Part shown: piece after piece, positions 1 through 64,000 of the stretch | Layout of the letters: every line of letters begins with the position of its first letter | Position numbering within the stretch: the first letter of the stretch is position 1 | Assembly: GCF_026427355.1 (NCBI RefSeq) | Contig: NZ_CP102664.1 | Location: 434,001-498,000 of the forward strand | DNA: 64,000 nt | Origin: Sphingobium sp. JS3065 | GTDB lineage: Bacteria > Pseudomonadota > Alphaproteobacteria > Sphingomonadales > Sphingomonadaceae | Reading direction: 5' to 3' | Translations under genes and position numbers: made by a program | Notes under the pieces: generated by a model | What the model was told of the DNA's origin: nothing | The model's database searches: none | The model's input: the letters and a program-made list of their open reading frames with translations, nothing else

Positions 1-8
1 ATGAATTT

Positions 9-38
9 GCCGATCGCGACCTGTCGCTCGCGATCGGC
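9..38. repeat. Perfect 11-bp inverted repeat
   Basis: Arms GCCGATCGCGA (9-19) and TCGCGATCGGC (28-38) pair perfectly around an 8-nt loop. It lies just upstream of the AlpA-like gene and could be the terminator stem of a gene left of the window or an operator. No T-run follows on the + strand. Confidence 0.6.
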
Positions 39-100
39 AGGTGAGGGGGAGGCAACGATCGGAGGGGAACCCGACGATTGCTTTGTCCAAGGATTTTCTC

Positions 101-358
101 ATGGCTCCCACTCAATTGAATACTGACTCGTCAGCTTCGCTTGCACCGGACATCATCCCGGCTCCGCCTGCGCCGCGGCTCATTCGCCTGCCCGAAGTGA
201 TGGCGCGTGTCGGAATGAAACGTTCAGCGATTTACCAACGGATGAGCGAAGGTCGATTTCCGAAATCCCGTTCGCTTGGCCCCAAATGTGCCGTCTGGGT
301 CGAGAAGGAAATCGAGGAATGGATTGATCAGGTGGTCAGGTTTGGCAACCATCCGTGA
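101..358 (+). CDS. AlpA-family helix-turn-helix regulator
   Basis: Predicted small DNA-binding protein of 85 residues. The part after residue 20 matches the AlpA/excisionase-like MerR-type HTH family: RLIRLPEVMARVG, then an HTH with KRSAIYQRMSEGRFPKS and a basic wing ending in EKEIEEWI. The ATG at 101 was chosen because AAGGA sits 7 nt upstream; an in-frame ATG at 41 has no good ribosome site. Such regulators commonly control prophage or integrative-element excision genes, so its position at the edge of the metal-resistance block hints at an island boundary. No integrase is visible in the window. Confidence 0.8.
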   Translation: MAPTQLNTDSSASLAPDIIPAPPAPRLIRLPEVMARVGMKRSAIYQRMSEGRFPKSRSLGPKCAVWVEKEIEEWIDQVVRFGNHP

Positions 359-367
359 GAGCGCGCT

Positions 368-410
368 GCTGGCAGGAAGGAAGTTGCAGTTCCGCCAGCG
401 AGCGGTTTTT
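368..410 (+). terminator. Probable terminator after the AlpA-like gene
   Basis: GCTGGC-A-GGAA (368-378) can pair with TTCC-GCCAGC (390-399) with one bulged base, and a short T-run (GGTTTTT) follows at 404-410. It lies just after the stop codon at 358, facing the leftward copper operon. Confidence 0.5.
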
Positions 411-487
411 CAGGCTTAAAAGGCAGAGGCGTGGCTGGGTTCAAACACAACCACGCCCCAATATATTTCCGCCCTGGAGCTTAAGGA

Positions 488-862
488 TCAGGAACCGGCC
501 TTCTCGATCCTAGTGACGGTTCCCGCCTTGCCATCCCAGTCGATCTCGAAGTTGACCTTGTCGCCGACCTTGATGCCCGCGAGCAGTTCCGGCTTTATGG
601 CAAAGCCCATCTTCATGGCAGGCCACTGAAGTTCCGCGATGTCGCCGTGATCGAGCGTCACCATGCCCTTGGCCGCGTCGATCTCGGTCACAGTCCCGAC
701 GCCCATGCCGTGCTTCATTTCGGCCGCCATCGGCATTTCGGCCATGCTGCCGGAACTGGCAGCGGCGATTTCTGGCGATTTTGGCGCTTCTGCTTCCTTC
801 TTGCACGCGGCGAGTGACACCACAGCCAAGAGGCTGGACGCAACAATAAGCGATTTCTTCAC
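488..862 (-). CDS. cusF: CusF-type periplasmic copper-binding lipoprotein
   Basis: Periplasmic Cu(I)/Ag(I) chaperone expected to hand metal to the CusB/CusA pump. The 124-residue protein has a lipobox LAAC with Cys20, a Met-rich linker (residues 40-53), and a CusF domain with the ligand set His72, Trp80, Met83 and Met85 in [17 protein letters not shown]. The start is a GTG that overlaps the cusA stop codon (GTGA), so translation is probably coupled. It is the last gene of the copper operon. A lipid anchor is a variation on the soluble E. coli protein. Confidence 0.93.
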
Positions 863-3800
863 TTCACTTCTCCTTCGGGTTGAATGGGGGTTTGGGATTT
901 GCGGCGCATCAGCAGATAGGCTGCCGGGATAATGAGCATCGAAAGCAATGGCGCGGTCAGCATTCCGCCGACCACGGGTGCGGCGATCCGGCTCATCACT
1001 TCGGACCCGGTGCCGGTGCCGACCAGGATCGGGAAGAGCCCCGCGAGGATCACCGCGACCGTCATCGCTTTGGGCCGGACACGCAGCAGCGCGCCTTCTC
1101 GGACGGCGGCAGCGACATCGCCGTCCTGACGGTCAACAAGCGCGTGTTTCAGATAGATCAACATCACCACGCCGAACTCGGCGGCCACGCCCGCCAGCGC
1201 GATGAACCCCACGCCGCTTGCGACCGACTGGTTATAGCCGAGCAGATAGAGCAGCCACAGCCCGCCGGTCAGCGCAAACGGCAACGTGCCCATGATGAGC
1301 AAAGCCTCGTCCCAGCGGCGAAACGTCAGGTAAAGCAGCGCGAAGATGATCGCCAGCGTGACGGGTACGACGATCTTCATCCGCTCGGTCGCGCGCACGA
1401 GGAACTCGAACTGGCCGGTGTACGATACGCTGATGCCGGGCGGGAGTTTGACTTGGCGCGCGATTGCCGTCTGCATGTCCCCTACCAGAGTTTGAAGATC
1501 GCGCCCGCGCCCATCGACATAGATCCAGGTAACCGGTCTTCCGTTTTCGCTCCTGAGCATCGGCGGACCATCGCTGATCCGCACATCGGCAACAGTGCCG
1601 AGGGTGATCTGTTGACGTGAGGGCGTGAGCACCGGCAGATTGATGATGTCATCAAGACTGTCGCGGATTTCGCGGGGATAGCGCACGCTGATCGGAAAAC
1701 GCGCCAGCCCCTCGACCGTCTGCCCAATGCTCTCGCCGCCGATCGCGCCTGAGACCACCGCCTGAACATCAGCGACATTGAGGCCGTAACGTGCCGCCGC
1801 CGCGCGATTGATGTCGACATCGATATAGCGTCCGCCGGTGAGCCGCTCGGCCAGCGCCGAGGCGACCCCCGGCACGGTCTTGACCACCTGTTCGATCCGC
1901 TTCGAGGTGCGATCAATCTCGGCCAGGTCGGAGCCTGCCACCTTGATTCCCACCGGGCTCTTGATGCCTGTGGCCAGCATGTCGATGCGATTGCGGATCG
2001 GCGGGATCCAGAAGTTGGCGAGGCCGGGCACTTTGACCCTCGCATCCAGCTCCTCGATCAGCTTCTCCTGCGTCATGCCGGGTCGCCACTCGGATTGCGG
2101 CTTGAACCGGATGGTCGTCTCGAACATCTCGAGCGGAGCGGGGTCGGTAGCGGTATCGGCGCGGCCAGCCTTGCCGAACACGCTCTCGACTTCGGGCACG
2201 GTCTTGATCAGCCGGTCGGTCTGCTGGAGCAGCAGCGATGCCTTGGCCGCCGAAATGCCGGGGAGTGCCGAAGGCATGTAGAGCAAATCGCCCTCATTCA
2301 TCTGCGGCATGAACTCGCCGCCAAGCCGGGTCATCGGCCACAGGCTCGTGGCAAAGATCAGGACGGCGATCACCAGTGCCTTCTTTGGCCGATCGAGTAC
2401 CCAATCCAGCGCAGGGCGGTAGGCGCGGGTCAGCCAGCGGTTGGCCGGATTGGCGTCTTCGCTGGGGATTTTCCCGCGGATCATCAGGCCCATCAGCACC
2501 GGGATCAGCGTGATCGACAGCAATGCTGCCGCTGCCATCGCATAGGTCTTGGTGAAGGCGAGCGGCGAGAACAGCCGGCCCTCCTGGCCCTGCAACGAGA
2601 AAATCGGAATGAACGAGAAGGTGATGATCAGCAGGCTGAGGAACAGCGCCGGGCCGACTTCCGCCGCGGCATCGGTGATGATCCGCCAGCGCGTCGGGTT
2701 ATCCGGCTCGCTGCCAGGATGGTCATGGTGCCAGCGTTCGAGATGCTTGTGGGCATTCTCGATCATCACCACTGCCGCATCGACCATCGCGCCGACGGCA
2801 ATGGCAATGCCGCCCAATGAGAGGATATTGGCGTTCAATCCCTGCGCCCGCATGACGATAAAGGCGATGAGGATACCCAGCGGCAGGGTGAGAATCGCAA
2901 CCAGCGCCGAGCGCGCGTGCCACAGGAACAGCGCACAGACGAGCGCGACGATGATGAACTCTTCGATCAGCTTGCTGGTGAGGTTTTCCACCGCGCGGTC
3001 GATCAGGCCGGAGCGGTCGTAAGTCGTGACGACCTCGACGCCGGCCGGGAGGCTTTTCTTGAGTTCGTCGAGCCTGGTCTTGACGCCCTCGATCACTTCA
3101 CGGGCATTCTTGCCCTGCCGCATGACTATGACGCCGCCCGCGACCTCGCCCTGGCCATTAAGTTCGGCGATCCCGCGCCGCATGTCGGGGCCGATCTGGA
3201 CCGTCGCCACATCCCCCAGCATCACCGGAATGCCGCCCGCGGCCGTGCGGATGGGCACGCTGCGGAAATCGTCGAGTGTCTTCAGGTAGCCGCTGGCCCG
3301 AACGGTATATTCGGCCTCGGCCATTTCGACCGTGGCGCCGCCGGTTTCCTGATTGGCGCGCTTCAAGGCATCGGCCACTTCCGTCGCCGTGACGCCATAA
3401 GCCGCCAGCTTCTGCGGATCGACCACGACCTGATACTGCCTGACCATGCCGCCGATGCTGGCGACCTCGGCGACACCGGGAACAGCCTTCAACTCGTAGC
3501 GCAGGAACCAGTCCTGGATCGAACGCATTTGCGCCAGATCGTGCCGTCCGGTCTTGTCGACCAGTGCATATTCGTAAATCCAGCCCACGCCCGTTGCGTC
3601 CGGCCCAAGCGAGGCTTTGGCCCCTTCGGGCAGACGGCTCTGCACCTGGCTCAGATATTCGAGCACGCGGCTGCGCGCCCAGTAGAGGTCGGTGCCGTCG
3701 TCGAACAGGACATAGACGAAGCTGTCGCCGACGAAGGAATAGCCGCGCACAACGCGTGCGCCGGGAACCGAGAGCATCGTCGAGGTGATCGGATAGGTGA

Positions 3801-3993
3801 CCTGGTTCTCGACAATTTGCGGGGCTTGCCCTGGGTAGGTGGTGCGGATGATGACCTGCACATCGGAGAGATCGGGCAGGGCATCGACCGGAGTGCTCCT
3901 GACGGCCGCCACCCCGATGATCGTCAGCACCAGTGCGGCCGCGAGCACCAGCCCGCGCGCCGCAACCGAGGCGCGAATGATCCTGGCGATCAT
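859..3993 (-). CDS. cusA: CusA-type heavy-metal RND efflux pump
   Basis: Inner-membrane proton-driven pump of the HME-RND family that exports Cu(I)/Ag(I) through a tripartite complex with CusB and CusC. The 1044 residues are full length. TM1 starts at the N-terminus, and the TM4 motif [17 protein letters not shown] is the form typical of the monovalent-metal (Cus) branch rather than the Czc branch. The Met-rich segment [17 protein letters not shown] begins the second periplasmic half. The ATG overlaps the cusB stop (ATGA) and the stop overlaps the cusF GTG, giving tight operon coupling. Confidence 0.95.
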
Positions 3994-5228
3994 CGGCCAC
4001 CCTCCAGCGGCCGCACGGCGATACCGGTCAGGCTCGCTTCGGAATCGAGCAGGAACTGCCCTGATGCGACGACCTTCTCGCCAGTGCCAAGTCCGGCAAG
4101 CACCTCGGTCTTGCCGCTGCCTTCACGGCCTGTCCTGACTTCCGCCGGATGATAGCGGCCGTCGCCCGTCGCCAGCATGACGATGTTTCGCGTGCCGGTG
4201 CGGATAACCGCTTCGCTCGGCACCAGCAGTGCAGGCTTTGCGTCCCCGCCCAGCGTAACCTGAGCGAACATACCGGGGCGCAGGCGGCCACCCCGATTGG
4301 CAAGCTCGATACGCACTGTCAGCGTGCGACTGTCGGTCTGCGTGGTAGGCAGAATGGCAATCACCCGCCCGCCAAAGTTCTCACCCGGGAAAGCGGTGAG
4401 TGCCGCTGCCGCATTTTGCCCGACCCTGACGCTCCCGGCCTGCGCTTCGGGAACGGCGGCATTGAGCCAGACAGTCCCGATGCCAGTGACTTGCGCGAGC
4501 GTCTGTCCCTGCGCCAGGGTCACACCTTGCCGGGCATCGAGCGATTGGATTACGCCTGTGATCGGCGAGGTGATCGTCACTGTGCCATTGGTGCGGCCTG
4601 TCCGCTCAACCTGAGTGATCAGGTTGTCGGACATGCCCATCAGCCGCAACCGCTGCCGCGCGGCTGCCAATAGTTCAGGCTTGCCGAGCCGCTTGACACT
4701 GAGGAACTCGGTTTGAGCACCGCCCCACTCGGGCAATTGCACATCGGCGATGGGTGCGCCCGCGCCGATCACATCGCCGGGCGCGCGGCCATAGACGCGC
4801 GAGACGAAGCCGCCCGAACGCGCCTGAACGATCGCCACATCGCGCTGGTTGAAGTCGATATTGCCGGTCGCAATGAGCGTGGCGGAGAGATTGCCCATCT
4901 CGGCGGCGACAACCCGGATACCCAGATTCTGCATCGCCGCCGGGTCGATGCTGACCCCCTGTGCCGCCGTCCCGCCTGCCCCTTCATCGGCATACTTGGG
5001 GACAAGCTGCATATCCATGAAAGGCGACTTGCCGGGCTTGTCGAACTTCTGGTTCGGAAACATCGGGTCGTAATAATAGAGCGCCTTGCGCGCACCTTCG
5101 CTCGCCGTCGCTGGTGCCGCTTCGCCATTCCCCCGCTGTCCGAGCCAATATCCGCCGCCACCCGCGATCAGAACAGCTGCCAGTATCCCGGCGCGCCAGC
5201 GCGCCGCCGTTGAAACCTCCATGTTCAT
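3990..5228 (-). CDS. cusB: CusB-type periplasmic adaptor
   Basis: Membrane-fusion protein linking CusA to CusC. The 412-residue protein has an N-terminal membrane anchor ([17 protein letters not shown]) followed by a heavy-metal-binding segment [30 protein letters not shown], which resembles the YCPMHP..PG.CP.CGM.L domain but lacks its cysteines, as in E. coli CusB. Barrel-sandwich and beta-barrel domains follow ([28 protein letters not shown]). Both ends overlap neighbours by 4 bp. Confidence 0.94.
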
Positions 5229-6481
5229 GGCCGCATTTCTCCATAGGTAAAATTGATCCGGATCGCGTCGCGTGCGACGTCGGCCTCGCGCGCCAAGGCA
5301 TCAACTTCGGCTTCCGCGAGCGCCAGGCTCGAGAGCAGCGCGTTGCCGAGGTCCAGCTTGCCCGCAGCGTAACTTGCCATGTCGAGTTCAGCCCGGCGCT
5401 TGGCGAGAGGCACAAGTGTATTCCGCGCATTCATAAGCCGCTGATGGTGCATGGTATGGTCCGCAAGATCGCCTTCAAGCGCGGCCGCGAATTCGCGTTC
5501 CCCGGCCGTGCGCAGCAGCCTTGCCCGTTCCGCTTCGCTCGCTCGCGCGGCAATAATGGGATCCTGCCGGCGTTTGGCGAACAGCGGCAGATCGATGCTG
5601 ACTCCAACCGATACCATGTCACCATAGGCGGGGTCGCGGCGACCATAGGAGGTGCTGACACGCCAATCGGGGCGCTTGTCGGCGCGGGCAAGTCCGGTTT
5701 CTGCATCCGCCGCGCTTACGTCGGCGTCGAGTGCCTGCAGACTGGGAAGCGAAGCCAACCCCGCCACCAGCCGGGCACGATCGACCTCAAGGACAGGCGG
5801 ATCGCCCGACACGTCGGCCAGGGGATCGCCGGTAAAGCGCGCCAGCCTCGCCTGCGCCTTGGCGACATCGGCTGTAAGTTCGCTGCGGCGGTCGTTAACC
5901 GCAGCCCGCAACTGATCGGGTTCGAGCGCTGCGCTGGGCCGCGCCGAACCGGAAGCCAGTCTAGCAGAGACCGTCGCCTGGAGGTCGCCGAGGCTGTGAT
6001 CCAGAACCTGCAACTGCGCGAGCCGCCGCTTGGCATAATAGAGATCCACCCATGCGAGCGCGGTCTCACGGCGGACATTCTGCGCCTCGACCGCAAGGAC
6101 AGCTTCGGCGACGCCGATGCCCGCCTGGGCGCGGGTCCGCTCAGCGCGGCGTTTTGCCGGATTGGGAATAGCCTGCTCCACACCGATGCGCGCCATCGTC
6201 ATGCTTTCGCGGGTGAAGCTGAAGGCGGGAGGGCCTGAAACGGGGAAGTTGTCGATGCCAACAGACAGGGTCGGGTCGGGTAGCCGTCCTGACGCAGTCT
6301 CGGCAGAACGTGCGGCATCGACACCGGACGCGCTCGCCTTAAGCGATGGCGCCTCGTTTGCGGCACGCTGGAGCGCGGCACCGAACGTCAGCGGCTCGGC
6401 CGGAGCTGCGCTTGGAACGACCGCAACCGATAGGGTCGCGAGAGCCGCCACGGCAGTGGCGGGCGCAATAATCATCTTCAT
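5225..6481 (-). CDS. cusC: TolC-family outer-membrane factor of the Cus system
   Basis: Outer-membrane channel expected to complete the CusCBA exporter. The 418-residue form starts at the ATG at 6481, which has AGGGA 8 nt upstream and opens a clear signal peptide (MKMIIAPATAVAALATLSVAVVPSAAPAE); in-frame ATGs at 6517 and 6490 are less well placed. The two repeated OEP domains carry the usual amphipathic helices (ALAWVDLYYAKRRLAQLQ; AALEGDLADHTMHHQRLMN). It has no lipobox, unlike E. coli CusC, so it is closer to CzcC/TolC types. It overlaps cusB by 4 bp. Confidence 0.9.
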   Translation of the reverse strand: MKMIIAPATAVAALATLSVAVVPSAAPAEPLTFGAALQRAANEAPSLKASASGVDAARSAETASGRLPDPTLSVGIDNFPVSGPPAFSFTRESMTMARIGVEQAIPNPAKRRAERTRAQAGIGVAEAVLAVEAQNVRRETALAWVDLYYAKRRLAQLQVLDHSLGDLQATVSARLASGSARPSAALEPDQLRAAVNDRRSELTADVAKAQARLARFTGDPLADVSGDPPVLEVDRARLVAGLASLPSLQALDADVSAADAETGLARADKRPDWRVSTSYGRRDPAYGDMVSVGVSIDLPLFAKRRQDPIIAARASEAERARLLRTAGEREFAAALEGDLADHTMHHQRLMNARNTLVPLAKRRAELDMASYAAGKLDLGNALLSSLALAEAEVDALAREADVARDAIRINFTYGEMRP

Positions 6482-6552
6482 GTGAAGCATCCCTGGTTGA
6501 ACTTTGCGATGGCGCACGGCGAACCCGGGGGTTCGTCACGCGCGCCAAGCGT

Positions 6553-6927
6553 TCAGCCAAAGCGTGCGGGTGGTTCTGGTTCTGGACCCGTGTCACGCCC
6601 GACAAGCGGGGTGACAGGTGTCTGCAATGGCGCACCAGCGCGGAACTGCGGCACCAGGTCGAAGGCGAGCGGCGGAATCAGCGCCAAGGGCACTGCGCAG
6701 CCCATCTTGGCGATGCAGTCGGGCGTCATCCCCTGGCATGGCTGCTTCGCAGGTTGAGGCTGCGGCTTTGCGAGCCCCATCATCTCCGCACAATCCGCGT
6801 TCATCTGCGCGACCGTCGCAGTCTGCTCGGCCTTCTCGACCGGCATGACTTGCGCAAAGGCAGCCTCCTGACCCAGGAGGCCAAGTATTGCTCCCAAGAG
6901 CAGAGCCAAGGAAAACCAGCGCTTCAC
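6553..6927 (-). CDS. Small exported Cys/Met-containing protein of the copper operon
   Basis: Unrecognised protein of 124 residues. A signal peptide (VKRWFSLALLLGAILGLLGQEAAFAQ) is followed by a short region with spaced cysteines and methionines: NADCAEMMG, PCQGMTPDCIAKMGC. These could bind copper, but no known family is clear. The preferred start is the GTG at 6927, which overlaps the cueR stop codon (GTGA); an upstream ATG at 6948 would lie inside cueR. It sits between cueR and cusC, 71 bp from the cusC start. Confidence 0.7.
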   Translation of the reverse strand: MKRWFSLALLLGAILGLLGQEAAFAQVMPVEKAEQTATVAQMNADCAEMMGLAKPQPQPAKQPCQGMTPDCIAKMGCAVPLALIPPLAFDLVPQFRAGAPLQTPVTPLVGRDTGPEPEPPARFG

Positions 6928-7370
6928 GCTTCGTCTTTCGGCTTGCAATTTGCCACTGTCAATTCTCGGGCCGGATTCTGCCGGGTTTCAGCAAGTCCGG
7001 CAAGGATTGGGCAGTCAGGCCGCGCATCGCCGCTACAGCCGTCGGCCAGATCAAGGAGGGTGCGGCGCATGGCTTCGAGCGCTGCCGCTTTTCGGGCAAG
7101 ATCCTCGGCATGACCAAGGGCTATGGCCTTGACCTCGCTGCTGGCCCTTTCGCGGTCGTCCCAGAGGCTGAGAAGCGCGCTTATCTCTTCGATCGAGAAC
7201 CCGAGGTCGCGGGCATTGGCGATGAAACGCAGGCGCTCGACCGAACGTGGGGGATAGTCCCGATAGCCGTTGTCGCGCCGGTCCGGCGGCGGCATCAGTC
7301 CGATACCCTCGTAGTGGCGGATCATCCGTTGCGACACGCTCGTCGACTTTGATACCTGTCCGATGTTCAT
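6924..7370 (-). CDS. cueR: CueR-like MerR-family copper sensor
   Basis: MerR-family activator that responds to Cu(I)/Ag(I). The 148 residues contain the winged helix (MNIGQVSKSTSVSQRMIRHYE), a long dimerisation helix and the metal loop CSGDARPDC, a C-x7-C spacing as in CueR (Cys112/Cys120 in E. coli). The ATG overlaps the stop of the DUF2933 gene. Encoding the regulator within its own target operon, behind the operator at 9944-9964, predicts positive feedback. Confidence 0.92.
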   Translation of the reverse strand: MNIGQVSKSTSVSQRMIRHYEGIGLMPPPDRRDNGYRDYPPRSVERLRFIANARDLGFSIEEISALLSLWDDRERASSEVKAIALGHAEDLARKAAALEAMRRTLLDLADGCSGDARPDCPILAGLAETRQNPARELTVANCKPKDEA

Positions 7371-7570
7371 GGACGTTGCTCGCCTGATCGCCGGTGCTGG
7401 CCATGATGGTGGCCGCCGTGAAAGAAGTGCAGCAACGGACAGGCGAACAGGAAGGCGTAGGGTAAAAGGCCGAACAGGTGCTGCCGATGCTCCGGGTAGA
7501 ACAGGTAGCCCGCGATAAGGCCTGTCGATACAGCCGCGAGCAGCCAGGCCCGTTTGCTGGAAAGATTCAT
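7367..7570 (-). CDS. DUF2933 small membrane protein
   Basis: 67-residue protein with two hydrophobic segments (AWLLAAVSTGLIAGYLFY; LLPYAFLFACPLLHFF) and a His-rich C-terminal tail (HGGHHHGQH). This is the layout of the DUF2933 family, often found beside copper ATPases. Its function is not established; the Cys-Pro in TM2 and the His tail suggest metal contact. It overlaps copA and cueR by 4 bp each. Confidence 0.85.
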   Translation of the reverse strand: MNLSSKRAWLLAAVSTGLIAGYLFYPEHRQHLFGLLPYAFLFACPLLHFFHGGHHHGQHRRSGEQRP

Positions 7571-9912
7571 AGCGTGATCCTCCTCAGGCGCAGCGAATTG
7601 CCGATGACGCTGACAGAAGACAACGCCATCGCCGCCGCGGCGATGATGGGCGAGAGCATGAGGCCGAACAGAGGGTAAAGCGCGCCCGCCGCCACCGGGA
7701 TACCCGCGACGTTGTAGGCAAAGGCGAAGAACAGGTTTTGCCGGATGTTCGTCATGGTCGCATGACTGAGGTGGCGGGCCCGGGCGATGCCGGTGAGATC
7801 GCCCTTAAGCAGCGTGATGCCTGCGCTCTCGATCGCTACATCGGTGCCCGATCCCATGGCGATGCCGACGTCGGCGGCGGCCAGCGCGGGGGCATCGTTC
7901 ACGCCGTCGCCGGCCATGGCGACGATCCGGCCCTGTTCCCTCAGGCGCTTGACGATGTTGCTCTTCTGGTCGGGCAAGACATCGGCCTCGATGTCCGCGA
8001 TGCCCAGTCGGCGGGCGATGGCTTCGGCCGTGACGCGATTATCGCCGGTCAACATGATAACATGGATGCCCGCCTCGGCGAGCGCCAGAAGCGCGGCGGG
8101 CGTCGTTTTCTTGACCGGATCGGCGACGCCGATCGCACCAGCAACCTTGCCATTGATGCTTAGGAAAATTGCAGTTGCACCTTCGCCCCGCAGACGGTCG
8201 GCTCGTTCAGCCAGTGGCTCGATGGAGATGCCTTGTTCATCGAGAAAACGGGCGTTGCCGGCGTGAAGCCGATGACCATCGACAGTGCCAGTGATGCCTT
8301 TGCCGACGGGCTGATCGACGTCGCCCGGTTCGCTGATCGCGAGACCTCTGGCTTCGGCTTCCCTGATGATCGCGAGAGCCAGGGGGTGTTCGCTGCTGCG
8401 TTCAAGGCTGGCGGCAAGGCGCAGAACGTCGTCCTTGTCGAAGCCGTCAGAAGTTTCGATGGCTACCACCGCGGGCTTGCCTTCGGTAAGCGTGCCGGTC
8501 TTGTCGACGACGAGCGTATCGATCTTTTCCATACGCTCCAGCGCCTCGGCGTTCTTGATGAGGATGCCTGCCTGCGCGCCGCGACCGACACCGACCATGA
8601 TCGACATCGGGGTGGCAAGCCCAAGCGCGCAGGGACAGGCGATGATCAGCACAGCGACCCCCGCGATCAGGCCATAGCCCATCGCAGGGGAGGGGCCGAC
8701 CAGCGACCAGACGACGAAAGCCAGAGCCGCGACCGCGATCACGGCCGGCACGAACCAGGCGGACACCGTGTCGGCAAGCCGCTGGATCGGCGCGCGGCTG
8801 CGCTGGGCATCGGCGACCATCTGGACGATGCGCGCGAGCATGGTGTCGCGCCCGATCTTCTCGGCACGCATGACAAGGCCGCCGGTCTGGTTGATCGTGC
8901 CGCCGATCAGCTTTGACGCCGCTTCCTTGGTCACCGGCATGGACTCGCCGGTCACCATCGATTCATCGACCGTGCCGCGACCATCGAGAACCACACCGTC
9001 AACCGGCACCTTCTCGCCGGGGCGGACGCGCAAGGTGTCGCCGACCACAACCTCTTCGAGCAGCACTTCCTCATCCGATCCGTCTGCACGGACCCGGCGT
9101 GCAAATTTGGGCGACAGATCGAGCAACGCACGGATCGCACCGCTTGTCGTCTCGCGTGCGCGCAGTTCAAGTAATTGGCCGAGCAGGACCAGCACGGTTA
9201 TCACCGCGGCCGCCTCGAAATAGGCGGGAACAGCACCATGCGCTGTCCGGAATGCAGTCGGGAACACGCTAGGCAGGAGCGCGGCCACCATGCTGTAGGC
9301 CCAGGCAACGCCCGTTCCCATCGCAATCAACGTGAACATGTTGAAGTGGTGGCTCTTCACAGAGGCCCAGCCCCGTTCGAAAAACGGCCAACCCGCCCAC
9401 AGCACCACGGGCGTCGCCAGAGCCATTTGCAGCCAGTTCGACCACTGCTGGCCAATCAGACGATTGAGCCCGAGAAGGTGCCCGCCCATTTCGAGCGCCA
9501 CCACCGGCAAGGTCAGAATGAGCCCGACCCCTAAGCGCCTTTTCATGTCTACATATTCGGCTGAAGGCCCATCGCTGAGCGTCGGGGTCATCGGCTCCAG
9601 CGCCATGCCGCAGATCGGGCAGCTTCCCGGACCCGGCCGCTGGACCTCCGGATGCATCGGGCAGGTCCAAATTGCGCCTGCGGGCGCCGGCTCTGATGGA
9701 CGCGGCACATCGTCCGCATAGCGCGTCGGATCGGCATTGAACTTTGCATGGCAGCCCGCGCTGCAGAAGTAGTGATGCGCGCCGGCATGGGTGGCGATAT
9801 GCGGCGTTGTCGTGGGATCGACGCTCATCCCGCAGACGGGGTCGGTGGCCATTCCCGGTGTCGAAGGTCCGGAACGGGCGCAGTGGGTATGATCGTGATG
9901 CGACTCGGTCAT
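7567..9912 (-). CDS. copA: Copper-exporting P1B ATPase with YHS and heavy-metal-binding N-terminus
   Basis: ATP-driven Cu(I) exporter in the inner membrane, 781 residues. The N-terminus has no HMA domain. It carries a YHS domain (DPVCGMSVDP...YFCSAGCHAKF) and a Cys/His/Met metal-binding module (TCPMHPEVQRPGPGSCPICGM). The core shows TGES, the TM6 metal motif CPC in IIACPCALGLATP, the phosphorylation site DKTGTLTEG, the HP motif (SSEHPLALAI) and GDGVNDAPAL. A ribosome site (GAAGGAG) precedes the ATG by 8 nt. It is the first gene of the copper operon. Confidence 0.96.
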   Translation of the reverse strand: MTESHHDHTHCARSGPSTPGMATDPVCGMSVDPTTTPHIATHAGAHHYFCSAGCHAKFNADPTRYADDVPRPSEPAPAGAIWTCPMHPEVQRPGPGSCPICGMALEPMTPTLSDGPSAEYVDMKRRLGVGLILTLPVVALEMGGHLLGLNRLIGQQWSNWLQMALATPVVLWAGWPFFERGWASVKSHHFNMFTLIAMGTGVAWAYSMVAALLPSVFPTAFRTAHGAVPAYFEAAAVITVLVLLGQLLELRARETTSGAIRALLDLSPKFARRVRADGSDEEVLLEEVVVGDTLRVRPGEKVPVDGVVLDGRGTVDESMVTGESMPVTKEAASKLIGGTINQTGGLVMRAEKIGRDTMLARIVQMVADAQRSRAPIQRLADTVSAWFVPAVIAVAALAFVVWSLVGPSPAMGYGLIAGVAVLIIACPCALGLATPMSIMVGVGRGAQAGILIKNAEALERMEKIDTLVVDKTGTLTEGKPAVVAIETSDGFDKDDVLRLAASLERSSEHPLALAIIREAEARGLAISEPGDVDQPVGKGITGTVDGHRLHAGNARFLDEQGISIEPLAERADRLRGEGATAIFLSINGKVAGAIGVADPVKKTTPAALLALAEAGIHVIMLTGDNRVTAEAIARRLGIADIEADVLPDQKSNIVKRLREQGRIVAMAGDGVNDAPALAAADVGIAMGSGTDVAIESAGITLLKGDLTGIARARHLSHATMTNIRQNLFFAFAYNVAGIPVAAGALYPLFGLMLSPIIAAAAMALSSVSVIGNSLRLRRITL

Positions 9913-9936
9913 GCCAGTTGCTCCTTCAGTCGCTAC

Positions 9937-9967
9937 TCCATGAACCTTGACATCATGTCAGGGTCAA
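9937..9967 (-). promoter_or_regulatory. CueR-type promoter/operator of the copper operon
   Basis: On the minus strand, TTGACC (-35) at 9962-9967 is followed by a 19-bp spacer and a weak -10 (CATGGA, 9937-9942). The spacer region holds a near-perfect 21-bp dyad at 9944-9964 with arms ACCCTGACAT and ATGTCAAGGT around one base. The over-long spacer and ACC...GGT ends are the signature of MerR/CueR-activated promoters. Confidence 0.85.
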
Positions 9968-10069
9968 GCGGTTTGGCGACTAGTGGCAGATTGAGCGCAC
10001 CTTCGTTTACACCTGCGTTGGATTGGCGCATTCACCGTCGGGAAAGAGCGCGCTCAGGGGCCTTCTCGT

Positions 10070-11191
10070 TCATGCCATTGTGCCGATCGTTTTGCGGAAG
10101 CGGGCCAACGCGATCAGGAAAAACGCCCCGCCAATCGCCGCGATCGCGAGGAATTGCGGCCAAACCACGTCGAAGCCGGCCCCACGAAACAGAATGCTCT
10201 GTGCAAGCTTGACGAAATGAGTAGTCGGCGCGGCTTCCATGAAAATCCGGACCGTTTCGGGCATGCTCTCGCGAGGCGTCATGCCGCCCGACAGGAGTTC
10301 GAGCGGCAATAGAACCATCATGAGCAGCAAACCGAATTGCTGCATCGATCGGGCAATGGTTCCAAGGAAAATGCCGAGCGAGGTTGTTGCAAAGATCTGG
10401 AGGCCCGCTCCGGCCAGAAATAGCGGCACCGAACCTTGAATTCCGATTGCGAGCACGCCTTTGAGTACGATCATGATGGCGAACGCGCAGGCGATGAGTA
10501 CGACCAGTCCCATCGCCCAGACCTTGCTCGCCATAATCTCGAAAGGGGTCACCGGCATCACCAGCAGATGCTCGATCGTCCCGTGTTCACGTTCGCGGAT
10601 CAAGGCCGCGCCGGTCAGCACAATGGAAAGCATGGTGACATTGTTGATCACTTCCATCACCGCGCCGAACCATCCCTCGGCCAGCGTCTGATTGTAACGG
10701 GCGCGCACTGCCAATGTCACGGGAGGTTGGGTGGAGCCACGATAATGCTGCAGGAATTCGGCCGCTTCGGCCTGCAGGATTTCCTGGATATAGGCATTTC
10801 CCGCGAATGCCTGGCTCATGCGTGTAGCGTCGATGTTGAGCTGGATGGCAGGCCGGCGCCCGGCCAGCAAGTCGCGCTGGAAATTGGGCGGAATGTTGAC
10901 TGCGAAAGTAAACCGGCCGGCATCAAGACCAGGATCCATGGCGCCCCGCTCGATCAGTGACGGACTGGTGAAATGGGGCGGATAGAAGGCGGCGGTCATG
11001 CGTGTCGAAAGGGGCGACCGATCCTCATCGACGATTGCGATCGGTGCATTCTGCAGCGTCTCGGGAAACGCGGTCGCGCCCATGTAGATGGCGAGCGAAA
11101 ATGCGTAGACGATCAGCACCATCATGGTCGGATCGCGCCAGAGACTGCGCAATTCCTTGACCCCAAGCCGCAGAATGTTCGCTGCCTGCAT
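10070..11191 (-). CDS. ABC-2 type permease
   Basis: Membrane subunit of an ABC exporter, 373 residues, of the YhhJ/YbhR type. It has an N-terminal TM (DPTMMVLIVYAFSLAIYMGA), a large extracytoplasmic domain, then five membrane segments including SIVLTGAALIREREHGTIEHLLVMPVTPFEI, the conserved ABC-2 core. It starts 2 bp after the stop of the RbbA-like gene and is last in the operon. With the ABC-2 domain of that fusion it would form the translocation pair; the HlyD and NodT proteins would carry substrate across the envelope. Confidence 0.9.
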   Translation of the reverse strand: MQAANILRLGVKELRSLWRDPTMMVLIVYAFSLAIYMGATAFPETLQNAPIAIVDEDRSPLSTRMTAAFYPPHFTSPSLIERGAMDPGLDAGRFTFAVNIPPNFQRDLLAGRRPAIQLNIDATRMSQAFAGNAYIQEILQAEAAEFLQHYRGSTQPPVTLAVRARYNQTLAEGWFGAVMEVINNVTMLSIVLTGAALIREREHGTIEHLLVMPVTPFEIMASKVWAMGLVVLIACAFAIMIVLKGVLAIGIQGSVPLFLAGAGLQIFATTSLGIFLGTIARSMQQFGLLLMMVLLPLELLSGGMTPRESMPETVRIFMEAAPTTHFVKLAQSILFRGAGFDVVWPQFLAIAAIGGAFFLIALARFRKTIGTMA

Positions 11192-11193
11192 CT

Positions 11194-13971
11194 CTATTTC
11201 TCCTGTTTGGGGAGCAACAGCGCGCAGGCCGTCAACAGGATCGGAACCGAAATTGCCAGTGCCAGAAGCGGCGACGCGAGATCCGAAAATCCGAGACCCT
11301 TGGCAAAGACTCCGCGGGAAATCGTGATGAAATGCGTGGTCGGGTAGACCGCGCCGATATAGGCTGCCGGACCCTCCAGGGAGGACACTGGATTGGAAAG
11401 GCCCGAGAATTCCACTGCCGGCAATATCGAGCCGATCGCTGTGGCAAACAGCGCGGCGATCTGGCTGCGCATGAAGATAGAGAACAGCAGCCCTATCGCG
11501 GTGGCCGAAAAAGCATAAAGAAGCGCGCCTAAAGTCATAGCTAGCGGATTTCCGGTAATTGGAATTCTGAATAAAAATAGAACAACAATTACCATTAGAA
11601 GATAGTTTATCATGGATAGAAGGACATAAGGTAGCTGCTTGCCAAGCAGAAACTCGATTCGCGTGATCGGTGTCACGTAATAATTTATGATCGAACCGAG
11701 CTCCTTTTCGCGCACTACGCTGACAGCAGTTAATATGGCCGGTATCAGCATGAGAATGACGGGTATCATTCCCGGGGCAATGGAAACCCGGCTTTTGACG
11801 TCGGGATTGTAGCGGTATCGCGTCTCGACATTGATCGCGCCGGCCATAGGTCGGACACCCCGCTCTTGCATGACGGCTTCAATCAGCCACTGCCCGTGCA
11901 TCGCCTGCAGGTAGCCGCGCACGGTTTCTGCCCGCTGCGGCATTGCGCCGTCGATCCAGACGCCGATCTCGACCGGCCGTCCCCGGCGCAGATCGCGCGC
12001 GAAGCCAGGTGGTATTTCCAGCGCGACGCTGAGTTCGCCGGTGCGCATCCGGCGATCGAGTTCTGCGTAATCGCGGATCGGGGGGCGTTCGACGAAATAT
12101 CGCGAACCCGCAATATTGAAGGCATAGTCTTGGCTGGTTGTTGTACCGTCGCGATCGAGGATGGCGAAGGGAAGATCTTCGACATCCATGCTGATACCAT
12201 AGCCCATGACAATCAGCAGGAAGACCGTGCCAAGTAGCGCGAGCGTCGCCCTGATCGGATCTCTGCGCAGCTCGAGCATTTCGCGGTATGAATAGCTCAT
12301 CATGCGGCGCGTACTGAATATGCGGGACCAGACGCTCTTGGGTACGGAATGGGCCGGGGCAGGCGATGCAGGGTTCGAATGATCCTCCCGGACGCTCTGG
12401 ACAAGGTGCGTCGTCTCGCCGGCGGCGGCTTGCAAATGCGTGACGAACGCATTTTCGAGCGATGTTGCCCCAGCCTGCTCGATGATCTTCCGGGGTGTTT
12501 CGCTGACCAGCACTTTGCCCGCATGCATCAGGGAGATGCGGTCGCAGCGTTCGGCTTCATTCATGAAGTGGGTGGAGATGAAGATCGTCACTCTGTCGTT
12601 GCGCGACAGGTCGAGCATGATCTGCCAGAACTGATCCCGTGCGATCGGATCGACGCCGGAGGTCGGCTCGTCGAGGATCAGCAACTCGGGCTTGTGGATC
12701 ATGGCGACTGCCAATGACAGGCGCTGTCGCAGACCAAGCGGAAGTGCCGGAGGCAAGGCATCCATGAGATCGGCGAGGCCGAAGCGCTGCGCCAATTCAA
12801 GAACCCGCCCATCCATCTCTTCGGCGGGCACGGTGAACAGCTGAGCATGCAGTTCGAGATTCTGCCGGACGGTCAGTTCCGAATAAAGCGAGAAGGATTG
12901 GGACATGTAGCCGACGCGCCGCCGGGTCGAGAGATCCCTGCTGTCGACCGGATGGCCGAAGAGCCAAGCTTGCCCCTCGCTGGCCGGCAGCAGTCCGGTC
13001 AGCATCTTCATCGTGGTTGTCTTGCCACAGCCGTTCGATCCCAGAAATCCGAAGATTTCGCCGCGCTCGATGCGGAAATCGACGCGATCGACGGCGGTGA
13101 AGTCGCCGAAACGCAGCGTCAGCCCCTGGGCTTCGATCGCGATTTCTTTGGCGCCGTCACCAGTTCGCGGCGATAGTATGATGGGCTGGTGTCCGTGCCG
13201 CCGGCTCTCGGGCAGCAAGGAGATGAACGCCTCCTCAAGATTCGACCGTCCCGTCAGCCGGTGGATATCGGCGGGCGTGCCGGTAGCAAGGATGCGGCCA
13301 CCATCCAGGACGATGAGCCAGTCAAACCGCGCCGCTTCGTCCATATAGGCGGTCGAGATCAGCACGCTCATACCGGGGCGTTCAGTGCGTATGCGGTCGA
13401 TCAGCTCCCAGAATTGCACGCGTGAAAGCGGATCGACGCCGGTGGTCGGCTCGTCGAGCAAGAGCAGGTCCGGATCGTGAATCAGCGCGCAGCACAGCCC
13501 CAGCTTCTGCTTCATACCGCCCGACAGCTTTCCGGCGGGGCGGTCGCGGAAGGGGGCAAGTCCGGTGCTTTCGAGCAGGTCCGTAATCCGCCTCTCCCTT
13601 TCACCGGTGTCCTGCCCGAAGAGGCGGCCGAAGAAATCGAGATTTTCGAACACCGAAAGCGATGGGTAGAGATTCCTGCCGAGGCCCTGAGGCATGTAGG
13701 CTATGCGCGGAAAGGATTTATCGCGGTGGCGGCGGTCGGCCATGTCTCCGTCAAACACCTCGACCAGACCGTCTTGGATCTTTCTTGCGCCGGCTATCAG
13801 CGAAAACAGGCTGGACTTGCCGACTCCGTCAGGGCCTATCAACGCCACCATCCGGCCAGCAGGAATTTCCAGATCGACGCTATCCAGCGCAGAGGTCTTG
13901 CCATAATGCAGGCTCACCCCGGCAAGGCGTGCGACCGGGCCGAGGGTGGGTTGCACTGGCTCGGCCGTCAT
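11194..13971 (-). CDS. RbbA/YhiH-like ABC ATPase-permease fusion
   Basis: Fusion of two ABC ATPase domains with an ABC-2 membrane domain, 925 residues. Domain 1 has Walker A GPDGVGKS at residues 46-53 and signature LSGGMKQK. Domain 2 has GSNGCGKTT and a variant signature [10 protein letters not shown]. The membrane half begins near residue 560 ([20 protein letters not shown]). The family includes E. coli RbbA/YhiH, placed beside HlyD-like YhiI and permease YhhJ as here. The ATG at 13971 overlaps the HlyD stop (ATGA) and is preferred over the in-frame ATG at 14004. The substrate is unknown; promoter context suggests metal stress. Confidence 0.92.
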
Positions 13972-15041
13972 CGCGGCGTTCTGATTGAAAGCTTGGCAGG
14001 CCAAGCCACATTGGGATCAACGCGCACATAGGCCATGCCGGGGACGCCGGTCTTCACCTGCCGAGTATAGCGCTGCAGCACCGCCGGATCGATGCGGGCC
14101 TTGACCCGGAACATCAGCTTTTGCCGTTCGCTCTCGGTTTCGACCGTCTTCGGGGTGAATTGGGCGACATCGGCGACAAAAGAGACTTTCGCCGGGATGA
14201 CGATTTCGGGCATTGCATCGAGGACGATCCGGACTTCGCTACCCAACCCCACACGGCCCGCGACCGTTTCCGGCAAAAAGAAGGTTATGAAGACGTCCGA
14301 GAGGTTGACGAGGTTGAGCACTTTGCCTCCGCCAGCGACAACCTCGCCGGGCTGGGCAATCCGGTATTGGATACGGCCCGAACTTGGCGCCCTCAGATCA
14401 CTGTCGGCGATCTCGACATCCAGCCGGCGGATTCTGGCCCGCGCTGCTTCGACATTTGCGCGTGCACCGATCATCTGGCTGCGGGCGGTCTCGACCGCGG
14501 AACCGATGGCCGCGAATTGCGCCCGGGCTGCCTCAGCGGCTGCTTGCGCGCCCTCCACCCGCGCCTGATCGTCATCGCGCTCCTGCACCGGTGTTGCGCC
14601 TTCGCGAGCGAGCGTTGTGGAGCGCGCAAGACGTTTGCGTGCGACATTCAATTCGGCGGCGCGCTGCCTGACCGTGGCTAGAGCCGCCGCGCGCTCGCTC
14701 TGCCGCTGCTCAACCTGGCTCTCCGCGAACTGGATCGCACTCAAGGTTTGCGCGAGTTGAGCAACCGCCTCTGCCCGTTGCGCCAGCAGCGCGTCGGTAT
14801 CCATATGTGCGACGATCTGGCCGGCCCTGACGGTATCGCCCTCGTCAACAAGGATGTCACGAATACGACCCGGCGTCTTTGCGGAGATGTCGATTTCGAC
14901 CGCCTCGATGCGGCCATTCCCCCCTACGATTCCGGCAGGAAGGTCTTCGACCTTCAGCATTTGCCAGACGACATAAATTGCCACGGCTACCACAGCGGCA
15001 ACGACGCCCCTAATAAGCCAAGCCCTGCCCATTGGCTTCAT
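13968..15041 (-). CDS. HlyD-family periplasmic adaptor
   Basis: Membrane-fusion protein of 357 residues. It has one N-terminal TM ([23 protein letters not shown]), a lipoyl half ([48 protein letters not shown]), a long coiled-coil hairpin rich in Ala/Glu/Arg, and the return barrel ([21 protein letters not shown]). It resembles YhiI of the RbbA cluster. The ATG overlaps the NodT-type gene stop by 4 bp. It should bridge the ABC pump and the outer-membrane channel. Confidence 0.92.
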
Positions 15042-16471
15042 TGTTCCGTTTCCTTGGTGTGCGTCAAAGCCTGCCCCTGATCCGCGTCGGCGGGAAAGCC
15101 GCCGCCAAGCGCCGCGTAAAGTGCAATACCGCTGGCGAAATAACCGCTGCGCAACTGGATCAGCGATTGCCGGACCGAAAAGAGGTCACGCTGCGCGTCG
15201 AGCACTTCGAGATAGGCGGAGCGCCCGTTGTCGAAGCGCAATTGTGCTAGGCGTGCGCGTTCGGTGAGCGCGGCGAGCATCTCTTGCGTGGCTACGATCT
15301 GCTCGGCAAGCTGCTTGCGTGCGACAAGCGCATCGGAGACATCGCGAAAGGCCTCCTGAACCGTCCGCTCATATTCGGCGACTGCGATGCTTTGGCGCGC
15401 CTTTGCGAGATCGAGAGCGGCGGCGTTGCGGCCCGCATTGAAGATCGGCACTACAAGAGTCGGGGTAAAACCCCACGAATTGCTCCCGCTCTTGAACAGT
15501 CCCCCGAGTTCGGCGCTCGCGGTGCCGAGGTCGCCGGTCAGCGAAATATTCGGAAAGAACGCCGCTCGTGCTGCGCCGATATCGGCCTCGGCCGCGCGCA
15601 ATCGATGCTCCGCCGCGATGATGTCAGGACGGCTTTCGAGCAGTTCCGAAGGCAATCCTGCCGGCAAGTCCTGGCGAGGGGTCTCCTCGGCAAGTCGCAG
15701 CGTTCCGGGCACCAGCTCGACCGAATGTCCGATCAGGAGAGCCAGCGCATTGCTGTTAGTGCCGCGCTCCTGTTCGAGCGCGGCAAGCGTGGTTCTTGCG
15801 GCGGACAGCAGCGTCTGCGCCTGTGTCACTTCGAGGTTCGATCCCGAGCCTACCTCATAGCGGCGGCGCAGGATCCGCAAGGATTCCGCGCGCGTGGCGA
15901 CGCTGTCGCGCGCGATAGCGATGCGCGCATCGAGTTCCTGGGCAAACAGGTAAGTTGCCGCCACCTGAGCAACAAGACTTGCGGAAACGCCGCGCCGTCC
16001 CTCTTCGGTCGCCAGATATTGCTCGCGTGCGGCTTCGCGAAGATTGCGCAGCCGCCCCCAGAAATCGATCTGCCAGCCGACGCTGAGCTGCGAATAGAGC
16101 TGCGTGCGTTCCGCCGCCTGGCCCGTGAACGACAGGTCAGCCGGAGTGCGCCGCCGAGATCCCGTCAAAACGCCGTCCAGTTGCGGGTAGAGTGCTGAAC
16201 CCCTTATCCTGAAAGCGGCACGCGCTTCCTCGACGCGCCCGGCCGCGATGCGAATGTCCCGGTTGTTCTTCAAGGCTTCGACGATCAGTTGCCGAAGCTG
16301 CGGTTCCTCGAAGAAGTCACTCCAGCCGATCCGGGCGATCGAGCCGGACTGAGGGGCCTGAGCGCCGAAGCTTGCCGGCACTGGCGTATCGGGCCGGACG
16401 TGCTTGGGCGCGAACGAACAGCCGCCAAGCACGACCAGAGCGAAAAAAGCTGCGCAAGCGGCCGGTGACAT
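15038..16471 (-). CDS. NodT-family outer-membrane efflux lipoprotein
   Basis: Outer-membrane channel of 477 residues, OprM/NodT type. The start at 16471 opens a lipoprotein signal MSPAACAAFFALVVLGGC with CSFAPKHVRPD after the cleavage Cys, typical of this family, and GGGAACGG lies just upstream. The reading frame stays open upstream to ATGs at 16519, 16648 and 16657. The ATG at 16648 is exactly 7 nt past the -10 of the metal-type promoter, so a longer leaderless form is possible but would bury the signal peptide. First gene of the ABC exporter operon. Confidence 0.88.
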   Translation of the reverse strand: MSPAACAAFFALVVLGGCSFAPKHVRPDTPVPASFGAQAPQSGSIARIGWSDFFEEPQLRQLIVEALKNNRDIRIAAGRVEEARAAFRIRGSALYPQLDGVLTGSRRRTPADLSFTGQAAERTQLYSQLSVGWQIDFWGRLRNLREAAREQYLATEEGRRGVSASLVAQVAATYLFAQELDARIAIARDSVATRAESLRILRRRYEVGSGSNLEVTQAQTLLSAARTTLAALEQERGTNSNALALLIGHSVELVPGTLRLAEETPRQDLPAGLPSELLESRPDIIAAEHRLRAAEADIGAARAAFFPNISLTGDLGTASAELGGLFKSGSNSWGFTPTLVVPIFNAGRNAAALDLAKARQSIAVAEYERTVQEAFRDVSDALVARKQLAEQIVATQEMLAALTERARLAQLRFDNGRSAYLEVLDAQRDLFSVRQSLIQLRSGYFASGIALYAALGGGFPADADQGQALTHTKETEQ

Positions 16472-16654
16472 CCGTTCCCGATCCGTCGTCGACTTTGGCC
16501 GGCCGGATGCGGAGGGCATTTGACTGATAAGTTGATCCGCGCAATTCGTTTGCTTCAGCCAACCTCGGTCCCGGCAGGAATATCCCACTCCAAAACTGCG
16601 CAGTTTTCCGGAGAATGTCGCGCGGGGATTTCCTTTGTTGCGGATCATCGCCAA

Positions 16655-16685
16655 CACTTAACACCTCCAGTTACTGTAGAAGCAA
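16655..16685 (-). promoter_or_regulatory. PbrR/CadR-type promoter of the ABC exporter operon
   Basis: Minus strand: -35 TTGCTT (16680-16685), 19-bp spacer CTACAGTAACTGGAGGTGT, -10 TAAGTG (16655-16660). The spacer is nearly identical to that before the FTR1 gene and close to the known PbrR/CadR operator pattern (CT.TAGTAACTAGAGG). It is one of four related sites in the window. Confidence 0.8.
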
Positions 16686-16918
16686 GCGCTGTCTTGCTGC
16701 TGGCGGCAGGATATTGATCGATGGACGACGCTTCGCGAACGTAGGAGGACAGGCGGCGGTTTGGTGTAACTGGTATGATGCTTCGAAGTCCATCTGTGCG
16801 AGACAGGTGACGGAATCGAATTTGGGCTGGCGACCGGTTTGTCTACCCAGTATCGCAGGAAAAAAGGATATGTCGCAACTTTGTCGACCAAGTGCATCAA
16901 GAACTTGAGGGGGTAATT

Positions 16919-18331
16919 ATGAGCGCGCAAAGCCGAAATGGGAAATCACCGCGCACAGCCGTTGCTGTCGCTTTATCTATCCGGTTTCTTGGTGCGGCCG
17001 GGACGGTTACCGGGTCTCGCTATCTCGTCGAAGGGCCTCATACCCGGCTGCTGGTTGACTGTGGGCTGTTTCAGGGTGGCAGGGAACTGCGCGAGCGCAA
17101 TTGGGAAGAAATGCCCGGTGGGGCCGAGACAGTCGAAACAGTCGTTCTGACCCATGCCCATATCGACCATTCAGGCTACCTGCCTAGGCTTGCTCATAAC
17201 GGTTGGTCCGGTCGAGTACTGAGCACTGCCGGAACTGCGGATCTCTGCCGTCTTCTCCTCCGCGACAGCGCCTTCCTGCAAGAGAAAGACGCCGACTTCT
17301 CGAACCGTCATGGCTTCTCGCGTCACCAGCCTGCACTGCCGCTCTACACCGAAGAGGATGCACGGACAGTCCTTGAGTATTTTACCCCTGTTGATTTTGA
17401 GACGCCTCATGTTCTTGACGATGACACAAGCGTCTGCTTCCGGCGTGCAGGTCACATCCTCGGTGCATCGAGCGTCGAACTGACGACCCGGGGCCGCAAG
17501 ATCATTTTTTCTGGCGACCTCGGCCGTTTCGGAGATCCCGTCATGTGCGATCCGGAGTTGCCTGGCGAAACAGACTATCTGGTCGTTGAATCGACCTACG
17601 GCGATCGCCTGCACGAACGCGTGGATCCGGAGGAGGTGCTGGGTGCGCTGGTAGAGAAGTGTGTGCAGCGAGGCGGAAGCGTGATCATACCGGCATTTGC
17701 GGTAGGCCGCGCCCATTCCCTTCTTTTCCATCTCTCCCGGCTCAAGGCTTCAGGGCGCCTGACCTCGATCCCGGTATATCTGGATAGCCCCATGGCGATC
17801 GACGCCAGGGAAATCTATTGCCGCCACCGCGACGATCACCGTCTGACGCCGGAACAGTGCGAAGAGGCATGTAGCGTTGCCGAGTATGTTCGCGACGTCG
17901 AGATGTCGAAGCGCCTGTCCCGTGACACCAACCCGAAGATCATCATCTCAGCCAGCGGAATGGCGACTGGCGGGCGGGTGCTCCACCACCTCAAGCAGTT
18001 TGCTCCCGATCACCGGAATCTGATCCTGTTTGCCGGTTTCCAGTCTGCCGGGACACGTGGAGCCAAGATGGTGGCGGGTGCGCGCTCTGTCAAAATCCAC
18101 GGGGAACTTGTCCCCGTGCGCGCCGAAGTCGCCAACCTGACGATGTTGTCGGCCCATGCCGACGCCGACGAAATCATGCGCTGGCTTGCGGCGATCCGGA
18201 CGCCGCCGCGCATGACCTTCATCACTCATGGCGAACAAGGAGCATCGGAAACCCTGCGAGCGCGCATCGAAAAGGAACTTGGCTGGCCTTGCCGCGTGCC
18301 GGTCCAGGGAGAACTGGTCAATCTGGCATGA
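16919..18331 (+). CDS. Beta-CASP metallo-beta-lactamase RNase-like protein
   Basis: Predicted zinc-dependent nuclease of the COG1236/CPSF-Ysh1 class, 470 residues. The MBL motif THAHIDHSG (His79, His81, Asp83, His84) is followed by GHILGASSVEL, SGDLGR and the beta-CASP part (VESTYGDR; PAFAVGRAHSLLFHL; ISASGMATGGRVLHHL; LSAHADADEIMRWL; THGEQGASETLRARI). The ATG at 16919 has GAGGGGG 5 nt upstream; an earlier in-frame ATG at 16892 lacks this. Its stop overlaps the phosphorylase start (ATGA), so the two are probably made together. Confidence 0.92.
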   Translation: MSAQSRNGKSPRTAVAVALSIRFLGAAGTVTGSRYLVEGPHTRLLVDCGLFQGGRELRERNWEEMPGGAETVETVVLTHAHIDHSGYLPRLAHNGWSGRVLSTAGTADLCRLLLRDSAFLQEKDADFSNRHGFSRHQPALPLYTEEDARTVLEYFTPVDFETPHVLDDDTSVCFRRAGHILGASSVELTTRGRKIIFSGDLGRFGDPVMCDPELPGETDYLVVESTYGDRLHERVDPEEVLGALVEKCVQRGGSVIIPAFAVGRAHSLLFHLSRLKASGRLTSIPVYLDSPMAIDAREIYCRHRDDHRLTPEQCEEACSVAEYVRDVEMSKRLSRDTNPKIIISASGMATGGRVLHHLKQFAPDHRNLILFAGFQSAGTRGAKMVAGARSVKIHGELVPVRAEVANLTMLSAHADADEIMRWLAAIRTPPRMTFITHGEQGASETLRARIEKELGWPCRVPVQGELVNLA

Positions 18332-19884
18332 TCTCTCAGGTTCCGAAGGAGTCGCAGCACCCGGAGCATGAGCCACACCTCATGCGTGCGCGGCGCATGG
18401 GAATCACGACCAGCCAATATGAGCCTGTCGTATTCATGCGGGAGGATTGCTCCGTCTGCCGCTCTGAAGGCTTGCTGTCTCGTCCAGCAATTTTGGTAAG
18501 CATTGGGGGCAGGCAAATTGTCGCGACACTCTTCCACACCTCGTCCGACGCGCTCGCCCCCGACGAACTGGGTATGTCGGAGGCGGCCTGGGCCATGCTT
18601 GGTGCTCAGCCGAACGATTCGGTTACCATTCGTCATCCGGCACCGGTTGCATCGCTTGGTGAGTTACGCAGTCGTGTCTATGGCAACCGACTAGGCGAAA
18701 ATGCATTCCGGTCGATCATCACTGATATCGTTGCCGGGCGGTACAACGACGTCCTTCTGGCTTCATTTGTTACGGCCTGCTCGGCGTTCCCACTTGATCT
18801 GGCTGAGACGGTTGCGTTGACCAGAGCCATGGTCGCTTCCGGCGATCGGCTTTCCTGGGGCTCAGACCTTATTGTCGACAAGCATAGCGTTGGCGGGCTG
18901 CCCGGAAATCGAACGACACCGATTATCGTGGCCATTATCGCGGCAAATGGCCTTGTCATGCCAAAGACTTCGTCCCGCGCCATTACCTCGCCTGCTGGAA
19001 CGGCCGACACCATGGAAACCCTGGCGCCGGTCGATCTTGACCTGGCAGCCATCCGCCGGGTCGTCGAACAAGAGAACGGCTGCATCGTCTGGGGCGGCTC
19101 GGTCCGTCTGAGTCCGGCCGATGATATCATCATCGGCGTGGAAAGGGTTCTTGATCTCGATGCGGTTGGCCAACTTGTCGCATCGATCTTGTCCAAAAAG
19201 GTCGCTGCGGGCTCGACACATCTTGTCATCGACCTTCCGATAGGCCCATCAGCGAAAGTGCGGTCCGCCGCGGCCGCTGAAGCCTTGTCCAATGCGCTTA
19301 CCTCGGTTGCCGCAGAATTCGGTTTGTGCACCCGGATCATGGAAGGACCGGGGGCGGAGCCCATTGGCCGTGGTATTGGTCCGGCATTGGAGGCCCGAGA
19401 CGTTCTTGCCGTTCTCACAGGCGTTTCTCCCCCCGAGGACTTGCGCCGCCGCGCGATACAATTGGCCGGCGCGATACTGGAACTTGGCGGACGGGTTCCC
19501 GAGGGCCAGGGCGAAGCCCAGGCGGAACTGACACTGGCCAAAGGTCATGCGTGGGACAAATTTCAGCGGATTTGCGAAGCGCAGGGCGGCATGAGGGTTC
19601 CTCCGACGTCAAGCCACAGGCACACGCTGACGGCTTCCCGGCCTGGTCGGATATCGTATCTCGACAACCGTAAGCTTGCCAAGCTGGCGAAGTTGGCCGG
19701 AGCCCCCGTGGCCAAGGCAGCGGGTGTCGAGATGCATGTGCGGCTAGGAAATCTGGTCGACCACGGGACGCCATTCTGCACGGTGCACGCGGAGAATCGG
19801 GGAGAACTGGAATATGCGCTCGCTTTTGCCGAGTCTGACGGCGCAATCTTCTCGGTGACAGAACAAGAAGCGCCGATTTCCTGA
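18328..19884 (+). CDS. Thymidine/AMP phosphorylase family protein
   Basis: Predicted phosphorolysis of nucleosides or nucleoside 5'-monophosphates, 518 residues. It has the extra N-terminal domain and length of archaeal AMP phosphorylase rather than the ~440 residues of E. coli DeoA. Core motifs: DKHSVGGLPGNRTTPI, SSRAITSPAGTADTMETL, GGSVRLSPADD and the C-terminal domain ending LVDHGTPFCTVHAENRGELEYAL. The ATG at 18328 overlaps the upstream RNase stop. AMP phosphorylase yields base and ribose 1,5-bisphosphate; thymidine phosphorylase yields deoxyribose 1-phosphate. The sequence alone does not decide between them. Confidence 0.88.
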   Translation: MISQVPKESQHPEHEPHLMRARRMGITTSQYEPVVFMREDCSVCRSEGLLSRPAILVSIGGRQIVATLFHTSSDALAPDELGMSEAAWAMLGAQPNDSVTIRHPAPVASLGELRSRVYGNRLGENAFRSIITDIVAGRYNDVLLASFVTACSAFPLDLAETVALTRAMVASGDRLSWGSDLIVDKHSVGGLPGNRTTPIIVAIIAANGLVMPKTSSRAITSPAGTADTMETLAPVDLDLAAIRRVVEQENGCIVWGGSVRLSPADDIIIGVERVLDLDAVGQLVASILSKKVAAGSTHLVIDLPIGPSAKVRSAAAAEALSNALTSVAAEFGLCTRIMEGPGAEPIGRGIGPALEARDVLAVLTGVSPPEDLRRRAIQLAGAILELGGRVPEGQGEAQAELTLAKGHAWDKFQRICEAQGGMRVPPTSSHRHTLTASRPGRISYLDNRKLAKLAKLAGAPVAKAAGVEMHVRLGNLVDHGTPFCTVHAENRGELEYALAFAESDGAIFSVTEQEAPIS

Positions 19885-20174
19885 CTGCGGCGGACACATA
19901 CCTGCGGTTGGCGGCGGCTGGTGGTTCGGGCAGCGGTTCGGCCTTCGAGTGAGGTTGCCCACGGTGGAATAGGTCGTTTGCGCGAACCTCCCTACTCGCG
20001 ACCGGGCGGGAGACATTTGCACAAGATATCAAGGGCGCGACCCAGCGGGGCAGCAGTCCCAAAGCGCGCTGCATGGCGGAGGCGCGCGAGGCGTTCGATC
20101 TGCCCCGGGTTCAGATACGAGGCTGCGCGATCTCTGCTCCGGAACCGCTCGAGGGGATCAGTCTGTAATAGTGC
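19885..20174. other. Intergenic region without recognised gene
   Basis: About 290 bp between the phosphorylase and the ATPase promoter. A possible 85-codon frame at 19921-20178 is Arg/Pro-rich, has no convincing ribosome site and ends in the promoter, so I do not call it. No clear terminator or repeat was seen. Confidence 0.5.
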
Positions 20175-20205
20175 TTGATCCTCCAGTAGCTTCAGGTGCT
20201 AGCTT
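20175..20205 (+). promoter_or_regulatory. PbrR/CadR-type promoter of the APC-motif ATPase gene
   Basis: -35 TTGATC (20175-20180), 19-bp spacer CTCCAGTAGCTTCAGGTGC, -10 TAGCTT (20200-20205). The ATG at 20212 lies 7 nt after the -10, at the expected transcription start, predicting a leaderless mRNA. The spacer shares the CCAGTA/CAGG dyad with the other three sites but is the most divergent. Confidence 0.75.
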
Positions 20206-20211
20206 CAATCG

Positions 20212-22356
20212 ATGAGCACAATCATGAGCGTTAATTGGCGGGTGGCCAATTTGGACTGCGAGCATGACGCGGCGGCGCTGAGTCGCGGATTGGCTGGTTG
20301 CCCCGGCATTGCCGATATCGACGTCCTTCCCAAGTCAGCCAAGATCAAGGTGAGCATCGACGTTGCTCAGATTTCTCCGGCCCGTCTTCGGGACAAGCTG
20401 AGAGAGATCGGCTTTCCGGTTGTCGAAGGTGCCGAACTTCCGGCACAGCCGAAGCCGTGGCGCAATCCCAAAGTGCTCGCCTCGCTGACATCCGGGCTGC
20501 TGTTGCTGACCGGCTGGCTGGTGAGCGCAGCGCCGTCAATGGCTGCCGCAGCATTGCCTCTCAATGTGGCGGCCATTGTCATCGGCGGATATTTTTTCGG
20601 GCGGGATGCGATCGAGGAGTTTGTTTTCGAGCGCAGGATCGGCATTCAGATGCTGATGAGTATCGCGGCGATTGTCGCGGCAGCACTGGGGCAACCGGCC
20701 GAAGGTGCGGCGCTGGTATTCCTCTATTCCATTTCCGAGGCGGCTGAAGGCTATACGGAGGAAAAGACGCGCTCGGCGATCAAGGCGTTGATGGCGCTAG
20801 CCCCCAAGATTGCATTGGTGCGCCGCGATGGCGACGAGATCGAGATTCCAGTCGAGGAACTGGTCGTCGGAGACGTGTTTATCGCCCGGCCGGGACAATC
20901 GATGCCGACGGACGGAGAAATCCTGAGCGGTTCTTCGAGCGTAAATGAGGCACCGGTCACAGGTGAAAGCATTCCCGTGGAAAAGCGCCCGGGCGACGAG
21001 GTGTTCGCTGGCACCATCAACGGCGAAGCAGCGCTCGAAGTCAGGGCTACTCGCACGCACGCTGACAACACTCTCGCCAGAATCGTGCATATGGTCGAGG
21101 AAGCCCAAGAGCGGCGCGGCCAGAGTCAACGCTTCATCGAACGCTTCGGAGCCTGGTACAGCCCGGCCGTACTCGGTCTCGGCATTGCCCTGGCGATCGC
21201 ACTTCCACTGCTGATGGGCCTGTCGTGGCACGACGCCATGGTGCGAGCGACAATCTTCATTGTCGCGGCGGCGCCTTGCGCGCTCGTGATTTCGATCCCG
21301 ATCACCATGGTGGCGGCGTTGGGAACGGCGGCCCGCAACGGTGTGCTGATCAAGGGCGGCATGTACATCGAAGCGCTTGGCCGGGTGCGGGTTGTTGCTT
21401 TTGACAAGACCGGCACGCTTACGCGTGGGGAGCCGCAGGTCACCGACATTCTGCTGGGCCCAGCCGACGGTGGTGGTCCCGAAACCGAAGAGGCGCTGTT
21501 GTCGATGGCGGCGGGCGTGGAGCGGCAGAGCGAGCATCCGCTCGCCCGCGCTATCGTGCGCCATGCGGAACAGGCGGCGCTGCCAATCCCGTCAGCAATC
21601 GACTTTCAGTCTACGACCGGCGCGGGCGCCGTCGCTAAAATCGACGGACGGCATGTCCACATCGGCAGTCCAGCCATGTTCGAGGATCGGCTCAATATCG
21701 ATATTGCCGAAATGAGGCCCGAAATTGTCCGGCTTCAGGATGACGGCAAGACGGTCATCCTGATAGGCGATCACCGGACGGTTTGGGGACTGCTTGCGCT
21801 ACGTGACGACCTTCGACCGAACGCCCGCAAGGCAATCGCGGCGCTCCACGCCGCCGGAGTGGGGCATGTTGTAATGCTCACGGGCGACAATCAACGCACC
21901 GCCCAAGCGATCGCGAGGGAAGCCGGGATCGACGAAGCCTTTGCAGACTTGAAACCGGCGGACAAGGTCGCAAGAGTGCGTGCCCTGGCGAGGGAGCGTG
22001 GCCATGTCGCCATGGTCGGAGACGGGGTGAACGATGCCCCTGCGCTCGCCGAGGCGTCGGTTGGCGTCGCTATGGGCGCTGCCGGGACCGATGTCGCCTT
22101 GGAGACCGCTGACGTGGCGTTGATGGGCGACGATCTTGAAAAGCTCGTGTTTGGCTTGAGACTGGCCCGGCGCACCCAAGCTGTTGTCCGCCAGAACCTA
22201 GTCTTGTCTACTGTCGTGATCGGCGCGCTGATCATCGGCGCTGTCGCCGGGATATTCTCACTTCCCCTCGTTGTCGTGGCGCATGAAATCAGCGAATTTG
22301 TGGTCATCGCATCTGGCCTGCGGATGTTGCGTGCGGCCGGAATAGACGCCGCATGA
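20212..22356 (+). CDS. P1B-type metal-transporting ATPase with APC motif
   Basis: Inner-membrane metal exporter, 714 residues. The N-terminal HMA-like domain has DCEHD where CxxC is usual. The TM6 metal site reads AAPCALVISIP, that is APC instead of CPC or SPC. DKTGTLTRG, SEHPLARAI, GDGVNDAPAL are intact. The last TM region has HEISEFVVIASGLRML, resembling the HEGGT-type motif of P1B-4 (CoaT/CtpD/PfeT) pumps. Substrate is uncertain: Zn/Cd/Pb from promoter type, Co/Fe/Zn from the TM8 motif. Start at 20212 fits a leaderless mRNA; ATG at 20224 is an alternative. Its promoter sits between two nucleotide-metabolism genes. Confidence 0.9.
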   Translation: MSTIMSVNWRVANLDCEHDAAALSRGLAGCPGIADIDVLPKSAKIKVSIDVAQISPARLRDKLREIGFPVVEGAELPAQPKPWRNPKVLASLTSGLLLLTGWLVSAAPSMAAAALPLNVAAIVIGGYFFGRDAIEEFVFERRIGIQMLMSIAAIVAAALGQPAEGAALVFLYSISEAAEGYTEEKTRSAIKALMALAPKIALVRRDGDEIEIPVEELVVGDVFIARPGQSMPTDGEILSGSSSVNEAPVTGESIPVEKRPGDEVFAGTINGEAALEVRATRTHADNTLARIVHMVEEAQERRGQSQRFIERFGAWYSPAVLGLGIALAIALPLLMGLSWHDAMVRATIFIVAAAPCALVISIPITMVAALGTAARNGVLIKGGMYIEALGRVRVVAFDKTGTLTRGEPQVTDILLGPADGGGPETEEALLSMAAGVERQSEHPLARAIVRHAEQAALPIPSAIDFQSTTGAGAVAKIDGRHVHIGSPAMFEDRLNIDIAEMRPEIVRLQDDGKTVILIGDHRTVWGLLALRDDLRPNARKAIAALHAAGVGHVVMLTGDNQRTAQAIAREAGIDEAFADLKPADKVARVRALARERGHVAMVGDGVNDAPALAEASVGVAMGAAGTDVALETADVALMGDDLEKLVFGLRLARRTQAVVRQNLVLSTVVIGALIIGAVAGIFSLPLVVVAHEISEFVVIASGLRMLRAAGIDAA

Positions 22357-22492
22357 GAACCATCGTCCAGCACGCTGAAGGTTGCTCCGTTTGGACCGCA
22401 TCGACTGGCTTCGCGATCGCGCTCGAATGGGAAATGGTCGGCCGGACTGCCAGAATGTCGGACCAGATGACTATGACAAGGCGGACCGCTCC

Positions 22493-23401
22493 ATGATTGT
22501 CCTGTCGCTACCCGAATGTCAGGCATTCGGATTGAAGCTTGCAGGGGCGCTTGTGGCTGAGCATGCGGTCATTGAAGTCCGCCGTTTTCCAGATGGTGAA
22601 AGTTATTTAAGGCTGCCACCGGATCTGCGCGACAGGTCTGTAATCCTGAATTGCACGCTTGCGAATCCCGATTCGAAACTTGGGCCGATAGTCTTCGCTG
22701 CGGACGCCGCGCGCGAATTGGGAGCGGCGACTGTTGGTTTGGCAGCACCCTACCTCGCCTATATGCGGCAGGATACACGGTTTTCTCCGGGCGAGGCAGT
22801 AACATCGCGCAGTTTCGCGAAAATGCTATCTGCAGCCTTCGACTGGCTCGTGACGGTCGATCCGCACCTGCATCGTCATGACTCGCTAGATGCAATCTAT
22901 ACGATTCCCGCCAATGTTGTTCACGCAGCTCCCCTGCTTGGCGCCTGGATCGGCACCCATGTCGAGCGACCCCTGCTCATCGGCCCGGATTCAGAAAGCG
23001 AACAATGGGTGGCGGAATTGGCGAATGTCATCCAAGCCTCCTATGTCGTGCTCAATAAGCAGCGGCTGGGCGACCGCAGCGTAAGAATTGACTTTCCTGA
23101 TATGAGCCCCTTTGCCGGTCGGTGGCCGATCCTCATCGACGATATCGCATCATCGGGCAGGACAATGATCGAGGCGGCAAAGCGTCTCCATGAACTGGGA
23201 ATGGCTCGCCCCGTTTGCGCCATCATTCATCCATTATTCGTTGGTGATTCTTTTGCTTCACTCAGTCAATTGAGTTCGAGGATCGTCAGCACCGACACTG
23301 TACCACATGAAAGCAACACCATCTCTGTTGCTGGACTTCTTGCGGCCGAAATCGTCCGGATACTCGATAAGTTGGAGCCACCGAGCCAATCTGGCGGATA
23401 G
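22493..23401 (+). CDS. Ribose-phosphate pyrophosphokinase (PRPP synthetase) family
   Basis: Predicted to make PRPP from ribose 5-phosphate and ATP, 302 residues. Visible motifs: RRFPDGESYLRL, GLAAPYLAYMRQDTRFSPGEAVTSRSFAKML, VTVDPHLHRHDSL and the PRPP loop LIDDIASSGRTMIEA. The loop differs from the VDDI-DTAGT form of the main Prs enzymes, marking a divergent branch likely distinct from the housekeeping copy. The ATG at 22493 begins the conserved domain; an upstream in-frame ATG at 22382 gives an unconserved extension. It follows the ATPase by 136 bp and may be co-transcribed. Confidence 0.88.
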   Translation: MIVLSLPECQAFGLKLAGALVAEHAVIEVRRFPDGESYLRLPPDLRDRSVILNCTLANPDSKLGPIVFAADAARELGAATVGLAAPYLAYMRQDTRFSPGEAVTSRSFAKMLSAAFDWLVTVDPHLHRHDSLDAIYTIPANVVHAAPLLGAWIGTHVERPLLIGPDSESEQWVAELANVIQASYVVLNKQRLGDRSVRIDFPDMSPFAGRWPILIDDIASSGRTMIEAAKRLHELGMARPVCAIIHPLFVGDSFASLSQLSSRIVSTDTVPHESNTISVAGLLAAEIVRILDKLEPPSQSGG

Positions 23402-23466
23402 GGTTTTGCTTCACCGGAGGTCATGACCAGCACATCCGGTTCGGGGCGCGTCATGCTCCTCTGATC

Positions 23467-23853
23467 TCAAAGCTGGTCGATGACTCGCTTCAGTTTCTCG
23501 CCGACCTGATGCGCGGCTAACTTGAGTTCCTGATTGTCGATCGCCTGCATCGAGGCAAGCGGATCGATCGCGGCCACTTCGCTGTGACAATCGTCCACTT
23601 CCTGGACGATGACATTGCAAGGCAGCATCGTCCCAACCTTGTCCTCGAGCTTGAGCGCCTCGTAAGCGAGGGCCGGATTGCAGGCGCCAAGAATCCGGTA
23701 ATTGCGGAAGTCGACGCCGATCTTGCGCTTGAGCGTCGCCTTGATGTCGATCTCAGTCACGACGCCGAAACCCTCGGTTTTAAGCGCTTCGACGACCGCC
23801 TCAACCGCGCGGTCGAAATCAAGCGGCATGATCTTGCTGAAATAGTAGCTCAT
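23467..23853 (-). CDS. DUF302 protein
   Basis: 128-residue protein matching the DUF302 family: YYFSKIMPLDFDRAVEAVVEALKTEGFGVVTEIDIKATLKRKIG, then YRILGACNPALAYEALKLEDKVGTMLPCNVIVQE. The function is unknown; the family often accompanies metal or sulfur genes. GGAG lies 5 nt before the ATG at 23853, which is preferred to the GTG 6 nt upstream. It is the third gene in an operon with the SHOCT and Met-rich proteins, 29 bp after the SHOCT gene stop. Confidence 0.88.
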   Translation of the reverse strand: MSYYFSKIMPLDFDRAVEAVVEALKTEGFGVVTEIDIKATLKRKIGVDFRNYRILGACNPALAYEALKLEDKVGTMLPCNVIVQEVDDCHSEVAAIDPLASMQAIDNQELKLAAHQVGEKLKRVIDQL

Positions 23854-23882
23854 AGTCACTCCATCTCGAACCGGTCACTGGA

Positions 23883-24149
23883 TCAGGACTGCGCAGTCAG
23901 GTCCGTCTTCTTCTGGAGATATTCCTCTCGCTCCAGTTCGCCCTTGGCGTAGCGCTGCTCCAGTATCTCAAGGCTGGACGATCCGCGTCGTTCGTCGACC
24001 CCATGCGTGCTCGACCGAAAGATTGAACGGGCGAGCGCCACAAGCCCGATGATGGCAAGCACGATAAGCAACAGGAAGAAGATGCCCTGAAACGGCATCC
24101 ATCCGCCCCACATCGCGTCCCGGCAGGCGCCATTCGACCACATGGGCAT
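23883..24149 (-). CDS. SHOCT-domain small membrane protein
   Basis: 88-residue protein with one membrane helix (FQGIFFLLLIVLAIIGLVALARSIF) and a C-terminal SHOCT motif (SLEILEQRYAKGELEREEYLQKKTDL), a short domain thought to mediate oligomerisation. The N-terminus is rich in Met, Trp and has one Cys (MPMWSNGACRDAMWGGWMPF). The start codon shares a base with the stop of the Met-rich gene (TGATG), indicating translational coupling. Confidence 0.85.
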   Translation of the reverse strand: MPMWSNGACRDAMWGGWMPFQGIFFLLLIVLAIIGLVALARSIFRSSTHGVDERRGSSSLEILEQRYAKGELEREEYLQKKTDLTAQS

Positions 24150-24613
24150 CAAGGCACCTGCTGCCAACAACCGGAATGGCGGTTGACGTTGAAGCGCTGA
24201 ACCAAAGCCTCCTTTTCGACCGTCACGACGTCTGCCGTAATCGTGTCGTTGTCCTTGGCTGCCACTCGTCCGGGCTTGAGACGCGGATTGCCCATCGCTG
24301 CGATCCAGCGTTCGAGATAGGCCTTTGCATCGTCCACGGAGAGATTGAGGTTGGCCGAGGGGGAATTATAGCCCCACATCATGCCGGGCCCCATCATCCC
24401 TGGCCCCATCATGCCGGGACCCATCATCATCCCGGGGCCCATCATTCCCATCATGCCGGGTCCGCCACCCTGCATCATGTAGCCACCACAGGTTGTCGCG
24501 ACCGGCGGGGTCGCAGGCGCGGCTTGAGCCTGAGCGACAGCGGCACCCGCGAGAAGAGCCGAGCCTGCGGCGAACGCAAACCCGAATTGAACGATATTAC
24601 CTGCCCTACGCAT
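24149..24613 (-). CDS. Exported Met/Gly/Pro-repeat protein, probable metal binder
   Basis: 154-residue predicted periplasmic protein. A signal peptide (residues 1-30, ending AVAQAQA) is followed by one Cys (TTCGGYMM) and a repeat tract of GPGMM/GPGMMG units with about 16 methionines in 40 residues. The C-terminal ~65 residues (NLSVDDAKAYLERWIAAMGNPRLKPGRVAAKDNDTI) recall a PepSY-like fold. Clustered Met residues commonly bind Cu(I)/Ag(I), but the promoter is PbrR/CadR-like, so the metal is open. GAGGAG lies 7 nt before the ATG at 24613. Confidence 0.8.
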   Translation of the reverse strand: MRRAGNIVQFGFAFAAGSALLAGAAVAQAQAAPATPPVATTCGGYMMQGGGPGMMGMMGPGMMMGPGMMGPGMMGPGMMWGYNSPSANLNLSVDDAKAYLERWIAAMGNPRLKPGRVAAKDNDTITADVVTVEKEALVQRFNVNRHSGCWQQVP

Positions 24614-24656
24614 ATCATTACTCCTCGTTGTGGAGCCGGCTGAGTCGGCCATTTCA

Positions 24657-24687
24657 AATATACAGCCTCCAGTAGCTAGAGGAGCAA
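24657..24687 (-). promoter_or_regulatory. PbrR/CadR-type promoter of the Met-rich/SHOCT/DUF302 operon
   Basis: Minus strand: -35 TTGCTC (24682-24687), 19-bp spacer CTCTAGCTACTGGAGGCTG, -10 TATATT (24657-24662). The -10 is the best of the four sites. Transcription from about 24650 gives a ~37-nt leader with a ribosome site before the ATG at 24613. Confidence 0.82.
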
Positions 24688-24860
24688 CAACTCGCTGCAG
24701 ATTATGTTGCTGTGTTGGTAGGCCGAGTCTCTGGAACGCGCTTTGACAGATATCAAAAGCCTTCCGAAGCCATTGACCTCAGGTTGATCGGTTACCATCG
24801 GCCGGCTCAGGTCGATTATTGCTTCGTGCACCTCTGTGCGAGCAGCATCGCGGAAAATGC

Positions 24861-25283
24861 TCAGGCCAGCCTTTCCGTGGGCAGCGTCAATGCATCGAGT
24901 ATCTTGCAGTCGGCGACTATGCCGTTTTCACAAGCTTTTATTATGCGATCGAGTTCGCCGCGAAGATTGGTCAGATCGGTGATCTTCTGGTCGATCGCAG
25001 CGATCTGTTCGCGGGCAATCCCATCGACCGCCTTGCAGGACTGGTCAGGGTGATCGGCAAGGGCCAGCATTTCCCGGACAGTGTCGAGGGAAAAGCCAAG
25101 ACTGCGGCCTTTGCGAATGAATGTCAGACGCCGGACATCTGCACCATTGTAGACACGGCGGCCAGCGGCCGTCCGTAGCGGCTGGTGCAATACTCCTTCG
25201 GTCTCGTAAAACCGGATAGTGTTGACCTTGGTGCCAGTCAGCCTGGCGAGTTCGCCGATCGGCATTCGATCCTGATAGGCCAT
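24861..25283 (-). CDS. PbrR/CadR-like MerR-family Pb/Cd/Zn sensor
   Basis: MerR-family metal-responsive activator of 140 residues. N-terminal winged helix (MPIGELARLTGTKVNTIRFYETEG), dimerisation helix, and cysteines at 83 (DQSCKAVD), 118 and 126 (ACENGIVADCKILDAL), the three-Cys pattern of PbrR/CadR-type Pb/Cd sensors. The ATG at 25283 was chosen because GGAGGTG lies just upstream. It is divergent from the FTR1 gene and is the only candidate in the window to bind the four related operators. Confidence 0.9.
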   Translation of the reverse strand: MAYQDRMPIGELARLTGTKVNTIRFYETEGVLHQPLRTAAGRRVYNGADVRRLTFIRKGRSLGFSLDTVREMLALADHPDQSCKAVDGIAREQIAAIDQKITDLTNLRGELDRIIKACENGIVADCKILDALTLPTERLA

Positions 25284-25321
25284 GCTCACCTCCATATTGC
25301 GAATGACTTGCAAGAAAAGCC

Positions 25322-25352
25322 TTGCTTCTACAGTCACTGGAGGTTCTATCCT
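25322..25352 (+). promoter_or_regulatory. PbrR/CadR-type promoter of the FTR1/cytochrome gene
   Basis: -35 TTGCTT (25322-25327), 19-bp spacer CTACAGTCACTGGAGGTTC, -10 TATCCT (25347-25352). The ATG at 25359 is 7 nt past the -10, predicting a leaderless mRNA. The site lies between the divergent regulator and its likely target. Confidence 0.85.
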
Positions 25353-25358
25353 CAAGGG

Positions 25359-27356
25359 ATGGACCACGTCGAATCGATTTTGCGCGCACCCTGGCGCGCC
25401 CTTGCAGCTTACCGTCAATCGGCGTTCGCATTTCGGCGAATTGTTCCCGCGATTTTCCTGACTTTGGCATTGCCGGGTGTGGCCCGCGCCTCAGATGAAG
25501 ATGTGCGGACGGCCTGGCGACTGCTTGACTACGTTGCCGTCGACTATCGCGGCGCAGTCGAGCACGGGACCATCAAGAATCCGCAGGAATTCGCCGAGAT
25601 GATCGAATTCTCGCAATCGGTCGAAGCTAAAATATCAGCCCTTCCGGCGTCGCCTAGGCGCGGGGCCCTGCTTTCCGAAGCCCGAGAGTTCAAGGCGTCC
25701 GTCGCGCGCAAGGCCGACCCTGCTGCCGTGGCGACATCGGCGCGTGCACTGAGCGCTCATCTGCTGGAGGCGTATCCAGTACCGTTGACGCCGGACAAGA
25801 TGCCGGATCTGAAGCGCGGCGCCGCGCTCTATGCGGAGAATTGCGCGAGTTGCCACGGCCTCAATGGAGACGGCCAAGGCACGGATGCAGCCAAACTGGA
25901 TCCCCGACCGGTGGCGTTTACCGACAAAGTGCGCGCGCGGGAGCGGAGCGTCTTCGCGCTCGCCCAGGTTATTGACCAGGGTCTCGACGGCACGGCGATG
26001 CGCGGCTTCAGCGAACTGCCAGTCCAAGACCGATGGAACCTGGCTTTCTATGTCTCGAGATTTGCCTTTGCAGGCAGCGACCGCGGTCAAGCCCTGTGGT
26101 CGAACGATCCGGCATTGCGCAAGCGCGTCCCCGATATGGCAACGCTGGCAGGCATGACGCCTGCTGCCCTTGCCGATGGGATCGGTGAGGGAAAAGCCGA
26201 TGCGGTCATGGCCTATCTGCGCGCGCACCCCGAGGCATTGCAAGCCGCACCAGCGGGATCGTTGAAACTGTCGCGCGACCGCTTGTCACAAAGCCTCGCA
26301 GCTTATGAGCGAGGCGACCGCGATAACGCCGCCAAGCTGGCGCTCTCGGCTTACCTTGACGGGTTCGAACCGGTCGAAGCGGTTCTCGCGACCCGCAATG
26401 CGTCTCTCATGGGCCAGATCGAAAGCGAGATGGGCAAATTGCGCGCGATGATCGGTCGCGGTGAGCCTGTCCCGGCAGTCAAGGAACAGGTTGCGGCCCT
26501 CGATACATTGTTTGCCGATGCCGAAGAGGCGATCTCACCACAAGCGGAGAGCTCTGTCTCGACCTTCATCGGCTCGTTCACGATCCTGTTGCGTGAAGGT
26601 GTTGAAGCGCTCCTGATCGTGGTGGCCATGATCGCTTTCCTGCGCAAGGCGGACCGCCCCGAACTGCTGCGCCATGTTCATGCCGGGTGGATCGCAGCAT
26701 TGGTGGCTGGCGCCGCAACCTGGGCCGTGGCCACGTTTTTCATCGGGGTGAGCGGGGCAAGCCGGGAACTCACCGAAGGGTTTGGCTCGCTTTTTGCGGC
26801 CATCGTCCTGCTGTCCGTTGGCATATGGATGCACGGCAAGTCCCAGGCCGGCGAGTGGCAGCGCTACGTTCACGAAACACTGAATCGCGCTCTATCGCGG
26901 CAGTCGGCCTGGTTTCTGTTCGGACTGGCCTTCATCGTGGTCTATCGCGAGGTGTTCGAGACCATCCTGTTCTATGCCGCACTGACAGCTCAGGGTAACG
27001 GTGCGGTCGTACTAGCCGGGGCTGGCTCTGCGACGCTCCTTCTCGCGGTTTTGGCCTGGATCATGCTGCGATACAGCGCCAGATTGCCGGTGAGCCAGTT
27101 CTTCAAATACAGTTCGGCGCTCATCGCGGTTCTCGCCGTGGTGCTTGCCGGAAAGGGGGTTGCCGGCCTGCAGGAGGCCGGGATGATCGGCATCAGCCCG
27201 CTCAGCCAGGTCCCGCGAATTTCGGTCCTTGGCCTGTTCCCGTCCTGGCAATCCGTGCTGGCACAAGTGGCGGCGCTTGTCACCGTCATCTGGGGCATTT
27301 GGTATAACGAACGGCGAGCGGCAACACGGGAAACAACGAGGCCGGGAGGAGCGTGA
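25359..27356 (+). CDS. FTR1-family permease with cytochrome c domain (PbrT-like)
   Basis: Predicted metal uptake permease of 665 residues. A signal/anchor segment (residues 28-45) precedes a helical region and a c-type cytochrome with heme site CASCH (Cys162, Cys165, His166). The C-terminal half is the FTR1 permease with both REXXE motifs (REGVEALL and YREVFETILFY). FTR1 proteins move Fe(III) after oxidation; the relative PbrT of Cupriavidus lies beside pbrR and is linked to Pb uptake. Divergent pairing with a PbrR-like gene favours that model. The 25359 start is set by the promoter; longer frames run into the operator. Confidence 0.88.
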   Translation: MDHVESILRAPWRALAAYRQSAFAFRRIVPAIFLTLALPGVARASDEDVRTAWRLLDYVAVDYRGAVEHGTIKNPQEFAEMIEFSQSVEAKISALPASPRRGALLSEAREFKASVARKADPAAVATSARALSAHLLEAYPVPLTPDKMPDLKRGAALYAENCASCHGLNGDGQGTDAAKLDPRPVAFTDKVRARERSVFALAQVIDQGLDGTAMRGFSELPVQDRWNLAFYVSRFAFAGSDRGQALWSNDPALRKRVPDMATLAGMTPAALADGIGEGKADAVMAYLRAHPEALQAAPAGSLKLSRDRLSQSLAAYERGDRDNAAKLALSAYLDGFEPVEAVLATRNASLMGQIESEMGKLRAMIGRGEPVPAVKEQVAALDTLFADAEEAISPQAESSVSTFIGSFTILLREGVEALLIVVAMIAFLRKADRPELLRHVHAGWIAALVAGAATWAVATFFIGVSGASRELTEGFGSLFAAIVLLSVGIWMHGKSQAGEWQRYVHETLNRALSRQSAWFLFGLAFIVVYREVFETILFYAALTAQGNGAVVLAGAGSATLLLAVLAWIMLRYSARLPVSQFFKYSSALIAVLAVVLAGKGVAGLQEAGMIGISPLSQVPRISVLGLFPSWQSVLAQVAALVTVIWGIWYNERRAATRETTRPGGA

Positions 27357-27359
27357 GCG

Positions 27360-27998
27360 ATGGCTGATCAATGTTGCGCCAGCGCTTGCGGCCGCAAGGA
27401 CACACTCAACGATCCGCGTTGGCGCAAGGTGCTGTGGATCGCACTTGGTCTCAATGCGACAATGTTCGCGGTCGAGATCATTGCCAGTATCGTTACGGGA
27501 TCACGTTCGCTTCAGGCCGATGCTCTCGACTTTCTGGGCGACTCGGCAAACTATGCGATCAGTCTGGGCGTCGCAGGGATGGCGCTGGCATGGCGCGCTC
27601 GCGCGGCCCTTGTGAAGGGTCTTACAATCCTGCTGTTCGGGCTGGCTGTTCTGGCGTCGGCTGTCTGGGGCTTGATCGAAGGCGTGACGCCCGATCCACT
27701 GGCGATGGGTGTCGTCGGTTTCATGGCGCTGGTAGTGAATGTATCGGTCGCGCTAATGCTTTATCGTTACCGGACCGGTGACTCTAACATGCGCTCGGTG
27801 TGGATATGTTCGCGCAACGATGCAATCAACAATCTTCTGGTGATCGGCGCGGGACTCGCCGTGATGTGGAGCAGCAGCGGCATCCCCGACCAGTTGGTCG
27901 CTTTCGTCATGGCATTGCTCGGGATCAGCGGAGGCTGGCAGATCGTTCGGCAGGCGACCATCGAACTGAACGAACTGCGGGCGGAAGGGGCGTTGTAG
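27360..27998 (+). CDS. CDF-like cation transporter with N-terminal cysteine cluster
   Basis: 212-residue membrane protein related to the short cation diffusion facilitator branch. N-terminal metal-binding cluster ADQCCASACG, then FAVEIIASIVTGSRSLQADALDFLGDSANYAISL, the CDF TM1-TM2 signature with the HxxxD-type site read as DALDFLGDS, and SVWICSRNDAINNLLVI equivalent to TM5. There is no long cytoplasmic C-terminal domain. It begins 3 bp after the FTR1 stop, so it shares the PbrR-type promoter. A frameshifted relative lies at 34358-34965. Confidence 0.87.
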   Translation: MADQCCASACGRKDTLNDPRWRKVLWIALGLNATMFAVEIIASIVTGSRSLQADALDFLGDSANYAISLGVAGMALAWRARAALVKGLTILLFGLAVLASAVWGLIEGVTPDPLAMGVVGFMALVVNVSVALMLYRYRTGDSNMRSVWICSRNDAINNLLVIGAGLAVMWSSSGIPDQLVAFVMALLGISGGWQIVRQATIELNELRAEGAL

Positions 27999-28007
27999 GG
28001 GTAACGC

Positions 28008-28193
28008 ATGTCTTCGGCCGTTAGCTTCCTCGCCCTCGTGGCATTCATCATGATGGCATTCCATCGCTTCATTGCCATTCGTCGCCGCACGAGGAACATT
28101 GCCGAGGTGGCGAGTGGTCCTGAACCGAAATCGGCGCCCAGATCAGATGATACCAACCACGGTAGACCCAGGTTCATTATATTCCCGAGTTAA
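28008..28193 (+). CDS. Possible small membrane protein
   Basis: 61-residue frame with one N-terminal hydrophobic helix (SSAVSFLALVAFIMMAFHRFIAI) and a basic, polar tail. TAGGGG lies 6 nt before the ATG, which starts 9 bp after the transporter stop, consistent with a last gene of that operon. No family is recognised and chance cannot be excluded. Confidence 0.45.
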   Translation: MSSAVSFLALVAFIMMAFHRFIAIRRRTRNIAEVASGPEPKSAPRSDDTNHGRPRFIIFPS

Positions 28194-28221
28194 GAGGGAA
28201 ATTGAACGGAATGCTTAAGTC

Positions 28222-29493
28222 ATGTTGAAATCAAGCATGCAAGTAAAGATGGCGCGCGGGCGGGTCGAGGAGCTCAAGGGGAAACTCGATCAACTGAATG
28301 GCGCCTACAGCAGGGGCGAGACGCCATCCAATGAGGAGTTTCGGGCAAAGCTTATCGCCGAAATTGGCCAGCTTGAAAAGGATATCGAACTCCACGACCG
28401 CTTGCAGATCAGCGACGATACTCTCCTGCCATCCGAAAGTCTGGCAGATCTCCCCGAAACCCTGATTGCGGCCCGAATCGCGCGCGGCATGACCCAAATG
28501 GATTTAGCCAAATTCTTGGGGTACAAAATGCAGCAAATCCAACAATATGAGGAGGATCGCTATCGGGCGACCAGCTTATGGCGCCTTATCACGATTGCAG
28601 AAGCGTTGGGCGTCAAGATACATCAGGCAGGGAACCTGATGGGAAATCGGACGATGGGTCCTGTCGATGCGACGAAGACAGCCCGTTTTCCAATAGGCGA
28701 GATGTACACACGGGGATGGATCGGGCCGTGGGATGGTGGCGCGATCGACGCTGCCAAAGAAGCTCCGGGGCGTCTCGAACGATTCTTGGCCAAGGCCTAC
28801 GGATCAAATCCCGCATCACGTAACCGTCACGTCAGGTCGAAGGGGGTTCCACATGAGGGAGCCATATCGGCATGGGAAGCCAGAGTGATAAGCCTAGCCG
28901 ACGCAGGACCGCTCGAAACTGCCTTCGACCCTGCGAAGGTCAATCCCGCATGGGTGCGTACCATGGCTCGGTTCAGCGCGATCCGGGGCGGCGTCAGACG
29001 CATCAAGAACCACCTGAATGACATTGGCATCCATTTCATAATCGAGTCGCCTTTGCCAGGCATGCAGATCGATGGAGGCGCCATTCGTACTCCGGCCGGC
29101 CAGATGATCGTTGCGTTGACTTTGCGGGATTATCGACTTGAATGGTTCTGGCTTGCGCTCATGTACGAGCTTGGCCATCTCGTTCTCCATATTGCGCCAG
29201 GCGAATATGATGGGATCTTCGATGAGATCGCAGCTCCCGCGATGTCGGCAATCGATGAGGATGCCGATGTTTATGCTCGCGAAGCTCTGATTCCAAGCGC
29301 GCAATGGCAGTCCTGCAAGTCAAAGGATGCCTTTACGCATGGCACGATCCTGGAGGATGCGGAGCGCTTGCGTATCGATCCGAGTGTGGTGGTAGCTCGT
29401 GCGCGAGAACTGTTTCCCGACAAGCGCATGCCAAGCGGGGTGATTCGCGACAGAGACGTTCGGCGACAACTCGGCAACGACACCGAGGGCTGA
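28222..29493 (+). CDS. HTH-XRE/ImmA-IrrE metallopeptidase-like regulator with altered active site
   Basis: 423 residues: N-terminal coiled coil (8-60), an XRE-type HTH (about 80-135: IAARIARGMTQMDLAKFLGYKMQQIQQYE) and a C-terminal ImmA/IrrE domain. The family zinc site is HExxH plus a downstream Glu. Here the motif reads YELGHLVLH, so Tyr315 replaces the first His while Glu316, His319 and the later EDADVYAREALIP (Glu346) are kept. The protein may be an inactive peptidase or a pure regulator. Related fusions act as HigA-type antitoxins or phage/ICE derepressors. No toxin partner is seen upstream. Confidence 0.85.
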   Translation: MLKSSMQVKMARGRVEELKGKLDQLNGAYSRGETPSNEEFRAKLIAEIGQLEKDIELHDRLQISDDTLLPSESLADLPETLIAARIARGMTQMDLAKFLGYKMQQIQQYEEDRYRATSLWRLITIAEALGVKIHQAGNLMGNRTMGPVDATKTARFPIGEMYTRGWIGPWDGGAIDAAKEAPGRLERFLAKAYGSNPASRNRHVRSKGVPHEGAISAWEARVISLADAGPLETAFDPAKVNPAWVRTMARFSAIRGGVRRIKNHLNDIGIHFIIESPLPGMQIDGGAIRTPAGQMIVALTLRDYRLEWFWLALMYELGHLVLHIAPGEYDGIFDEIAAPAMSAIDEDADVYAREALIPSAQWQSCKSKDAFTHGTILEDAERLRIDPSVVVARARELFPDKRMPSGVIRDRDVRRQLGNDTEG

Positions 29494-29600
29494 GCGGCGA
29501 AAGGTGCTCCTTTCCCGCAACAGTCTCTCCAGCAGGCGTTCCGAACCAACACCGAAGCCTTGCGCGATTCGGCTCATCCCGAGGGTCTGCTCGAACCTGC

Positions 29601-29629
29601 GAAGGGCCGCCCTTCATTTGCGGCCCTTC
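29601..29629. terminator. Hairpin between convergent genes
   Basis: Arms GAAGGGCCGC (29601-29610) and GCGGCCCTTC (29620-29629) pair perfectly. On the + strand a T-rich stretch (CCCATTTTAT) follows at 29631-29640. It lies between the ImmA-like gene and the porin 3' end and may serve both. Confidence 0.6.
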
Positions 29630-29647
29630 ACCCATTTTATCGCCGAA

Positions 29648-29887
29648 CTAGAAAGCGACTCCCAAGGTCCCGACAACACCTGCCTTGGTTTCATTGCGCG
29701 TTCCCACTATCATGTCCTTGTCGGTATCGACGTAAGAAACCCCGAGCGACAGATTTTTCCAAGTGTAAGTCGCGCCGATGCTCCAGTCCGTATATTTGTT
29801 GCCGAACGTGATGTAGCTTGGGCTGAAATTGTGGCCAATATGCGCCGAAAGGCTGATTGGCGTGTCAGGAATGCCTGCAGAAAGATC
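29648..29887 (-). pseudogene. TorF-type porin gene, C-terminal part cut off by IS66
   Basis: Encodes the end of an outer-membrane barrel: DLSAGIPDTPISLSAHIGH, then DWSIGATYTWKNLSLGVSY and a terminal Phe (TLGVAF), the usual beta-barrel end. It lacks a start. Removing the IS (29888-32364) and one copy of the 8-bp duplication joins it in frame to 32373-32876: 512 + 232 nt equals 248 codons, restoring a 247-residue protein. Confidence 0.88.
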
Positions 29888-29912
29888 GTAGGCATTCGGT
29901 GAAGGCCGCGGA

Positions 29913-31526
29913 TCAGGCGGCTTCGCGTTGATCTTCGGCGGCGCGCCAATTCCATGGCAGCAATTCGTGGAGACGGTTCTGGGGGATGTCGGCGATGCGG
30001 CTGAGCACATCGGCGAGCCAGGCCTGCGGATCGATGTCGTTGAGCTTCGCCGTGGCAATGAGGCTCAGCATGAAGGCGGTGCGCTGACCTCCGCGATCTG
30101 AACCAGCGAAGAGCCAGGATTTTCTTCCCAATGCTATGCCTCTGAGCGCCCGTTCCGCCGCGTTGTTCGAGAGGCAGATACGGCCGTCGTCGAGGAAGGC
30201 TGCGAAGGCGGGCCATGCCTTGAGCATGTAATCCATGGCCTCGGCCACATCGCTGTTCTTCGATAGCTTCGACCGGCTGTCGCGCATCCATTCTTCCAGA
30301 TCGGTAACCAGCGGTGCGCTGAGTTCCTGCCGAAGGGCGAGACGCTCCTGTGCCGGTCTGCCGTTGATGGCGCGCTCGATGTCGAAGATCGCGTCGATAC
30401 GGCGGACCGCCTCGACTGCCAGTGGCGAGATGACGGCCTTTTTGCGGCGCTTCTTGAGCTGCGCGGCGATATCGGCCAGCTCGAAGAAATAGCGGCGCGC
30501 GTGGCTCCAGCATAAAGCACGCGTCAGCGGCGCCGGCAGGCGGTCGGCATGGAACAACGTGTTGTAGCCAGCATATGCATCAGCCTGAAGGATGCCTCTC
30601 CAACTGCGCAGATGGCCCACAGGATGTTCGCCCCGGCGGTCACGGGAATAATGAAAGATCGCCGCTGGCGGCGCTGGTCCGCCAAAAGGCCGGTCATCAC
30701 GGACATAGGTCCAGATCCGGCCCGTATCGGTCTTGGTCTTGGCCAGCACTGGCACCGTCGTATCGTCGCCATGCAACCGCTCCGCGGCCAAAACGTGGGC
30801 CTCGATCAGTAGGTAGAGCGGCATCAGCGCGGCGGTGCAGGTGCCGACCTGATCGGCCAGAGTGGAAAGGCTCAGGTCCACGCCTTCCCGGGCATAGCGA
30901 TCACGCTGGCGGTTAAGCGGTTGATGCGCGCCGAACTTCTCGAACAGCAGCATCGCCAGGAAGCTGGGTCCAAAGAGCCCGCGGGGCGTCACATGGAACG
31001 GCGCTGGCGGTTGGGTGATCTTCTCGCAATCGCGGCAGGAGAACTTCTCCCGAACGGTCTGGACCACCTTCCACTGGCGCGGCACGACCTCAAGCGTCTC
31101 GGTGATATCCTCGCCCAGCTTGCACAGCCGATCCGAGCCGCAGCAGGGGCAGGCCTCGGGCGCGGCGATGACGACGCGTTCGCGTGGCAGATGTTCGGGC
31201 AAGGGCTTGCGGGCGGGCCGCTTGCGCTCGAAAGGCACGACGTTGGTCTTCGCTGCTGCCAGCGCAGCCAAGAGCTCATCTTCGCTGGCAGCGGTCTCGC
31301 ACTCCTCGAAGGCCAGTTCCATCTGATCGAGCAGATGGCGCGTGCGTTCCGATCGCTGGCCGAAAAGGGTGCGGCGCATCTTCTCGTTCTGCAGTTCGAG
31401 AAGGGCGTTACGGGCTTCCAGGTCGGCGTTGATCGCCTTGATGCGGGCGACTTCAGCGGCAACAGCTTCCGCAGCGGCGAGCCGCTCGCGAAGGCTATTG
31501 ATCTGTGCTTGCGCCTCGTCCCCCAT
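29913..31526 (-). CDS. tnpC: IS66 transposase TnpC
   Basis: DDE transposase of 537 residues. Leucine-zipper-like N-terminus (INSLRERLAAAEAVAAEVARIKAINADLEARNALLELQNE), the RRTLFGQRSER motif, a zinc-finger segment (EACPCCGSDRLCKLG), and a catalytic core with LHGDDTTVPVL, GILQADAYAGYN and CLSNNAAERALRGIALGRKSWLFAGSDRGG, all standard for IS66 TnpC. It appears intact. Confidence 0.95.
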   Translation of the reverse strand: MGDEAQAQINSLRERLAAAEAVAAEVARIKAINADLEARNALLELQNEKMRRTLFGQRSERTRHLLDQMELAFEECETAASEDELLAALAAAKTNVVPFERKRPARKPLPEHLPRERVVIAAPEACPCCGSDRLCKLGEDITETLEVVPRQWKVVQTVREKFSCRDCEKITQPPAPFHVTPRGLFGPSFLAMLLFEKFGAHQPLNRQRDRYAREGVDLSLSTLADQVGTCTAALMPLYLLIEAHVLAAERLHGDDTTVPVLAKTKTDTGRIWTYVRDDRPFGGPAPPAAIFHYSRDRRGEHPVGHLRSWRGILQADAYAGYNTLFHADRLPAPLTRALCWSHARRYFFELADIAAQLKKRRKKAVISPLAVEAVRRIDAIFDIERAINGRPAQERLALRQELSAPLVTDLEEWMRDSRSKLSKNSDVAEAMDYMLKAWPAFAAFLDDGRICLSNNAAERALRGIALGRKSWLFAGSDRGGQRTAFMLSLIATAKLNDIDPQAWLADVLSRIADIPQNRLHELLPWNWRAAEDQREAA

Positions 31527-31585
31527 GCCGGCGCGTATAGCAGAAAAGCGCCGGAATCCCTAGCTTTTTAGGCAATCTTGACCTT

Positions 31586-31933
31586 CTATCCGGCCAATGT
31601 CGGGCGCCATGTGGCTTGCGGATTACGCCAGTCGATCGCCTCCAGCATGCAGGCCATCTGCGAGGGGGAAATGGCGATCACGCCGTCCACGGCCGAGGGC
31701 CAGATGTACTTCCCGCGCTCCAAGCGCTTGGCATAAAGCGACATGCCAACGCCGTCATGCCAGATGATCTTGCAAAGATCGCCGCGCCGTCCTCTGAAAA
31801 TGTAGAGATCGCCGGCAAAGGGATCGCGGCCGAAACTCTGCTGCACTTGCAGGGCCAGGCTGCGCATGCCGCGCCGCATGTCCGTGTGCCCCGTTGCGAT
31901 CCATATCCGAACGCCAGAGGGAACTGGGATCAC
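31586..31933 (-). CDS. tnpB: IS66 accessory protein TnpB
   Basis: 115 residues of the IS66 Orf2 family: TGHTDMRRGMRSLALQVQQSFGRDPFAGDLYIFRGRRGDLCKIIWHDGVGM is the conserved core. The ATG overlaps the tnpA stop (ATGA). It is required for efficient IS66 transposition in studied members. Confidence 0.95.
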   Translation of the reverse strand: MIPVPSGVRIWIATGHTDMRRGMRSLALQVQQSFGRDPFAGDLYIFRGRRGDLCKIIWHDGVGMSLYAKRLERGKYIWPSAVDGVIAISPSQMACMLEAIDWRNPQATWRPTLAG

Positions 31934-32265
31934 GGCTTGACCGACCGCAGCACCGCCGACACCAGTCCAGGCGAGGCACCAGCGGGAATGCGCACAATCG
32001 CCCGCTCGAACTCGACGGTTATCGCCGATCCCATGGCCGGCGCCGGATCAGGGTGCACCTGCACCTGCACCTCGGCAAAGCCCCGCGCTGCCTGCTCTAT
32101 CTGTCGCCGCCACCTGTAAATCTGGTTCGGCCGCAGATCAGCACGGCGGGCGATCTCCGCCACGTTCGCCCCAGGCGCCGCAATCGCCGCGACCAACTGC
32201 CGCTTCTGTTCGTCGGTCCATACCCGCCGCCGCTCCGGCCCCGAAATTACTGTGATCTGGCTCAT
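31930..32265 (-). CDS. tnpA: IS66 accessory protein TnpA
   Basis: 111-residue Orf1 protein with a Tc1/IS66-type HTH (RRRVWTDEQKRQLVAAIAAPGANVAEIARRADLRPNQIYRWRRQIE). First gene of the element, about 100 bp inside the right terminal repeat. Confidence 0.93.
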   Translation of the reverse strand: MSQITVISGPERRRVWTDEQKRQLVAAIAAPGANVAEIARRADLRPNQIYRWRRQIEQAARGFAEVQVQVHPDPAPAMGSAITVEFERAIVRIPAGASPGLVSAVLRSVKP

Positions 32266-32372
32266 CGCACCGTCCTTAGTATCGGTGCAAACACCGACGC
32301 TTGCACCGATGCCATCTCGAAATATCAGCCGATCACCGCAAGGCGGCCCTCACCGGAGCGATACGAAAGATC

Positions 32373-32876
32373 CGCCGCAAGATAGAGATTGTCATCCTTC
32401 GTGACGCCGTTGACGGAAAGAGCCTGTTGCTTGGGAGCGTAGAGCAGGCTGACTTTGCCGGTGACAGGGCCCAGTGTGTGCGAAACGGCGACATAGGGTT
32501 CGATGAAGTCCGAAAAGGGCAAAGCTGAACCGGGATAATAATAGTAGGTCGCGCCAACATCGACGGTGGTGGCGCCGAAGGAGTGCTTGTAGCCGCCAAC
32601 GAAATCGATTTCCTGGCTGTTGCTGGCGATGTAGTCGCTGACCGAAGAACCCCAAACGGAAGCGTAGAATCCGGAGGAATGGCTGACAGTAAAGGTTCCT
32701 TGGACGGCGAAGTTTTTATCCGTCTGGGAAATGCCGCGGAATCGATAGTCGCTGACGAGCGTCGCACCGCCCGAAATCGTAACATCGCTGGCAGGGGGGT
32801 CGGTTTCGTCAGCCCACGCGGGCGAAGATAGGACAACCACAAAGGCCGCCACAGCGATTGGAACAGTCTTCTTCAT
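32373..32876 (-). pseudogene. TorF-type porin gene, N-terminal part cut off by IS66
   Basis: Encodes a signal peptide (MKKTVPIAVAAFVVVLSSPAWA) and the first beta-strands (TISGGATLVSDYRFRGISQTDKNFAVQGTFTVSHSSGFYASVWGS), the pattern of the TorF/conserved hypothetical outer-membrane porin family in sphingomonads. The reading frame runs into the IS for 15 codons and stops. The remaining C-terminal barrel is at 29648-29887. Confidence 0.88.
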
Positions 32877-33176
32877 GAGCGAATTTCCTTATTGATCCGA
32901 AATTCGTTCATCCTGCGGCCTCTCGGCTAGCCCTCGTGGGAATGGGGCGTATTATCGAGAGGCATTTCCCCTTAACTTGGAATGGTGCACTGCACAAATC
33001 CTGCTGCCAGTCACGGCACATTTCTTCCGGGGGTGTGGCATTACAGCAACAGTCATAGGCGCCGGCGTTTCGGCATTGCAGAGCGTGCGGAGGCTGGTGG
33101 AAAACTCAGCTAGGTTGAATCGATCAAAGCCGTTGTTGGCCTAGATGGTTGGAGAATTGCGCCGCTGCCGCTTCGC
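32877..33176. other. Intergenic region upstream of the porin
   Basis: Should hold the porin promoter (leftward). A GATAAT-like -10 is seen on the minus strand near 32950 without a convincing -35. No gene or repeat is called here. Confidence 0.4.
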
Positions 33177-34019
33177 TTAGTGGCAAAGTAGGACCGGTAA
33201 TCGAGGATCATGAATGACAGACCGTGTCGCGCCTCCGAGCACGAACTCCCGTGTTCTCGAGTGACCATATGCCCCCATGATCAGAAGGTCTGCACCGGTC
33301 TCAACGCCGCGTTTCAAGAGGGCCGTACCTGCATCGCATCCATCAGCAGGCACTTCCTCCATGCTACTGGTTAAGTCATGGCAAACCAAGTGACGATGAA
33401 CCTCCTTGAGGATCAGTGCCGCGTCAAGCGCCTTCTCTCCCGTTATCGCAAGCACACGAATGGACCGGGCGGTGCGGCAGATCGGCAGCGCCTCTGCCAG
33501 CGCCCTAGCGGCCGATCGACCACCGTCCCACCCGATGATGACATTATCGAATCGGCGCCCGCTGGATACGGGCTGGGGGAGAAGCAGGACAGGGCGACCC
33601 GAATCGAATATCAGGCCCTCAGCGGCGACCTGGTATTCGACATTTGTTTCGACCGGAACCACGGCGAGGTCATGCGTGCGAGCTAGGCGCGCTGGCTCGG
33701 TGGGATTACCGATCAGGCCGCATTCGACAAGGAATTGCTCGCCACGCCGGTCTTCGCTGACGAGCAAAGAGAATTCGTCCAGAAGTTCCTGAGCGGCCTC
33801 GCGGCTTCGGATATTTTCGGTGGCGACTAGCGCGTTGGTATGTGCGAATTTATCCGAAAGCCAATTGCCGACTGCCGGGATGTGGGTCTCGCAAAGGATT
33901 CCGGAAAGACGTGCTCCAAATTGGTCGGCAAGCCGCACCGCTTCGTCGAGAGCCCAACGCGGCGTGCGATTGGGATAGGTTTCCATGTATAACAGGATGT
34001 CCCGGATGGCCGTGGTCAT
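33177..34019 (-). CDS. Universal stress protein, tandem UspA domains
   Basis: 280-residue cytosolic protein with two Usp folds. The second domain carries the ATP-binding pattern GADLLIMGAYGHSRTREFVLGGATRSVI (G-2x-G-9x-G-S/T). GGAG sits 8 nt before the ATG. It is a close relative of the protein at 53744-54586 (shared THIPAVGNWL.DK, RRGEQFLVECG, PVETNVE.QVAAE.L.FDSGRPVLLLP). Confidence 0.92.
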   Translation of the reverse strand: MTTAIRDILLYMETYPNRTPRWALDEAVRLADQFGARLSGILCETHIPAVGNWLSDKFAHTNALVATENIRSREAAQELLDEFSLLVSEDRRGEQFLVECGLIGNPTEPARLARTHDLAVVPVETNVEYQVAAEGLIFDSGRPVLLLPQPVSSGRRFDNVIIGWDGGRSAARALAEALPICRTARSIRVLAITGEKALDAALILKEVHRHLVCHDLTSSMEEVPADGCDAGTALLKRGVETGADLLIMGAYGHSRTREFVLGGATRSVIHDPRLPVLLCH

Positions 34020-34228
34020 ATGATAATCTCCTTACTTGGCTGACGTATGACCAGAGAAGTATCCTGTAAACGGCATGCGTTTATCTGTCTTTAGTATGCT
34101 CAACAATCTAGCGACACATCGACTGTGAGAGGTCATCATCATCCCCGGATTGTTTCTATGGTGTGTTTGTCCATTAAAGGCGGCGTTGGGCCCCTTGAAA
34201 TTGTCGATCTGGACCGGCAAACATTGGT

Positions 34229-34336
34229 GGGACTGAACCGCCCCGGGATTGTCGGAGGCCATTTGGATTAAATTACGCAGCCATGGGTGTGTCGTCCAGC
34301 ATGGCGTAGTATCGTTGTTCGGCTTCGGCGGGCGGG
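34229..34336 (-). mobile_element. IS3-family remnant (3' end of transposase and one terminus)
   Basis: On the minus strand 34335-34273 reads AEAEQRYYAMLDDTPMAA then a stop, which I recognise as the end of IS3-family (IS51-like) OrfB transposases. Beyond it lies GACTGAACCGCCCCGG (34230-34245), typical of the terminal repeat of such elements. The similarity breaks at about 34336, where the CDF-type pseudogene leader begins, so only about 100 bp of the element remain. Confidence 0.7.
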
Positions 34337-34357
34337 CCGCGAAGGGGACTACCGGAC

Positions 34358-34965
34358 ATGGCTGACGATTGCTGCGCGAGCGCCTGCGGCAGTGAGAAGG
34401 CAAAGGCCGATCCGCGCTGGCGGCGGGTGCTATGGGTGGCGCTAATCGTCAATGCGGCGATGTTTTTCGTCGAGATGGTGGCAGGCGCGGCCGCGGACAG
34501 CCGCGCGCTTCAGGCAGACGCACTCGATTTTCTGGGTGATGCCGCCAACTACGCCGTCAGCCTTGCCGTGGTCGGCATGGCGCTGGCATCGCGCGCACGG
34601 GCGGCGCTGCCTGGGTCTTTAGCAGTGCGATCCTAGCATTTGTAAATGGCACCGCACCTGACCCGGCGACGATGGGCGCAGTCGGCGCGCTGGCGCTTGC
34701 AGCCAATGTCGGGGTTGCGTTGTTGCTCTATCGCTACCGGACGGGCGACGCGAACATGCGTTCGGTCTGGATATGCTCGCGTAATGACGCGATTGGCAAT
34801 GTCGCGGTTATGCTGGCGGCCGTTGGCGTATTCGGCACCGGTAACGCTTGGCCTGACCTGATCGTTGCGAGCGTTATGGCCGCACTGGCGCTGACCGGAG
34901 GCGCACAGGTGCTGCGGCAGGTGCTGCGGCAGGCGCTGGGTGAGTTGCGGTTGGTCGCAGAATGA
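34358..34965 (+). pseudogene. Frameshifted CDF-like cation transporter, paralogue of 27360-27998
   Basis: The first frame (34358-34636) gives ADDCCASACGSEKAKADPRWRRVLWVALIVNAAMFFVEMVAG...ALDFLGDAANYAVSLAVVGMALASRARAAL, then goes out of frame and stops. The second frame resumes with WVFSSAILAFVNGTAPDPATMGAVGALAL, LLLYRYRTGDANMRSVWICSRNDAIGN to 34965. Against the intact copy about 10 residues are missing at the junction, so a small deletion near 34610 likely broke the gene. The end overlaps the DUF3703 gene (ATGA). Confidence 0.85.
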
Positions 34966-35315
34966 ACCGGGTCAAGGCAATTTTGCTTGTTGCAAACGAG
35001 ATGGCCGTGTTCCGGAATGCGCGGATCGAGGGGAGCATCGAGAAGGCATGGCGCGCGCTCGAACGCGCCCACATCATTTCGCAACTCCATATTGGGCTGC
35101 ACCTGAACAGTCACTGGGAAATGCTGAAATTCGCGGTGGCAGTTCACGACGCCCGGGAGATTAGTGGTCAGCTCGCACGCTTAGTTCTTGCACCGCTTGG
35201 TACGCTTACCGGGCGCATCCCGAAGGGAAATACCGGCCGCTCAAACGTCAGCGCTTTTGCGCCAATGCCGATACCTGACGACTTGCGCGATGTCATCGAG
35301 GAAGGTGCCAGGTGA
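34962..35315 (+). CDS. DUF3703 protein
   Basis: 117 residues matching the DUF3703 family: KAWRALERAHIISQLHIGLHLNSHWEMLKFAVAVHDAREISGQLARL and RIPKGNTGRSNVSAFAPMPIPDDL. His/Asp spacing suggests a metal or four-helix site, but function is unknown. The start overlaps the end of the frameshifted transporter, so it was the next gene in that operon. Confidence 0.85.
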   Translation: MNRVKAILLVANEMAVFRNARIEGSIEKAWRALERAHIISQLHIGLHLNSHWEMLKFAVAVHDAREISGQLARLVLAPLGTLTGRIPKGNTGRSNVSAFAPMPIPDDLRDVIEEGAR

Positions 35316-35321
35316 CGCGCC

Positions 35322-35765
35322 CTACCGTTTCCGTCGTGCTGCTTGTTCCAGATAGGGCTTCAGAGCCGACCCCACGGCTTCTGTCAGGGTCGTCAGATTT
35401 CGTTTTGCACGCGACATTGCCAACCATGCCGCCATGCCGCTTATGTCATACCGGTGCACGAGGCGCGTCGCCGCCTTGCCATGCGTTTCAACTGAAAATT
35501 GCTCATGGATCGATAGCAGCATCCCGAGGCCATAGCGAAAGGCGAGAACGCGCTGCGGTTCGAAGGTCACAATCTGCGCATCGACCGTCATGAATTTCGG
35601 ATTTCGGTAGTCAGTCCTGATCGAGTAGCGCAACGGTGCATCCACTCCGGGTTCGCCCTCGATCCGAGCCATGGGATGCCACTTCGCATAGTCGTCAAAG
35701 GAAACAAGCGCCGCCCAGACCTGCTCGGGAGGCGCGGCAATTAAGGTCTCTCTGAAAACGCTCAT
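35322..35765 (-). CDS. SRPBCC/START-like protein
   Basis: 147 residues of the polyketide cyclase/SRPBCC fold: FRETLIAAPPEQVWAALVSFDDYAKWHPMARIEGEPGVDAPLRY at the N-terminus, FEPQRVLAFRYG in the middle and a long final helix with a basic tail (AARRKR). It probably binds a small hydrophobic ligand; the partner is unknown. It ends 6 bp from the convergent DUF3703 gene. Confidence 0.82.
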   Translation of the reverse strand: MSVFRETLIAAPPEQVWAALVSFDDYAKWHPMARIEGEPGVDAPLRYSIRTDYRNPKFMTVDAQIVTFEPQRVLAFRYGLGMLLSIHEQFSVETHGKAATRLVHRYDISGMAAWLAMSRAKRNLTTLTEAVGSALKPYLEQAARRKR

Positions 35766-35956
35766 TCAAAGCCTCGCGATCATCATTTTGCGTATTAATT
35801 TTTTCGATGCGCGCACTTACACATCGTCCGCAAGTAAAAATAGAAGTGCAAAGTTGTTATGTCGAAAAATACCAAGTTGGCGAACAAATTAGAATAGTGT
35901 AACAGGGAGTCGCAACAGGTGATATTGTCACATAAGAATGGCAAATTTTCTTATTT

Positions 35957-36008
35957 GCAACATGTTGCCAGAAAAGCTGTTGCAACGCCAGAATGCGACT
36001 GATATAGG
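35957..36008 (+). promoter_or_regulatory. Promoter and palindromic operator of the czc operon
   Basis: -35 TTGCAA (35980-35985), 17-bp spacer, -10 TATAGG (36003-36008). A perfect palindrome GCAACATGTTGC lies at 35957-35968 and a second, GTTGCAAC (35979-35986), overlaps the -35. Shared GTTGC half-sites suggest a dimeric repressor. The ATG at 36016 is 8 nt after the -10, so the first gene may also be leaderless. Confidence 0.6.
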
Positions 36009-36015
36009 CCCGGCC

Positions 36016-36360
36016 ATGGCTCGCTGGGTATCTTGTCTGATAATGATGCTGTCGGTGCTCGCGTGCGACATCGCGGGCTCGCCATTGCTCGCCAATCCGG
36101 TAGTGGAAGTCGCAGGCTTTGCGCAAGTCTCAAGCCAAGTCTCAAGCGAGGATAGCTCGCAGGACAGCGATGAGTCAGGTAAGTCACAGACTGGTGCGGT
36201 CGGGCACATGGCGCATGGACATTGTACTGCGAGTTTGGCCGAGCCAGCAGACATATCGCAGCAGCCGTGCCTGAAGGCCGGTCAGCCACGTCCGGCAGAC
36301 AGGCAAGCCAGCCTCAACTCCTGGTCTACAGCCCCCCCCACACAACCGCCCTCAGCCTGA
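36016..36360 (+). CDS. Small exported His/Cys protein at the head of the czc operon
   Basis: 114-residue predicted secreted protein. Signal-like segment MARWVSCLIMMLSVLACDIAGSPLLAN, a Ser/Asp/Gln-rich stretch (VSSQVSSEDSSQDSDESG), then a candidate metal site GHMAHGHC. Short proteins of this kind often lead czcCBA operons in sphingomonads, but no function is known. The start at 36016 is preferred over 35938, which lies upstream of the promoter. Confidence 0.65.
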   Translation: MARWVSCLIMMLSVLACDIAGSPLLANPVVEVAGFAQVSSQVSSEDSSQDSDESGKSQTGAVGHMAHGHCTASLAEPADISQQPCLKAGQPRPADRQASLNSWSTAPPTQPPSA

Positions 36361-36419
36361 TCTTTGCCTGACGCGGGCACGCATTGCCCGCGCCATCTTG
36401 CATTGATCAGGAGTTTTTC

Positions 36420-37324
36420 ATGCCAATACGATTGCGCGCCCTGCTGATGGCCGGTGCGCTGGTGATACAGGCCGGCCCGGCATGGGCCGAGCCGGTGACC
36501 TTGGATGATGCGCTTGCCAAGGGCCGTGAAGTCTCCCCGCGCATAACCCGTGCCGAGGCGGAGTTAAGGGCCGCCGAAGCGCGTGCGGTGCGGGCCGGGC
36601 TGCGGCCAAACCCCACGATCGGGGTTGAAGTCGAGAATTTCAGCGGCACCGGTCCTTATCGCTCGTTTCGCCAGAGCGAAGTCACGGTCGCGGTCAGTCA
36701 GGAGTTCGAGCTGGGCGGCGAGCGGCGGGCGCGCAAGGCCGTGGCGGGAGCCGAACGCGAGTTTGCCCGGCTGTCGCTGAGCAGGGCGGCCGCCGATCTC
36801 TCCTATGATATTGCGGTCGCTCATGCGGAATTGCGCGCGGCGGACGACCGGGCGGTGCTCGCCCGTGGCAATTTGACCCGCGCGCAGGAACTGGCGCGGA
36901 TCGCCGGAGCCCTTGTCGATGCCGGGCGTGATCCGCCGCTGCGCAAGTTGCGCGCCGACGCTTTGCTGGCCGAGGCCGAGGCCGAGAGTCTGCGCTCCTT
37001 CGGGCTGTTGCTGACTGCAAGAAGGAAGCTGGGTCTCTTCATCGGCAGTGAAGACCCAGACCTGTCGGCGATCGGTGGAGACCCGGTCCCGACCGTGCCT
37101 CTACCCCCGGGCACCGCGAGTCTCGATGAACGACTGGCTGCGGCCGAGCGCGATGCCGCCTCGGCTGGCATCACGCTGGCGCGGGCAGAGGCTGTGCCAA
37201 ACGTCACAGCGTCGGGTGGTTTTCGCAGTTTCCGGGAGAGCGGGGCGACGGCCGTTGTGATGGGTCTTTCGGTTCCCTTGCCATTCAACAATCGCGGCCG
37301 CAGCGGTGTGGCGGCGGCAAGGGC
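36420..37324 (+). pseudogene. czcC: czcC outer-membrane factor, N-terminal part cut off by IS256
   Basis: Signal peptide MPIRLRALLMAGALVIQAGPAWA followed by TolC-family OEP repeats (VTLDDALAKGREVSPRITRAEAELRAAEARAVRAGLRPNPTIGVEVENFSG). AGGAG sits 6 nt before the ATG. The gene is broken after the GCAAGGGC target site. Removing the IS and one target copy joins 905 + 304 nt, giving 403 codons in frame (402 residues). Confidence 0.92.
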
Positions 37325-38646
37325 GGGACTGTCAGGATTTCCGTGTGCGGCCGGGCGGTTGAACATTACGCCGCCATGGCCCTGATGAAGCGCTCACCGA
37401 AGATTACGGCGAACTGGGCCTTGGCCATGGTCCACTCACGTGGCGGCATTTTCCACTCTTTTTCCGACCTGTTCAAGATCAGATAGAGCAATTTGGTGGC
37501 AGCTTCGTCGCTGGGGAAGTGGCCCCTGGCCCGGACCGCGCGCCTGAGCTTCGAGTTCAGCGCCTCGATCGCGTTCGTCGTGTAAATGATCCGCCGCACG
37601 TCGTCTGGGAAGGCGAAGAACGGGATGACCTCACCCCAGGCACGCCGCCAGCTCTGGCCGATCGCGGGATAGCGCTGGCCCCAGGGACTGGCCTCGAACG
37701 CCGTCAGCGCCTTTTCGGCAGCGTCAGCATCTGTGGCGCGGTAAATCTCCTTGAGCGCGGTTGCCAGCCCTTTGCGGTCTTTCCAGGATACGAAGTCCAT
37801 GGAGTTGCGCAGCAGATGGACAATGCACGTTTGAACAATTGCCTCCGGGAACACGGCGGTGATCGCATCAGGGAAGCCCTTCAAGCCATCGACGACAGCG
37901 AGAAGGATATCTTCGACGCCGCGGTTCCGCAGTTCGTTCATCACCCGCAGCCAGAACTTGGCGCCTTCGTTTTGCTCCAGCCACAGGCCCAGAACCTCCT
38001 TGGTGCCATCAGCACGGACGCCCAGCGCGATATGGATCGCCTTGTTGCGGACCATGCCTTCATCGCGGATCTTGACCCGGATCGCGTCGAAGAAAACCAA
38101 CGGATAAACCGGGTCGAGCGGCCTTTGCTGCCAGGTGGCAACTTCGTCGAGGACAGCATCGGTCACCGTGCTGATCAGATCCGGCGATACGTCGATACCG
38201 TACAGATCGCGCAGGTGCCCGGTGATCTCCCGCGTGCTCATGCCCCGCGCATACATCGACACAATCTTCTCATCGAAGCCCGGAAAGCGGCGCTGATACT
38301 TGGCTATCAGCTGCGGGTCGAAGCTAGACTGGCGGTCGCGCGGGACATCAATCTCCAGCTTGCCGGTCTCGGTCATTACGGTCTTCCGGCCATAGCCGTT
38401 GCGCGTGTTGCCGGCACCTTCGCCTGTCGCAAGATGGTGATCCATCTCCGCGTTTAACGCGCGCTCCGTCAGCGCCTTCTTCAGCGAATCCAGCAAGCCA
38501 CCTTGTTCAAATGCCGCACTGGCAGCGCCTCCGGCCAAAAGCTCGTCGAGAAGCGCATTGGGAATAACGGATTCTTTGCGTCGTGACATAGTGGGACTCC
38601 TTGTTACCCATTAAGCCCGGCCACACACGGAAATCCTGACAGTCCC
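37325..38646 (-). mobile_element. IS256-family insertion sequence, complete
   Basis: A 1322-bp element. Terminal inverted repeats begin GGGACTGTCAGG and match at 31 of the first 32 positions. An 8-bp direct repeat GCAAGGGC flanks it (37317-37324 and 38647-38654). One intact transposase gene, opposite to czcC. Confidence 0.96.
37366..38589 (-). CDS. IS256-family transposase
   Basis: 407-residue DDE transposase. Conserved regions: TRNGYGRKTVMTETGKLEIDVPRDR, MYARGMSTREI, YPLVFFDAIRVKIRD (first Asp), LLAVVDGLKGFPDAI (second Asp), QTCIVHLLRNS, and YTTNAIEALNSKLRRA (Glu region). Full length with no visible break, so the element may still move. Confidence 0.96.
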   Translation of the reverse strand: MSRRKESVIPNALLDELLAGGAASAAFEQGGLLDSLKKALTERALNAEMDHHLATGEGAGNTRNGYGRKTVMTETGKLEIDVPRDRQSSFDPQLIAKYQRRFPGFDEKIVSMYARGMSTREITGHLRDLYGIDVSPDLISTVTDAVLDEVATWQQRPLDPVYPLVFFDAIRVKIRDEGMVRNKAIHIALGVRADGTKEVLGLWLEQNEGAKFWLRVMNELRNRGVEDILLAVVDGLKGFPDAITAVFPEAIVQTCIVHLLRNSMDFVSWKDRKGLATALKEIYRATDADAAEKALTAFEASPWGQRYPAIGQSWRRAWGEVIPFFAFPDDVRRIIYTTNAIEALNSKLRRAVRARGHFPSDEAATKLLYLILNRSEKEWKMPPREWTMAKAQFAVIFGERFIRAMAA

Positions 38647-38654
38647 GCAAGGGC

Positions 38655-38958
38655 AGACAGCGATGCCGCAGAGGCAATGTTTGCCCAGACCCGCCTCGAC
38701 ACCAGCTTCACCCGACAGGAGGCGCAGACCTTATTGTCGGCGGCAAACGAGCGGCTTGCGGCTCTCACTGGTCCTGGCCTGCGTCAGGCCAGCGAAGCCG
38801 AACGTCTCGCTGGCATCGGCTACCGGGCGGGCAAGTTCTCGCTGCTCGAACTGATCGACGCGCAGCAAGCGCTCACCAGCACTCGTCTCGCCATCATCGA
38901 AGCGCAACTGGATCGCGCCCGCGCGCTCGCCGCGCTGGCTCGCGCGAACGCGCAGTAA
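38655..38958 (+). pseudogene. czcC: czcC outer-membrane factor, C-terminal part
   Basis: In-frame continuation of 36420-37324: after the target site it reads DSDAAEAMFAQTRLDTSFTRQEAQTLLSAANERLAAL, then YRAGKFSLLELIDAQQALTSTRLAIIEAQLDRARALAAL, the conserved end of TolC-like channels. It has no signal peptide of its own and so cannot reach the outer membrane alone. Confidence 0.9.
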
Positions 38959-38969
38959 GGAATTATCCC

Positions 38970-40148
38970 ATGGAATTTGCAGAAAACAGAAAAGCCCTGA
39001 TCGCCACGGTGGCGGCAGGCGCATTGGTTCTCGCCGGTGGCGGTGTCATGCTGGGCCGCACGCTGCTCGCACCCGATGCTGCTCCTACCGAGGCCGCCGC
39101 GCCGGATGAGAAGGCAGAGGAAAACCATGGCCCCGAGGGCTTCGTCGAAATGGATTCTGCCCGTGCACAAGGCGCGGGGATCGTTACCGAAACGGTGCAG
39201 TCCGGAGGCCTCGGCTCGGAAATCCTCGCACAAGGCGTCGTTGCCGCGACACCCGAAGGCGAAGCGGTGCTGACAGCGCGCGCCGATGGAGCGATTACCG
39301 CCATCAATCGCCGCCTCGGTGATTATGTCCAGGCTGGCCAGTCGATTGCGACGATGGAAAGCCGCGACGCGGCAAGCATCGCGTCGGAGCGCAGCACGGC
39401 ACAGGCCAAACTCGCCCTGGCGCGCTCGACCTATGCGCGTGAAAAGCGCCTGTTCGACGCGCGCGTCACTGCGCGACAGGATCTCGAGGGCGCGCAGGCT
39501 GCGCTATCAGAAGCTGAAGCCGAAGCGCGGCGCAGCCAATCTGCCGCAGCGGCATCGAAAGTGAGCGGCGACGGACGGACGCTTGCCGTGGTCAGCCTGA
39601 TTTCGGGCCGCGTCACCAGGTCCGATGCCAAGCTTGGTGCCTATGTGCTCGCCGGGGCCGAACTGTTCCGCGTATCCGACCCCAATCGTATCCAGATCAA
39701 CGCCTCGGTGCTGGCCGCCGATGCCCGGCGCATCCAGCCGGGCGATACGGCGGTAATCGAATTGCTTGGAGGCGAGACCATGAGCGCCGTGGTCCGCTCG
39801 ACCACGCCCAGCCTCGATCCCGAAAGCAAGTCGGCGACGGTCGTGCTCCAGCCGCAGGGCGTTGGCGGTCTGACTCAGGGTCAGGGATTGCGCGTGCGGA
39901 TTACGCCGCGCGGGGCCTCCTCAGGCAGCGCCATCGCGCTACCTGAGGAGGCCGTGCAGTCATTCGAGGGACGCGATGTCGTGTTCGTGCGAACCGCAAA
40001 GGGGTTCCAGGCGACAAATGTGGTCACCGGCAAGCGCGGCGGGGGACGGATCGAAATCATCGACGGGCTGAAACCGGGCGCGGTCGTCGCGACCAAGGGC
40101 GCGTTCCTGCTCAAAGCCGAACTCGGCAAGGGCGAGGCGGAGCACTGA
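38970..40148 (+). CDS. czcB: CzcB-type periplasmic adaptor
   Basis: Membrane-fusion protein of the Zn/Cd/Co exporter, 392 residues. N-terminal anchor (LIATVAAGALVLAGGGVMLGRTLL), acidic linker, lipoyl and hairpin domains (DGAITAINRRLGDYVQAGQSIATMESRDAASIASERSTAQAKLALA), beta-barrel (GAELFRVSDPNRIQINASV) and a membrane-proximal domain. It starts 11 bp after czcC and ends 1 bp before czcA. Transcription may be impaired by the IS in czcC. Confidence 0.93.
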   Translation: MEFAENRKALIATVAAGALVLAGGGVMLGRTLLAPDAAPTEAAAPDEKAEENHGPEGFVEMDSARAQGAGIVTETVQSGGLGSEILAQGVVAATPEGEAVLTARADGAITAINRRLGDYVQAGQSIATMESRDAASIASERSTAQAKLALARSTYAREKRLFDARVTARQDLEGAQAALSEAEAEARRSQSAAAASKVSGDGRTLAVVSLISGRVTRSDAKLGAYVLAGAELFRVSDPNRIQINASVLAADARRIQPGDTAVIELLGGETMSAVVRSTTPSLDPESKSATVVLQPQGVGGLTQGQGLRVRITPRGASSGSAIALPEEAVQSFEGRDVVFVRTAKGFQATNVVTGKRGGGRIEIIDGLKPGAVVATKGAFLLKAELGKGEAEH

Positions 40149-40149
40149 G

Positions 40150-43100
40150 ATGATTGAAAAACTTCTCGATGCGTCGATCCGCTTCCGCTGGGGCGTGGTC
40201 ATCCTGACGCTAATCGTTTCCGCTTATGGTGTCTTCCAGCTCTTGAAGCTGCCGATCGATGCCGTTCCGGACATCACCAACAAGCAGGTGCAGATCAACA
40301 CCGTCGCGCCGAACCTCGGCCCGCTCGACATGGAGCGGCTCGTCACCTTCCCGGTCGAAACCGCAATGGCAGGGATACCGGGGCTGGAAAGTTCGCGCTC
40401 GATCTCGCGCAACGGGTTTTCGCAGGTCACGGTCGTCTTCGAGGATCACACCGACCTCTATTTCGCCCGCCAGCAGGTTGCCGAACGGCTCAACCAGGCC
40501 AAAGGCACGCTGCCTGAAGGCGTGGAACCATCGATGGGGCCGGTTTCGACCGGGCTTGGCGAAGTGCTGATGTATGTCGTCGATTTTGCGCCGTCCGGCA
40601 CAAAGACCAATCCCAAAGTCGCGGGCAAGCCCGGTCCGCAGCCCGATGGGTCATACATGACGCCTGCGGGCGAGTTGCTGACCGATGCCATCGCCAAGGA
40701 AGGCTATCTTCGTTCGGTGCAGGACTGGGTGATCCGTCCGCAACTCAAGACGGTTTCGGGCGTCGCGGGGATCGATTCCATCGGCGGCTATGAAAAGCAG
40801 TTCGTGGTGACACCCGACGTCGCGAAGATGTCGACTTATGGCATCTCGTTTACCGAACTTGCCGACGCGCTCGAAAAGTCCAACATTTCGGTCGGCGCGA
40901 ACTTTGTCGAACGCGGGGGCGAGGCGTTCCTCGTCCGCGCCGATGGCCGCATCCGCACGCTCGACGAGATTGCGCGTGCATCGATCGATTCCCGTGGGGG
41001 CGTTCCGGTCATGGTCCGCGATGTCGCGACAGTCCGCATCGGCGGCGACCTGCGGACAGGCGCGGCAACGCAGAACGGCAAGGAAGTTGTCGTCGGTACG
41101 GCTCTTATGCTGGCGGGCGGCAACAGCCGTATCGTCGCGAAATCGGTTGCCGATCGACTTGACACAGTCGCCAAGTCGCTACCACCGGGCGTTACCGTCA
41201 AGACAGTACTGGATCGGTCCGAACTGGTCGATGCCACGATCGGCACAGTCGAAAAGAACCTCGTCGAAGGCGCTCTGCTGGTTGCTGCGGTGCTGTTCTG
41301 GCTGCTCGGCAATTTCCGCGCTGCGGTGATCGCCACGCTCGTTATCCCGATCTCGTTCCTCGTGATGGGAACGGGGATGAACATCACCGGCACCTCGGGC
41401 AATCTGATGAGCCTTGGTGCGCTCGATTTCGGGCTGATCGTCGATGGCTCGATCATCATCATCGAAAACTGTCTGCAACGGCTGGCGCACCGCCAGCAAC
41501 AGCTGGGCCGGGTGCTCAACCTCAACGAACGGCTGCACGAGGTGTTCGAAGCATCGCGCGAGATGGTCAAGCCGACGCTTTACGGCCAGGCAATCATCTT
41601 CCTCGTCTTCGTGCCACTGCTGACCTTCACCGGTGTCGAGGGCAAGACCTTCTCGCCAATGGCAATCACGGTCATGCTGGCGTTGGCCGGGGCATTCGTC
41701 GCGTCGCTCACCTTCGTTCCAGCTATGGTTGCACTGCTGATCCGGGGCGAAGTTGCGGAGAAGGAAGTCAAGGCGGTCGCCTGGGTCAAGGACCGCTACG
41801 AGCCAATACTCAAGCGCGTGATCGATCGCCCCTGGCCGTGGGTCGGCGCGGGTGCCGGTACGTTCGGTGCTGCGATCCTCGTCTTCCTGATGCTCGGCAG
41901 CGAATTCCTTCCCGTTCTCGGCGAGGGCAATCTTGCGATGCAGGCTTTGCGCATTCCTTCGACGTCGTTGGCAAAATCAACGGAAATGCAGCGGCAAGTC
42001 GAGGTAAGTGTCGCCAAGCTACCCGAAGTGGCGTTCGTCTATTCGAAGACCGGCACCGCAGAGGTCGCCAGCGACCCGATGCCGCCCAACGCATCGGACA
42101 CCTTTATCATCCTCAAACCGAAAGACGATTGGCCGGCCGGTGTCGAGACCAAGGACGATGTCATCGCGCGCGTCGAAAAGCAGCTCGAGCCGCTGGTTGG
42201 AAATCAGGTCGAGATTAGCCAGCCGATCCAGCTTCGTTTTAACGAACTGATCGCCGGGGTGCGCGGTGACATCGCCATCAAGGTCTATGGTGACGATCTC
42301 GACGCGATGGGCAAGTCGGCTCAGCAGATCGCGAGCGTTCTGAAAACCGTCAAGGGCGCGGCAGACGTCAAGGTCGAACAGACGGCGGGCTTTCCAGTGC
42401 TCGACGTCCAGTTCGATCGCGATGCAATCGCGCGCTATGGGCTGAGTCTCCAGGACGTCAGCGATACCGTGGCGGCCGCCATGGGGGGACGTGAGGCTGG
42501 GATCGTGTTCGAGGGTGACCGGCGCTACGACATCGTCGTCCGGCTCGACAACCTGACCCGCAACGATCTCGATGCGGTCGGGGCTTTGCCGGTGATGCTG
42601 CCCGGCGAGGATGTGGACCGGGTGTCGGTGCCGCTTCGCGAGGTAGCCAGGTTCAATTTCTCGGAAGGACTAAATCAGGTCAGCCGCGAAAACGGCAAGC
42701 GGCGCGTGGTAGTTCAGGCGAACGTGCGCGGCAACGATTTGGGTTCGTTTGTTGCCGAAGCCCAGCAGAAGGTGAATGCTCAGGTCAAATTGCCGACGGG
42801 CGCCTTCATCGAATGGGGCGGGCAGTTCAAGAACCTGCAAGCCGCGTCGCAGACGCTGTCCGTGGTCATCCCGATCATCTTCGCCGCGATCTTCGGCATC
42901 CTGTTCCTGGCGCTGGGCGGGGTCAGGCAATCGATCGCGGTCTATTCGGCAATTCCGCTGGCGCTGGCGGGCGGTGTATTCTCGCTGCTGCTGACCGGTT
43001 TGCCGTTCTCGGTGTCGGCGGCGGTCGGTTTCATCGTGTTGTCGGGCGTCACCGTTCTCAACGGCCTGGTCGTGATGACCAGCATCAACACGCGATTGGA

Positions 43101-43404
43101 TGCGGGCAAGCCGGTCGATGAAGCGATCGCGGAAGGCACGATGGAGCGCGTTCGCGCGGTGTTGATGACCGGAATCGTCCCGGCCATCGGCTTCGTGCCC
43201 ATGGCGATTGCGACGGGCACCGGTGCCGAGGTGCAGAAGCCGTTGGCGATCGTGGTGATCGGCGGGCTGATTACCTCGACCCTGCTGACGCTCTTCGTGC
43301 TTCCTGCGATCAGTCATCTGCTGCTGCGTGGTCGCCACAAGAAGCACGTTCCTGGGGATTACAGCGATGTCTCGGTGCTCGGTGAGCCCATCGTCGATAA
43401 ATAA
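40150..43404 (+). CDS. czcA: CzcA-type heavy-metal RND efflux pump
   Basis: Proton-driven Zn/Cd/Co efflux pump, 1084 residues, full length. TM1 region FRWGVVILTLIVSAYGVFQLLKLPIDAVPDITNKQVQINT; TM4 motif LDFGLIVDGSIIIIEN, the CzcA/NccA (HME1) form, in contrast to the CusA form at 859-3993. The second periplasmic half follows with GSEFLPVLGEGNLAMQA. It needs CzcB and an outer-membrane factor; the local CzcC is interrupted. Confidence 0.95.
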   Translation: MIEKLLDASIRFRWGVVILTLIVSAYGVFQLLKLPIDAVPDITNKQVQINTVAPNLGPLDMERLVTFPVETAMAGIPGLESSRSISRNGFSQVTVVFEDHTDLYFARQQVAERLNQAKGTLPEGVEPSMGPVSTGLGEVLMYVVDFAPSGTKTNPKVAGKPGPQPDGSYMTPAGELLTDAIAKEGYLRSVQDWVIRPQLKTVSGVAGIDSIGGYEKQFVVTPDVAKMSTYGISFTELADALEKSNISVGANFVERGGEAFLVRADGRIRTLDEIARASIDSRGGVPVMVRDVATVRIGGDLRTGAATQNGKEVVVGTALMLAGGNSRIVAKSVADRLDTVAKSLPPGVTVKTVLDRSELVDATIGTVEKNLVEGALLVAAVLFWLLGNFRAAVIATLVIPISFLVMGTGMNITGTSGNLMSLGALDFGLIVDGSIIIIENCLQRLAHRQQQLGRVLNLNERLHEVFEASREMVKPTLYGQAIIFLVFVPLLTFTGVEGKTFSPMAITVMLALAGAFVASLTFVPAMVALLIRGEVAEKEVKAVAWVKDRYEPILKRVIDRPWPWVGAGAGTFGAAILVFLMLGSEFLPVLGEGNLAMQALRIPSTSLAKSTEMQRQVEVSVAKLPEVAFVYSKTGTAEVASDPMPPNASDTFIILKPKDDWPAGVETKDDVIARVEKQLEPLVGNQVEISQPIQLRFNELIAGVRGDIAIKVYGDDLDAMGKSAQQIASVLKTVKGAADVKVEQTAGFPVLDVQFDRDAIARYGLSLQDVSDTVAAAMGGREAGIVFEGDRRYDIVVRLDNLTRNDLDAVGALPVMLPGEDVDRVSVPLREVARFNFSEGLNQVSRENGKRRVVVQANVRGNDLGSFVAEAQQKVNAQVKLPTGAFIEWGGQFKNLQAASQTLSVVIPIIFAAIFGILFLALGGVRQSIAVYSAIPLALAGGVFSLLLTGLPFSVSAAVGFIVLSGVTVLNGLVVMTSINTRLDAGKPVDEAIAEGTMERVRAVLMTGIVPAIGFVPMAIATGTGAEVQKPLAIVVIGGLITSTLLTLFVLPAISHLLLRGRHKKHVPGDYSDVSVLGEPIVDK

Positions 43405-43418
43405 GGAGAAAACGCAAC

Positions 43419-43718
43419 ATGAACCAGCCAACAGTTTCGCAACAGGCCATGCTTTGCCCCGCGTGCCGCGTGCCGCTTTCAATGTCGGATCGACAAGGAG
43501 TCGAAATCGACTTTTGCCCGCAATGCCGCGGGGTCTGGCTAGATCGTGGAGAACTCGACAAGATAATCGAGCGATCCGAACGGGCTGCCCCGCCGGCATC
43601 GGCACCTGCTGCCGGTGTACGTCCCGAAAACGGCGAGCGCGGCTATGACGATTATCGTCGGTCGGGACATCATGGTGGCAAGCCCCGCAAGAGTTTTCTC
43701 GCCGAGTTGTTCGACTGA
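43419..43718 (+). CDS. TFIIB-type zinc-ribbon protein
   Basis: 99 residues with a zinc ribbon from CPAC (13-16) and CPQC (33-36) in CRVPLSMSDRQGVEIDFCPQCRGVWLDRGELDKIIE, the zf-TFIIB family. The rest is a low-complexity linker and the motif KSFLAELFD. It lies between czcA (14 bp) and the ATPase (31 bp). Role unknown; its place in a zinc operon suggests zinc handling or sensing. Confidence 0.88.
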   Translation: MNQPTVSQQAMLCPACRVPLSMSDRQGVEIDFCPQCRGVWLDRGELDKIIERSERAAPPASAPAAGVRPENGERGYDDYRRSGHHGGKPRKSFLAELFD

Positions 43719-43749
43719 TCGGCTGATGGCCGGTCGAAGGAGAGTGCGC

Positions 43750-45660
43750 ATGGGGTCTGAACACAGTGACGATGACGGCCACGCGCACGGCCACGGCGAA
43801 AGCACAGGCCTGCGGATATTTCTGTTTGCCTGCGCCATTGCCGCCATTGCCTATGGCGTTTCGTGGTTGCAGCCCGAATGGTCGCGATGGGCTTATGGCG
43901 TGGGCGCAGTCCTTTCGGTGGCGCCCTTCGCCCGAACGGCATTCACCAAGGCGCTGAAGGGCCGCCCGTTCAGCATCGAAACACTGGTCACAGTGGCGGT
44001 GCTGGGCGCGATTCCCATCGACGCCGGGGCCGAAGCCGTTGTCGTGGTGGCGCTGTTCTCGCTGGGCGAACTGCTTGAAGGTTTTGCCGCAGCCCGCGCG
44101 CGTTCGGGATTGAGCGCGCTGGCCAAGCTGTTGCCATCGCAAGCCGTCATCGAGGTCGATGGTGAGCGGCGCACTGTGGATGTCACAACGCTCAACATTG
44201 GGGCGATCATGCTGGTCTCGGCGGGAGACCGAATCGCCGCCGATGGCCGCATCATCAATGGCAGCTCCGCGCTCGACGAAGCAGCGATCACGGGAGAATC
44301 GCGTCCCGTGGAAAAGACGGTTGGTGCCGATGTCTTTGCCGGATCGATCAACGGCGATGGCACGCTGAAAGTCGAAGTGACCAAGGACGCATCGAACAGC
44401 GTGGTCGCCAGGATCGGTGATCTCGTGGCGCAGGCTCAGGCGTCAACCGGACCTACCGCCCGCTTCATCGACAATTTCAGCAGCTGGTATACACCCGCCG
44501 CGATCATCCTGGCGACGCTGATCGCTTTGGTGCCACCGCTGGCCTTTGGCGGCGAATGGGCCACCTGGACCTATCGCGCGTTGACGGTGCTGCTGATTGC
44601 CTGCCCCTGTGCGCTGGTGCTTTCAACGCCTGCCGCGATTGCCACCGGCATCGCAACTGCAGCACGCAGCGGCATCTTGATCAAGAGCGGCGAAGCGCTG
44701 GAACAGCTCGCCAAGATCGGCATCGCCGCCTTTGACAAGACCGGCACGCTGACGCGCGGACATCCTGTGGTCACCGATGTCGCAGGCCAGGACACGCTCA
44801 AACTGGCCGCGGCTATCGAGACCGGATTGACGCATCCAGTAGCCAAGGCGATCGTTACAGAAGCAGAGCGGCTGAAAGTAGCCGTGCCCAAATCGACGGA
44901 CGTCACCATAAAGCAGGGTCAGGGTGCGGTGGGCATGGTTGGCGGCAAGCAGGTGGCGCTGTTCAGCCCGCGCGCGGCGGGATCGCTCGAAACCGATGTT
45001 GCAGCGAGCATCGATACGCTCGAACGCGCGGGCAAGACGGTTGCGGTGTTGCTGGTGGACGGTAAATATCAGGGTCATATCGCGGTTCGCGATGAAGCAC
45101 GCGACGATGCCAGACCCGCCATTGCCGCGCTCAACGCGCTTGGCATTCGCTCGCTAATGCTCAGTGGCGACAATCAGCGGACGGCAACGGCCGTCGCGCA
45201 GGGGCTAGGGATGGAGGCCGAGGGCGAGTTGATGCCAGCCGACAAGCTCAAACGGATCGAAGCCCTCAAGGCCGAAGCGCCGGTCCTGATGGTGGGTGAC
45301 GGCGTCAACGATGCTCCCGCGCTTGCCACCGCTACGCTTGGCCTGGCCATGGGCGGCGGCACCGATGTCGCGATAGAGACTGCCGATGTCGGCCTGCTCA
45401 AGGATCGTTTGTGGGGCGTCCCAGATGCCATCCGGCTGGCCCGCAAGACCCGCAGCACGATCCTCACCAACATTGTCATCGCGGTCGGGCTTAAACTCGT
45501 GTTCCTGGTGCTTGCCGTGTTCGGCATCACCAATCTGTGGACCGCCATCATTGCCGATACAGGGGCGACGATTCTGGTTACGTTCAATGCACTGCTGCTG
45601 TTCTGGACGTTCCAGCCAACGGAGGTGGAAGAAGGTCACACCGCCAGCACGAGGGCTTGA
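43750..45660 (+). CDS. zntA: Zn/Cd/Pb-exporting P1B-2 ATPase
   Basis: Inner-membrane metal exporter of 636 residues. The N-terminus has a His-rich stretch (EHSDDDGHAHGHGE) in place of an HMA domain. Core motifs: TGESRPVEK, CPC in LLIACPCALVLSTPAA, DKTGTLTRGHP, THPVAKAI, GDGVNDAPAL. The ATG at 43750 has AAGGAG 7 nt upstream; earlier in-frame starts overlap the zinc-ribbon gene. It is part of the czc operon and precedes czcD by 2 bp. Confidence 0.93.
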   Translation: MGSEHSDDDGHAHGHGESTGLRIFLFACAIAAIAYGVSWLQPEWSRWAYGVGAVLSVAPFARTAFTKALKGRPFSIETLVTVAVLGAIPIDAGAEAVVVVALFSLGELLEGFAAARARSGLSALAKLLPSQAVIEVDGERRTVDVTTLNIGAIMLVSAGDRIAADGRIINGSSALDEAAITGESRPVEKTVGADVFAGSINGDGTLKVEVTKDASNSVVARIGDLVAQAQASTGPTARFIDNFSSWYTPAAIILATLIALVPPLAFGGEWATWTYRALTVLLIACPCALVLSTPAAIATGIATAARSGILIKSGEALEQLAKIGIAAFDKTGTLTRGHPVVTDVAGQDTLKLAAAIETGLTHPVAKAIVTEAERLKVAVPKSTDVTIKQGQGAVGMVGGKQVALFSPRAAGSLETDVAASIDTLERAGKTVAVLLVDGKYQGHIAVRDEARDDARPAIAALNALGIRSLMLSGDNQRTATAVAQGLGMEAEGELMPADKLKRIEALKAEAPVLMVGDGVNDAPALATATLGLAMGGGTDVAIETADVGLLKDRLWGVPDAIRLARKTRSTILTNIVIAVGLKLVFLVLAVFGITNLWTAIIADTGATILVTFNALLLFWTFQPTEVEEGHTASTRA

Positions 45661-45662
45661 AC

Positions 45663-46589
45663 ATGGGCGCAGGACATAGCCACGCTGACGCCGGACATGG
45701 AACACCGGGGCATAGTCACGGCGCGGGGGCGAATGGCAGAAACCTGACCATTGCCTTGGCGATCACCAGCACGTTTCTCGTTGCCGAGCTTGTCGGCTCG
45801 TTTGTCTTCAACAGTCTCGCGCTGCTTTCCGATGCGGCGCACATGTTCACCGATGCGGCCGCGCTTGCAATTGCGCTCGTTGCAATCAAGGTAGGGCAGA
45901 GGCCGGCCGACAAGCAACGCACCTATGGCTACCGCCGGTTCGAAATTCTCGCCGCATCGTTCAACGCGTTGCTGCTCTTTGCTGTCGCGGGCTATATTCT
46001 TTGGGAAGGCATCAATCGGCTTATCGACCCCGAGCCAGTGGCCTCGCTCGGTATGCTCGTTGTCGCAACATTCGGACTCCTTGCCAATTTCGTGGCCATG
46101 CGCGTGCTCGTGGCCGGCAAAGATAGCAGTCTCAATGTAAAGGGCGCCTATCTCGAAGTCTGGGCCGACATGTTGGGCTCGCTCGGCGTTATTGGGGCGG
46201 CTGTTGCTATCTACTTCACAAGGCTCACCTGGATCGATGCCATCGTCGCCATAGCCATAGGACTGTGGGTGCTTCCTCGGACCTGGATGCTGCTAAAGGA
46301 CACGACGCACATCCTGTTGCAAGGTGTGCCGAGCGGGATGGACCTCGAAGAGATTCGAAAGGCGGTCAATGACGTGGCCGGCGTCGATAGCACACACGAC
46401 CTTCATGTCTGGTCCGTCGCTGGCGACGATGCCAGTCTGACCGCACATGTGGTCCTGGCTGCGGGCGCGGAGCCGTTCGCAACGCGCGCCGCAGTCGCAG
46501 CGATGCTTGAGGGCAGGTTTGGCATCCATCATTCGACGATCCAGGCCGAAGTCGTTCCCTGTGATGATGAAGCTGCGCTCCATGCTTGA
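45663..46589 (+). CDS. czcD: CzcD-type cation diffusion facilitator
   Basis: Proton-coupled Zn/Cd/Co exporter, 308 residues. His-rich N-terminus (GHSHADAGHGTPGHSHG), six TM segments with the metal sites SLALLSDAAHMFTDAAAL (TM2) and YLEVWADMLGSLGVI (TM5), and a cytoplasmic C-terminal domain (DLHVWSVAGDDASLTAHVVL). The ATG is 2 bp after the ATPase stop, so it is translated in the same operon. Confidence 0.94.
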   Translation: MGAGHSHADAGHGTPGHSHGAGANGRNLTIALAITSTFLVAELVGSFVFNSLALLSDAAHMFTDAAALAIALVAIKVGQRPADKQRTYGYRRFEILAASFNALLLFAVAGYILWEGINRLIDPEPVASLGMLVVATFGLLANFVAMRVLVAGKDSSLNVKGAYLEVWADMLGSLGVIGAAVAIYFTRLTWIDAIVAIAIGLWVLPRTWMLLKDTTHILLQGVPSGMDLEEIRKAVNDVAGVDSTHDLHVWSVAGDDASLTAHVVLAAGAEPFATRAAVAAMLEGRFGIHHSTIQAEVVPCDDEAALHA

Positions 46590-46907
46590 GATTGGCCGCC
46601 CCGCGTGTTGGAAGGAAATTGTCTCCACCAAGCGAGACCCCGGACATGTCGGAAAGAGCGGCCCCGCCGGAGGCGAGGCATTACCCCTGCCGCGCCTCCG
46701 GCGAAAATGTGCACGCCCAAGCGTATGCTTGTACCCAGGCAAGTGTCACAATGACCGAGAAGTTGGCTGCCGTGGCTGCAAGGTCGGGCTTCCTTGATTC
46801 CGCGCTTCGCCGCTATTACCCGAAAGGCCAATGGAAATGGGGCTGAAGCAAATGGACGTTAAGATTGCCAGGATTCCGGTGATCGGGTGGAAGTGGACTC
46901 AAAAATC
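46590..46907. other. Intergenic region after the czc operon
   Basis: A strong hairpin with arms GCCGGAGGCG and CGCCTCCGGC lies at 46666-46702, a plausible terminator stem though no T-run follows. An 87-codon frame (46586-46846) ends SALRRYYPKGQWKWG but overlaps czcD and has no ribosome site, so I do not call it. Confidence 0.5.
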
Positions 46908-47711
46908 ATGAGCTATTGTGACATCGTCGTCGATGCTTGCCCCAAGAAGGACGTCCAGCTGCCGCTCGAATTTGCGCGAAAATTGGCTCTCGAAACCGGG
47001 GCGAGGCTATCAGTGGTATCTTATGCTTGGCCGCGATATTCTGGCATGCGTCCGCTGGTCGGAAACGCATTATCCGCTCAGTTGCAAGAGCGGGAGATGA
47101 TAGATGCGTTGGATACCGCTCGCAGCGCATTCGGCACTGTCTTTGACGACAACGCGGTTGAAGCCGAGTGGTGCTCCGGCGTTGCTGAGCCGAATGTTGT
47201 GCTGCGAGATCATCTGTGGACCGCAGACCTGCTCATCACCAGCGCATCTGAAAGCAAGACGTGCGCTCCGCTGAACGCTGCCGACCTTGCCTTGCGATCG
47301 GGCGCGCCCATTCTGCGTCTTGGCACGAAAATGCCGGAAGCCAGCTTTGCCAATGTGCTAGTCGCATGGAAGGATTGCTCGCAAGCACGCCGCGCTGTGC
47401 ATGATGCACTACCGATCCTCCAGCGTACCGGGAAGGTGACGGTCGTCGGTGTCGGTGACGAAGTGGCGATCGAACGCCTGGAAATGGTTGCTGATCATTT
47501 GCGCCGCCATGGCGTGACTGCGGAACATCTGCATATTCCCCGCACTCACGGTAAAATCGGTGAGGACCTGCTGGCCGAGGCTCAACGTGTCGATGCCAGT
47601 CTCATTGTTGCCGGGGTTTTCAGCCGGGGTTCCTTAAGGGAGCGAGTGTTGGGAGGCGTGACCAGAGACTTGCTCGGCAATCCCGAGATTTCCTGGTTCA
47701 TGGCTCATTGA
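46908..47711 (+). CDS. Universal stress protein
   Basis: 267-residue tandem-domain Usp. Domain 1 MSYCDIVVDACPKKDVQLPLEFARKLALETGARLSVVSY; domain 2 ASFANVLVAWKDCSQARRAVHDALPIL and VDASLIVAGVFSRGSLRERVLGGVTRDLL, the degenerate ATP-loop pattern. More divergent than the other three copies in the window. The ATG at 46908 begins the conserved domain; an in-frame ATG 21 nt earlier is possible. Confidence 0.85.
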   Translation: MSYCDIVVDACPKKDVQLPLEFARKLALETGARLSVVSYAWPRYSGMRPLVGNALSAQLQEREMIDALDTARSAFGTVFDDNAVEAEWCSGVAEPNVVLRDHLWTADLLITSASESKTCAPLNAADLALRSGAPILRLGTKMPEASFANVLVAWKDCSQARRAVHDALPILQRTGKVTVVGVGDEVAIERLEMVADHLRRHGVTAEHLHIPRTHGKIGEDLLAEAQRVDASLIVAGVFSRGSLRERVLGGVTRDLLGNPEISWFMAH

Positions 47712-47848
47712 ACTGAACGCGCATGCGAGCGACTGCCGTTCCACTTGCTCGGCAGATCAGTGCAAATATAAGTCTTCTCCGGCGGGCGCGACGAGGTAAC
47801 GTGGATCGGTAAAGTCCCAGGATCATTTTACCAATAAGGACACAGTAT

Positions 47849-49156
47849 CTATCTAAAATCTTGGGCCAACTTTTCGCGAAATCTGGGGTGAGCCAGGGCG
47901 ATAAGAGCATCGGCTCGTTGACTCATTGATTTACCCTTCAAATCAACCCAGCCGAATTCCGTGACTATGATATGCGTGTCGTTGCGCGGCGTTGTGACGG
48001 GACCGTCTAGGACGGGGACAATCCGGGAAACGGTGCCGTTGCGGGCGGTGGACTCGCAGGCAATGATGGATTTTCCACCCTTCGACGCCGTTGCGCCCCT
48101 GACGAAATCGAGCTGTCCGCCCGATCCGCTGTACTGCCGCCCAAGGAGGTGTTCGGAATTGCAGGCGCCGCCCAGGTCGAACTGCAATGTCCCGTTTACC
48201 GAAACGACATTGTCGTTCTTCGCGATATGCCGCGGATCGTTGACAATGTTCACGGGCAGGGAATGGATGGCCGGATTGTCGTCAATGAAATCGTAGAAGG
48301 CAGCATCACCCATCGCGAAAGTGAAGACGCTGCGACCCGGGTAGGTCGCCTTGGCCTTGTTGGTGACTGCACCGCACCGGATCAGTTGTGTCAGGGCCGG
48401 GGTCAACAACTCCGTGTGGATCCCCAGATCCTTGCGATCTTCGAGTAGCGCGCAGACTGCCGCGGGGAGCGTGCCGATTCCCATTTGCAGGCAGGCGCCA
48501 TCGTCGATCATTCCGGCAATGATTCGGGCGATGGTCCGTTCTTCAGGGCTTGGTTTCCCGCACGATATTTCCGGCAGGGGGCAGCGATTTTCAACGATTG
48601 AATCGACCTCGGACACGTGCAGCAGCGAGTCTCCAAATACGCGCGGCATGGCCGGATTGACTTCCACTATGAGCCTGCGGGCACTGCGTGCGGCAGTCGA
48701 CGTGTAATCGTTGCTGGTTCCGAAGGTGAACCAACCGTGGCGATCCATCGGCGAGACGGTGGTGATGCAGGCGTCAAGATCGACGCGCTCGGACAAGAGT
48801 TGCGGCGATTGGCTGAATGCCACCGGCACGAACTCGATTGGCCCATAAGGAGCTGGGGATGGATCCGCTCTGATCAGCGCCCGCTCGACACTGCTCAGAA
48901 ACATACAGTGCGGTCGCACCCGATCTAGGAGGTCGCGTCGCAGGACCGTTTTGCCGGCGGCATCGAGGGAATGGAAATACCACAAGCGCAAATCGGCAAG
49001 CTTGGAGGTTTCGATCCGGCCTGCCAGGGCTTCGAGCAGCGCTGGCGGTTCGGCGACCGCCATCCCCATCGCCAGATTCATGCCCGAGTCAATGAACGCC
49101 AATGCGTCCTCGGCCGTGGTCAGTTTTTCGCGGTAGGCGTCCTGATGGGCGGTCAT
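47849..49156 (-). CDS. Acetyl-CoA hydrolase/CoA-transferase family protein
   Basis: 435-residue enzyme predicted to move CoA between acyl groups and acetate. The family Glu nucleophile is likely Glu249 in GIHTELLTPAL; the CoA-binding motif is YSGSGGQLDFVRGA and the end has VTEFGWVDLKGKSMSQRADALIALAHPRFRE. Members include 4-hydroxybutyrate and butyryl-CoA transferases and acetyl-CoA hydrolase; substrate cannot be set here. Its place among universal stress proteins and an alcohol dehydrogenase fits fermentative or low-oxygen carbon handling. Confidence 0.88.
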   Translation of the reverse strand: MTAHQDAYREKLTTAEDALAFIDSGMNLAMGMAVAEPPALLEALAGRIETSKLADLRLWYFHSLDAAGKTVLRRDLLDRVRPHCMFLSSVERALIRADPSPAPYGPIEFVPVAFSQSPQLLSERVDLDACITTVSPMDRHGWFTFGTSNDYTSTAARSARRLIVEVNPAMPRVFGDSLLHVSEVDSIVENRCPLPEISCGKPSPEERTIARIIAGMIDDGACLQMGIGTLPAAVCALLEDRKDLGIHTELLTPALTQLIRCGAVTNKAKATYPGRSVFTFAMGDAAFYDFIDDNPAIHSLPVNIVNDPRHIAKNDNVVSVNGTLQFDLGGACNSEHLLGRQYSGSGGQLDFVRGATASKGGKSIIACESTARNGTVSRIVPVLDGPVTTPRNDTHIIVTEFGWVDLKGKSMSQRADALIALAHPRFREKLAQDFR

Positions 49157-49391
49157 TGGCGGTCCTTGAAGCTAAGATTATGCCGGTCCCTTGGGCTATG
49201 CGAGGCGCCCGTGGGCCGCAGATGCGGCAAGCGAGAGAAGCAAAGCGCCCGCGTTCTTCGAGACATGCTACGGCCTCGGTGTACTGGCCTCCAACGGCAG
49301 TTGCGTCTTCATCAATACGGGAGCCGAGCGACAACGGAATTCGATACTTCGCGTAATGCAAGTGGCCGCGAAGCAGCCGGTCTCCGTTACG

Positions 49392-49706
49392 TCACGCGCA
49401 GTTGATGCACATGGCGGCAGTAGGGAGGGCTTCGAGGCGCTTGGGGTCGATGCTGACGCCGCATTTGGTACAGGTGCCATAGGTCCCGTTCTCGATGCGC
49501 GACAAAGCGGCTTGGATTTGCGCGACTTCCTCTTTGAATCCGGCGTCGAGCGCAGCGAGAGTCTCGTCGTCGGCAAGGTCGATGGCCTGTTCAGAGGAGT
49601 CGGCATCCAGAGGGTGGCGAAGCTCGTCCTCGATTATATCGGCGCGATTAATCAACTCCCGGAGGCGTGAGTTCAAAGCAACGATCAAGGGCTCATGGTT
49701 CTTCAT
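49392..49706 (-). CDS. TraR/DksA-type zinc-finger regulator
   Basis: 104 residues. An N-terminal coiled coil (LNSRLRELINRADIIEDELRHPLDADSSEQAIDLADDETL) leads to a C4 zinc finger CTKC...CINC. DksA relatives bind RNA polymerase and adjust transcription under starvation. The coiled-coil tip DADSSEQAIDLADDE replaces the DPADRA tip of DksA. The ATG at 49706 with upstream GGAG is preferred to that at 49721. Confidence 0.88.
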   Translation of the reverse strand: MKNHEPLIVALNSRLRELINRADIIEDELRHPLDADSSEQAIDLADDETLAALDAGFKEEVAQIQAALSRIENGTYGTCTKCGVSIDPKRLEALPTAAMCINCA

Positions 49707-49982
49707 GATTATCAACTCCATTATTTTTGGTCTGTTCGATCGACCTTATGCCGATCTGAAGCACATGGACAATTCCTGGTCGATTTCGGACGTACATCGA
49801 TAGTCCGCACAATTCGAAGGAATCTTGGGCAGTGCATTTTCAAATGACCGCCCAGCAGGATCACCCGCAAAGCGGCAGCCTGTTTCAATCGCGGGCAGCA
49901 CGAAGATGCGGTACCATAGCCGCCACGGCGACGTCCGCCATTTTCAGCGAGGCGGCGCCTTGGCGAATGTAGGAGGCCCGCG

Positions 49983-50438
49983 ATGACCGACAACGATAAA
50001 ACAGCCGCAATTGCTGTTCTCAACCGCATCATGGAAGCCGAACTGGCGGGCGTCGTCCGCTACACCCACTATGCCCTGATGGTTTACGGTTACAACCGCA
50101 TCCCCATCGTTTCGTGGCTGGAGGGGAACGCGTCCGAAGGACTGGCCCATGCCCGCAAGGCGGGTGAGCTGGTCACGCTGCTGGGTGGTCACCCGTCGCT
50201 CCAGATCGGCCCGCTGCTGGAGACGACCAAGCATGACATCGGCGACATCCTGCGTGAAAGCCTGGAGCACGAGAAGTTGACGCTCGGCCTCTATTACGAA
50301 CTGCTCAAGCTCGCTTCCGACACGTCGGTTTTGCTTGAGGAGTACGCACGCGAGATGATCATGCTTGAGGAGCTGCATCTCGACGAGGTCGACAAGATGC
50401 TGCGCAAGCCGGGCGAAGTTGCAGCATTCCACGACTGA
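49983..50438 (+). CDS. Bacterioferritin/ferritin-like protein
   Basis: 151-residue four-helix protein. Iron ligands appear as Glu18 or Glu20 (IMEAELAGVVRYTHY), Glu52 and His56 (SEGLAHARKAGE), Glu95 or Glu97 (RESLEHEKL) and Glu129-x-x-His132 (MLEELHLDE). It probably stores or detoxifies iron. The ExxxH spacing at 52-56 differs from the ExxH of standard Bfr. It lies upstream of a siderophore receptor gene, consistent with iron handling. Confidence 0.85.
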   Translation: MTDNDKTAAIAVLNRIMEAELAGVVRYTHYALMVYGYNRIPIVSWLEGNASEGLAHARKAGELVTLLGGHPSLQIGPLLETTKHDIGDILRESLEHEKLTLGLYYELLKLASDTSVLLEEYAREMIMLEELHLDEVDKMLRKPGEVAAFHD

Positions 50439-50650
50439 TCTGGCGGCCGGGCCTCTTGGATTTGAAGGCGCCGGGCGAACGCGCGGTTTAGTCCCGACGG
50501 TTTCCCCTCGATGATGGGGCTGGCCGTAGGCATCTTTTTTCCCACGCTGCGTGAGACTGACGAAGATCAAATACCGGCCCTCGACGAGCCGCTAGCTGGT
50601 TGCGCCAAGCTCCCCGGCATGACCGAGGGTTCCATCCGCACAAACAATTA

Positions 50651-50670
50651 TTGCAAATAGGTCGCAATAG
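50651..50670 (+). promoter_or_regulatory. Possible Fur box before the TonB receptor gene
   Basis: TTGCAAATAG GTCGCAATAG contains the TTGCAAAT/CGCAA half-site layout of Fur-type operators in alphaproteobacteria. Its position 44-63 bp before the likely start fits, but the symmetry is imperfect. Confidence 0.4.
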
Positions 50671-50713
50671 CATTAGCGGCTGACCAATGATGATTCACTT
50701 ACAGGGGGTTTTC

Positions 50714-52792
50714 TTGAAGAAGCTGTTGCTCTTTTCCACCGCGCTGATCGCGGTGCCCGGTCTGGCACTAGCATCCGAGGCTGATGGCGATGATGGCCGC
50801 ACGATCATCGTCACCGGCAAGGCGGTCGGCTATCTGGCAGACGACTCCGTCACGGCAACCAAGACGGATACGCCGCTGATCGACGTGCCGCAGTCTGTCA
50901 CGGTTGTGACCCGCGAACGGCTCGATGATCAGGCACTGCGCAGCATGGCCGATGTCCTGCGCTATGTGCCGGGCACCACCGTCGGCCAAGGCGAGGGCAA
51001 TCGTGACCAGATCACCCTGCGCGGCCAGAACACCAGCGCGGACTTCTTCCTCGACGGCGTACGGGACGATGTCCAGTACTACCGCAGTCTCTACAATATC
51101 GAACGGGTCGAGGTGCTCAAGGGACCCTTTGCGCTGATCTTCGGCCGGGGCGGTAGCGGCGGCATCATCAACCGGGTCCAGAAGACGCCGTCAGCCGACG
51201 CTCTGAAAATCGGCGGATCGGCCAGCGTCAATACGTTCGGATCATGGGATGCGTCTGCCGACATCAACGCTCCGCTCGGTAGCAATGCCGCGTTCCGTCT
51301 TAACGGAACCTACGAAAGCCTCGACAATCACCGCGATTACTTCGAGGGCGAACGGTATGCGATCAATCCCTATGTCGCAGTGGATCTAGGCGGCGGCTGG
51401 AAAGCCGGCTTGTCCTATGAATATGTCCACGACGATCGCGTCACCGATCGCGGCGTCCCTTCGATCGCGACAGCCGCGAACGAACCGAACCGGCCGCTCA
51501 GCGGCCACCGCGATACATTCTTTGGCGTGCCGGGCGTCAATCGCACGGGTCTCGAGGCGCACATCGTCAAGGCGCGGCTCGACGGCGAATTGACCGACAA
51601 TCTCGATTGGTCGACCACCGTGCTCTACGGCGACTACGACAAGTACTATACCAACGTCTTCGCCAATGGCGCTGCTACCGGCCAGACGGGCACCGTGGCG
51701 CTGTCGAGCTACATCGACCCGAACAAGCGGCAGAACTTCATCGCCCAGACCAACCTCGTCTGGGATGTCAATCTCGGCCCGGTTGGCAACAAGATCCTGA
51801 TGGGGCTTGAATATGGCGACCAGGATTCAGCCAACCAGCGTCGCAACGGTACTCTGTCGAACACGACGCTGAACCTTGCTAATATCGTCTATCCGAGCGT
51901 CACCTTCGGCGCGCTCGCGCGCGATACCGTGTCCAATGTCCAGTTCTTCTCGGCCTATGCCCAGGACCAGATCAGCTTCGGCGAGCATCTCGATCTGGTG
52001 GTCGGCCTGCGTTACGACCGCTTCGAGATCAAGGGAACCGACCGGATCGGAACGCCGCGTCCGTTCGCGCGCACCGACGAGAAGGTTTCGCCGCGCGTCG
52101 GTGTGATCTTCAAGCCGCAGGAAAGCATCTCGATCTACGGCAGCTATAGCCAGTCGTTCCTGCCGCGATCAGGCGACCAGTTCCTGACGATGAGCGCAAC
52201 CCAGCAGAACCTCGCCCCGGAAAAGTTCACCAACTATGAGGTCGGCGCCAAGTGGGACATTCGTCCCGATCTGAACGTCACGCTGGCCCTGTTCCAGCTT
52301 GATCGGACCAATGCGACGACGCCGGACCCGAACAATGTCACCGCCACGATCAATGTCGGGGAAACCCGCACCAAGGGGCTGGAACTGGCGCTGACCGGAC
52401 GGATCACGCCGAACTGGCAGATGAGCGGCGGTTACACCTATCAGGACGCCAAGCTGCGCGGGAACGACTTCGTGCGCCTCGCCCAGGTGCCCAAACACCA
52501 GTTTGCGCTGTGGAACCGCTACGATTTCAATCGCAGCGTCGGCGTCGGCCTGGGTGTCGTTCACCAGTCGAGCCAGTTTGCCGCGATCCGCACCACTGCC
52601 ACGACGACCCGCCTGCCTGACTTCACGCGTGTCGATGCGGCCCTATTCTTCAAGGCCAGCGACAGGCTCGAATTCCAGGTCAACGTCGAGAACCTGCTCG
52701 ATGAGGCGTATTTCTCCGACGCACATAACAACAACAACATCACGCCGGGCGCGCCGATCAATGCACGCTTCACGGCGCGCGTGAAATTCTGA
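50714..52792 (+). CDS. TonB-dependent siderophore receptor
   Basis: Outer-membrane receptor of about 692 residues. The likely start is a TTG at 50714 (AGGGGG 5 nt upstream) opening MKKLLLFSTALIAVPGLALA; ATGs at 50687/50690 add nine unlikely residues. Plug domain: IDVPQSVTVVTRERLDDQALRSMADVLRYVPGTTVGQGEGNRDQITLRGQNTSADFFLDGVRDD, the catecholate/hydroxamate-siderophore type; the barrel ends NINARFTARVKF-like with terminal Phe. It resembles Fiu/FhuE-type receptors. The ligand is unknown. Confidence 0.93.
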   Translation: MKKLLLFSTALIAVPGLALASEADGDDGRTIIVTGKAVGYLADDSVTATKTDTPLIDVPQSVTVVTRERLDDQALRSMADVLRYVPGTTVGQGEGNRDQITLRGQNTSADFFLDGVRDDVQYYRSLYNIERVEVLKGPFALIFGRGGSGGIINRVQKTPSADALKIGGSASVNTFGSWDASADINAPLGSNAAFRLNGTYESLDNHRDYFEGERYAINPYVAVDLGGGWKAGLSYEYVHDDRVTDRGVPSIATAANEPNRPLSGHRDTFFGVPGVNRTGLEAHIVKARLDGELTDNLDWSTTVLYGDYDKYYTNVFANGAATGQTGTVALSSYIDPNKRQNFIAQTNLVWDVNLGPVGNKILMGLEYGDQDSANQRRNGTLSNTTLNLANIVYPSVTFGALARDTVSNVQFFSAYAQDQISFGEHLDLVVGLRYDRFEIKGTDRIGTPRPFARTDEKVSPRVGVIFKPQESISIYGSYSQSFLPRSGDQFLTMSATQQNLAPEKFTNYEVGAKWDIRPDLNVTLALFQLDRTNATTPDPNNVTATINVGETRTKGLELALTGRITPNWQMSGGYTYQDAKLRGNDFVRLAQVPKHQFALWNRYDFNRSVGVGLGVVHQSSQFAAIRTTATTTRLPDFTRVDAALFFKASDRLEFQVNVENLLDEAYFSDAHNNNNITPGAPINARFTARVKF

Positions 52793-52800
52793 TCGCTCGC

Positions 52801-52832
52801 GGCAGGGGAGGCGTAGCTCGCCTCCTCCTGCC
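52801..52832. terminator. Hairpin terminator between convergent genes
   Basis: GGCAGGGGAGGCG and CGCCTCCTCCTGCC pair with one bulge around a 5-nt loop. It lies 8 bp after the receptor stop and 16 bp before the stop of the leftward universal stress gene, so it may act both ways. Confidence 0.65.
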
Positions 52833-52848
52833 GTGAAGCAATCGTGCT

Positions 52849-53676
52849 TTACGGAACCTCGCGAACCATCAGGGTGTCGGTCCTGCTCCAGAACAGCAGG
52901 GATTCCGCCCTGCTGCCGACGACGAACTGGAGAAACCCGGTCTCGCCGTGTGTCCCGAGCACGAGAAGATCAGCGTTTACGTCCCGTGCGGTCTGTTCGA
53001 CGGCAGCATCCATCACGCCGTGCCCAAAGTGCATCGAGATCCTGTTTCGCATGGTCTGCGAAAAGTCCGGGTGATCGAGAAATGCTTCGAGTTCGCGCCG
53101 CGCCTGCTCTTCCAGGCCCGGGCTTTTACGCTCCGATCCCGGCCATCCGTCGAGCGGGACATCGAAGACATGCAGGACATGCAGGGCCGCGTCCGGAAAC
53201 ATGTTGGCCGCCTTTGTCAGGGCCAAGCGCGAACAAGTTGAGAAGTCCGTCGCGACCAGAAGCGAGCGATAGGCGCCATGCACGCGTTGCTTGACCACAA
53301 GGACCGGAACCTCGGCGTTTCGGACCGCATGATCAACCGTCGTCCCGATCAGGAAGTCGCCGACCTGATTGAACCGTGCAACGCCGGCAACGATCAACCC
53401 GCAGCCGGTCTCCTGCGCTGCCCGGACAATAGCCTGTGGCGCCGGTTCATGGGCCAGGAGAATTTCCGCGGCCAGAGATGGATCCGGCAGCACCGCGCGC
53501 ACCCCATCCATCGCAAGAGCAGGGTTCCTGTCAGCCCACGATCCCGGTTCGACGGCGTGCAGCACCTTGAGCGGAGCGCCCCAGGTCTGGGCCAGGAGGC
53601 AGGCACGATCGACCGCGCGATCCGACCGCGCCCCGAGGTCTGTTGCGACGAGGACAGGCGTAGCGGGACTTGTCAT
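52849..53676 (-). CDS. Universal stress protein
   Basis: 275-residue tandem Usp. Domain 1 PVLVATDLGARSDRAVDRACLLAQTWGAPLKVLHAVE; domain 2 YRSLLVATDFSTCSRLALTKAANMFPDAALHVLHVF with the ATP-binding loop ADLLVLGTHGETGFLQFVVGSRAESLLFWS (G-2x-G-9x-G-S). The paralogue next door (53744-54586) starts 67 bp upstream on the same strand, so the two may be co-transcribed. Confidence 0.92.
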   Translation of the reverse strand: MTSPATPVLVATDLGARSDRAVDRACLLAQTWGAPLKVLHAVEPGSWADRNPALAMDGVRAVLPDPSLAAEILLAHEPAPQAIVRAAQETGCGLIVAGVARFNQVGDFLIGTTVDHAVRNAEVPVLVVKQRVHGAYRSLLVATDFSTCSRLALTKAANMFPDAALHVLHVFDVPLDGWPGSERKSPGLEEQARRELEAFLDHPDFSQTMRNRISMHFGHGVMDAAVEQTARDVNADLLVLGTHGETGFLQFVVGSRAESLLFWSRTDTLMVREVP

Positions 53677-53743
53677 GCGTTATCCTTCCAAGAATCAATT
53701 TCAGCTGCGTCCGGACAACCTGGTGGTCGCGCAGCGAGCCGGC

Positions 53744-54586
53744 CTAATGGGCCAGCAGGACCGGCAATTGTGGGTCATCCAGGATAGAACGCGTTGCACC
53801 GCCAAGCAGGAATTCCCGGGCTTTCGAATGCCCATAAGCCCCCATCACGAGCAAGTCCGCGCCGCTGCTACTGCCGTGATCGAGGAGAGCCTTGCCGGCA
53901 TCGCGCCCCGTAGCCTCCACTTCCTCAAGGCGGGCAGCGATGTCATGCAGCGCCAGATGACGCCGGGCTTCTTCCAGCACGTGCTGCGCTGCGAACGGCT
54001 TGTCGCCCGAGATCGCCACAAGGCGGACCGAACGGGCAGCGCGGCAGAACGGCAGCGACGCCGTCAGACTGCGGGCCGCTGCGCGGCTGCCGTCCCAACC
54101 GATGACGATGTCCTGAAAGGCGAGGCCTTCCGATCGCGGGCGGGGAAGCAGAAGCACGGGGCGACCGGAGTCGAAAACCAGCGCTTCCGCGGCGACTTGG
54201 AATTCGACATTGGTTTCGACCGGCACCACCGTCAGATCGTGCGTGCGGGCGATGCGCGCGGGCTCCATGGGATTGACCAGCGGTCCGCACTCCACGAGAA
54301 ATTGCTCGCCGCGTCGTTCCTCGCCTACCAACTTTGTCAACTCGTTGAGGAGGTCGGTGGTCGCCTCGCGGCTCCGCACGTTCTCGCCAGCAATCAGTGC
54401 ATTGGCGTGCACGAGTTTGTCCGCCAGCCAGTTTCCCACCGCCGGAATATGCGTCTGGCACACAACCCCGGAAAGGCGCGCGTCAAACCGCTCGGCTAGT
54501 GACAGCGAGGCATCGAGTGCCCAGCCAGGCGTGCGGTAAGGGTAGCTGACCATGAAAAGCAGGATGTCGCGAATATCGGTCATCAT
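53744..54586 (-). CDS. Universal stress protein, tandem UspA domains
   Basis: 280-residue tandem Usp with ATP-loop GADLLVMGAYGHSKAREFLLGGATRSIL. It is a clear paralogue of the gene at 33177-34019: same length, same block order, and long shared segments such as HIPAVGNWLADK and RRGEQFLVECG. Leftward, upstream of another universal stress gene. Confidence 0.92.
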   Translation of the reverse strand: MMTDIRDILLFMVSYPYRTPGWALDASLSLAERFDARLSGVVCQTHIPAVGNWLADKLVHANALIAGENVRSREATTDLLNELTKLVGEERRGEQFLVECGPLVNPMEPARIARTHDLTVVPVETNVEFQVAAEALVFDSGRPVLLLPRPRSEGLAFQDIVIGWDGSRAAARSLTASLPFCRAARSVRLVAISGDKPFAAQHVLEEARRHLALHDIAARLEEVEATGRDAGKALLDHGSSSGADLLVMGAYGHSKAREFLLGGATRSILDDPQLPVLLAH

Positions 54587-54658
54587 TGGATTTTGCCTCT
54601 CTCACGAGCGATAGATATCATCCCATGTGCAAGCAGCCTTGATCTATCGCATTCTGCC

Positions 54659-55240
54659 TTACGGCCGCGCCGCTGCGTCGCTCTGACTATTCTGGTCTGC
54701 ATGGCGGATCGAGATTGCCATTTCGGACAGGGCCTTGAGGACATTGCGCTGCCTGACCATCGGGCGCCGGTCGTAAAGGAAGAATTCGATGGGCTTCCAG
54801 TTCGCAACCCATCCGATGATCAGCAGTCCCTCCCTGAAGAAATCACCGTAAGGTTCCGGGATCTGGTTCATCGCCACCATTCCCAGGCCCCAGCAGATCG
54901 CCAGAAAAAGCAGGCCCGTGAAAAGCGATCGGTGCCCGTCGAGCATCCTGATGCGCAGGTGCCGCTGGTAGACCTCGAGCTTGTAGAGAAAATATTGCCG
55001 GATCGCGTCCGGTATCTGGGCGGTTTCCGCCAGGCCGATCTTGTCCTCCGGGGCATGGATCAGGAGTTGGTATCGAGTCTGCGGCGCTTCGAGTGCGCTT
55101 TCCAGAATATATTGTTCGACTTCGTCGTCGAGGTCGCGCCCGACCATGGGGGAGGGATCGAAGGCATGGAACAGGTCGTTCGGGTTGGCGACGCTCAGTC
55201 CGATCAGTCCGGGATCCGGACTCGGCGGTGGTCTGAGCAT
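54659..55240 (-). CDS. Two-TM membrane protein of unknown function
   Basis: 193 residues from the ATG at 55240 (AAGGGG upstream). N-terminal soluble part (LDDEVEQYILESALEAPQTRYQLLIHAPED), an amphipathic stretch, then two membrane helices (SLFTGLLFLAICWGLGMVAMNQI; FFREGLLIIGWVANWKPIEFFLY) and a C-terminal helix. The frame stays open to 55810 but the extra part overlaps the divergent dehydrogenase gene. No family name can be given. It shares an intergenic region with the dehydrogenase. Confidence 0.75.
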   Translation of the reverse strand: MLRPPPSPDPGLIGLSVANPNDLFHAFDPSPMVGRDLDDEVEQYILESALEAPQTRYQLLIHAPEDKIGLAETAQIPDAIRQYFLYKLEVYQRHLRIRMLDGHRSLFTGLLFLAICWGLGMVAMNQIPEPYGDFFREGLLIIGWVANWKPIEFFLYDRRPMVRQRNVLKALSEMAISIRHADQNSQSDAAARP

Positions 55241-55477
55241 TGGTACTTCCCCTTCGCGACCTTGGCTTGTTCGCCGCATTTCTAGCACAGGTGTTTTAGC
55301 GCGGCGAAGGCTTCGAAGTCTGATTTCCTGTTCGCTAGGAAATGCGGTTTGTTTTGGTGAGCCGACAGTGTCGTTCTTTCTTCGCGCAAGCGCGCTATAG
55401 TTGGCGAAGATGGCGACTGGACGAGAATCGCTTCGTTCAAGGCCGCTGCTGACCCAAGTTCCGCCCTGGAGGACATC

Positions 55478-56551
55478 ATGCCAAAAATGAGAGCCGCGAT
55501 CTTCGTCGAGCCGGGCCGTATCGTCCTCGATGATAAGCCGATCCCCGACGTTGGTCCGCTCGATGCGCTCGTGCGCATCACCACGACCACGATCTGCGGA
55601 ACCGACGTGCATATCCTGAAGGGCGAATATCCCGTAGCGAAGGGACTGACCATCGGTCACGAGCCCGTCGGCATCATCGAGAAGCTCGGTTCGGCGGTCG
55701 AGGGTTACGCGGAAGGGCAGCGGGTCATTGCCGGCGCCATCTGCACTTCGGGACACAGCCACGCCGCGCTGTGCGGCTGTCATTCGCAGGATGGCCCCGG
55801 CACCCCGCACGGATGGAAACCGCTGGGGGGCTGGAAATTCGGCAACACGATCGATGGTACCCAGGCGGAATACGTGCTCGTGCCCGACGCGATGGCCAAT
55901 CTGGCGCTGGTGCCCGAAGGCCTGTCGGACGAACAGGTGCTGATGTGCCCGGATATCATGTCAACCGGACTGTCAGGTGCGGAGAGCGGTGCTATCCGGA
56001 TTGGCGATACCGTTGCCATTTTCGCCCAGGGCCCGATCGGCCTGTGCGCGACCGCAGGCGCCCGGCTCATGGGCGCGACGACCATCATCGCGGTCGATAG
56101 CGTTCCGGCCCGGATGGACATGGCGCGACGCATGGGGGCCGACCACGTGGTCGATTTCAGCCGGGGCGACCCGGTGGCCGAAATTATGCGGCTGACCGGC
56201 GGACGCGGCGTCGATGTCGCCATCGAAGCACTGGGACGGCAGGCAACCATCGAAGGGGCGATGCGGGTCTTGCGCCCGGGCGGAACGCTTTCATCGCTGG
56301 GGGTCTATTCGGAAGACCTCCATATCCCGCTCGATGCGTTTCTTGCCGGGCTGGGCGACCATACGATCCGGACCACCTTGTGCCCCGGGGGCAAGGAGCG
56401 GATGCGGCGGCTGATGGACGTGATCGCCTCTGGCAGGGTCGATACCCGTCCGCTGGTCACGCATCGTTTTGCGCTCGACGATATTGAAGCGGCCTATGAT
56501 CTGTTCGCGAACCAGCGCGACGGCGTGCTCAAAGTCGCAATCACCCCGTGA
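55478..56551 (+). CDS. Zinc-dependent alcohol dehydrogenase
   Basis: NAD(P)-linked medium-chain dehydrogenase, 357 residues. Catalytic zinc pattern CGTDVHILKG...GHEPVG; Rossmann glycine motif in VAIFAQGPIGLCATAGARLMGA; NADH-type acidic residue in VDSVPARM. The structural-zinc loop is unusual: ICTSGHSHAALCGCHSQ replaces the CxxCxxCx7C pattern. GGAGGACATC precedes the ATG. The stop overlaps a GTG of the next frame. With the CoA-transferase it suggests ethanol/acetate interconversion. Confidence 0.92.
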   Translation: MPKMRAAIFVEPGRIVLDDKPIPDVGPLDALVRITTTTICGTDVHILKGEYPVAKGLTIGHEPVGIIEKLGSAVEGYAEGQRVIAGAICTSGHSHAALCGCHSQDGPGTPHGWKPLGGWKFGNTIDGTQAEYVLVPDAMANLALVPEGLSDEQVLMCPDIMSTGLSGAESGAIRIGDTVAIFAQGPIGLCATAGARLMGATTIIAVDSVPARMDMARRMGADHVVDFSRGDPVAEIMRLTGGRGVDVAIEALGRQATIEGAMRVLRPGGTLSSLGVYSEDLHIPLDAFLAGLGDHTIRTTLCPGGKERMRRLMDVIASGRVDTRPLVTHRFALDDIEAAYDLFANQRDGVLKVAITP

Positions 56552-56577
56552 CGCCGCTGGCGCGAACAGGAACCCCC

Positions 56578-59022
56578 ATGCATGATCCCTGGCCTGGCTC
56601 GGCCGGCAGCGCACACGTCCTGTTGCCCGATGAACTGCTCGAGGCATTTGGGGTCGCGCGCGAAGCCGGCCTGAGCGATGCGGAGGCTGCGCGCCGGTTA
56701 GCGAAGGTGGGCGAGAACGCATTAAGCGAAGCTCCACCCCGCACGGCAATAGCCGTCTTGATGGCCCAGTTTCGCAGCGTCTTTACCCTGGTGCTGTTGA
56801 TTGCCGCGATCGTAGCGGGCGCCACCGGCGACCTCAGGGATGCCCTGATCATTCTTGCCGTCGTAGTGCTGAATGCCCTGCTCGGCTTCTACCAGGAGTA
56901 CCGGGCCGAACACAGTCTCCTCGCACTCCGCCGCATGTTGCCTAGGACGGCGCACGTCTGGCGTAGCGGCCAGATCCATGAAATCCCGGCCCGTGAGGTT
57001 GTTCCCGGGGACATTCTGATGGTTGAGGCAGGCGACCGGGTCGCCGCCGATGCACGGATACTGCTGGCAGCCGGGCTCCAGGTCGACGAGTCCGGGCTGA
57101 CCGGCGAATCCGCGCCCGTCGCCAAGGACGAAACGGCCTGTCTGACGGCGGAAACGCCCGTTGCGGATCGCACCAACTGCGCGTTCATGAACACCGTGGT
57201 GACGCGAGGCCGCGGCGAACTCGTGGTGACCGCAACCGGCATGGCCACGGTTATGGGGCACCTCTCGCAGTCTCTCGAGCAGGCCAGGGAAGCTCGCAGT
57301 CCGCTGCAACGGCAACTGGACGAGGCCGGACGTCGGCTCGGCATGATCGCTGTCGTGCTCGTGGCTGTGCTCTTTGCCTTCTCGATCGCCCGCGGAGAGG
57401 CCCTGGCGCACGTCGTCCTGGAATCCATCTCGTTGGCGGTTGCCGCCATTCCCGAAGGCCTCCCGGCGGTCGTGACTATAACACTGGCGCTGGGCATGCG
57501 GCGCATGGCCCGCCATCAGGCGCTGATAAAACGCCTGGCCAGCGTCGAAACCCTCGGGTGCGCGACGGTCATCTGTTCCGACAAGACGGGCACGCTGACG
57601 GTCAACGAGATGACGGTCAGGGCGTTTGCCCTCGGGGCCGACAGCTTTGCTGTCTCGGGCGAAGGCTATGCGACGCGCGGCGAGATCACGCCGATCCGCA
57701 CGGCAGATCAGGTTGGCACTTTCGAGCTGTTTCTCCAGGCCGCTGTCCTGTGCAACGACAGCCAGTTGCGCGACGGCATGGTCATCGGTGATCCGACCGA
57801 GGGCGCGCTTCTTGTGCTGGCCAGCAAGGCAGGATTGGAACCTACCGAACTCCGCAGCCAATATCCCCGGGTGGCCGAACTGCCCTTTGATTCTGCGCAC
57901 AAGTTCATGGCGACGGCTCACCGCGACGGCGGCAACATCCATATCTTCGTCAAGGGCGCGCCGGATGTGCTGCTGAGCCGCTGTAACGGCAACCTGGCGG
58001 CAGACGTCAACTGCATGGACAGCACCGAGTGCGACCTCATGTCGGAACATTACCGGCAGTTCGCCGGGCAGGGCATGCGCGGGCTGCTGCTGGCCGATGC
58101 GATCGTCCCCGAGGCCGAGTTCAGCGCCGGGCAGCTGGAGGTCGAGAATCTGAGCGGGCTGCGCGTTCTCGGCATCGTCGGGATCGTCGATCCTCCCCGG
58201 CCCGAGGCGCGCGATGCCATTGAACGGTGCCGGCGCGCCGGGATCGATGTCAAGATGATCACTGGCGATCATCCCGACACGGCCGCCGCCATCGGGCGTG
58301 ATCTGGGGCTGACCGGCGGCGTGCTCACCGGAGCGCAGCTGACCGCGCTGGCGCCCGCCGAGCTCGCTCGAACAGTGGCGCAGACCGCCGTATTCGCCAG
58401 AGTTGCGCCCGAACACAAAGTGCGGATTGTCGAGGCGCTCCAGGCCCAGGGTCACATAGTCGCCATGACGGGGGACGGGGTCAATGACGCGCCAGCTCTG
58501 AAGTGCGCCGACATCGGCGTCGCAATGGGACGCAAAGGGTCAGACGTTGCCAAGGAGGCAGCCGCGATGATCCTGACCGACGACAATTTCGCCACGATTG
58601 TCAGGGCTGTTCGCGAGGGCCGGGCGCTCTACGACAACATCATCAAGTTCGTTCGTTTCCAGCTGTCGACAACGATCGGCGCGATCATGACGGTGTTCCT
58701 CGCCCCTTTGCTCGGGCTACCCGATCCCTTGACGCCGGTGCAGATCCTCTGGGTGGCGATGATCATGGACGGCCCGCCAGCTGTCGCCCTTGCGCTGGAT
58801 TCGCCGCGACCAGGCCTGATGAGCGAACCGCCGAGGAAAGCCGATGAGCATGTCGCTGCGCCGACTGGCAAGGCTCATGGTCTATGGCAGCATCATGACG
58901 ATCGGAACGCTTGGAATGCTGTCCTACGGCATGCAGGAGGTTTCGCGCGGCTATGGCCTGACCCTAGCCTTCACGACATTCGTTCTTTTCCAGGTATTCA
59001 ATGTGTTCAACGCCCGCGTTGA
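56578..59022 (+). pseudogene. Ca2+-type cation P-ATPase, main part, frameshifted near the C-terminus
   Basis: P2-type cation ATPase. N-terminal domain LPDELLEAFGVAREAGLSDAEAARRL, TGESAPVAKD, PEGLPAVVTITLALGMRRMARHQALIKRLASVETLG, DKTGTLTVNEMTV, KGAPDVLLSRC, TGDGVNDAPALK and FVRFQLSTTIGAI are all present. After PPRKADEHV (codon ending 58854) the frame shifts and 55 unrelated residues follow to 59022, while the true continuation is in the next frame (58844-59251). The ATG at 56578 has AGGA upstream; a GTG at 56548 overlaps the dehydrogenase stop. Confidence 0.85.
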
Positions 59023-59251
59023 ACAGGGCACCACTTTCAATCGCCGGTTCTTCGACAACCGGCTGCTGTGGTCATCGCTGGGCGGCGTGCTGATCCTGCA
59101 GGCGCTGGCCATATATTGGCGACCCGCCTCGCAGATCTTCGGCACCGTTGCTTTGACCTGGCAGGACCTGGCTCTGGCGGTCGCAGTAGCCTCGTCCATT
59201 CTGTTCCTGGACGAAGGGCGCAAGCTGGTTGTCAGGCTTTGCCGCCGCTGA
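58844..59251 (+). pseudogene. C-terminal membrane part of the cation P-ATPase
   Basis: Reads SLRRLARLMVYGSIMTIGTLGMLSYGMQ..., then FTTFVLFQVFNVFNARVEQGTTFN and LWSSLGGVLILQALAIYW, the cation_ATPase_C segment with the final membrane helices. It fits directly after EPPRKADEHV of the preceding frame. An ATG at 58844 could start it separately, but a one-base deletion (or sequence error) in 58849-58857 is the simpler view. Confidence 0.82.
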
Positions 59252-59297
59252 CCAGTTCGTTCCTCGCTTGTCCGGGGTGAGCGGTCAGCCTCATTGC

Positions 59298-60380
59298 TTA
59301 TGCATCGGGGCGCAAACGCGCGAGCAGCAACATCTGTCCCAGATTTTCCAGTGTCACCAGTCCGACCAAGTGACCGCGTTGGTCCGCGACAGCGACCGCC
59401 GGGAGATTCTCTTCGTCCATGACCCGCAGTGCGTCTTCCAGTTCTGCTCGGTCGGAAACGGTCGGGACATCGGTGCGCATGACATCTGCGACCGAAGCGT
59501 CCGCTCCAAGATCGTGAACCGCGCGCAAGAGCCGGTCGCGTGTCAGCAGGCCGATCATCTTGCCCACGCCATCGACGATCGGAATGTCATGCTGCGTCGA
59601 GTGGATCAGGAGCGATACTGCGTCTGCGACGCGGCTCGTTACCGGCAATGTCGAGAACTGGGTGATCATCCCATCCGACACTTTCAATCGCCGGGCCAGC
59701 TGGTGGAGCTGCGTATTGTTGTTTTCGGCGGTGGCTCCGAGGAAGATGAATAAGGCAACCAGCATCAGCAAGGGGTGGCCGGCGATGAAGCCCAACACGC
59801 CAAAGCCGATTGCCAGGACATGGCCGATCCGCGTCGCCAGCGCTGTCGCCGCCGCGCGGTCCATCCGGTAGGAAAGCAGCGCCCGCAATGCCCGTCCACC
59901 ATCCATCGGAAACGCGGGCACAAGGTTGAACACGGCCAGTGCGATGTTCGCGATGGCCAGTTGAGATAAAATGGGGATGTCCTTTGCGGACCGGGTGACA
60001 TCCTGCAGGATCGTTTGCGATCCCAGCACCATGAACAGCGCAGCAGCAATCACAAAGTTTACGCATGGACCAGCAAGCGCCACCGCCAGTTCTTGGGCAG
60101 GTTTTTCCGGAATGCTCTTCATTCGAGCGACTCCGCCGATTGGCAGCAGGACCACGTCGAGCGTCTGCGATCCATAACGCCGGGCGGTCAGGATGTGGCC
60201 GAACTCATGAAGGACGACACATGCGAACAGCAACAGGATGTAGACCAGGCCATTGGTCATGGCTGGCCTTCCGCCTTCATTCCAGAAAACGACCCCGATC
60301 CAGATGAGGAAGAGTACGAATGTCAGGTGGATCCGGATGTGGATTCCGCTGATCTTACCAATAGAAAAGGACCAGCCCAT
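59298..60380 (-). CDS. Site-2 protease (M50) with CBS domains
   Basis: Intramembrane zinc metalloprotease of 360 residues. HEFGH in VVLHEFGHILTARRYG is the zinc site, and NLVPAFPMDGGRALRALLSY supplies the third ligand (PMDGGR). Several TM helices precede a tandem CBS pair (VADAVSLLIHSTQHDIPIVDG; DRAELEDALRVMDEENLPAVAVADQRGHLVGLVTLENLG), which likely senses adenine nucleotides. Substrate unknown. Confidence 0.93.
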   Translation of the reverse strand: MGWSFSIGKISGIHIRIHLTFVLFLIWIGVVFWNEGGRPAMTNGLVYILLLFACVVLHEFGHILTARRYGSQTLDVVLLPIGGVARMKSIPEKPAQELAVALAGPCVNFVIAAALFMVLGSQTILQDVTRSAKDIPILSQLAIANIALAVFNLVPAFPMDGGRALRALLSYRMDRAAATALATRIGHVLAIGFGVLGFIAGHPLLMLVALFIFLGATAENNNTQLHQLARRLKVSDGMITQFSTLPVTSRVADAVSLLIHSTQHDIPIVDGVGKMIGLLTRDRLLRAVHDLGADASVADVMRTDVPTVSDRAELEDALRVMDEENLPAVAVADQRGHLVGLVTLENLGQMLLLARLRPDA

Positions 60381-60535
60381 CGATTCTCCGTATGATCTCT
60401 TTAACTCTTAGCGTGCCGTAATGGGCGCACATTAGGTGAATGTTTCAATAGCAGCAGGCAGACTGGTGTCACCAAGCACTTGGTCGGAGGCCCGGCCGTC
60501 CAACCGACGTCCAAGCCTCCGTCGCCAGGTCGGCG

Positions 60536-61117
60536 TTAAATGAGGCCAGCAGTCCACCCCGCCGTCTGCGCGATCACCCACAGGCCGATTACCAGGAACA
60601 GGACCGCAGCGATCATCCGGACAATGTTGAGCGGCACGTACTTGAGCAGTTCGTGACCGACGAACACGGCCGGCACATTGGCGATCATCATGCCAAGCGT
60701 CGTGCCCATCGTCACCGGCAGGACATCGTGGAAACGCGCACCCAACGCCACGGTCGCGATCTGGGTCTTGTCACCCATTTCGACGAGGAAAAAGGCGATC
60801 AGGGTCGTGATGAAAGCACCAAAGCGCGCTGGCTTGTGCTCGTCATCGTCCAGCTTGTCGGGGATCAGCGTCCAGGCAGCCATTACAATGAACGAGGCGG
60901 CGATGGCGTAGCGGAACCACTGGCCATCAAGGATCGAGGCAACTTGCGAGCCCACCAGGGCTGCAAGAAAATGGTTTGCAATCGTGGCAACGAAAATCCC
61001 GGCCACGATCGGCAAGGGCCGCTGAAAGCGGGTAGCCAGCACGATGGCGAGCAACTGGGTCTTGTCGCCGATTTCGGCGAGGGCGACCACGGCGGTAGAG
61101 GTCAGAAGGGCTTCCAT
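60536..61117 (-). CDS. GDT1/TMEM165 family Mn/Ca transporter
   Basis: 193-residue membrane protein with two UPF0016 repeats, each with the metal motif: AEIGDKTQLLAIVLATRF and VEMGDKTQIATVALGARF. Relatives export Mn2+ (MneA of Vibrio) or exchange cations for protons. The ATG at 61117 begins the first motif-bearing helix; the open frame upstream is the riboswitch. Control by the Mn riboswitch supports Mn2+ export. Confidence 0.92.
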   Translation of the reverse strand: MEALLTSTAVVALAEIGDKTQLLAIVLATRFQRPLPIVAGIFVATIANHFLAALVGSQVASILDGQWFRYAIAASFIVMAAWTLIPDKLDDDEHKPARFGAFITTLIAFFLVEMGDKTQIATVALGARFHDVLPVTMGTTLGMMIANVPAVFVGHELLKYVPLNIVRMIAAVLFLVIGLWVIAQTAGWTAGLI

Positions 61118-61177
61118 GGACAGTCTCTGGGTCGGGCGGCGTTTCAGATCCAACGGACACCGATCTCGCCGCCCAAC

Positions 61178-61305
61178 CCTGAGCGGAGATTCGGTGCCAT
61201 TGGTCTCGCCCAAGCGGTGTTCCGCTTCCTTCGCACCACGGCCTCTCGACCGAGTATGTTGACACGAAGGCTCGCCCTGGCAGGCGACTGGCTACTCCCC
61301 AGATG
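61178..61305 (-). ncRNA. yybP-ykoY manganese riboswitch
   Basis: On the minus strand the leader contains GGGGAGTAGCC (near 61300), the hallmark CGTGTCAACATACTCGG (near 61260) and the closing segment ACCGCTTGGGCGAGACC (near 61210), in the order expected for the yybP-ykoY aptamer. It ends about 60 nt before the GDT1 start. Mn2+ binding turns on efflux genes of this class. Confidence 0.82.
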
Positions 61306-61348
61306 ACGCTGGTTCCCTAGACGATGGACGTGCGCCTGGCAAGATCAG

Positions 61349-61615
61349 CTAGAGATACTTGGCGAGTTCCGTCAGCTTGCCGAGTTTTTCGCGCGTCTCT
61401 GGCGACAGTGGACCGATCGCTTCTTCAAGATGATGCTCGATATGGTCGGCCACCAGGACCTTCTTCGCCTTGTCGAGCGCGCTTACCACAGCCTGAAGCT
61501 GCTGGGCAGTTTCCAGTGCATCGCGGTTGTCCTCGATCATTCGGACAATCGTCGCAAGATGCCCGTGCGCGCGTTTCAACCGATTGATCAGGTCTTTGTT
61601 AAAGGCGTGGCTCAT
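61349..61615 (-). CDS. CsoR/RcnR-family metal-responsive repressor lacking the usual Cys
   Basis: 88-residue all-helical repressor: MSHAFNKDLINRLKRAHGHLATIVRMIEDNRDALETAQQLQAVVSALDKAKKVLVADHIEHHLEEAI. His3, His17 and the DHIEHHLEE helix are kept, but the Cys that most CsoR/RcnR/FrmR proteins have before QQL is replaced (no Cys in the protein). This points to a His/Asn-only site, perhaps Ni/Co/Zn. It starts 13 bp after the rcnA stop and should bind the dyad at 62511-62529. Confidence 0.88.
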   Translation of the reverse strand: MSHAFNKDLINRLKRAHGHLATIVRMIEDNRDALETAQQLQAVVSALDKAKKVLVADHIEHHLEEAIGPLSPETREKLGKLTELAKYL

Positions 61616-61628
61616 CGTTGCTTCCTGA

Positions 61629-62501
61629 TCATGTGGCGGCGAGATGCATCCAGCCACTGAGTCCGACATAGGCGCCGACTGCCAGGATGATAATGCCTGA
61701 CACGTAAGGGGCCCTGCGCACGATCTCGCCAAAGCCTGACCAGCGCTGCGCCATGTGCTTGACACTGAGCGCTGCCAGCACACCCGATGCCACCATGGTC
61801 AGGGCAAGGCCGACGCTGAAACTGACCACCAGGACCGCGCCCAAGGCGACCTTCTGCAACTGCAGGCACAGCATCAGCACGGTGATTGCGCCGGGACACG
61901 GAATAAGCCCGCCCGTCAGCCCGAACAGGGCGATCTGGCCTGTCGTCACCTCGCGATTGGCAAAGCGGCGGCGGATGTCCTCGGCGTGTTCCATTTCGTG
62001 GGCATCGACGTAGCCGCCGGTTGCCAGTTCGATGGCATGGACTTCCTCGTCGGTCGGTTCATGATCATGGGCGTGATCATGGCCATGATGGTGATGGCCA
62101 TGGTCATGGTCATGATGATGGCCATCGTGCTCATGGTGGAAGTGGCTGGCCGCTTGTTGTTCGCGGCGCGTGCGCCATAGCATCCAGATGGCAAGGCCGA
62201 TGATGATCAGGCCCGACACCAGCTGAAAATAGGGCTCGGTATCTTCGGCGCGCAGACCGCCGAATACCCACATGCCAACCAGCGCGACCAGCCACACGAC
62301 GGCCGTATGCGACAATGTCGCGGCCAGTCCCAGCAGGACCGCCTGCCTGACCGTACCCCGCACGGCGATGATGAAGGCAGCCATCATAGTCTTGGAGTGG
62401 CCGGGCTCGAGCCCGTGCAGTGCACCCAAAAGGATGGCGCTGGGGATGAACAGCCACGCGTGAGCGCCGCCCTGCTGCAGGAGGTAGGTGAAGTCGGTCA
62501 T
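61629..62501 (-). CDS. rcnA: RcnA-type nickel/cobalt exporter
   Basis: 290-residue NiCoT/RcnA membrane exporter. N-terminal motif GALHGLEPGHSKTMMAAFI, a long His/Asp-rich cytoplasmic loop (HFHHEHDGHHHDHDHGHHHHG), and GLTGGLIPCPGAITVLMLCLQ, the second family motif. The ATG at 62501 begins the domain. It is the first gene of a pair with the CsoR-family repressor. Confidence 0.92.
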   Translation of the reverse strand: MTDFTYLLQQGGAHAWLFIPSAILLGALHGLEPGHSKTMMAAFIIAVRGTVRQAVLLGLAATLSHTAVVWLVALVGMWVFGGLRAEDTEPYFQLVSGLIIIGLAIWMLWRTRREQQAASHFHHEHDGHHHDHDHGHHHHGHDHAHDHEPTDEEVHAIELATGGYVDAHEMEHAEDIRRRFANREVTTGQIALFGLTGGLIPCPGAITVLMLCLQLQKVALGAVLVVSFSVGLALTMVASGVLAALSVKHMAQRWSGFGEIVRRAPYVSGIIILAVGAYVGLSGWMHLAAT

Positions 62502-62510
62502 AAGCTTCTG

Positions 62511-62529
62511 TATCCCCCTGGGGAGGATA
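62511..62529 (-). promoter_or_regulatory. CsoR/RcnR-type G-tract operator
   Basis: TATCCCCCTGGGGAGGATA is a near-perfect dyad with C4-5/G4 runs flanked by AT, the form bound by CsoR/RcnR/FrmR repressors. It lies 10 bp upstream of the rcnA ATG, where binding would block transcription. Confidence 0.75.
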
Positions 62530-62632
62530 TGGCAACGGCAGAACAATGGTGCTATTGGCAGTAATTATGTGCGGTATAGGACGGGGTATGATGCTGACGG
62601 CGGCGTGGCTAAGCGCCTAGGAAGGAAGCACG

Positions 62633-63829
62633 GTGGCATCGTTTAAGAACGCAAATTTGCCGAAGATTTCCCGAACTGTCTGGACACTCGGCTTGGTCAG
62701 CATGTTCATGGACATCTCGTCGGAGATCGTCCACGCGCTGCTGCCCTTGTTCCTGACGGTGACCTTGGGCACCAGTGTGGCGCTGGTTGGTGTGATTGAT
62801 GGCATCGCAGAGGCGACGGCCTCTATCTCCAAGATGTTCTCAGGTTATCTGTCCGATCGAATTGGGCGTCGAAAGCCGATGATCCTTTTGGGTTACGGCC
62901 TTGGTGCGCTGTCCAAGCCGTTGTTCGCGCTTGCCGCCGGGCCCATGCCCGTACTTGGAGCCCGGTTCATCGATCGGATCGGCAAGGGACTGCGCGGTGC
63001 GCCTCGTGACGCGTTGGTTGCTGATGTCACTCCGCTCGAAATTCGGGGCAGGGCTTACGGCCTACGGCAAGCCCTGGATACCGTTGGAGCATTCGCCGGC
63101 CCACTTGCTGCAATTGGCCTGATGGCCATCTTTTCCGACAACATGCGAGCTGTCTTCTGGGTCGCGGTTTTTCCGGGTCTTATTGCCGTGCTTCTGGTCA
63201 TCTTCGGTATCGAGGGCCGACGCAGCGAATTGCCGAATGTCAAAGTGCATGTGCCTTTGCGAATAGGGGATCTGAGAAATCTGGATCGCGGGTTCTGGGC
63301 GGTAGTCGGCATCGGCGTGATGTTCACAATGGCCCGATTCAGCGAAGCATTCCTCATTCTGAAGGCCAATAATGATGGCTTGCCGCTGGCGCTGGCACCG
63401 CTCGTCCTGGTCGTCATGAACCTCGTTTATTCGCTCGGCGCCTATCCCGCCGGAGCCTTGGCCGACAATGGGGGGACGCAACGGCCTTTGCTCTGCGGCC
63501 TAGCCTGCCTTGTCGTCGCAGATATATTTCTGGCATCGCGGCTGGGGCTTGTCGGTACCTTTGCCGGGATCGCGCTGTGGGGCGGGCACATGGCACTGAC
63601 TCAAGGTTTGTTGGCCCAGCTTGTCGCCGAGCGTGCGCCGGAGGCGTTGCGAGGATCGGCTTTTGGCATATTCAATCTTGCAACCGGTATCACGATGCTG
63701 GCCGCCAGTGTGCTCGCGGGAGTGTTGTGGGATTATGCCGGACCGTCGGCAACATTTATCGCGGGTGGCGGGTTTGCAGGAATCGCTGCTTTACTGATCC
63801 TATTCCGACGAATGGCGTCGAGGAAGTAA
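62633..63829 (+). CDS. MFS transporter
   Basis: 398-residue, 12-TM major facilitator. The A-type motif reads GYLSDRIGRRKPMILLGYGLGALSKPLFA, and RFIDRIGKGLRGAPRDALVADVTP is typical of a bacterial subgroup annotated as general MFS exporters. The GTG at 62633 has AGGAAGG 7 nt upstream. It is divergent from rcnA, and the CsoR-type dyad lies in the shared region, so joint control is possible. Substrate unknown. Confidence 0.9.
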   Translation: MASFKNANLPKISRTVWTLGLVSMFMDISSEIVHALLPLFLTVTLGTSVALVGVIDGIAEATASISKMFSGYLSDRIGRRKPMILLGYGLGALSKPLFALAAGPMPVLGARFIDRIGKGLRGAPRDALVADVTPLEIRGRAYGLRQALDTVGAFAGPLAAIGLMAIFSDNMRAVFWVAVFPGLIAVLLVIFGIEGRRSELPNVKVHVPLRIGDLRNLDRGFWAVVGIGVMFTMARFSEAFLILKANNDGLPLALAPLVLVVMNLVYSLGAYPAGALADNGGTQRPLLCGLACLVVADIFLASRLGLVGTFAGIALWGGHMALTQGLLAQLVAERAPEALRGSAFGIFNLATGITMLAASVLAGVLWDYAGPSATFIAGGGFAGIAALLILFRRMASRK

Positions 63830-64000
63830 ACAGTTGCCGGGAGGCACCAATTCAGAAGCAAGGCGAGCGATATGGGACCATGATGCCCTATTTAGCCTTG
63901 GCCTTGCCCTGCAGATTGTTCTGAATGCGCATGATTCTGGCAACCCGCTCCAGATCATTCGTTTGTGATGTAGTTCGAAGTCATTACCAGGAGAAATGCC
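63830..64000. other. Right end without a called gene
   Basis: No frame with a convincing start and ribosome site is seen. A leftward frame ending NNLQGKAKAK (stop near 63890) is closed upstream by a TGA, so it is not called. Confidence 0.4.

Follow-up and report, generated by a model that had tools for sequence, protein, structure and literature searches.

The window, i.e., the whole analysed stretch of 64,000 nucleotides from Sphingobium sp. JS3065, carries four promoter/operator sites of the MerR type and is rather likely to harbor a MerR-type metal-stress regulon, in which one regulator serves all four promoters. The proposal of one regulator for four promoters, made in the initial annotation, gained support from comparative genomics as regards a recurrent core, but two of the sites (S1 and S2) have no counterpart in the relatives examined, and S2 and S3 are weaker sites. 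The core found in the family has probably come to include here also an exporter of the RbbA type and a P1B ATPase that is rare. The sites are the following:

16655..16685, minus strand: S1, TTGCTT/CTACAGTAACTGGAGGTGT/TAAGTG (read 16685->16655), operator core CTACAGTAACTGGAG, predicted to drive the NodT-HlyD-RbbA-ABC operon
20175..20205, plus strand: S2, TTGATC/CTCCAGTAGCTTCAGGTGC/TAGCTT, operator core CTCCAGTAGCTTCAG with a weak dyad, the P1B ATPase being downstream
24657..24687, minus strand: S3, TTGCTC/CTCTAGCTACTGGAGGCTG/TATATT (read 24687->24657), operator core CTCTAGCTACTGGAG
25322..25352, plus strand: S4, TTGCTT/CTACAGTCACTGGAGGTTC/TATCCT, operator core CTACAGTCACTGGAG

As was initially annotated, a TTG-type -35, an exact 19-bp spacer and a -10 are present in all four sites, and each promoter points toward the genes named as its targets. 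Only S1 and S4 contain an exact copy of the spacer core supposed to be common to them, CTNCAGTNACTGGAGG, whereas S2 and S3 each deviate from it at two positions; with two mismatches allowed, it gave seven strand-matches at four places, the shuffle mean being 0.25 and none of 100 shuffles reaching seven. The suggested dyad symmetry of the spacers was found in S1, S3 and S4 (6, 5 and 6 pairs of 7, respectively), but it is weak in S2, where the value of 4 was obtained by eye and lies below the limit of 5 used in the dyad scan. A dyad within a promoter spacer of 19-20 bp, as is typical of MerR superfamily activators, is thus present, though weak in S2. A 15-base architecture pattern, TTGN3CTN2AGN3CTN2AGGN3TAN3T, has three exact matches across the 5.1-Mb genome (S2, S3 and S4) and four with one mismatch, namely S1, two adjoining the MerR paralogue B (see below) and one adjoining a MerR gene on contig C4; no second group of four such sites occurs elsewhere in the genome at up to one mismatch. 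At the same threshold 40 Markov-shuffled windows contained none, compared to four in the real one. Genome matches with two mismatches carry no weight, since the count at up to two mismatches (14) resembles that of the reversed control (13, not split by mismatch). The four sites exceed the chance expectation. Additionally, in S1, S2 and S4 an ATG lies exactly 6 nt past the -10, a feature that was not used in finding the sites; the one at S1 is in-frame, and the one at S2 is the start codon of the P1B ATPase, while the likely NodT start lies 184 nt beyond the S1 -10. Among the C/G-type sites, 10 of 27 show this distance, S1 and S4 included, and among the T/A-type ones 3 of 60 do, at a background of 0.75% per position.

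The regulator gene lies between S3 and S4:

24861..25283, minus strand: MerR-family regulator of 140 aa, with N21 in the recognition helix and C83/C118/C126 as likely sensor cysteines

Both MerR domains of the protein scored above the cut-offs (PF13411, 70.0 bits; PF09278, 79.5 bits). Its description as PbrR/CadR-like proved correct in so far as it is near CadR and PbrR, but with the CadR/PbrR equivalog TIGR02047 it reached only 112.1 bits at a cut-off of 151.45, and it also remained under the NCBIfam cut-offs for CueR, ZntR and MerR. Neither C14 nor C134, which characterize PbrR, is present, the HTH turn being devoid of Cys and the tail of CVC. Considering the missed NCBIfam cut-offs and the absence of C14/C134, the designation 'PbrR/CadR' marks the neighbourhood of the protein and not its identity. 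C83, C118 and C126 correspond to the cysteine set of divalent-metal sensors (an equivalent of C79 plus two loop cysteines). The regulator was also thought to be the sole Pb/Cd-type MerR, which is true for the stretch annotated there, but the genome encodes two paralogues, B (C1:1704773-1705156, 49%) and C (C1:1715714-1716109, 47%). Both adjoin operators spelled differently from S1/S4; paralogue B has Glu in the helix and adjoins CTCTAG-type sites. The three circuits of the genome are alike in that merR has a divergent site upstream and another site downstream. An Hg-type assignment was considered, because the top-listed plasmid relative, a Croceicoccus MerR (56%) with a C/G operator and Q in the helix, adjoins merC and merT (this was the only plasmid neighbourhood of MerR examined). 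It was rejected, as the tree placed the Croceicoccus relative in a mainly-Glu clade apart from the window MerR, which has no adjoining mer gene; as a ligand of the latter, Hg may still be considered.

The genes facing S3 and S4, on both sides of merR, are listed below:

25359..27356, plus strand: FTR1-cytochrome c protein, PbrT-like (PF03239, 118.1 bits; PF00034, 45.2 bits)
27360..27998, plus strand: CDF cation transporter, short at 212 aa (PF01545 in Pfam; NCBIfam CDF score 68.2, below the cut-off of 82.35)
24149..24613, minus strand: Met-rich, probably exported protein with no Pfam family
23883..24170, minus strand: SHOCT-domain membrane protein
23467..23859, minus strand: DUF302 protein

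The first of these combines an FTR1 permease with a cytochrome c domain, as expected of a PbrT-like protein, and scores under the NCBIfam cut-offs for EfeU and TIGR00145. FTR1-cytochrome is the domain make-up of PbrT, and the S4 unit is thereby close to the classical pbr unit. A motif-first scan covering 397 genomes of the family (own included) revealed 36 exact sites in 29 genomes, while the reversed motif gave none in the same set; among the four sites of the window, this strict C/G motif recovers only S1 and S4. A MerR gene lies within 1.5 kb of 35 of the 36 sites, S1 being the sole exception, and the MerR, the PbrT-like FTR1-cytochrome protein and the CDF transporter therefore form a recurrent circuit of the family. 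In 30 fetched loci, nine of which are near-copies of one cluster, a CDF homologue was found in 27 and a PbrT homologue in 20. Such adjacency to MerR genes would not be expected if the sites were ordinary weak promoters with dyads persisting as relics without any regulator, and we consider this explanation highly improbable. In Sphingobium subterraneum, the orthologues of MerR, PbrT and CDF are 95, 94 and 99% identical, respectively, and S4 is identical; the orthologue of S3 is a perfect palindrome, but its -35 has lost the TTG (TTT). This species yielded no RbbA match at E <= 1e-100, and its ATPase is only 41% identical, so that it lends S1 and S2 no orthologous support.

The genes at S1 and S2 make up the presumed extension of the core:

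15038..16471, minus strand: NodT outer-membrane lipoprotein (start at 16471 from reading the sequence)
13968..15041, minus strand: HlyD-type periplasmic adaptor
11194..14004, minus strand: RbbA-type ABC exporter (NF033858, 1516.7 bits, above the equivalog cut-off of 1050)
10070..11191, minus strand: second ABC-2 permease, behind RbbA
20212..22356, plus strand: P1B ATPase, in which APC replaces the SPC of P1B-4 and HEISE replaces its HEGxT
22382..23401, plus strand: PRPP-synthetase-like gene downstream of the ATPase, possibly co-transcribed from S2

To our knowledge, RbbA-type exporters are widespread and have no agreed substrate, and a metal-type promoter ahead of one of them is a direct, testable hint at it. 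Among known systems, the operon is closest to RbbA with an HlyD adaptor of the YhiI-RbbA-YhhJ type, with which it shares RbbA, an HlyD-type adaptor and a second ABC-2 permease; it differs in the MerR-type promoter in front. Twenty upstream regions of RbbA were fetched from the family, 17 of which had a NodT match (that of a second RbbA copy in the same genome among them), with S1 as the positive control. No S1-like promoter was detected in these 17 other NodT regions, where the 15-base pattern was matched, within 1.5 kb, with 5-6 mismatches at best, compared to one in S1; the reversed pattern gave 3-6 mismatches, i.e., no worse than the forward one. With an 11-base pattern the best match had one mismatch (L149, 1167 nt upstream) and the others 2-4. 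The 17 NodT regions of this family thus do not support the idea that RbbA operons are generally under the control of a MerR protein. Nor did the island prove to be carried by a known plasmid: in a comparison that may leave out records of its own or a very near genome, none of the plasmid records spans 80% of the positions 10000-28100 of the window, and 50 records match this part partly, the best 25 of the 50 matching the RbbA stretch only.

The ATPase scored above the cut-offs of both TIGR01525 (P1B heavy-metal; 585.5 at 346.25) and TIGR01512 (cadmium subfamily; 501.8 at 313.5), and its N-terminal HMA domain is degenerate (26.2 bits at a cut-off of 24.8). Its best PDB match is the P1B-4 ATPase sCoaT (PDB 7qbz), which likewise has HE in M6 and no CPC; according to the accessible part of PMC8880997, P1B-4 ATPases are recognized by SPC in M4 and HEGxT in M6, from which the window protein differs by APC, HEISE and the degenerate HMA. 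APC together with HE[IV]SE also occurs in its relatives from Defluviicoccus, Manganitrophus and Legionella, and its plasmid relatives show 73% and 63%. No other carrier was found at E <= 1e-180 among 384 other genomes of the class and 348 other genomes of the phylum (overlapping samples).

It could be argued that only S3 and S4 belong to the window MerR, S1 and S2 being look-alikes or decayed sites, with the exporter and the ATPase answering elsewhere. Two flanking sites are the pattern of all three circuits of the genome, S1 alone does not adjoin a MerR gene while 35 of the 36 motif-first places do, a promoter of this kind was absent from the 17 other NodT regions, and the S2 dyad is weak. 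However, S1 is an exact copy of the family-wide motif and S2 of the 15-base architecture, each is followed by an ATG at the distance of 6 nt, and the Markov expectation per window at up to one mismatch was zero in 40 trials; restriction to two promoters thus appears doubtful. When the promoter regions were aligned locally in the same orientation, similarity ended within a few bases of the promoter, and the idea that S1 and S2 had been copied from a longer S3/S4 segment was rejected.

The operator spelling is associated with the letter in the recognition helix. Among 76 regulator-operator pairs (regulators not identical over the first 110 residues), Asn was accompanied by a C/G operator in 16 of 16, with the half-sites CT[AC]CAG/CTG[GT]AG, and Glu by a T/A operator in 40 of 42, the remaining two being T/T and none C/G. 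The Fisher value for E and N versus the operator is 2e-14 with relatedness uncorrected; it cannot be read as corrected for kinship, because independent events are too few for significance (four changes of the residue and five of the operator, sign test not significant). Most T/A pairs derive from regulator-first loci, as only seven places in 149 genomes emerged when T/A sites were sought motif-first. Neither is the rule strict, since Thr occurs with both operator types (T/A in paralogue C, C/G in three other regulators). A position pair of this kind is also correlated in the Prot-DNA-Korr code of the MerR family, where T with E and C with K are listed (PMC5045206, accessible part); our helix position appears, judging by the letters, to be its position 14. 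A C-with-N pair was found neither in the table rows examined nor, as the string C-N, in the main text of that article. The motif-first scan points to a further letter for the MerR recognition code as published.

This association bears on cross-regulation, i.e., on sites shared with paralogue B or C (49% and 47%) within one overlapping network. The CTCTAG half-site of S3 resembles the sites of both paralogues, and C has in its helix T, which was encountered with operators of either type; but paralogue B has E, which is paired with T/A in 40 of 42 cases and with C/G in none, and both half-sites of S1 and of S4 are of the C/G type. We therefore regard a shared network as quite unlikely, while another regulator may use S2 and S3 on account of the weak dyad of the former and the one T/A-type half-site of the latter.

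Under the preferred reading of one regulator with four promoters, we infer that a regulator dimer would bind the dyad within the over-long 19-bp spacer and keep the promoter inactive without metal; a soft or divalent metal bound at C83, C118 and C126 would make it twist the DNA, so that the -35 and -10 become aligned. In the core, merR stands between two promoters, of which S4 would serve the PbrT-like protein and CDF and S3 the Met-rich/SHOCT/DUF302 genes, and through S1 and S2 this regulator would also control the NodT-HlyD-RbbA-ABC exporter and the rare P1B ATPase. Asn with CT[AC]CAG/CTG[GT]AG half-sites, as opposed to Glu of paralogue B with CTCTAG-type ones, would keep the circuits apart. 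Tentatively, a more specific version may be put forward: an Asn/C-G sensor insulated from its paralogue was extended to a tripartite RbbA exporter and a P1B-4-like APC/HEISE ATPase, with transcription beginning at the start codon or beside it and RbbA carrying metal, or material damaged by it, across both membranes. If so, the RbbA exporter would be part of the metal defence. The motif-first scan also allows a prediction of the promoters that each of the three paralogous sensors of a single cell would read.

The window operators are spelled differently from PbrR/CadR sites. A MerR-type activator, a 19-bp spacer with a dyad and a PbrT-like protein are shared with pbr of Cupriavidus metallidurans, and a CDF transporter, Met-rich/SHOCT/DUF302 proteins, an RbbA exporter and an APC ATPase stand here in place of PbrABCD. 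In the accessible parts of the respective articles, PbrT of C. metallidurans is described as a Pb(II) uptake protein (PMC1526738), and PbrR as requiring for its Pb(II) response C14 and C134 (PMC3431237), which the window MerR lacks. This arrangement was not found among the titles and abstract openings examined from the open-access literature on PbrR/PbrT, sphingomonad lead, RbbA-metal, leaderless MerR and P1B APC. The best PDB sequence match of the window MerR is CadR of Pseudomonas (PDB 6jgf, 6jgv), whose loop cysteines are 7 apart in the alignment, unlike the 8 observed here. For CadR of P. aeruginosa, a target set reaching beyond cadA is likewise reported, its second target being a zinc-ribbon protein, unlike those of the window (PMC12301328, accessible part).

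The core of the predicted MerR-type metal regulon of Sphingobium sp. JS3065 is, as judged from sequence comparison, a recurrent circuit of the Sphingomonadaceae, while in this genome the regulon probably reaches two further operons. The initial annotation had proposed four promoters (S1-S4) served by one 140-residue MerR-family protein (24861-25283, minus strand). The four sites of that proposal hold and its core recurs in the family, the extension being the probable part; the coordinates and 19-bp spacers were exactly confirmed. S1 and S4 match the spacer motif suggested as common to all four without error, whereas S2 and S3 each deviate from it at two positions.

Predicted promoter/operators, their downstream genes and the intervening gene pair
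16655-16685, minus: S1, 19-bp spacer; NodT, HlyD, RbbA, second ABC-2 permease
16919-19884: metallo-beta-lactamase/Beta-Casp and thymidine-phosphorylase-like genes, between S1 and S2
20175-20205, plus: S2, 19-bp spacer; P1B ATPase, then PRPP-synthetase-like gene
24657-24687, minus: S3, 19-bp spacer; Met-rich, SHOCT and DUF302 proteins
25322-25352, plus: S4, 19-bp spacer; FTR1-cytochrome c protein (an architecture which we take to be that of PbrT), CDF transporter

Promoter and dyad scans revealed no S1-S4-like site at the intervening pair. A 15-base architecture pattern matched the 5.1-Mb genome exactly at three places, every one a window site, and with one mismatch at four, namely S1 and three sites adjoining other MerR genes; no match with up to one mismatch occurred in 40 Markov-shuffled windows. 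At up to two mismatches the pattern performed no better than its reversed control (14 against 13 genome matches).

Of 397 family genomes, 29 carried exact matches to the motif TTGN3CTNCAGTNACTGNAGN4TA, at 36 places in all; the reversed motif matched nowhere in the same set. The 30 fetched motif loci, nine of them near-copies of one cluster, contained a MerR gene in 29 cases, a CDF homologue in 27 and a PbrT homologue in 20; the six places with no locus to themselves fell within those loci, at S4 in the window, or in one additional stretch (G203). Since a MerR gene lay no more than 1.5 kb away from 35 of the 36 places, S1 being the lone exception, the scan supports the motif as a real operator and marks a remote site as unusual in this sample, although the strict motif misses S2 and S3, so that remote sites of such quality in other genomes would escape it. 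In one locus (L169 1550-2251) the MerR-adjoining site faces a gene, methyltransferase-like by sequence reading, between MerR and CDF. Two more close paralogues of the regulator (49% and 47% identity) are encoded in the genome, and each of the three MerR genes has one flanking site upstream and one downstream; the S3/S4 pair is thus ordinary architecture, and S1 and S2 are the extras.

Regulator homologues (E <= 1e-30) occurred in 168 of the 397 family genomes, its own included, with a top identity of 57% among the matches listed, its own protein aside. In Sphingobium subterraneum the regulator is 95%, PbrT 94% and CDF 99% identical, and S4 is unchanged. Its S3 orthologue is a perfect palindrome, yet has TTT at -35; the Met-rich frame (L030 10598-10800) tracks that of the window over some 37 codons before ending early, yet its promoter retains the perfect dyad. 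In that genome RbbA was not found at E <= 1e-100, and the single ATPase match was 41% identical. Counterparts of the 16919-19884 pair (L162 13923-16786; 54% and 52% identity) share a contig with the 95% identical MerR.

The regulator scored 112.1 bits against the CadR-PbrR model, under the cut-off of 151.45, and fell below the CueR, ZntR and MerR cut-offs as well. Among solved structures CadR comes closest to it, followed by 5gpe, a MerR-family regulator, presumably PbrR691. By sequence it has the equivalent of C79 and a pair of loop cysteines with a spacing of eight residues; the C14 and C134 of PbrR (PMC3431237) are lacking. We infer regulator binding, the metal and induction.

Recognition helix and operator type are associated. 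In 76 regulator-operator pairs, non-identical over the first 110 residues, including some near-copies and mixing regulator-first with motif-first loci, the residue two before I/V of I/V-R-Y/F was scored against the fourth base of each half-site. Asn, as in the window regulator, occurred with C/G in 16/16 cases, Glu with T/A in 40 and T/T in two, Pro with T/A in nine and A/T in two, Thr with C/G in three and T/A in one, and Gln and Ser with C/G once each; the remaining pair, unclassed by the script, is by eye Glu with T/A. The published correlation pairs T with Glu and C with Lys (PMC5045206), C with Asn being absent from the rows of it considered here. Operator type switches 5-6 times on the tree, where the window regulator occupies its own long branch apart from the main Asn clade, and independent contrasts are too few for the association to reach significance. 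On a Croceicoccus plasmid (L131 7454-8432), a 56% identical MerR with helix Gln and a C/G operator is divergent from merC/merT.

In S1, S2 and S4 an in-frame ATG lies exactly 6 nt past the -10, and leaderless or near-leaderless transcripts are therefore expected. Such a start at S1 would, however, give the NodT lipoprotein a long extension (likely start 16471), so this transcript may have a leader instead. S3 has an ATG 4 nt past its -10 that S. subterraneum does not keep, followed by a start with a Shine-Dalgarno sequence ahead of it. Across loci, an ATG at 5-7 nt that begins a reading frame of 60 codons or more (background 0.75% per position) followed 14/27 C/G-type, 7/60 T/A-type and 2/9 mixed sites.

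As to the additional operons, 17 other family NodT regions ahead of RbbA had no S1-like promoter (best 5-6 mismatches vs 1 in S1). A second RbbA of the same genome (G000:C1:1024914-1027649) is 74% identical, with no such promoter within 1.5 kb before its NodT gene. The closest PDB protein to the ATPase is sCoaT (P1B-4), but APC and HEISE stand where P1B-4 enzymes have SPC and HEGxT (PMC8880997). With a strict cut-off, neither 384 further genomes of the class nor 348 further genomes of the phylum yielded the ATPase. Plasmid relatives from Defluviicoccus (73%, adjoining an ArsR-type regulator) and Legionella (55%) are located close to DUF302 genes; the stretch read around a Manganitrophus relative (63%) has none. 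With the ATPase under S2 and DUF302 under S3, this pair would be kept co-regulated in the window.

Elsewhere in the window, 488-9912 encodes CusF, CusABC-like proteins and a CopA-like ATPase that carries YHS and heavy-metal-binding domains. Together with another MerR protein encoded there (6990-7373), whose helix reads VSQRMIRHYE, they look like a circuit of their own. A short CDF reading frame at 34358-34636 (PF01545), probably truncated, has an N-terminus like that of the CDF at 27360-27998.
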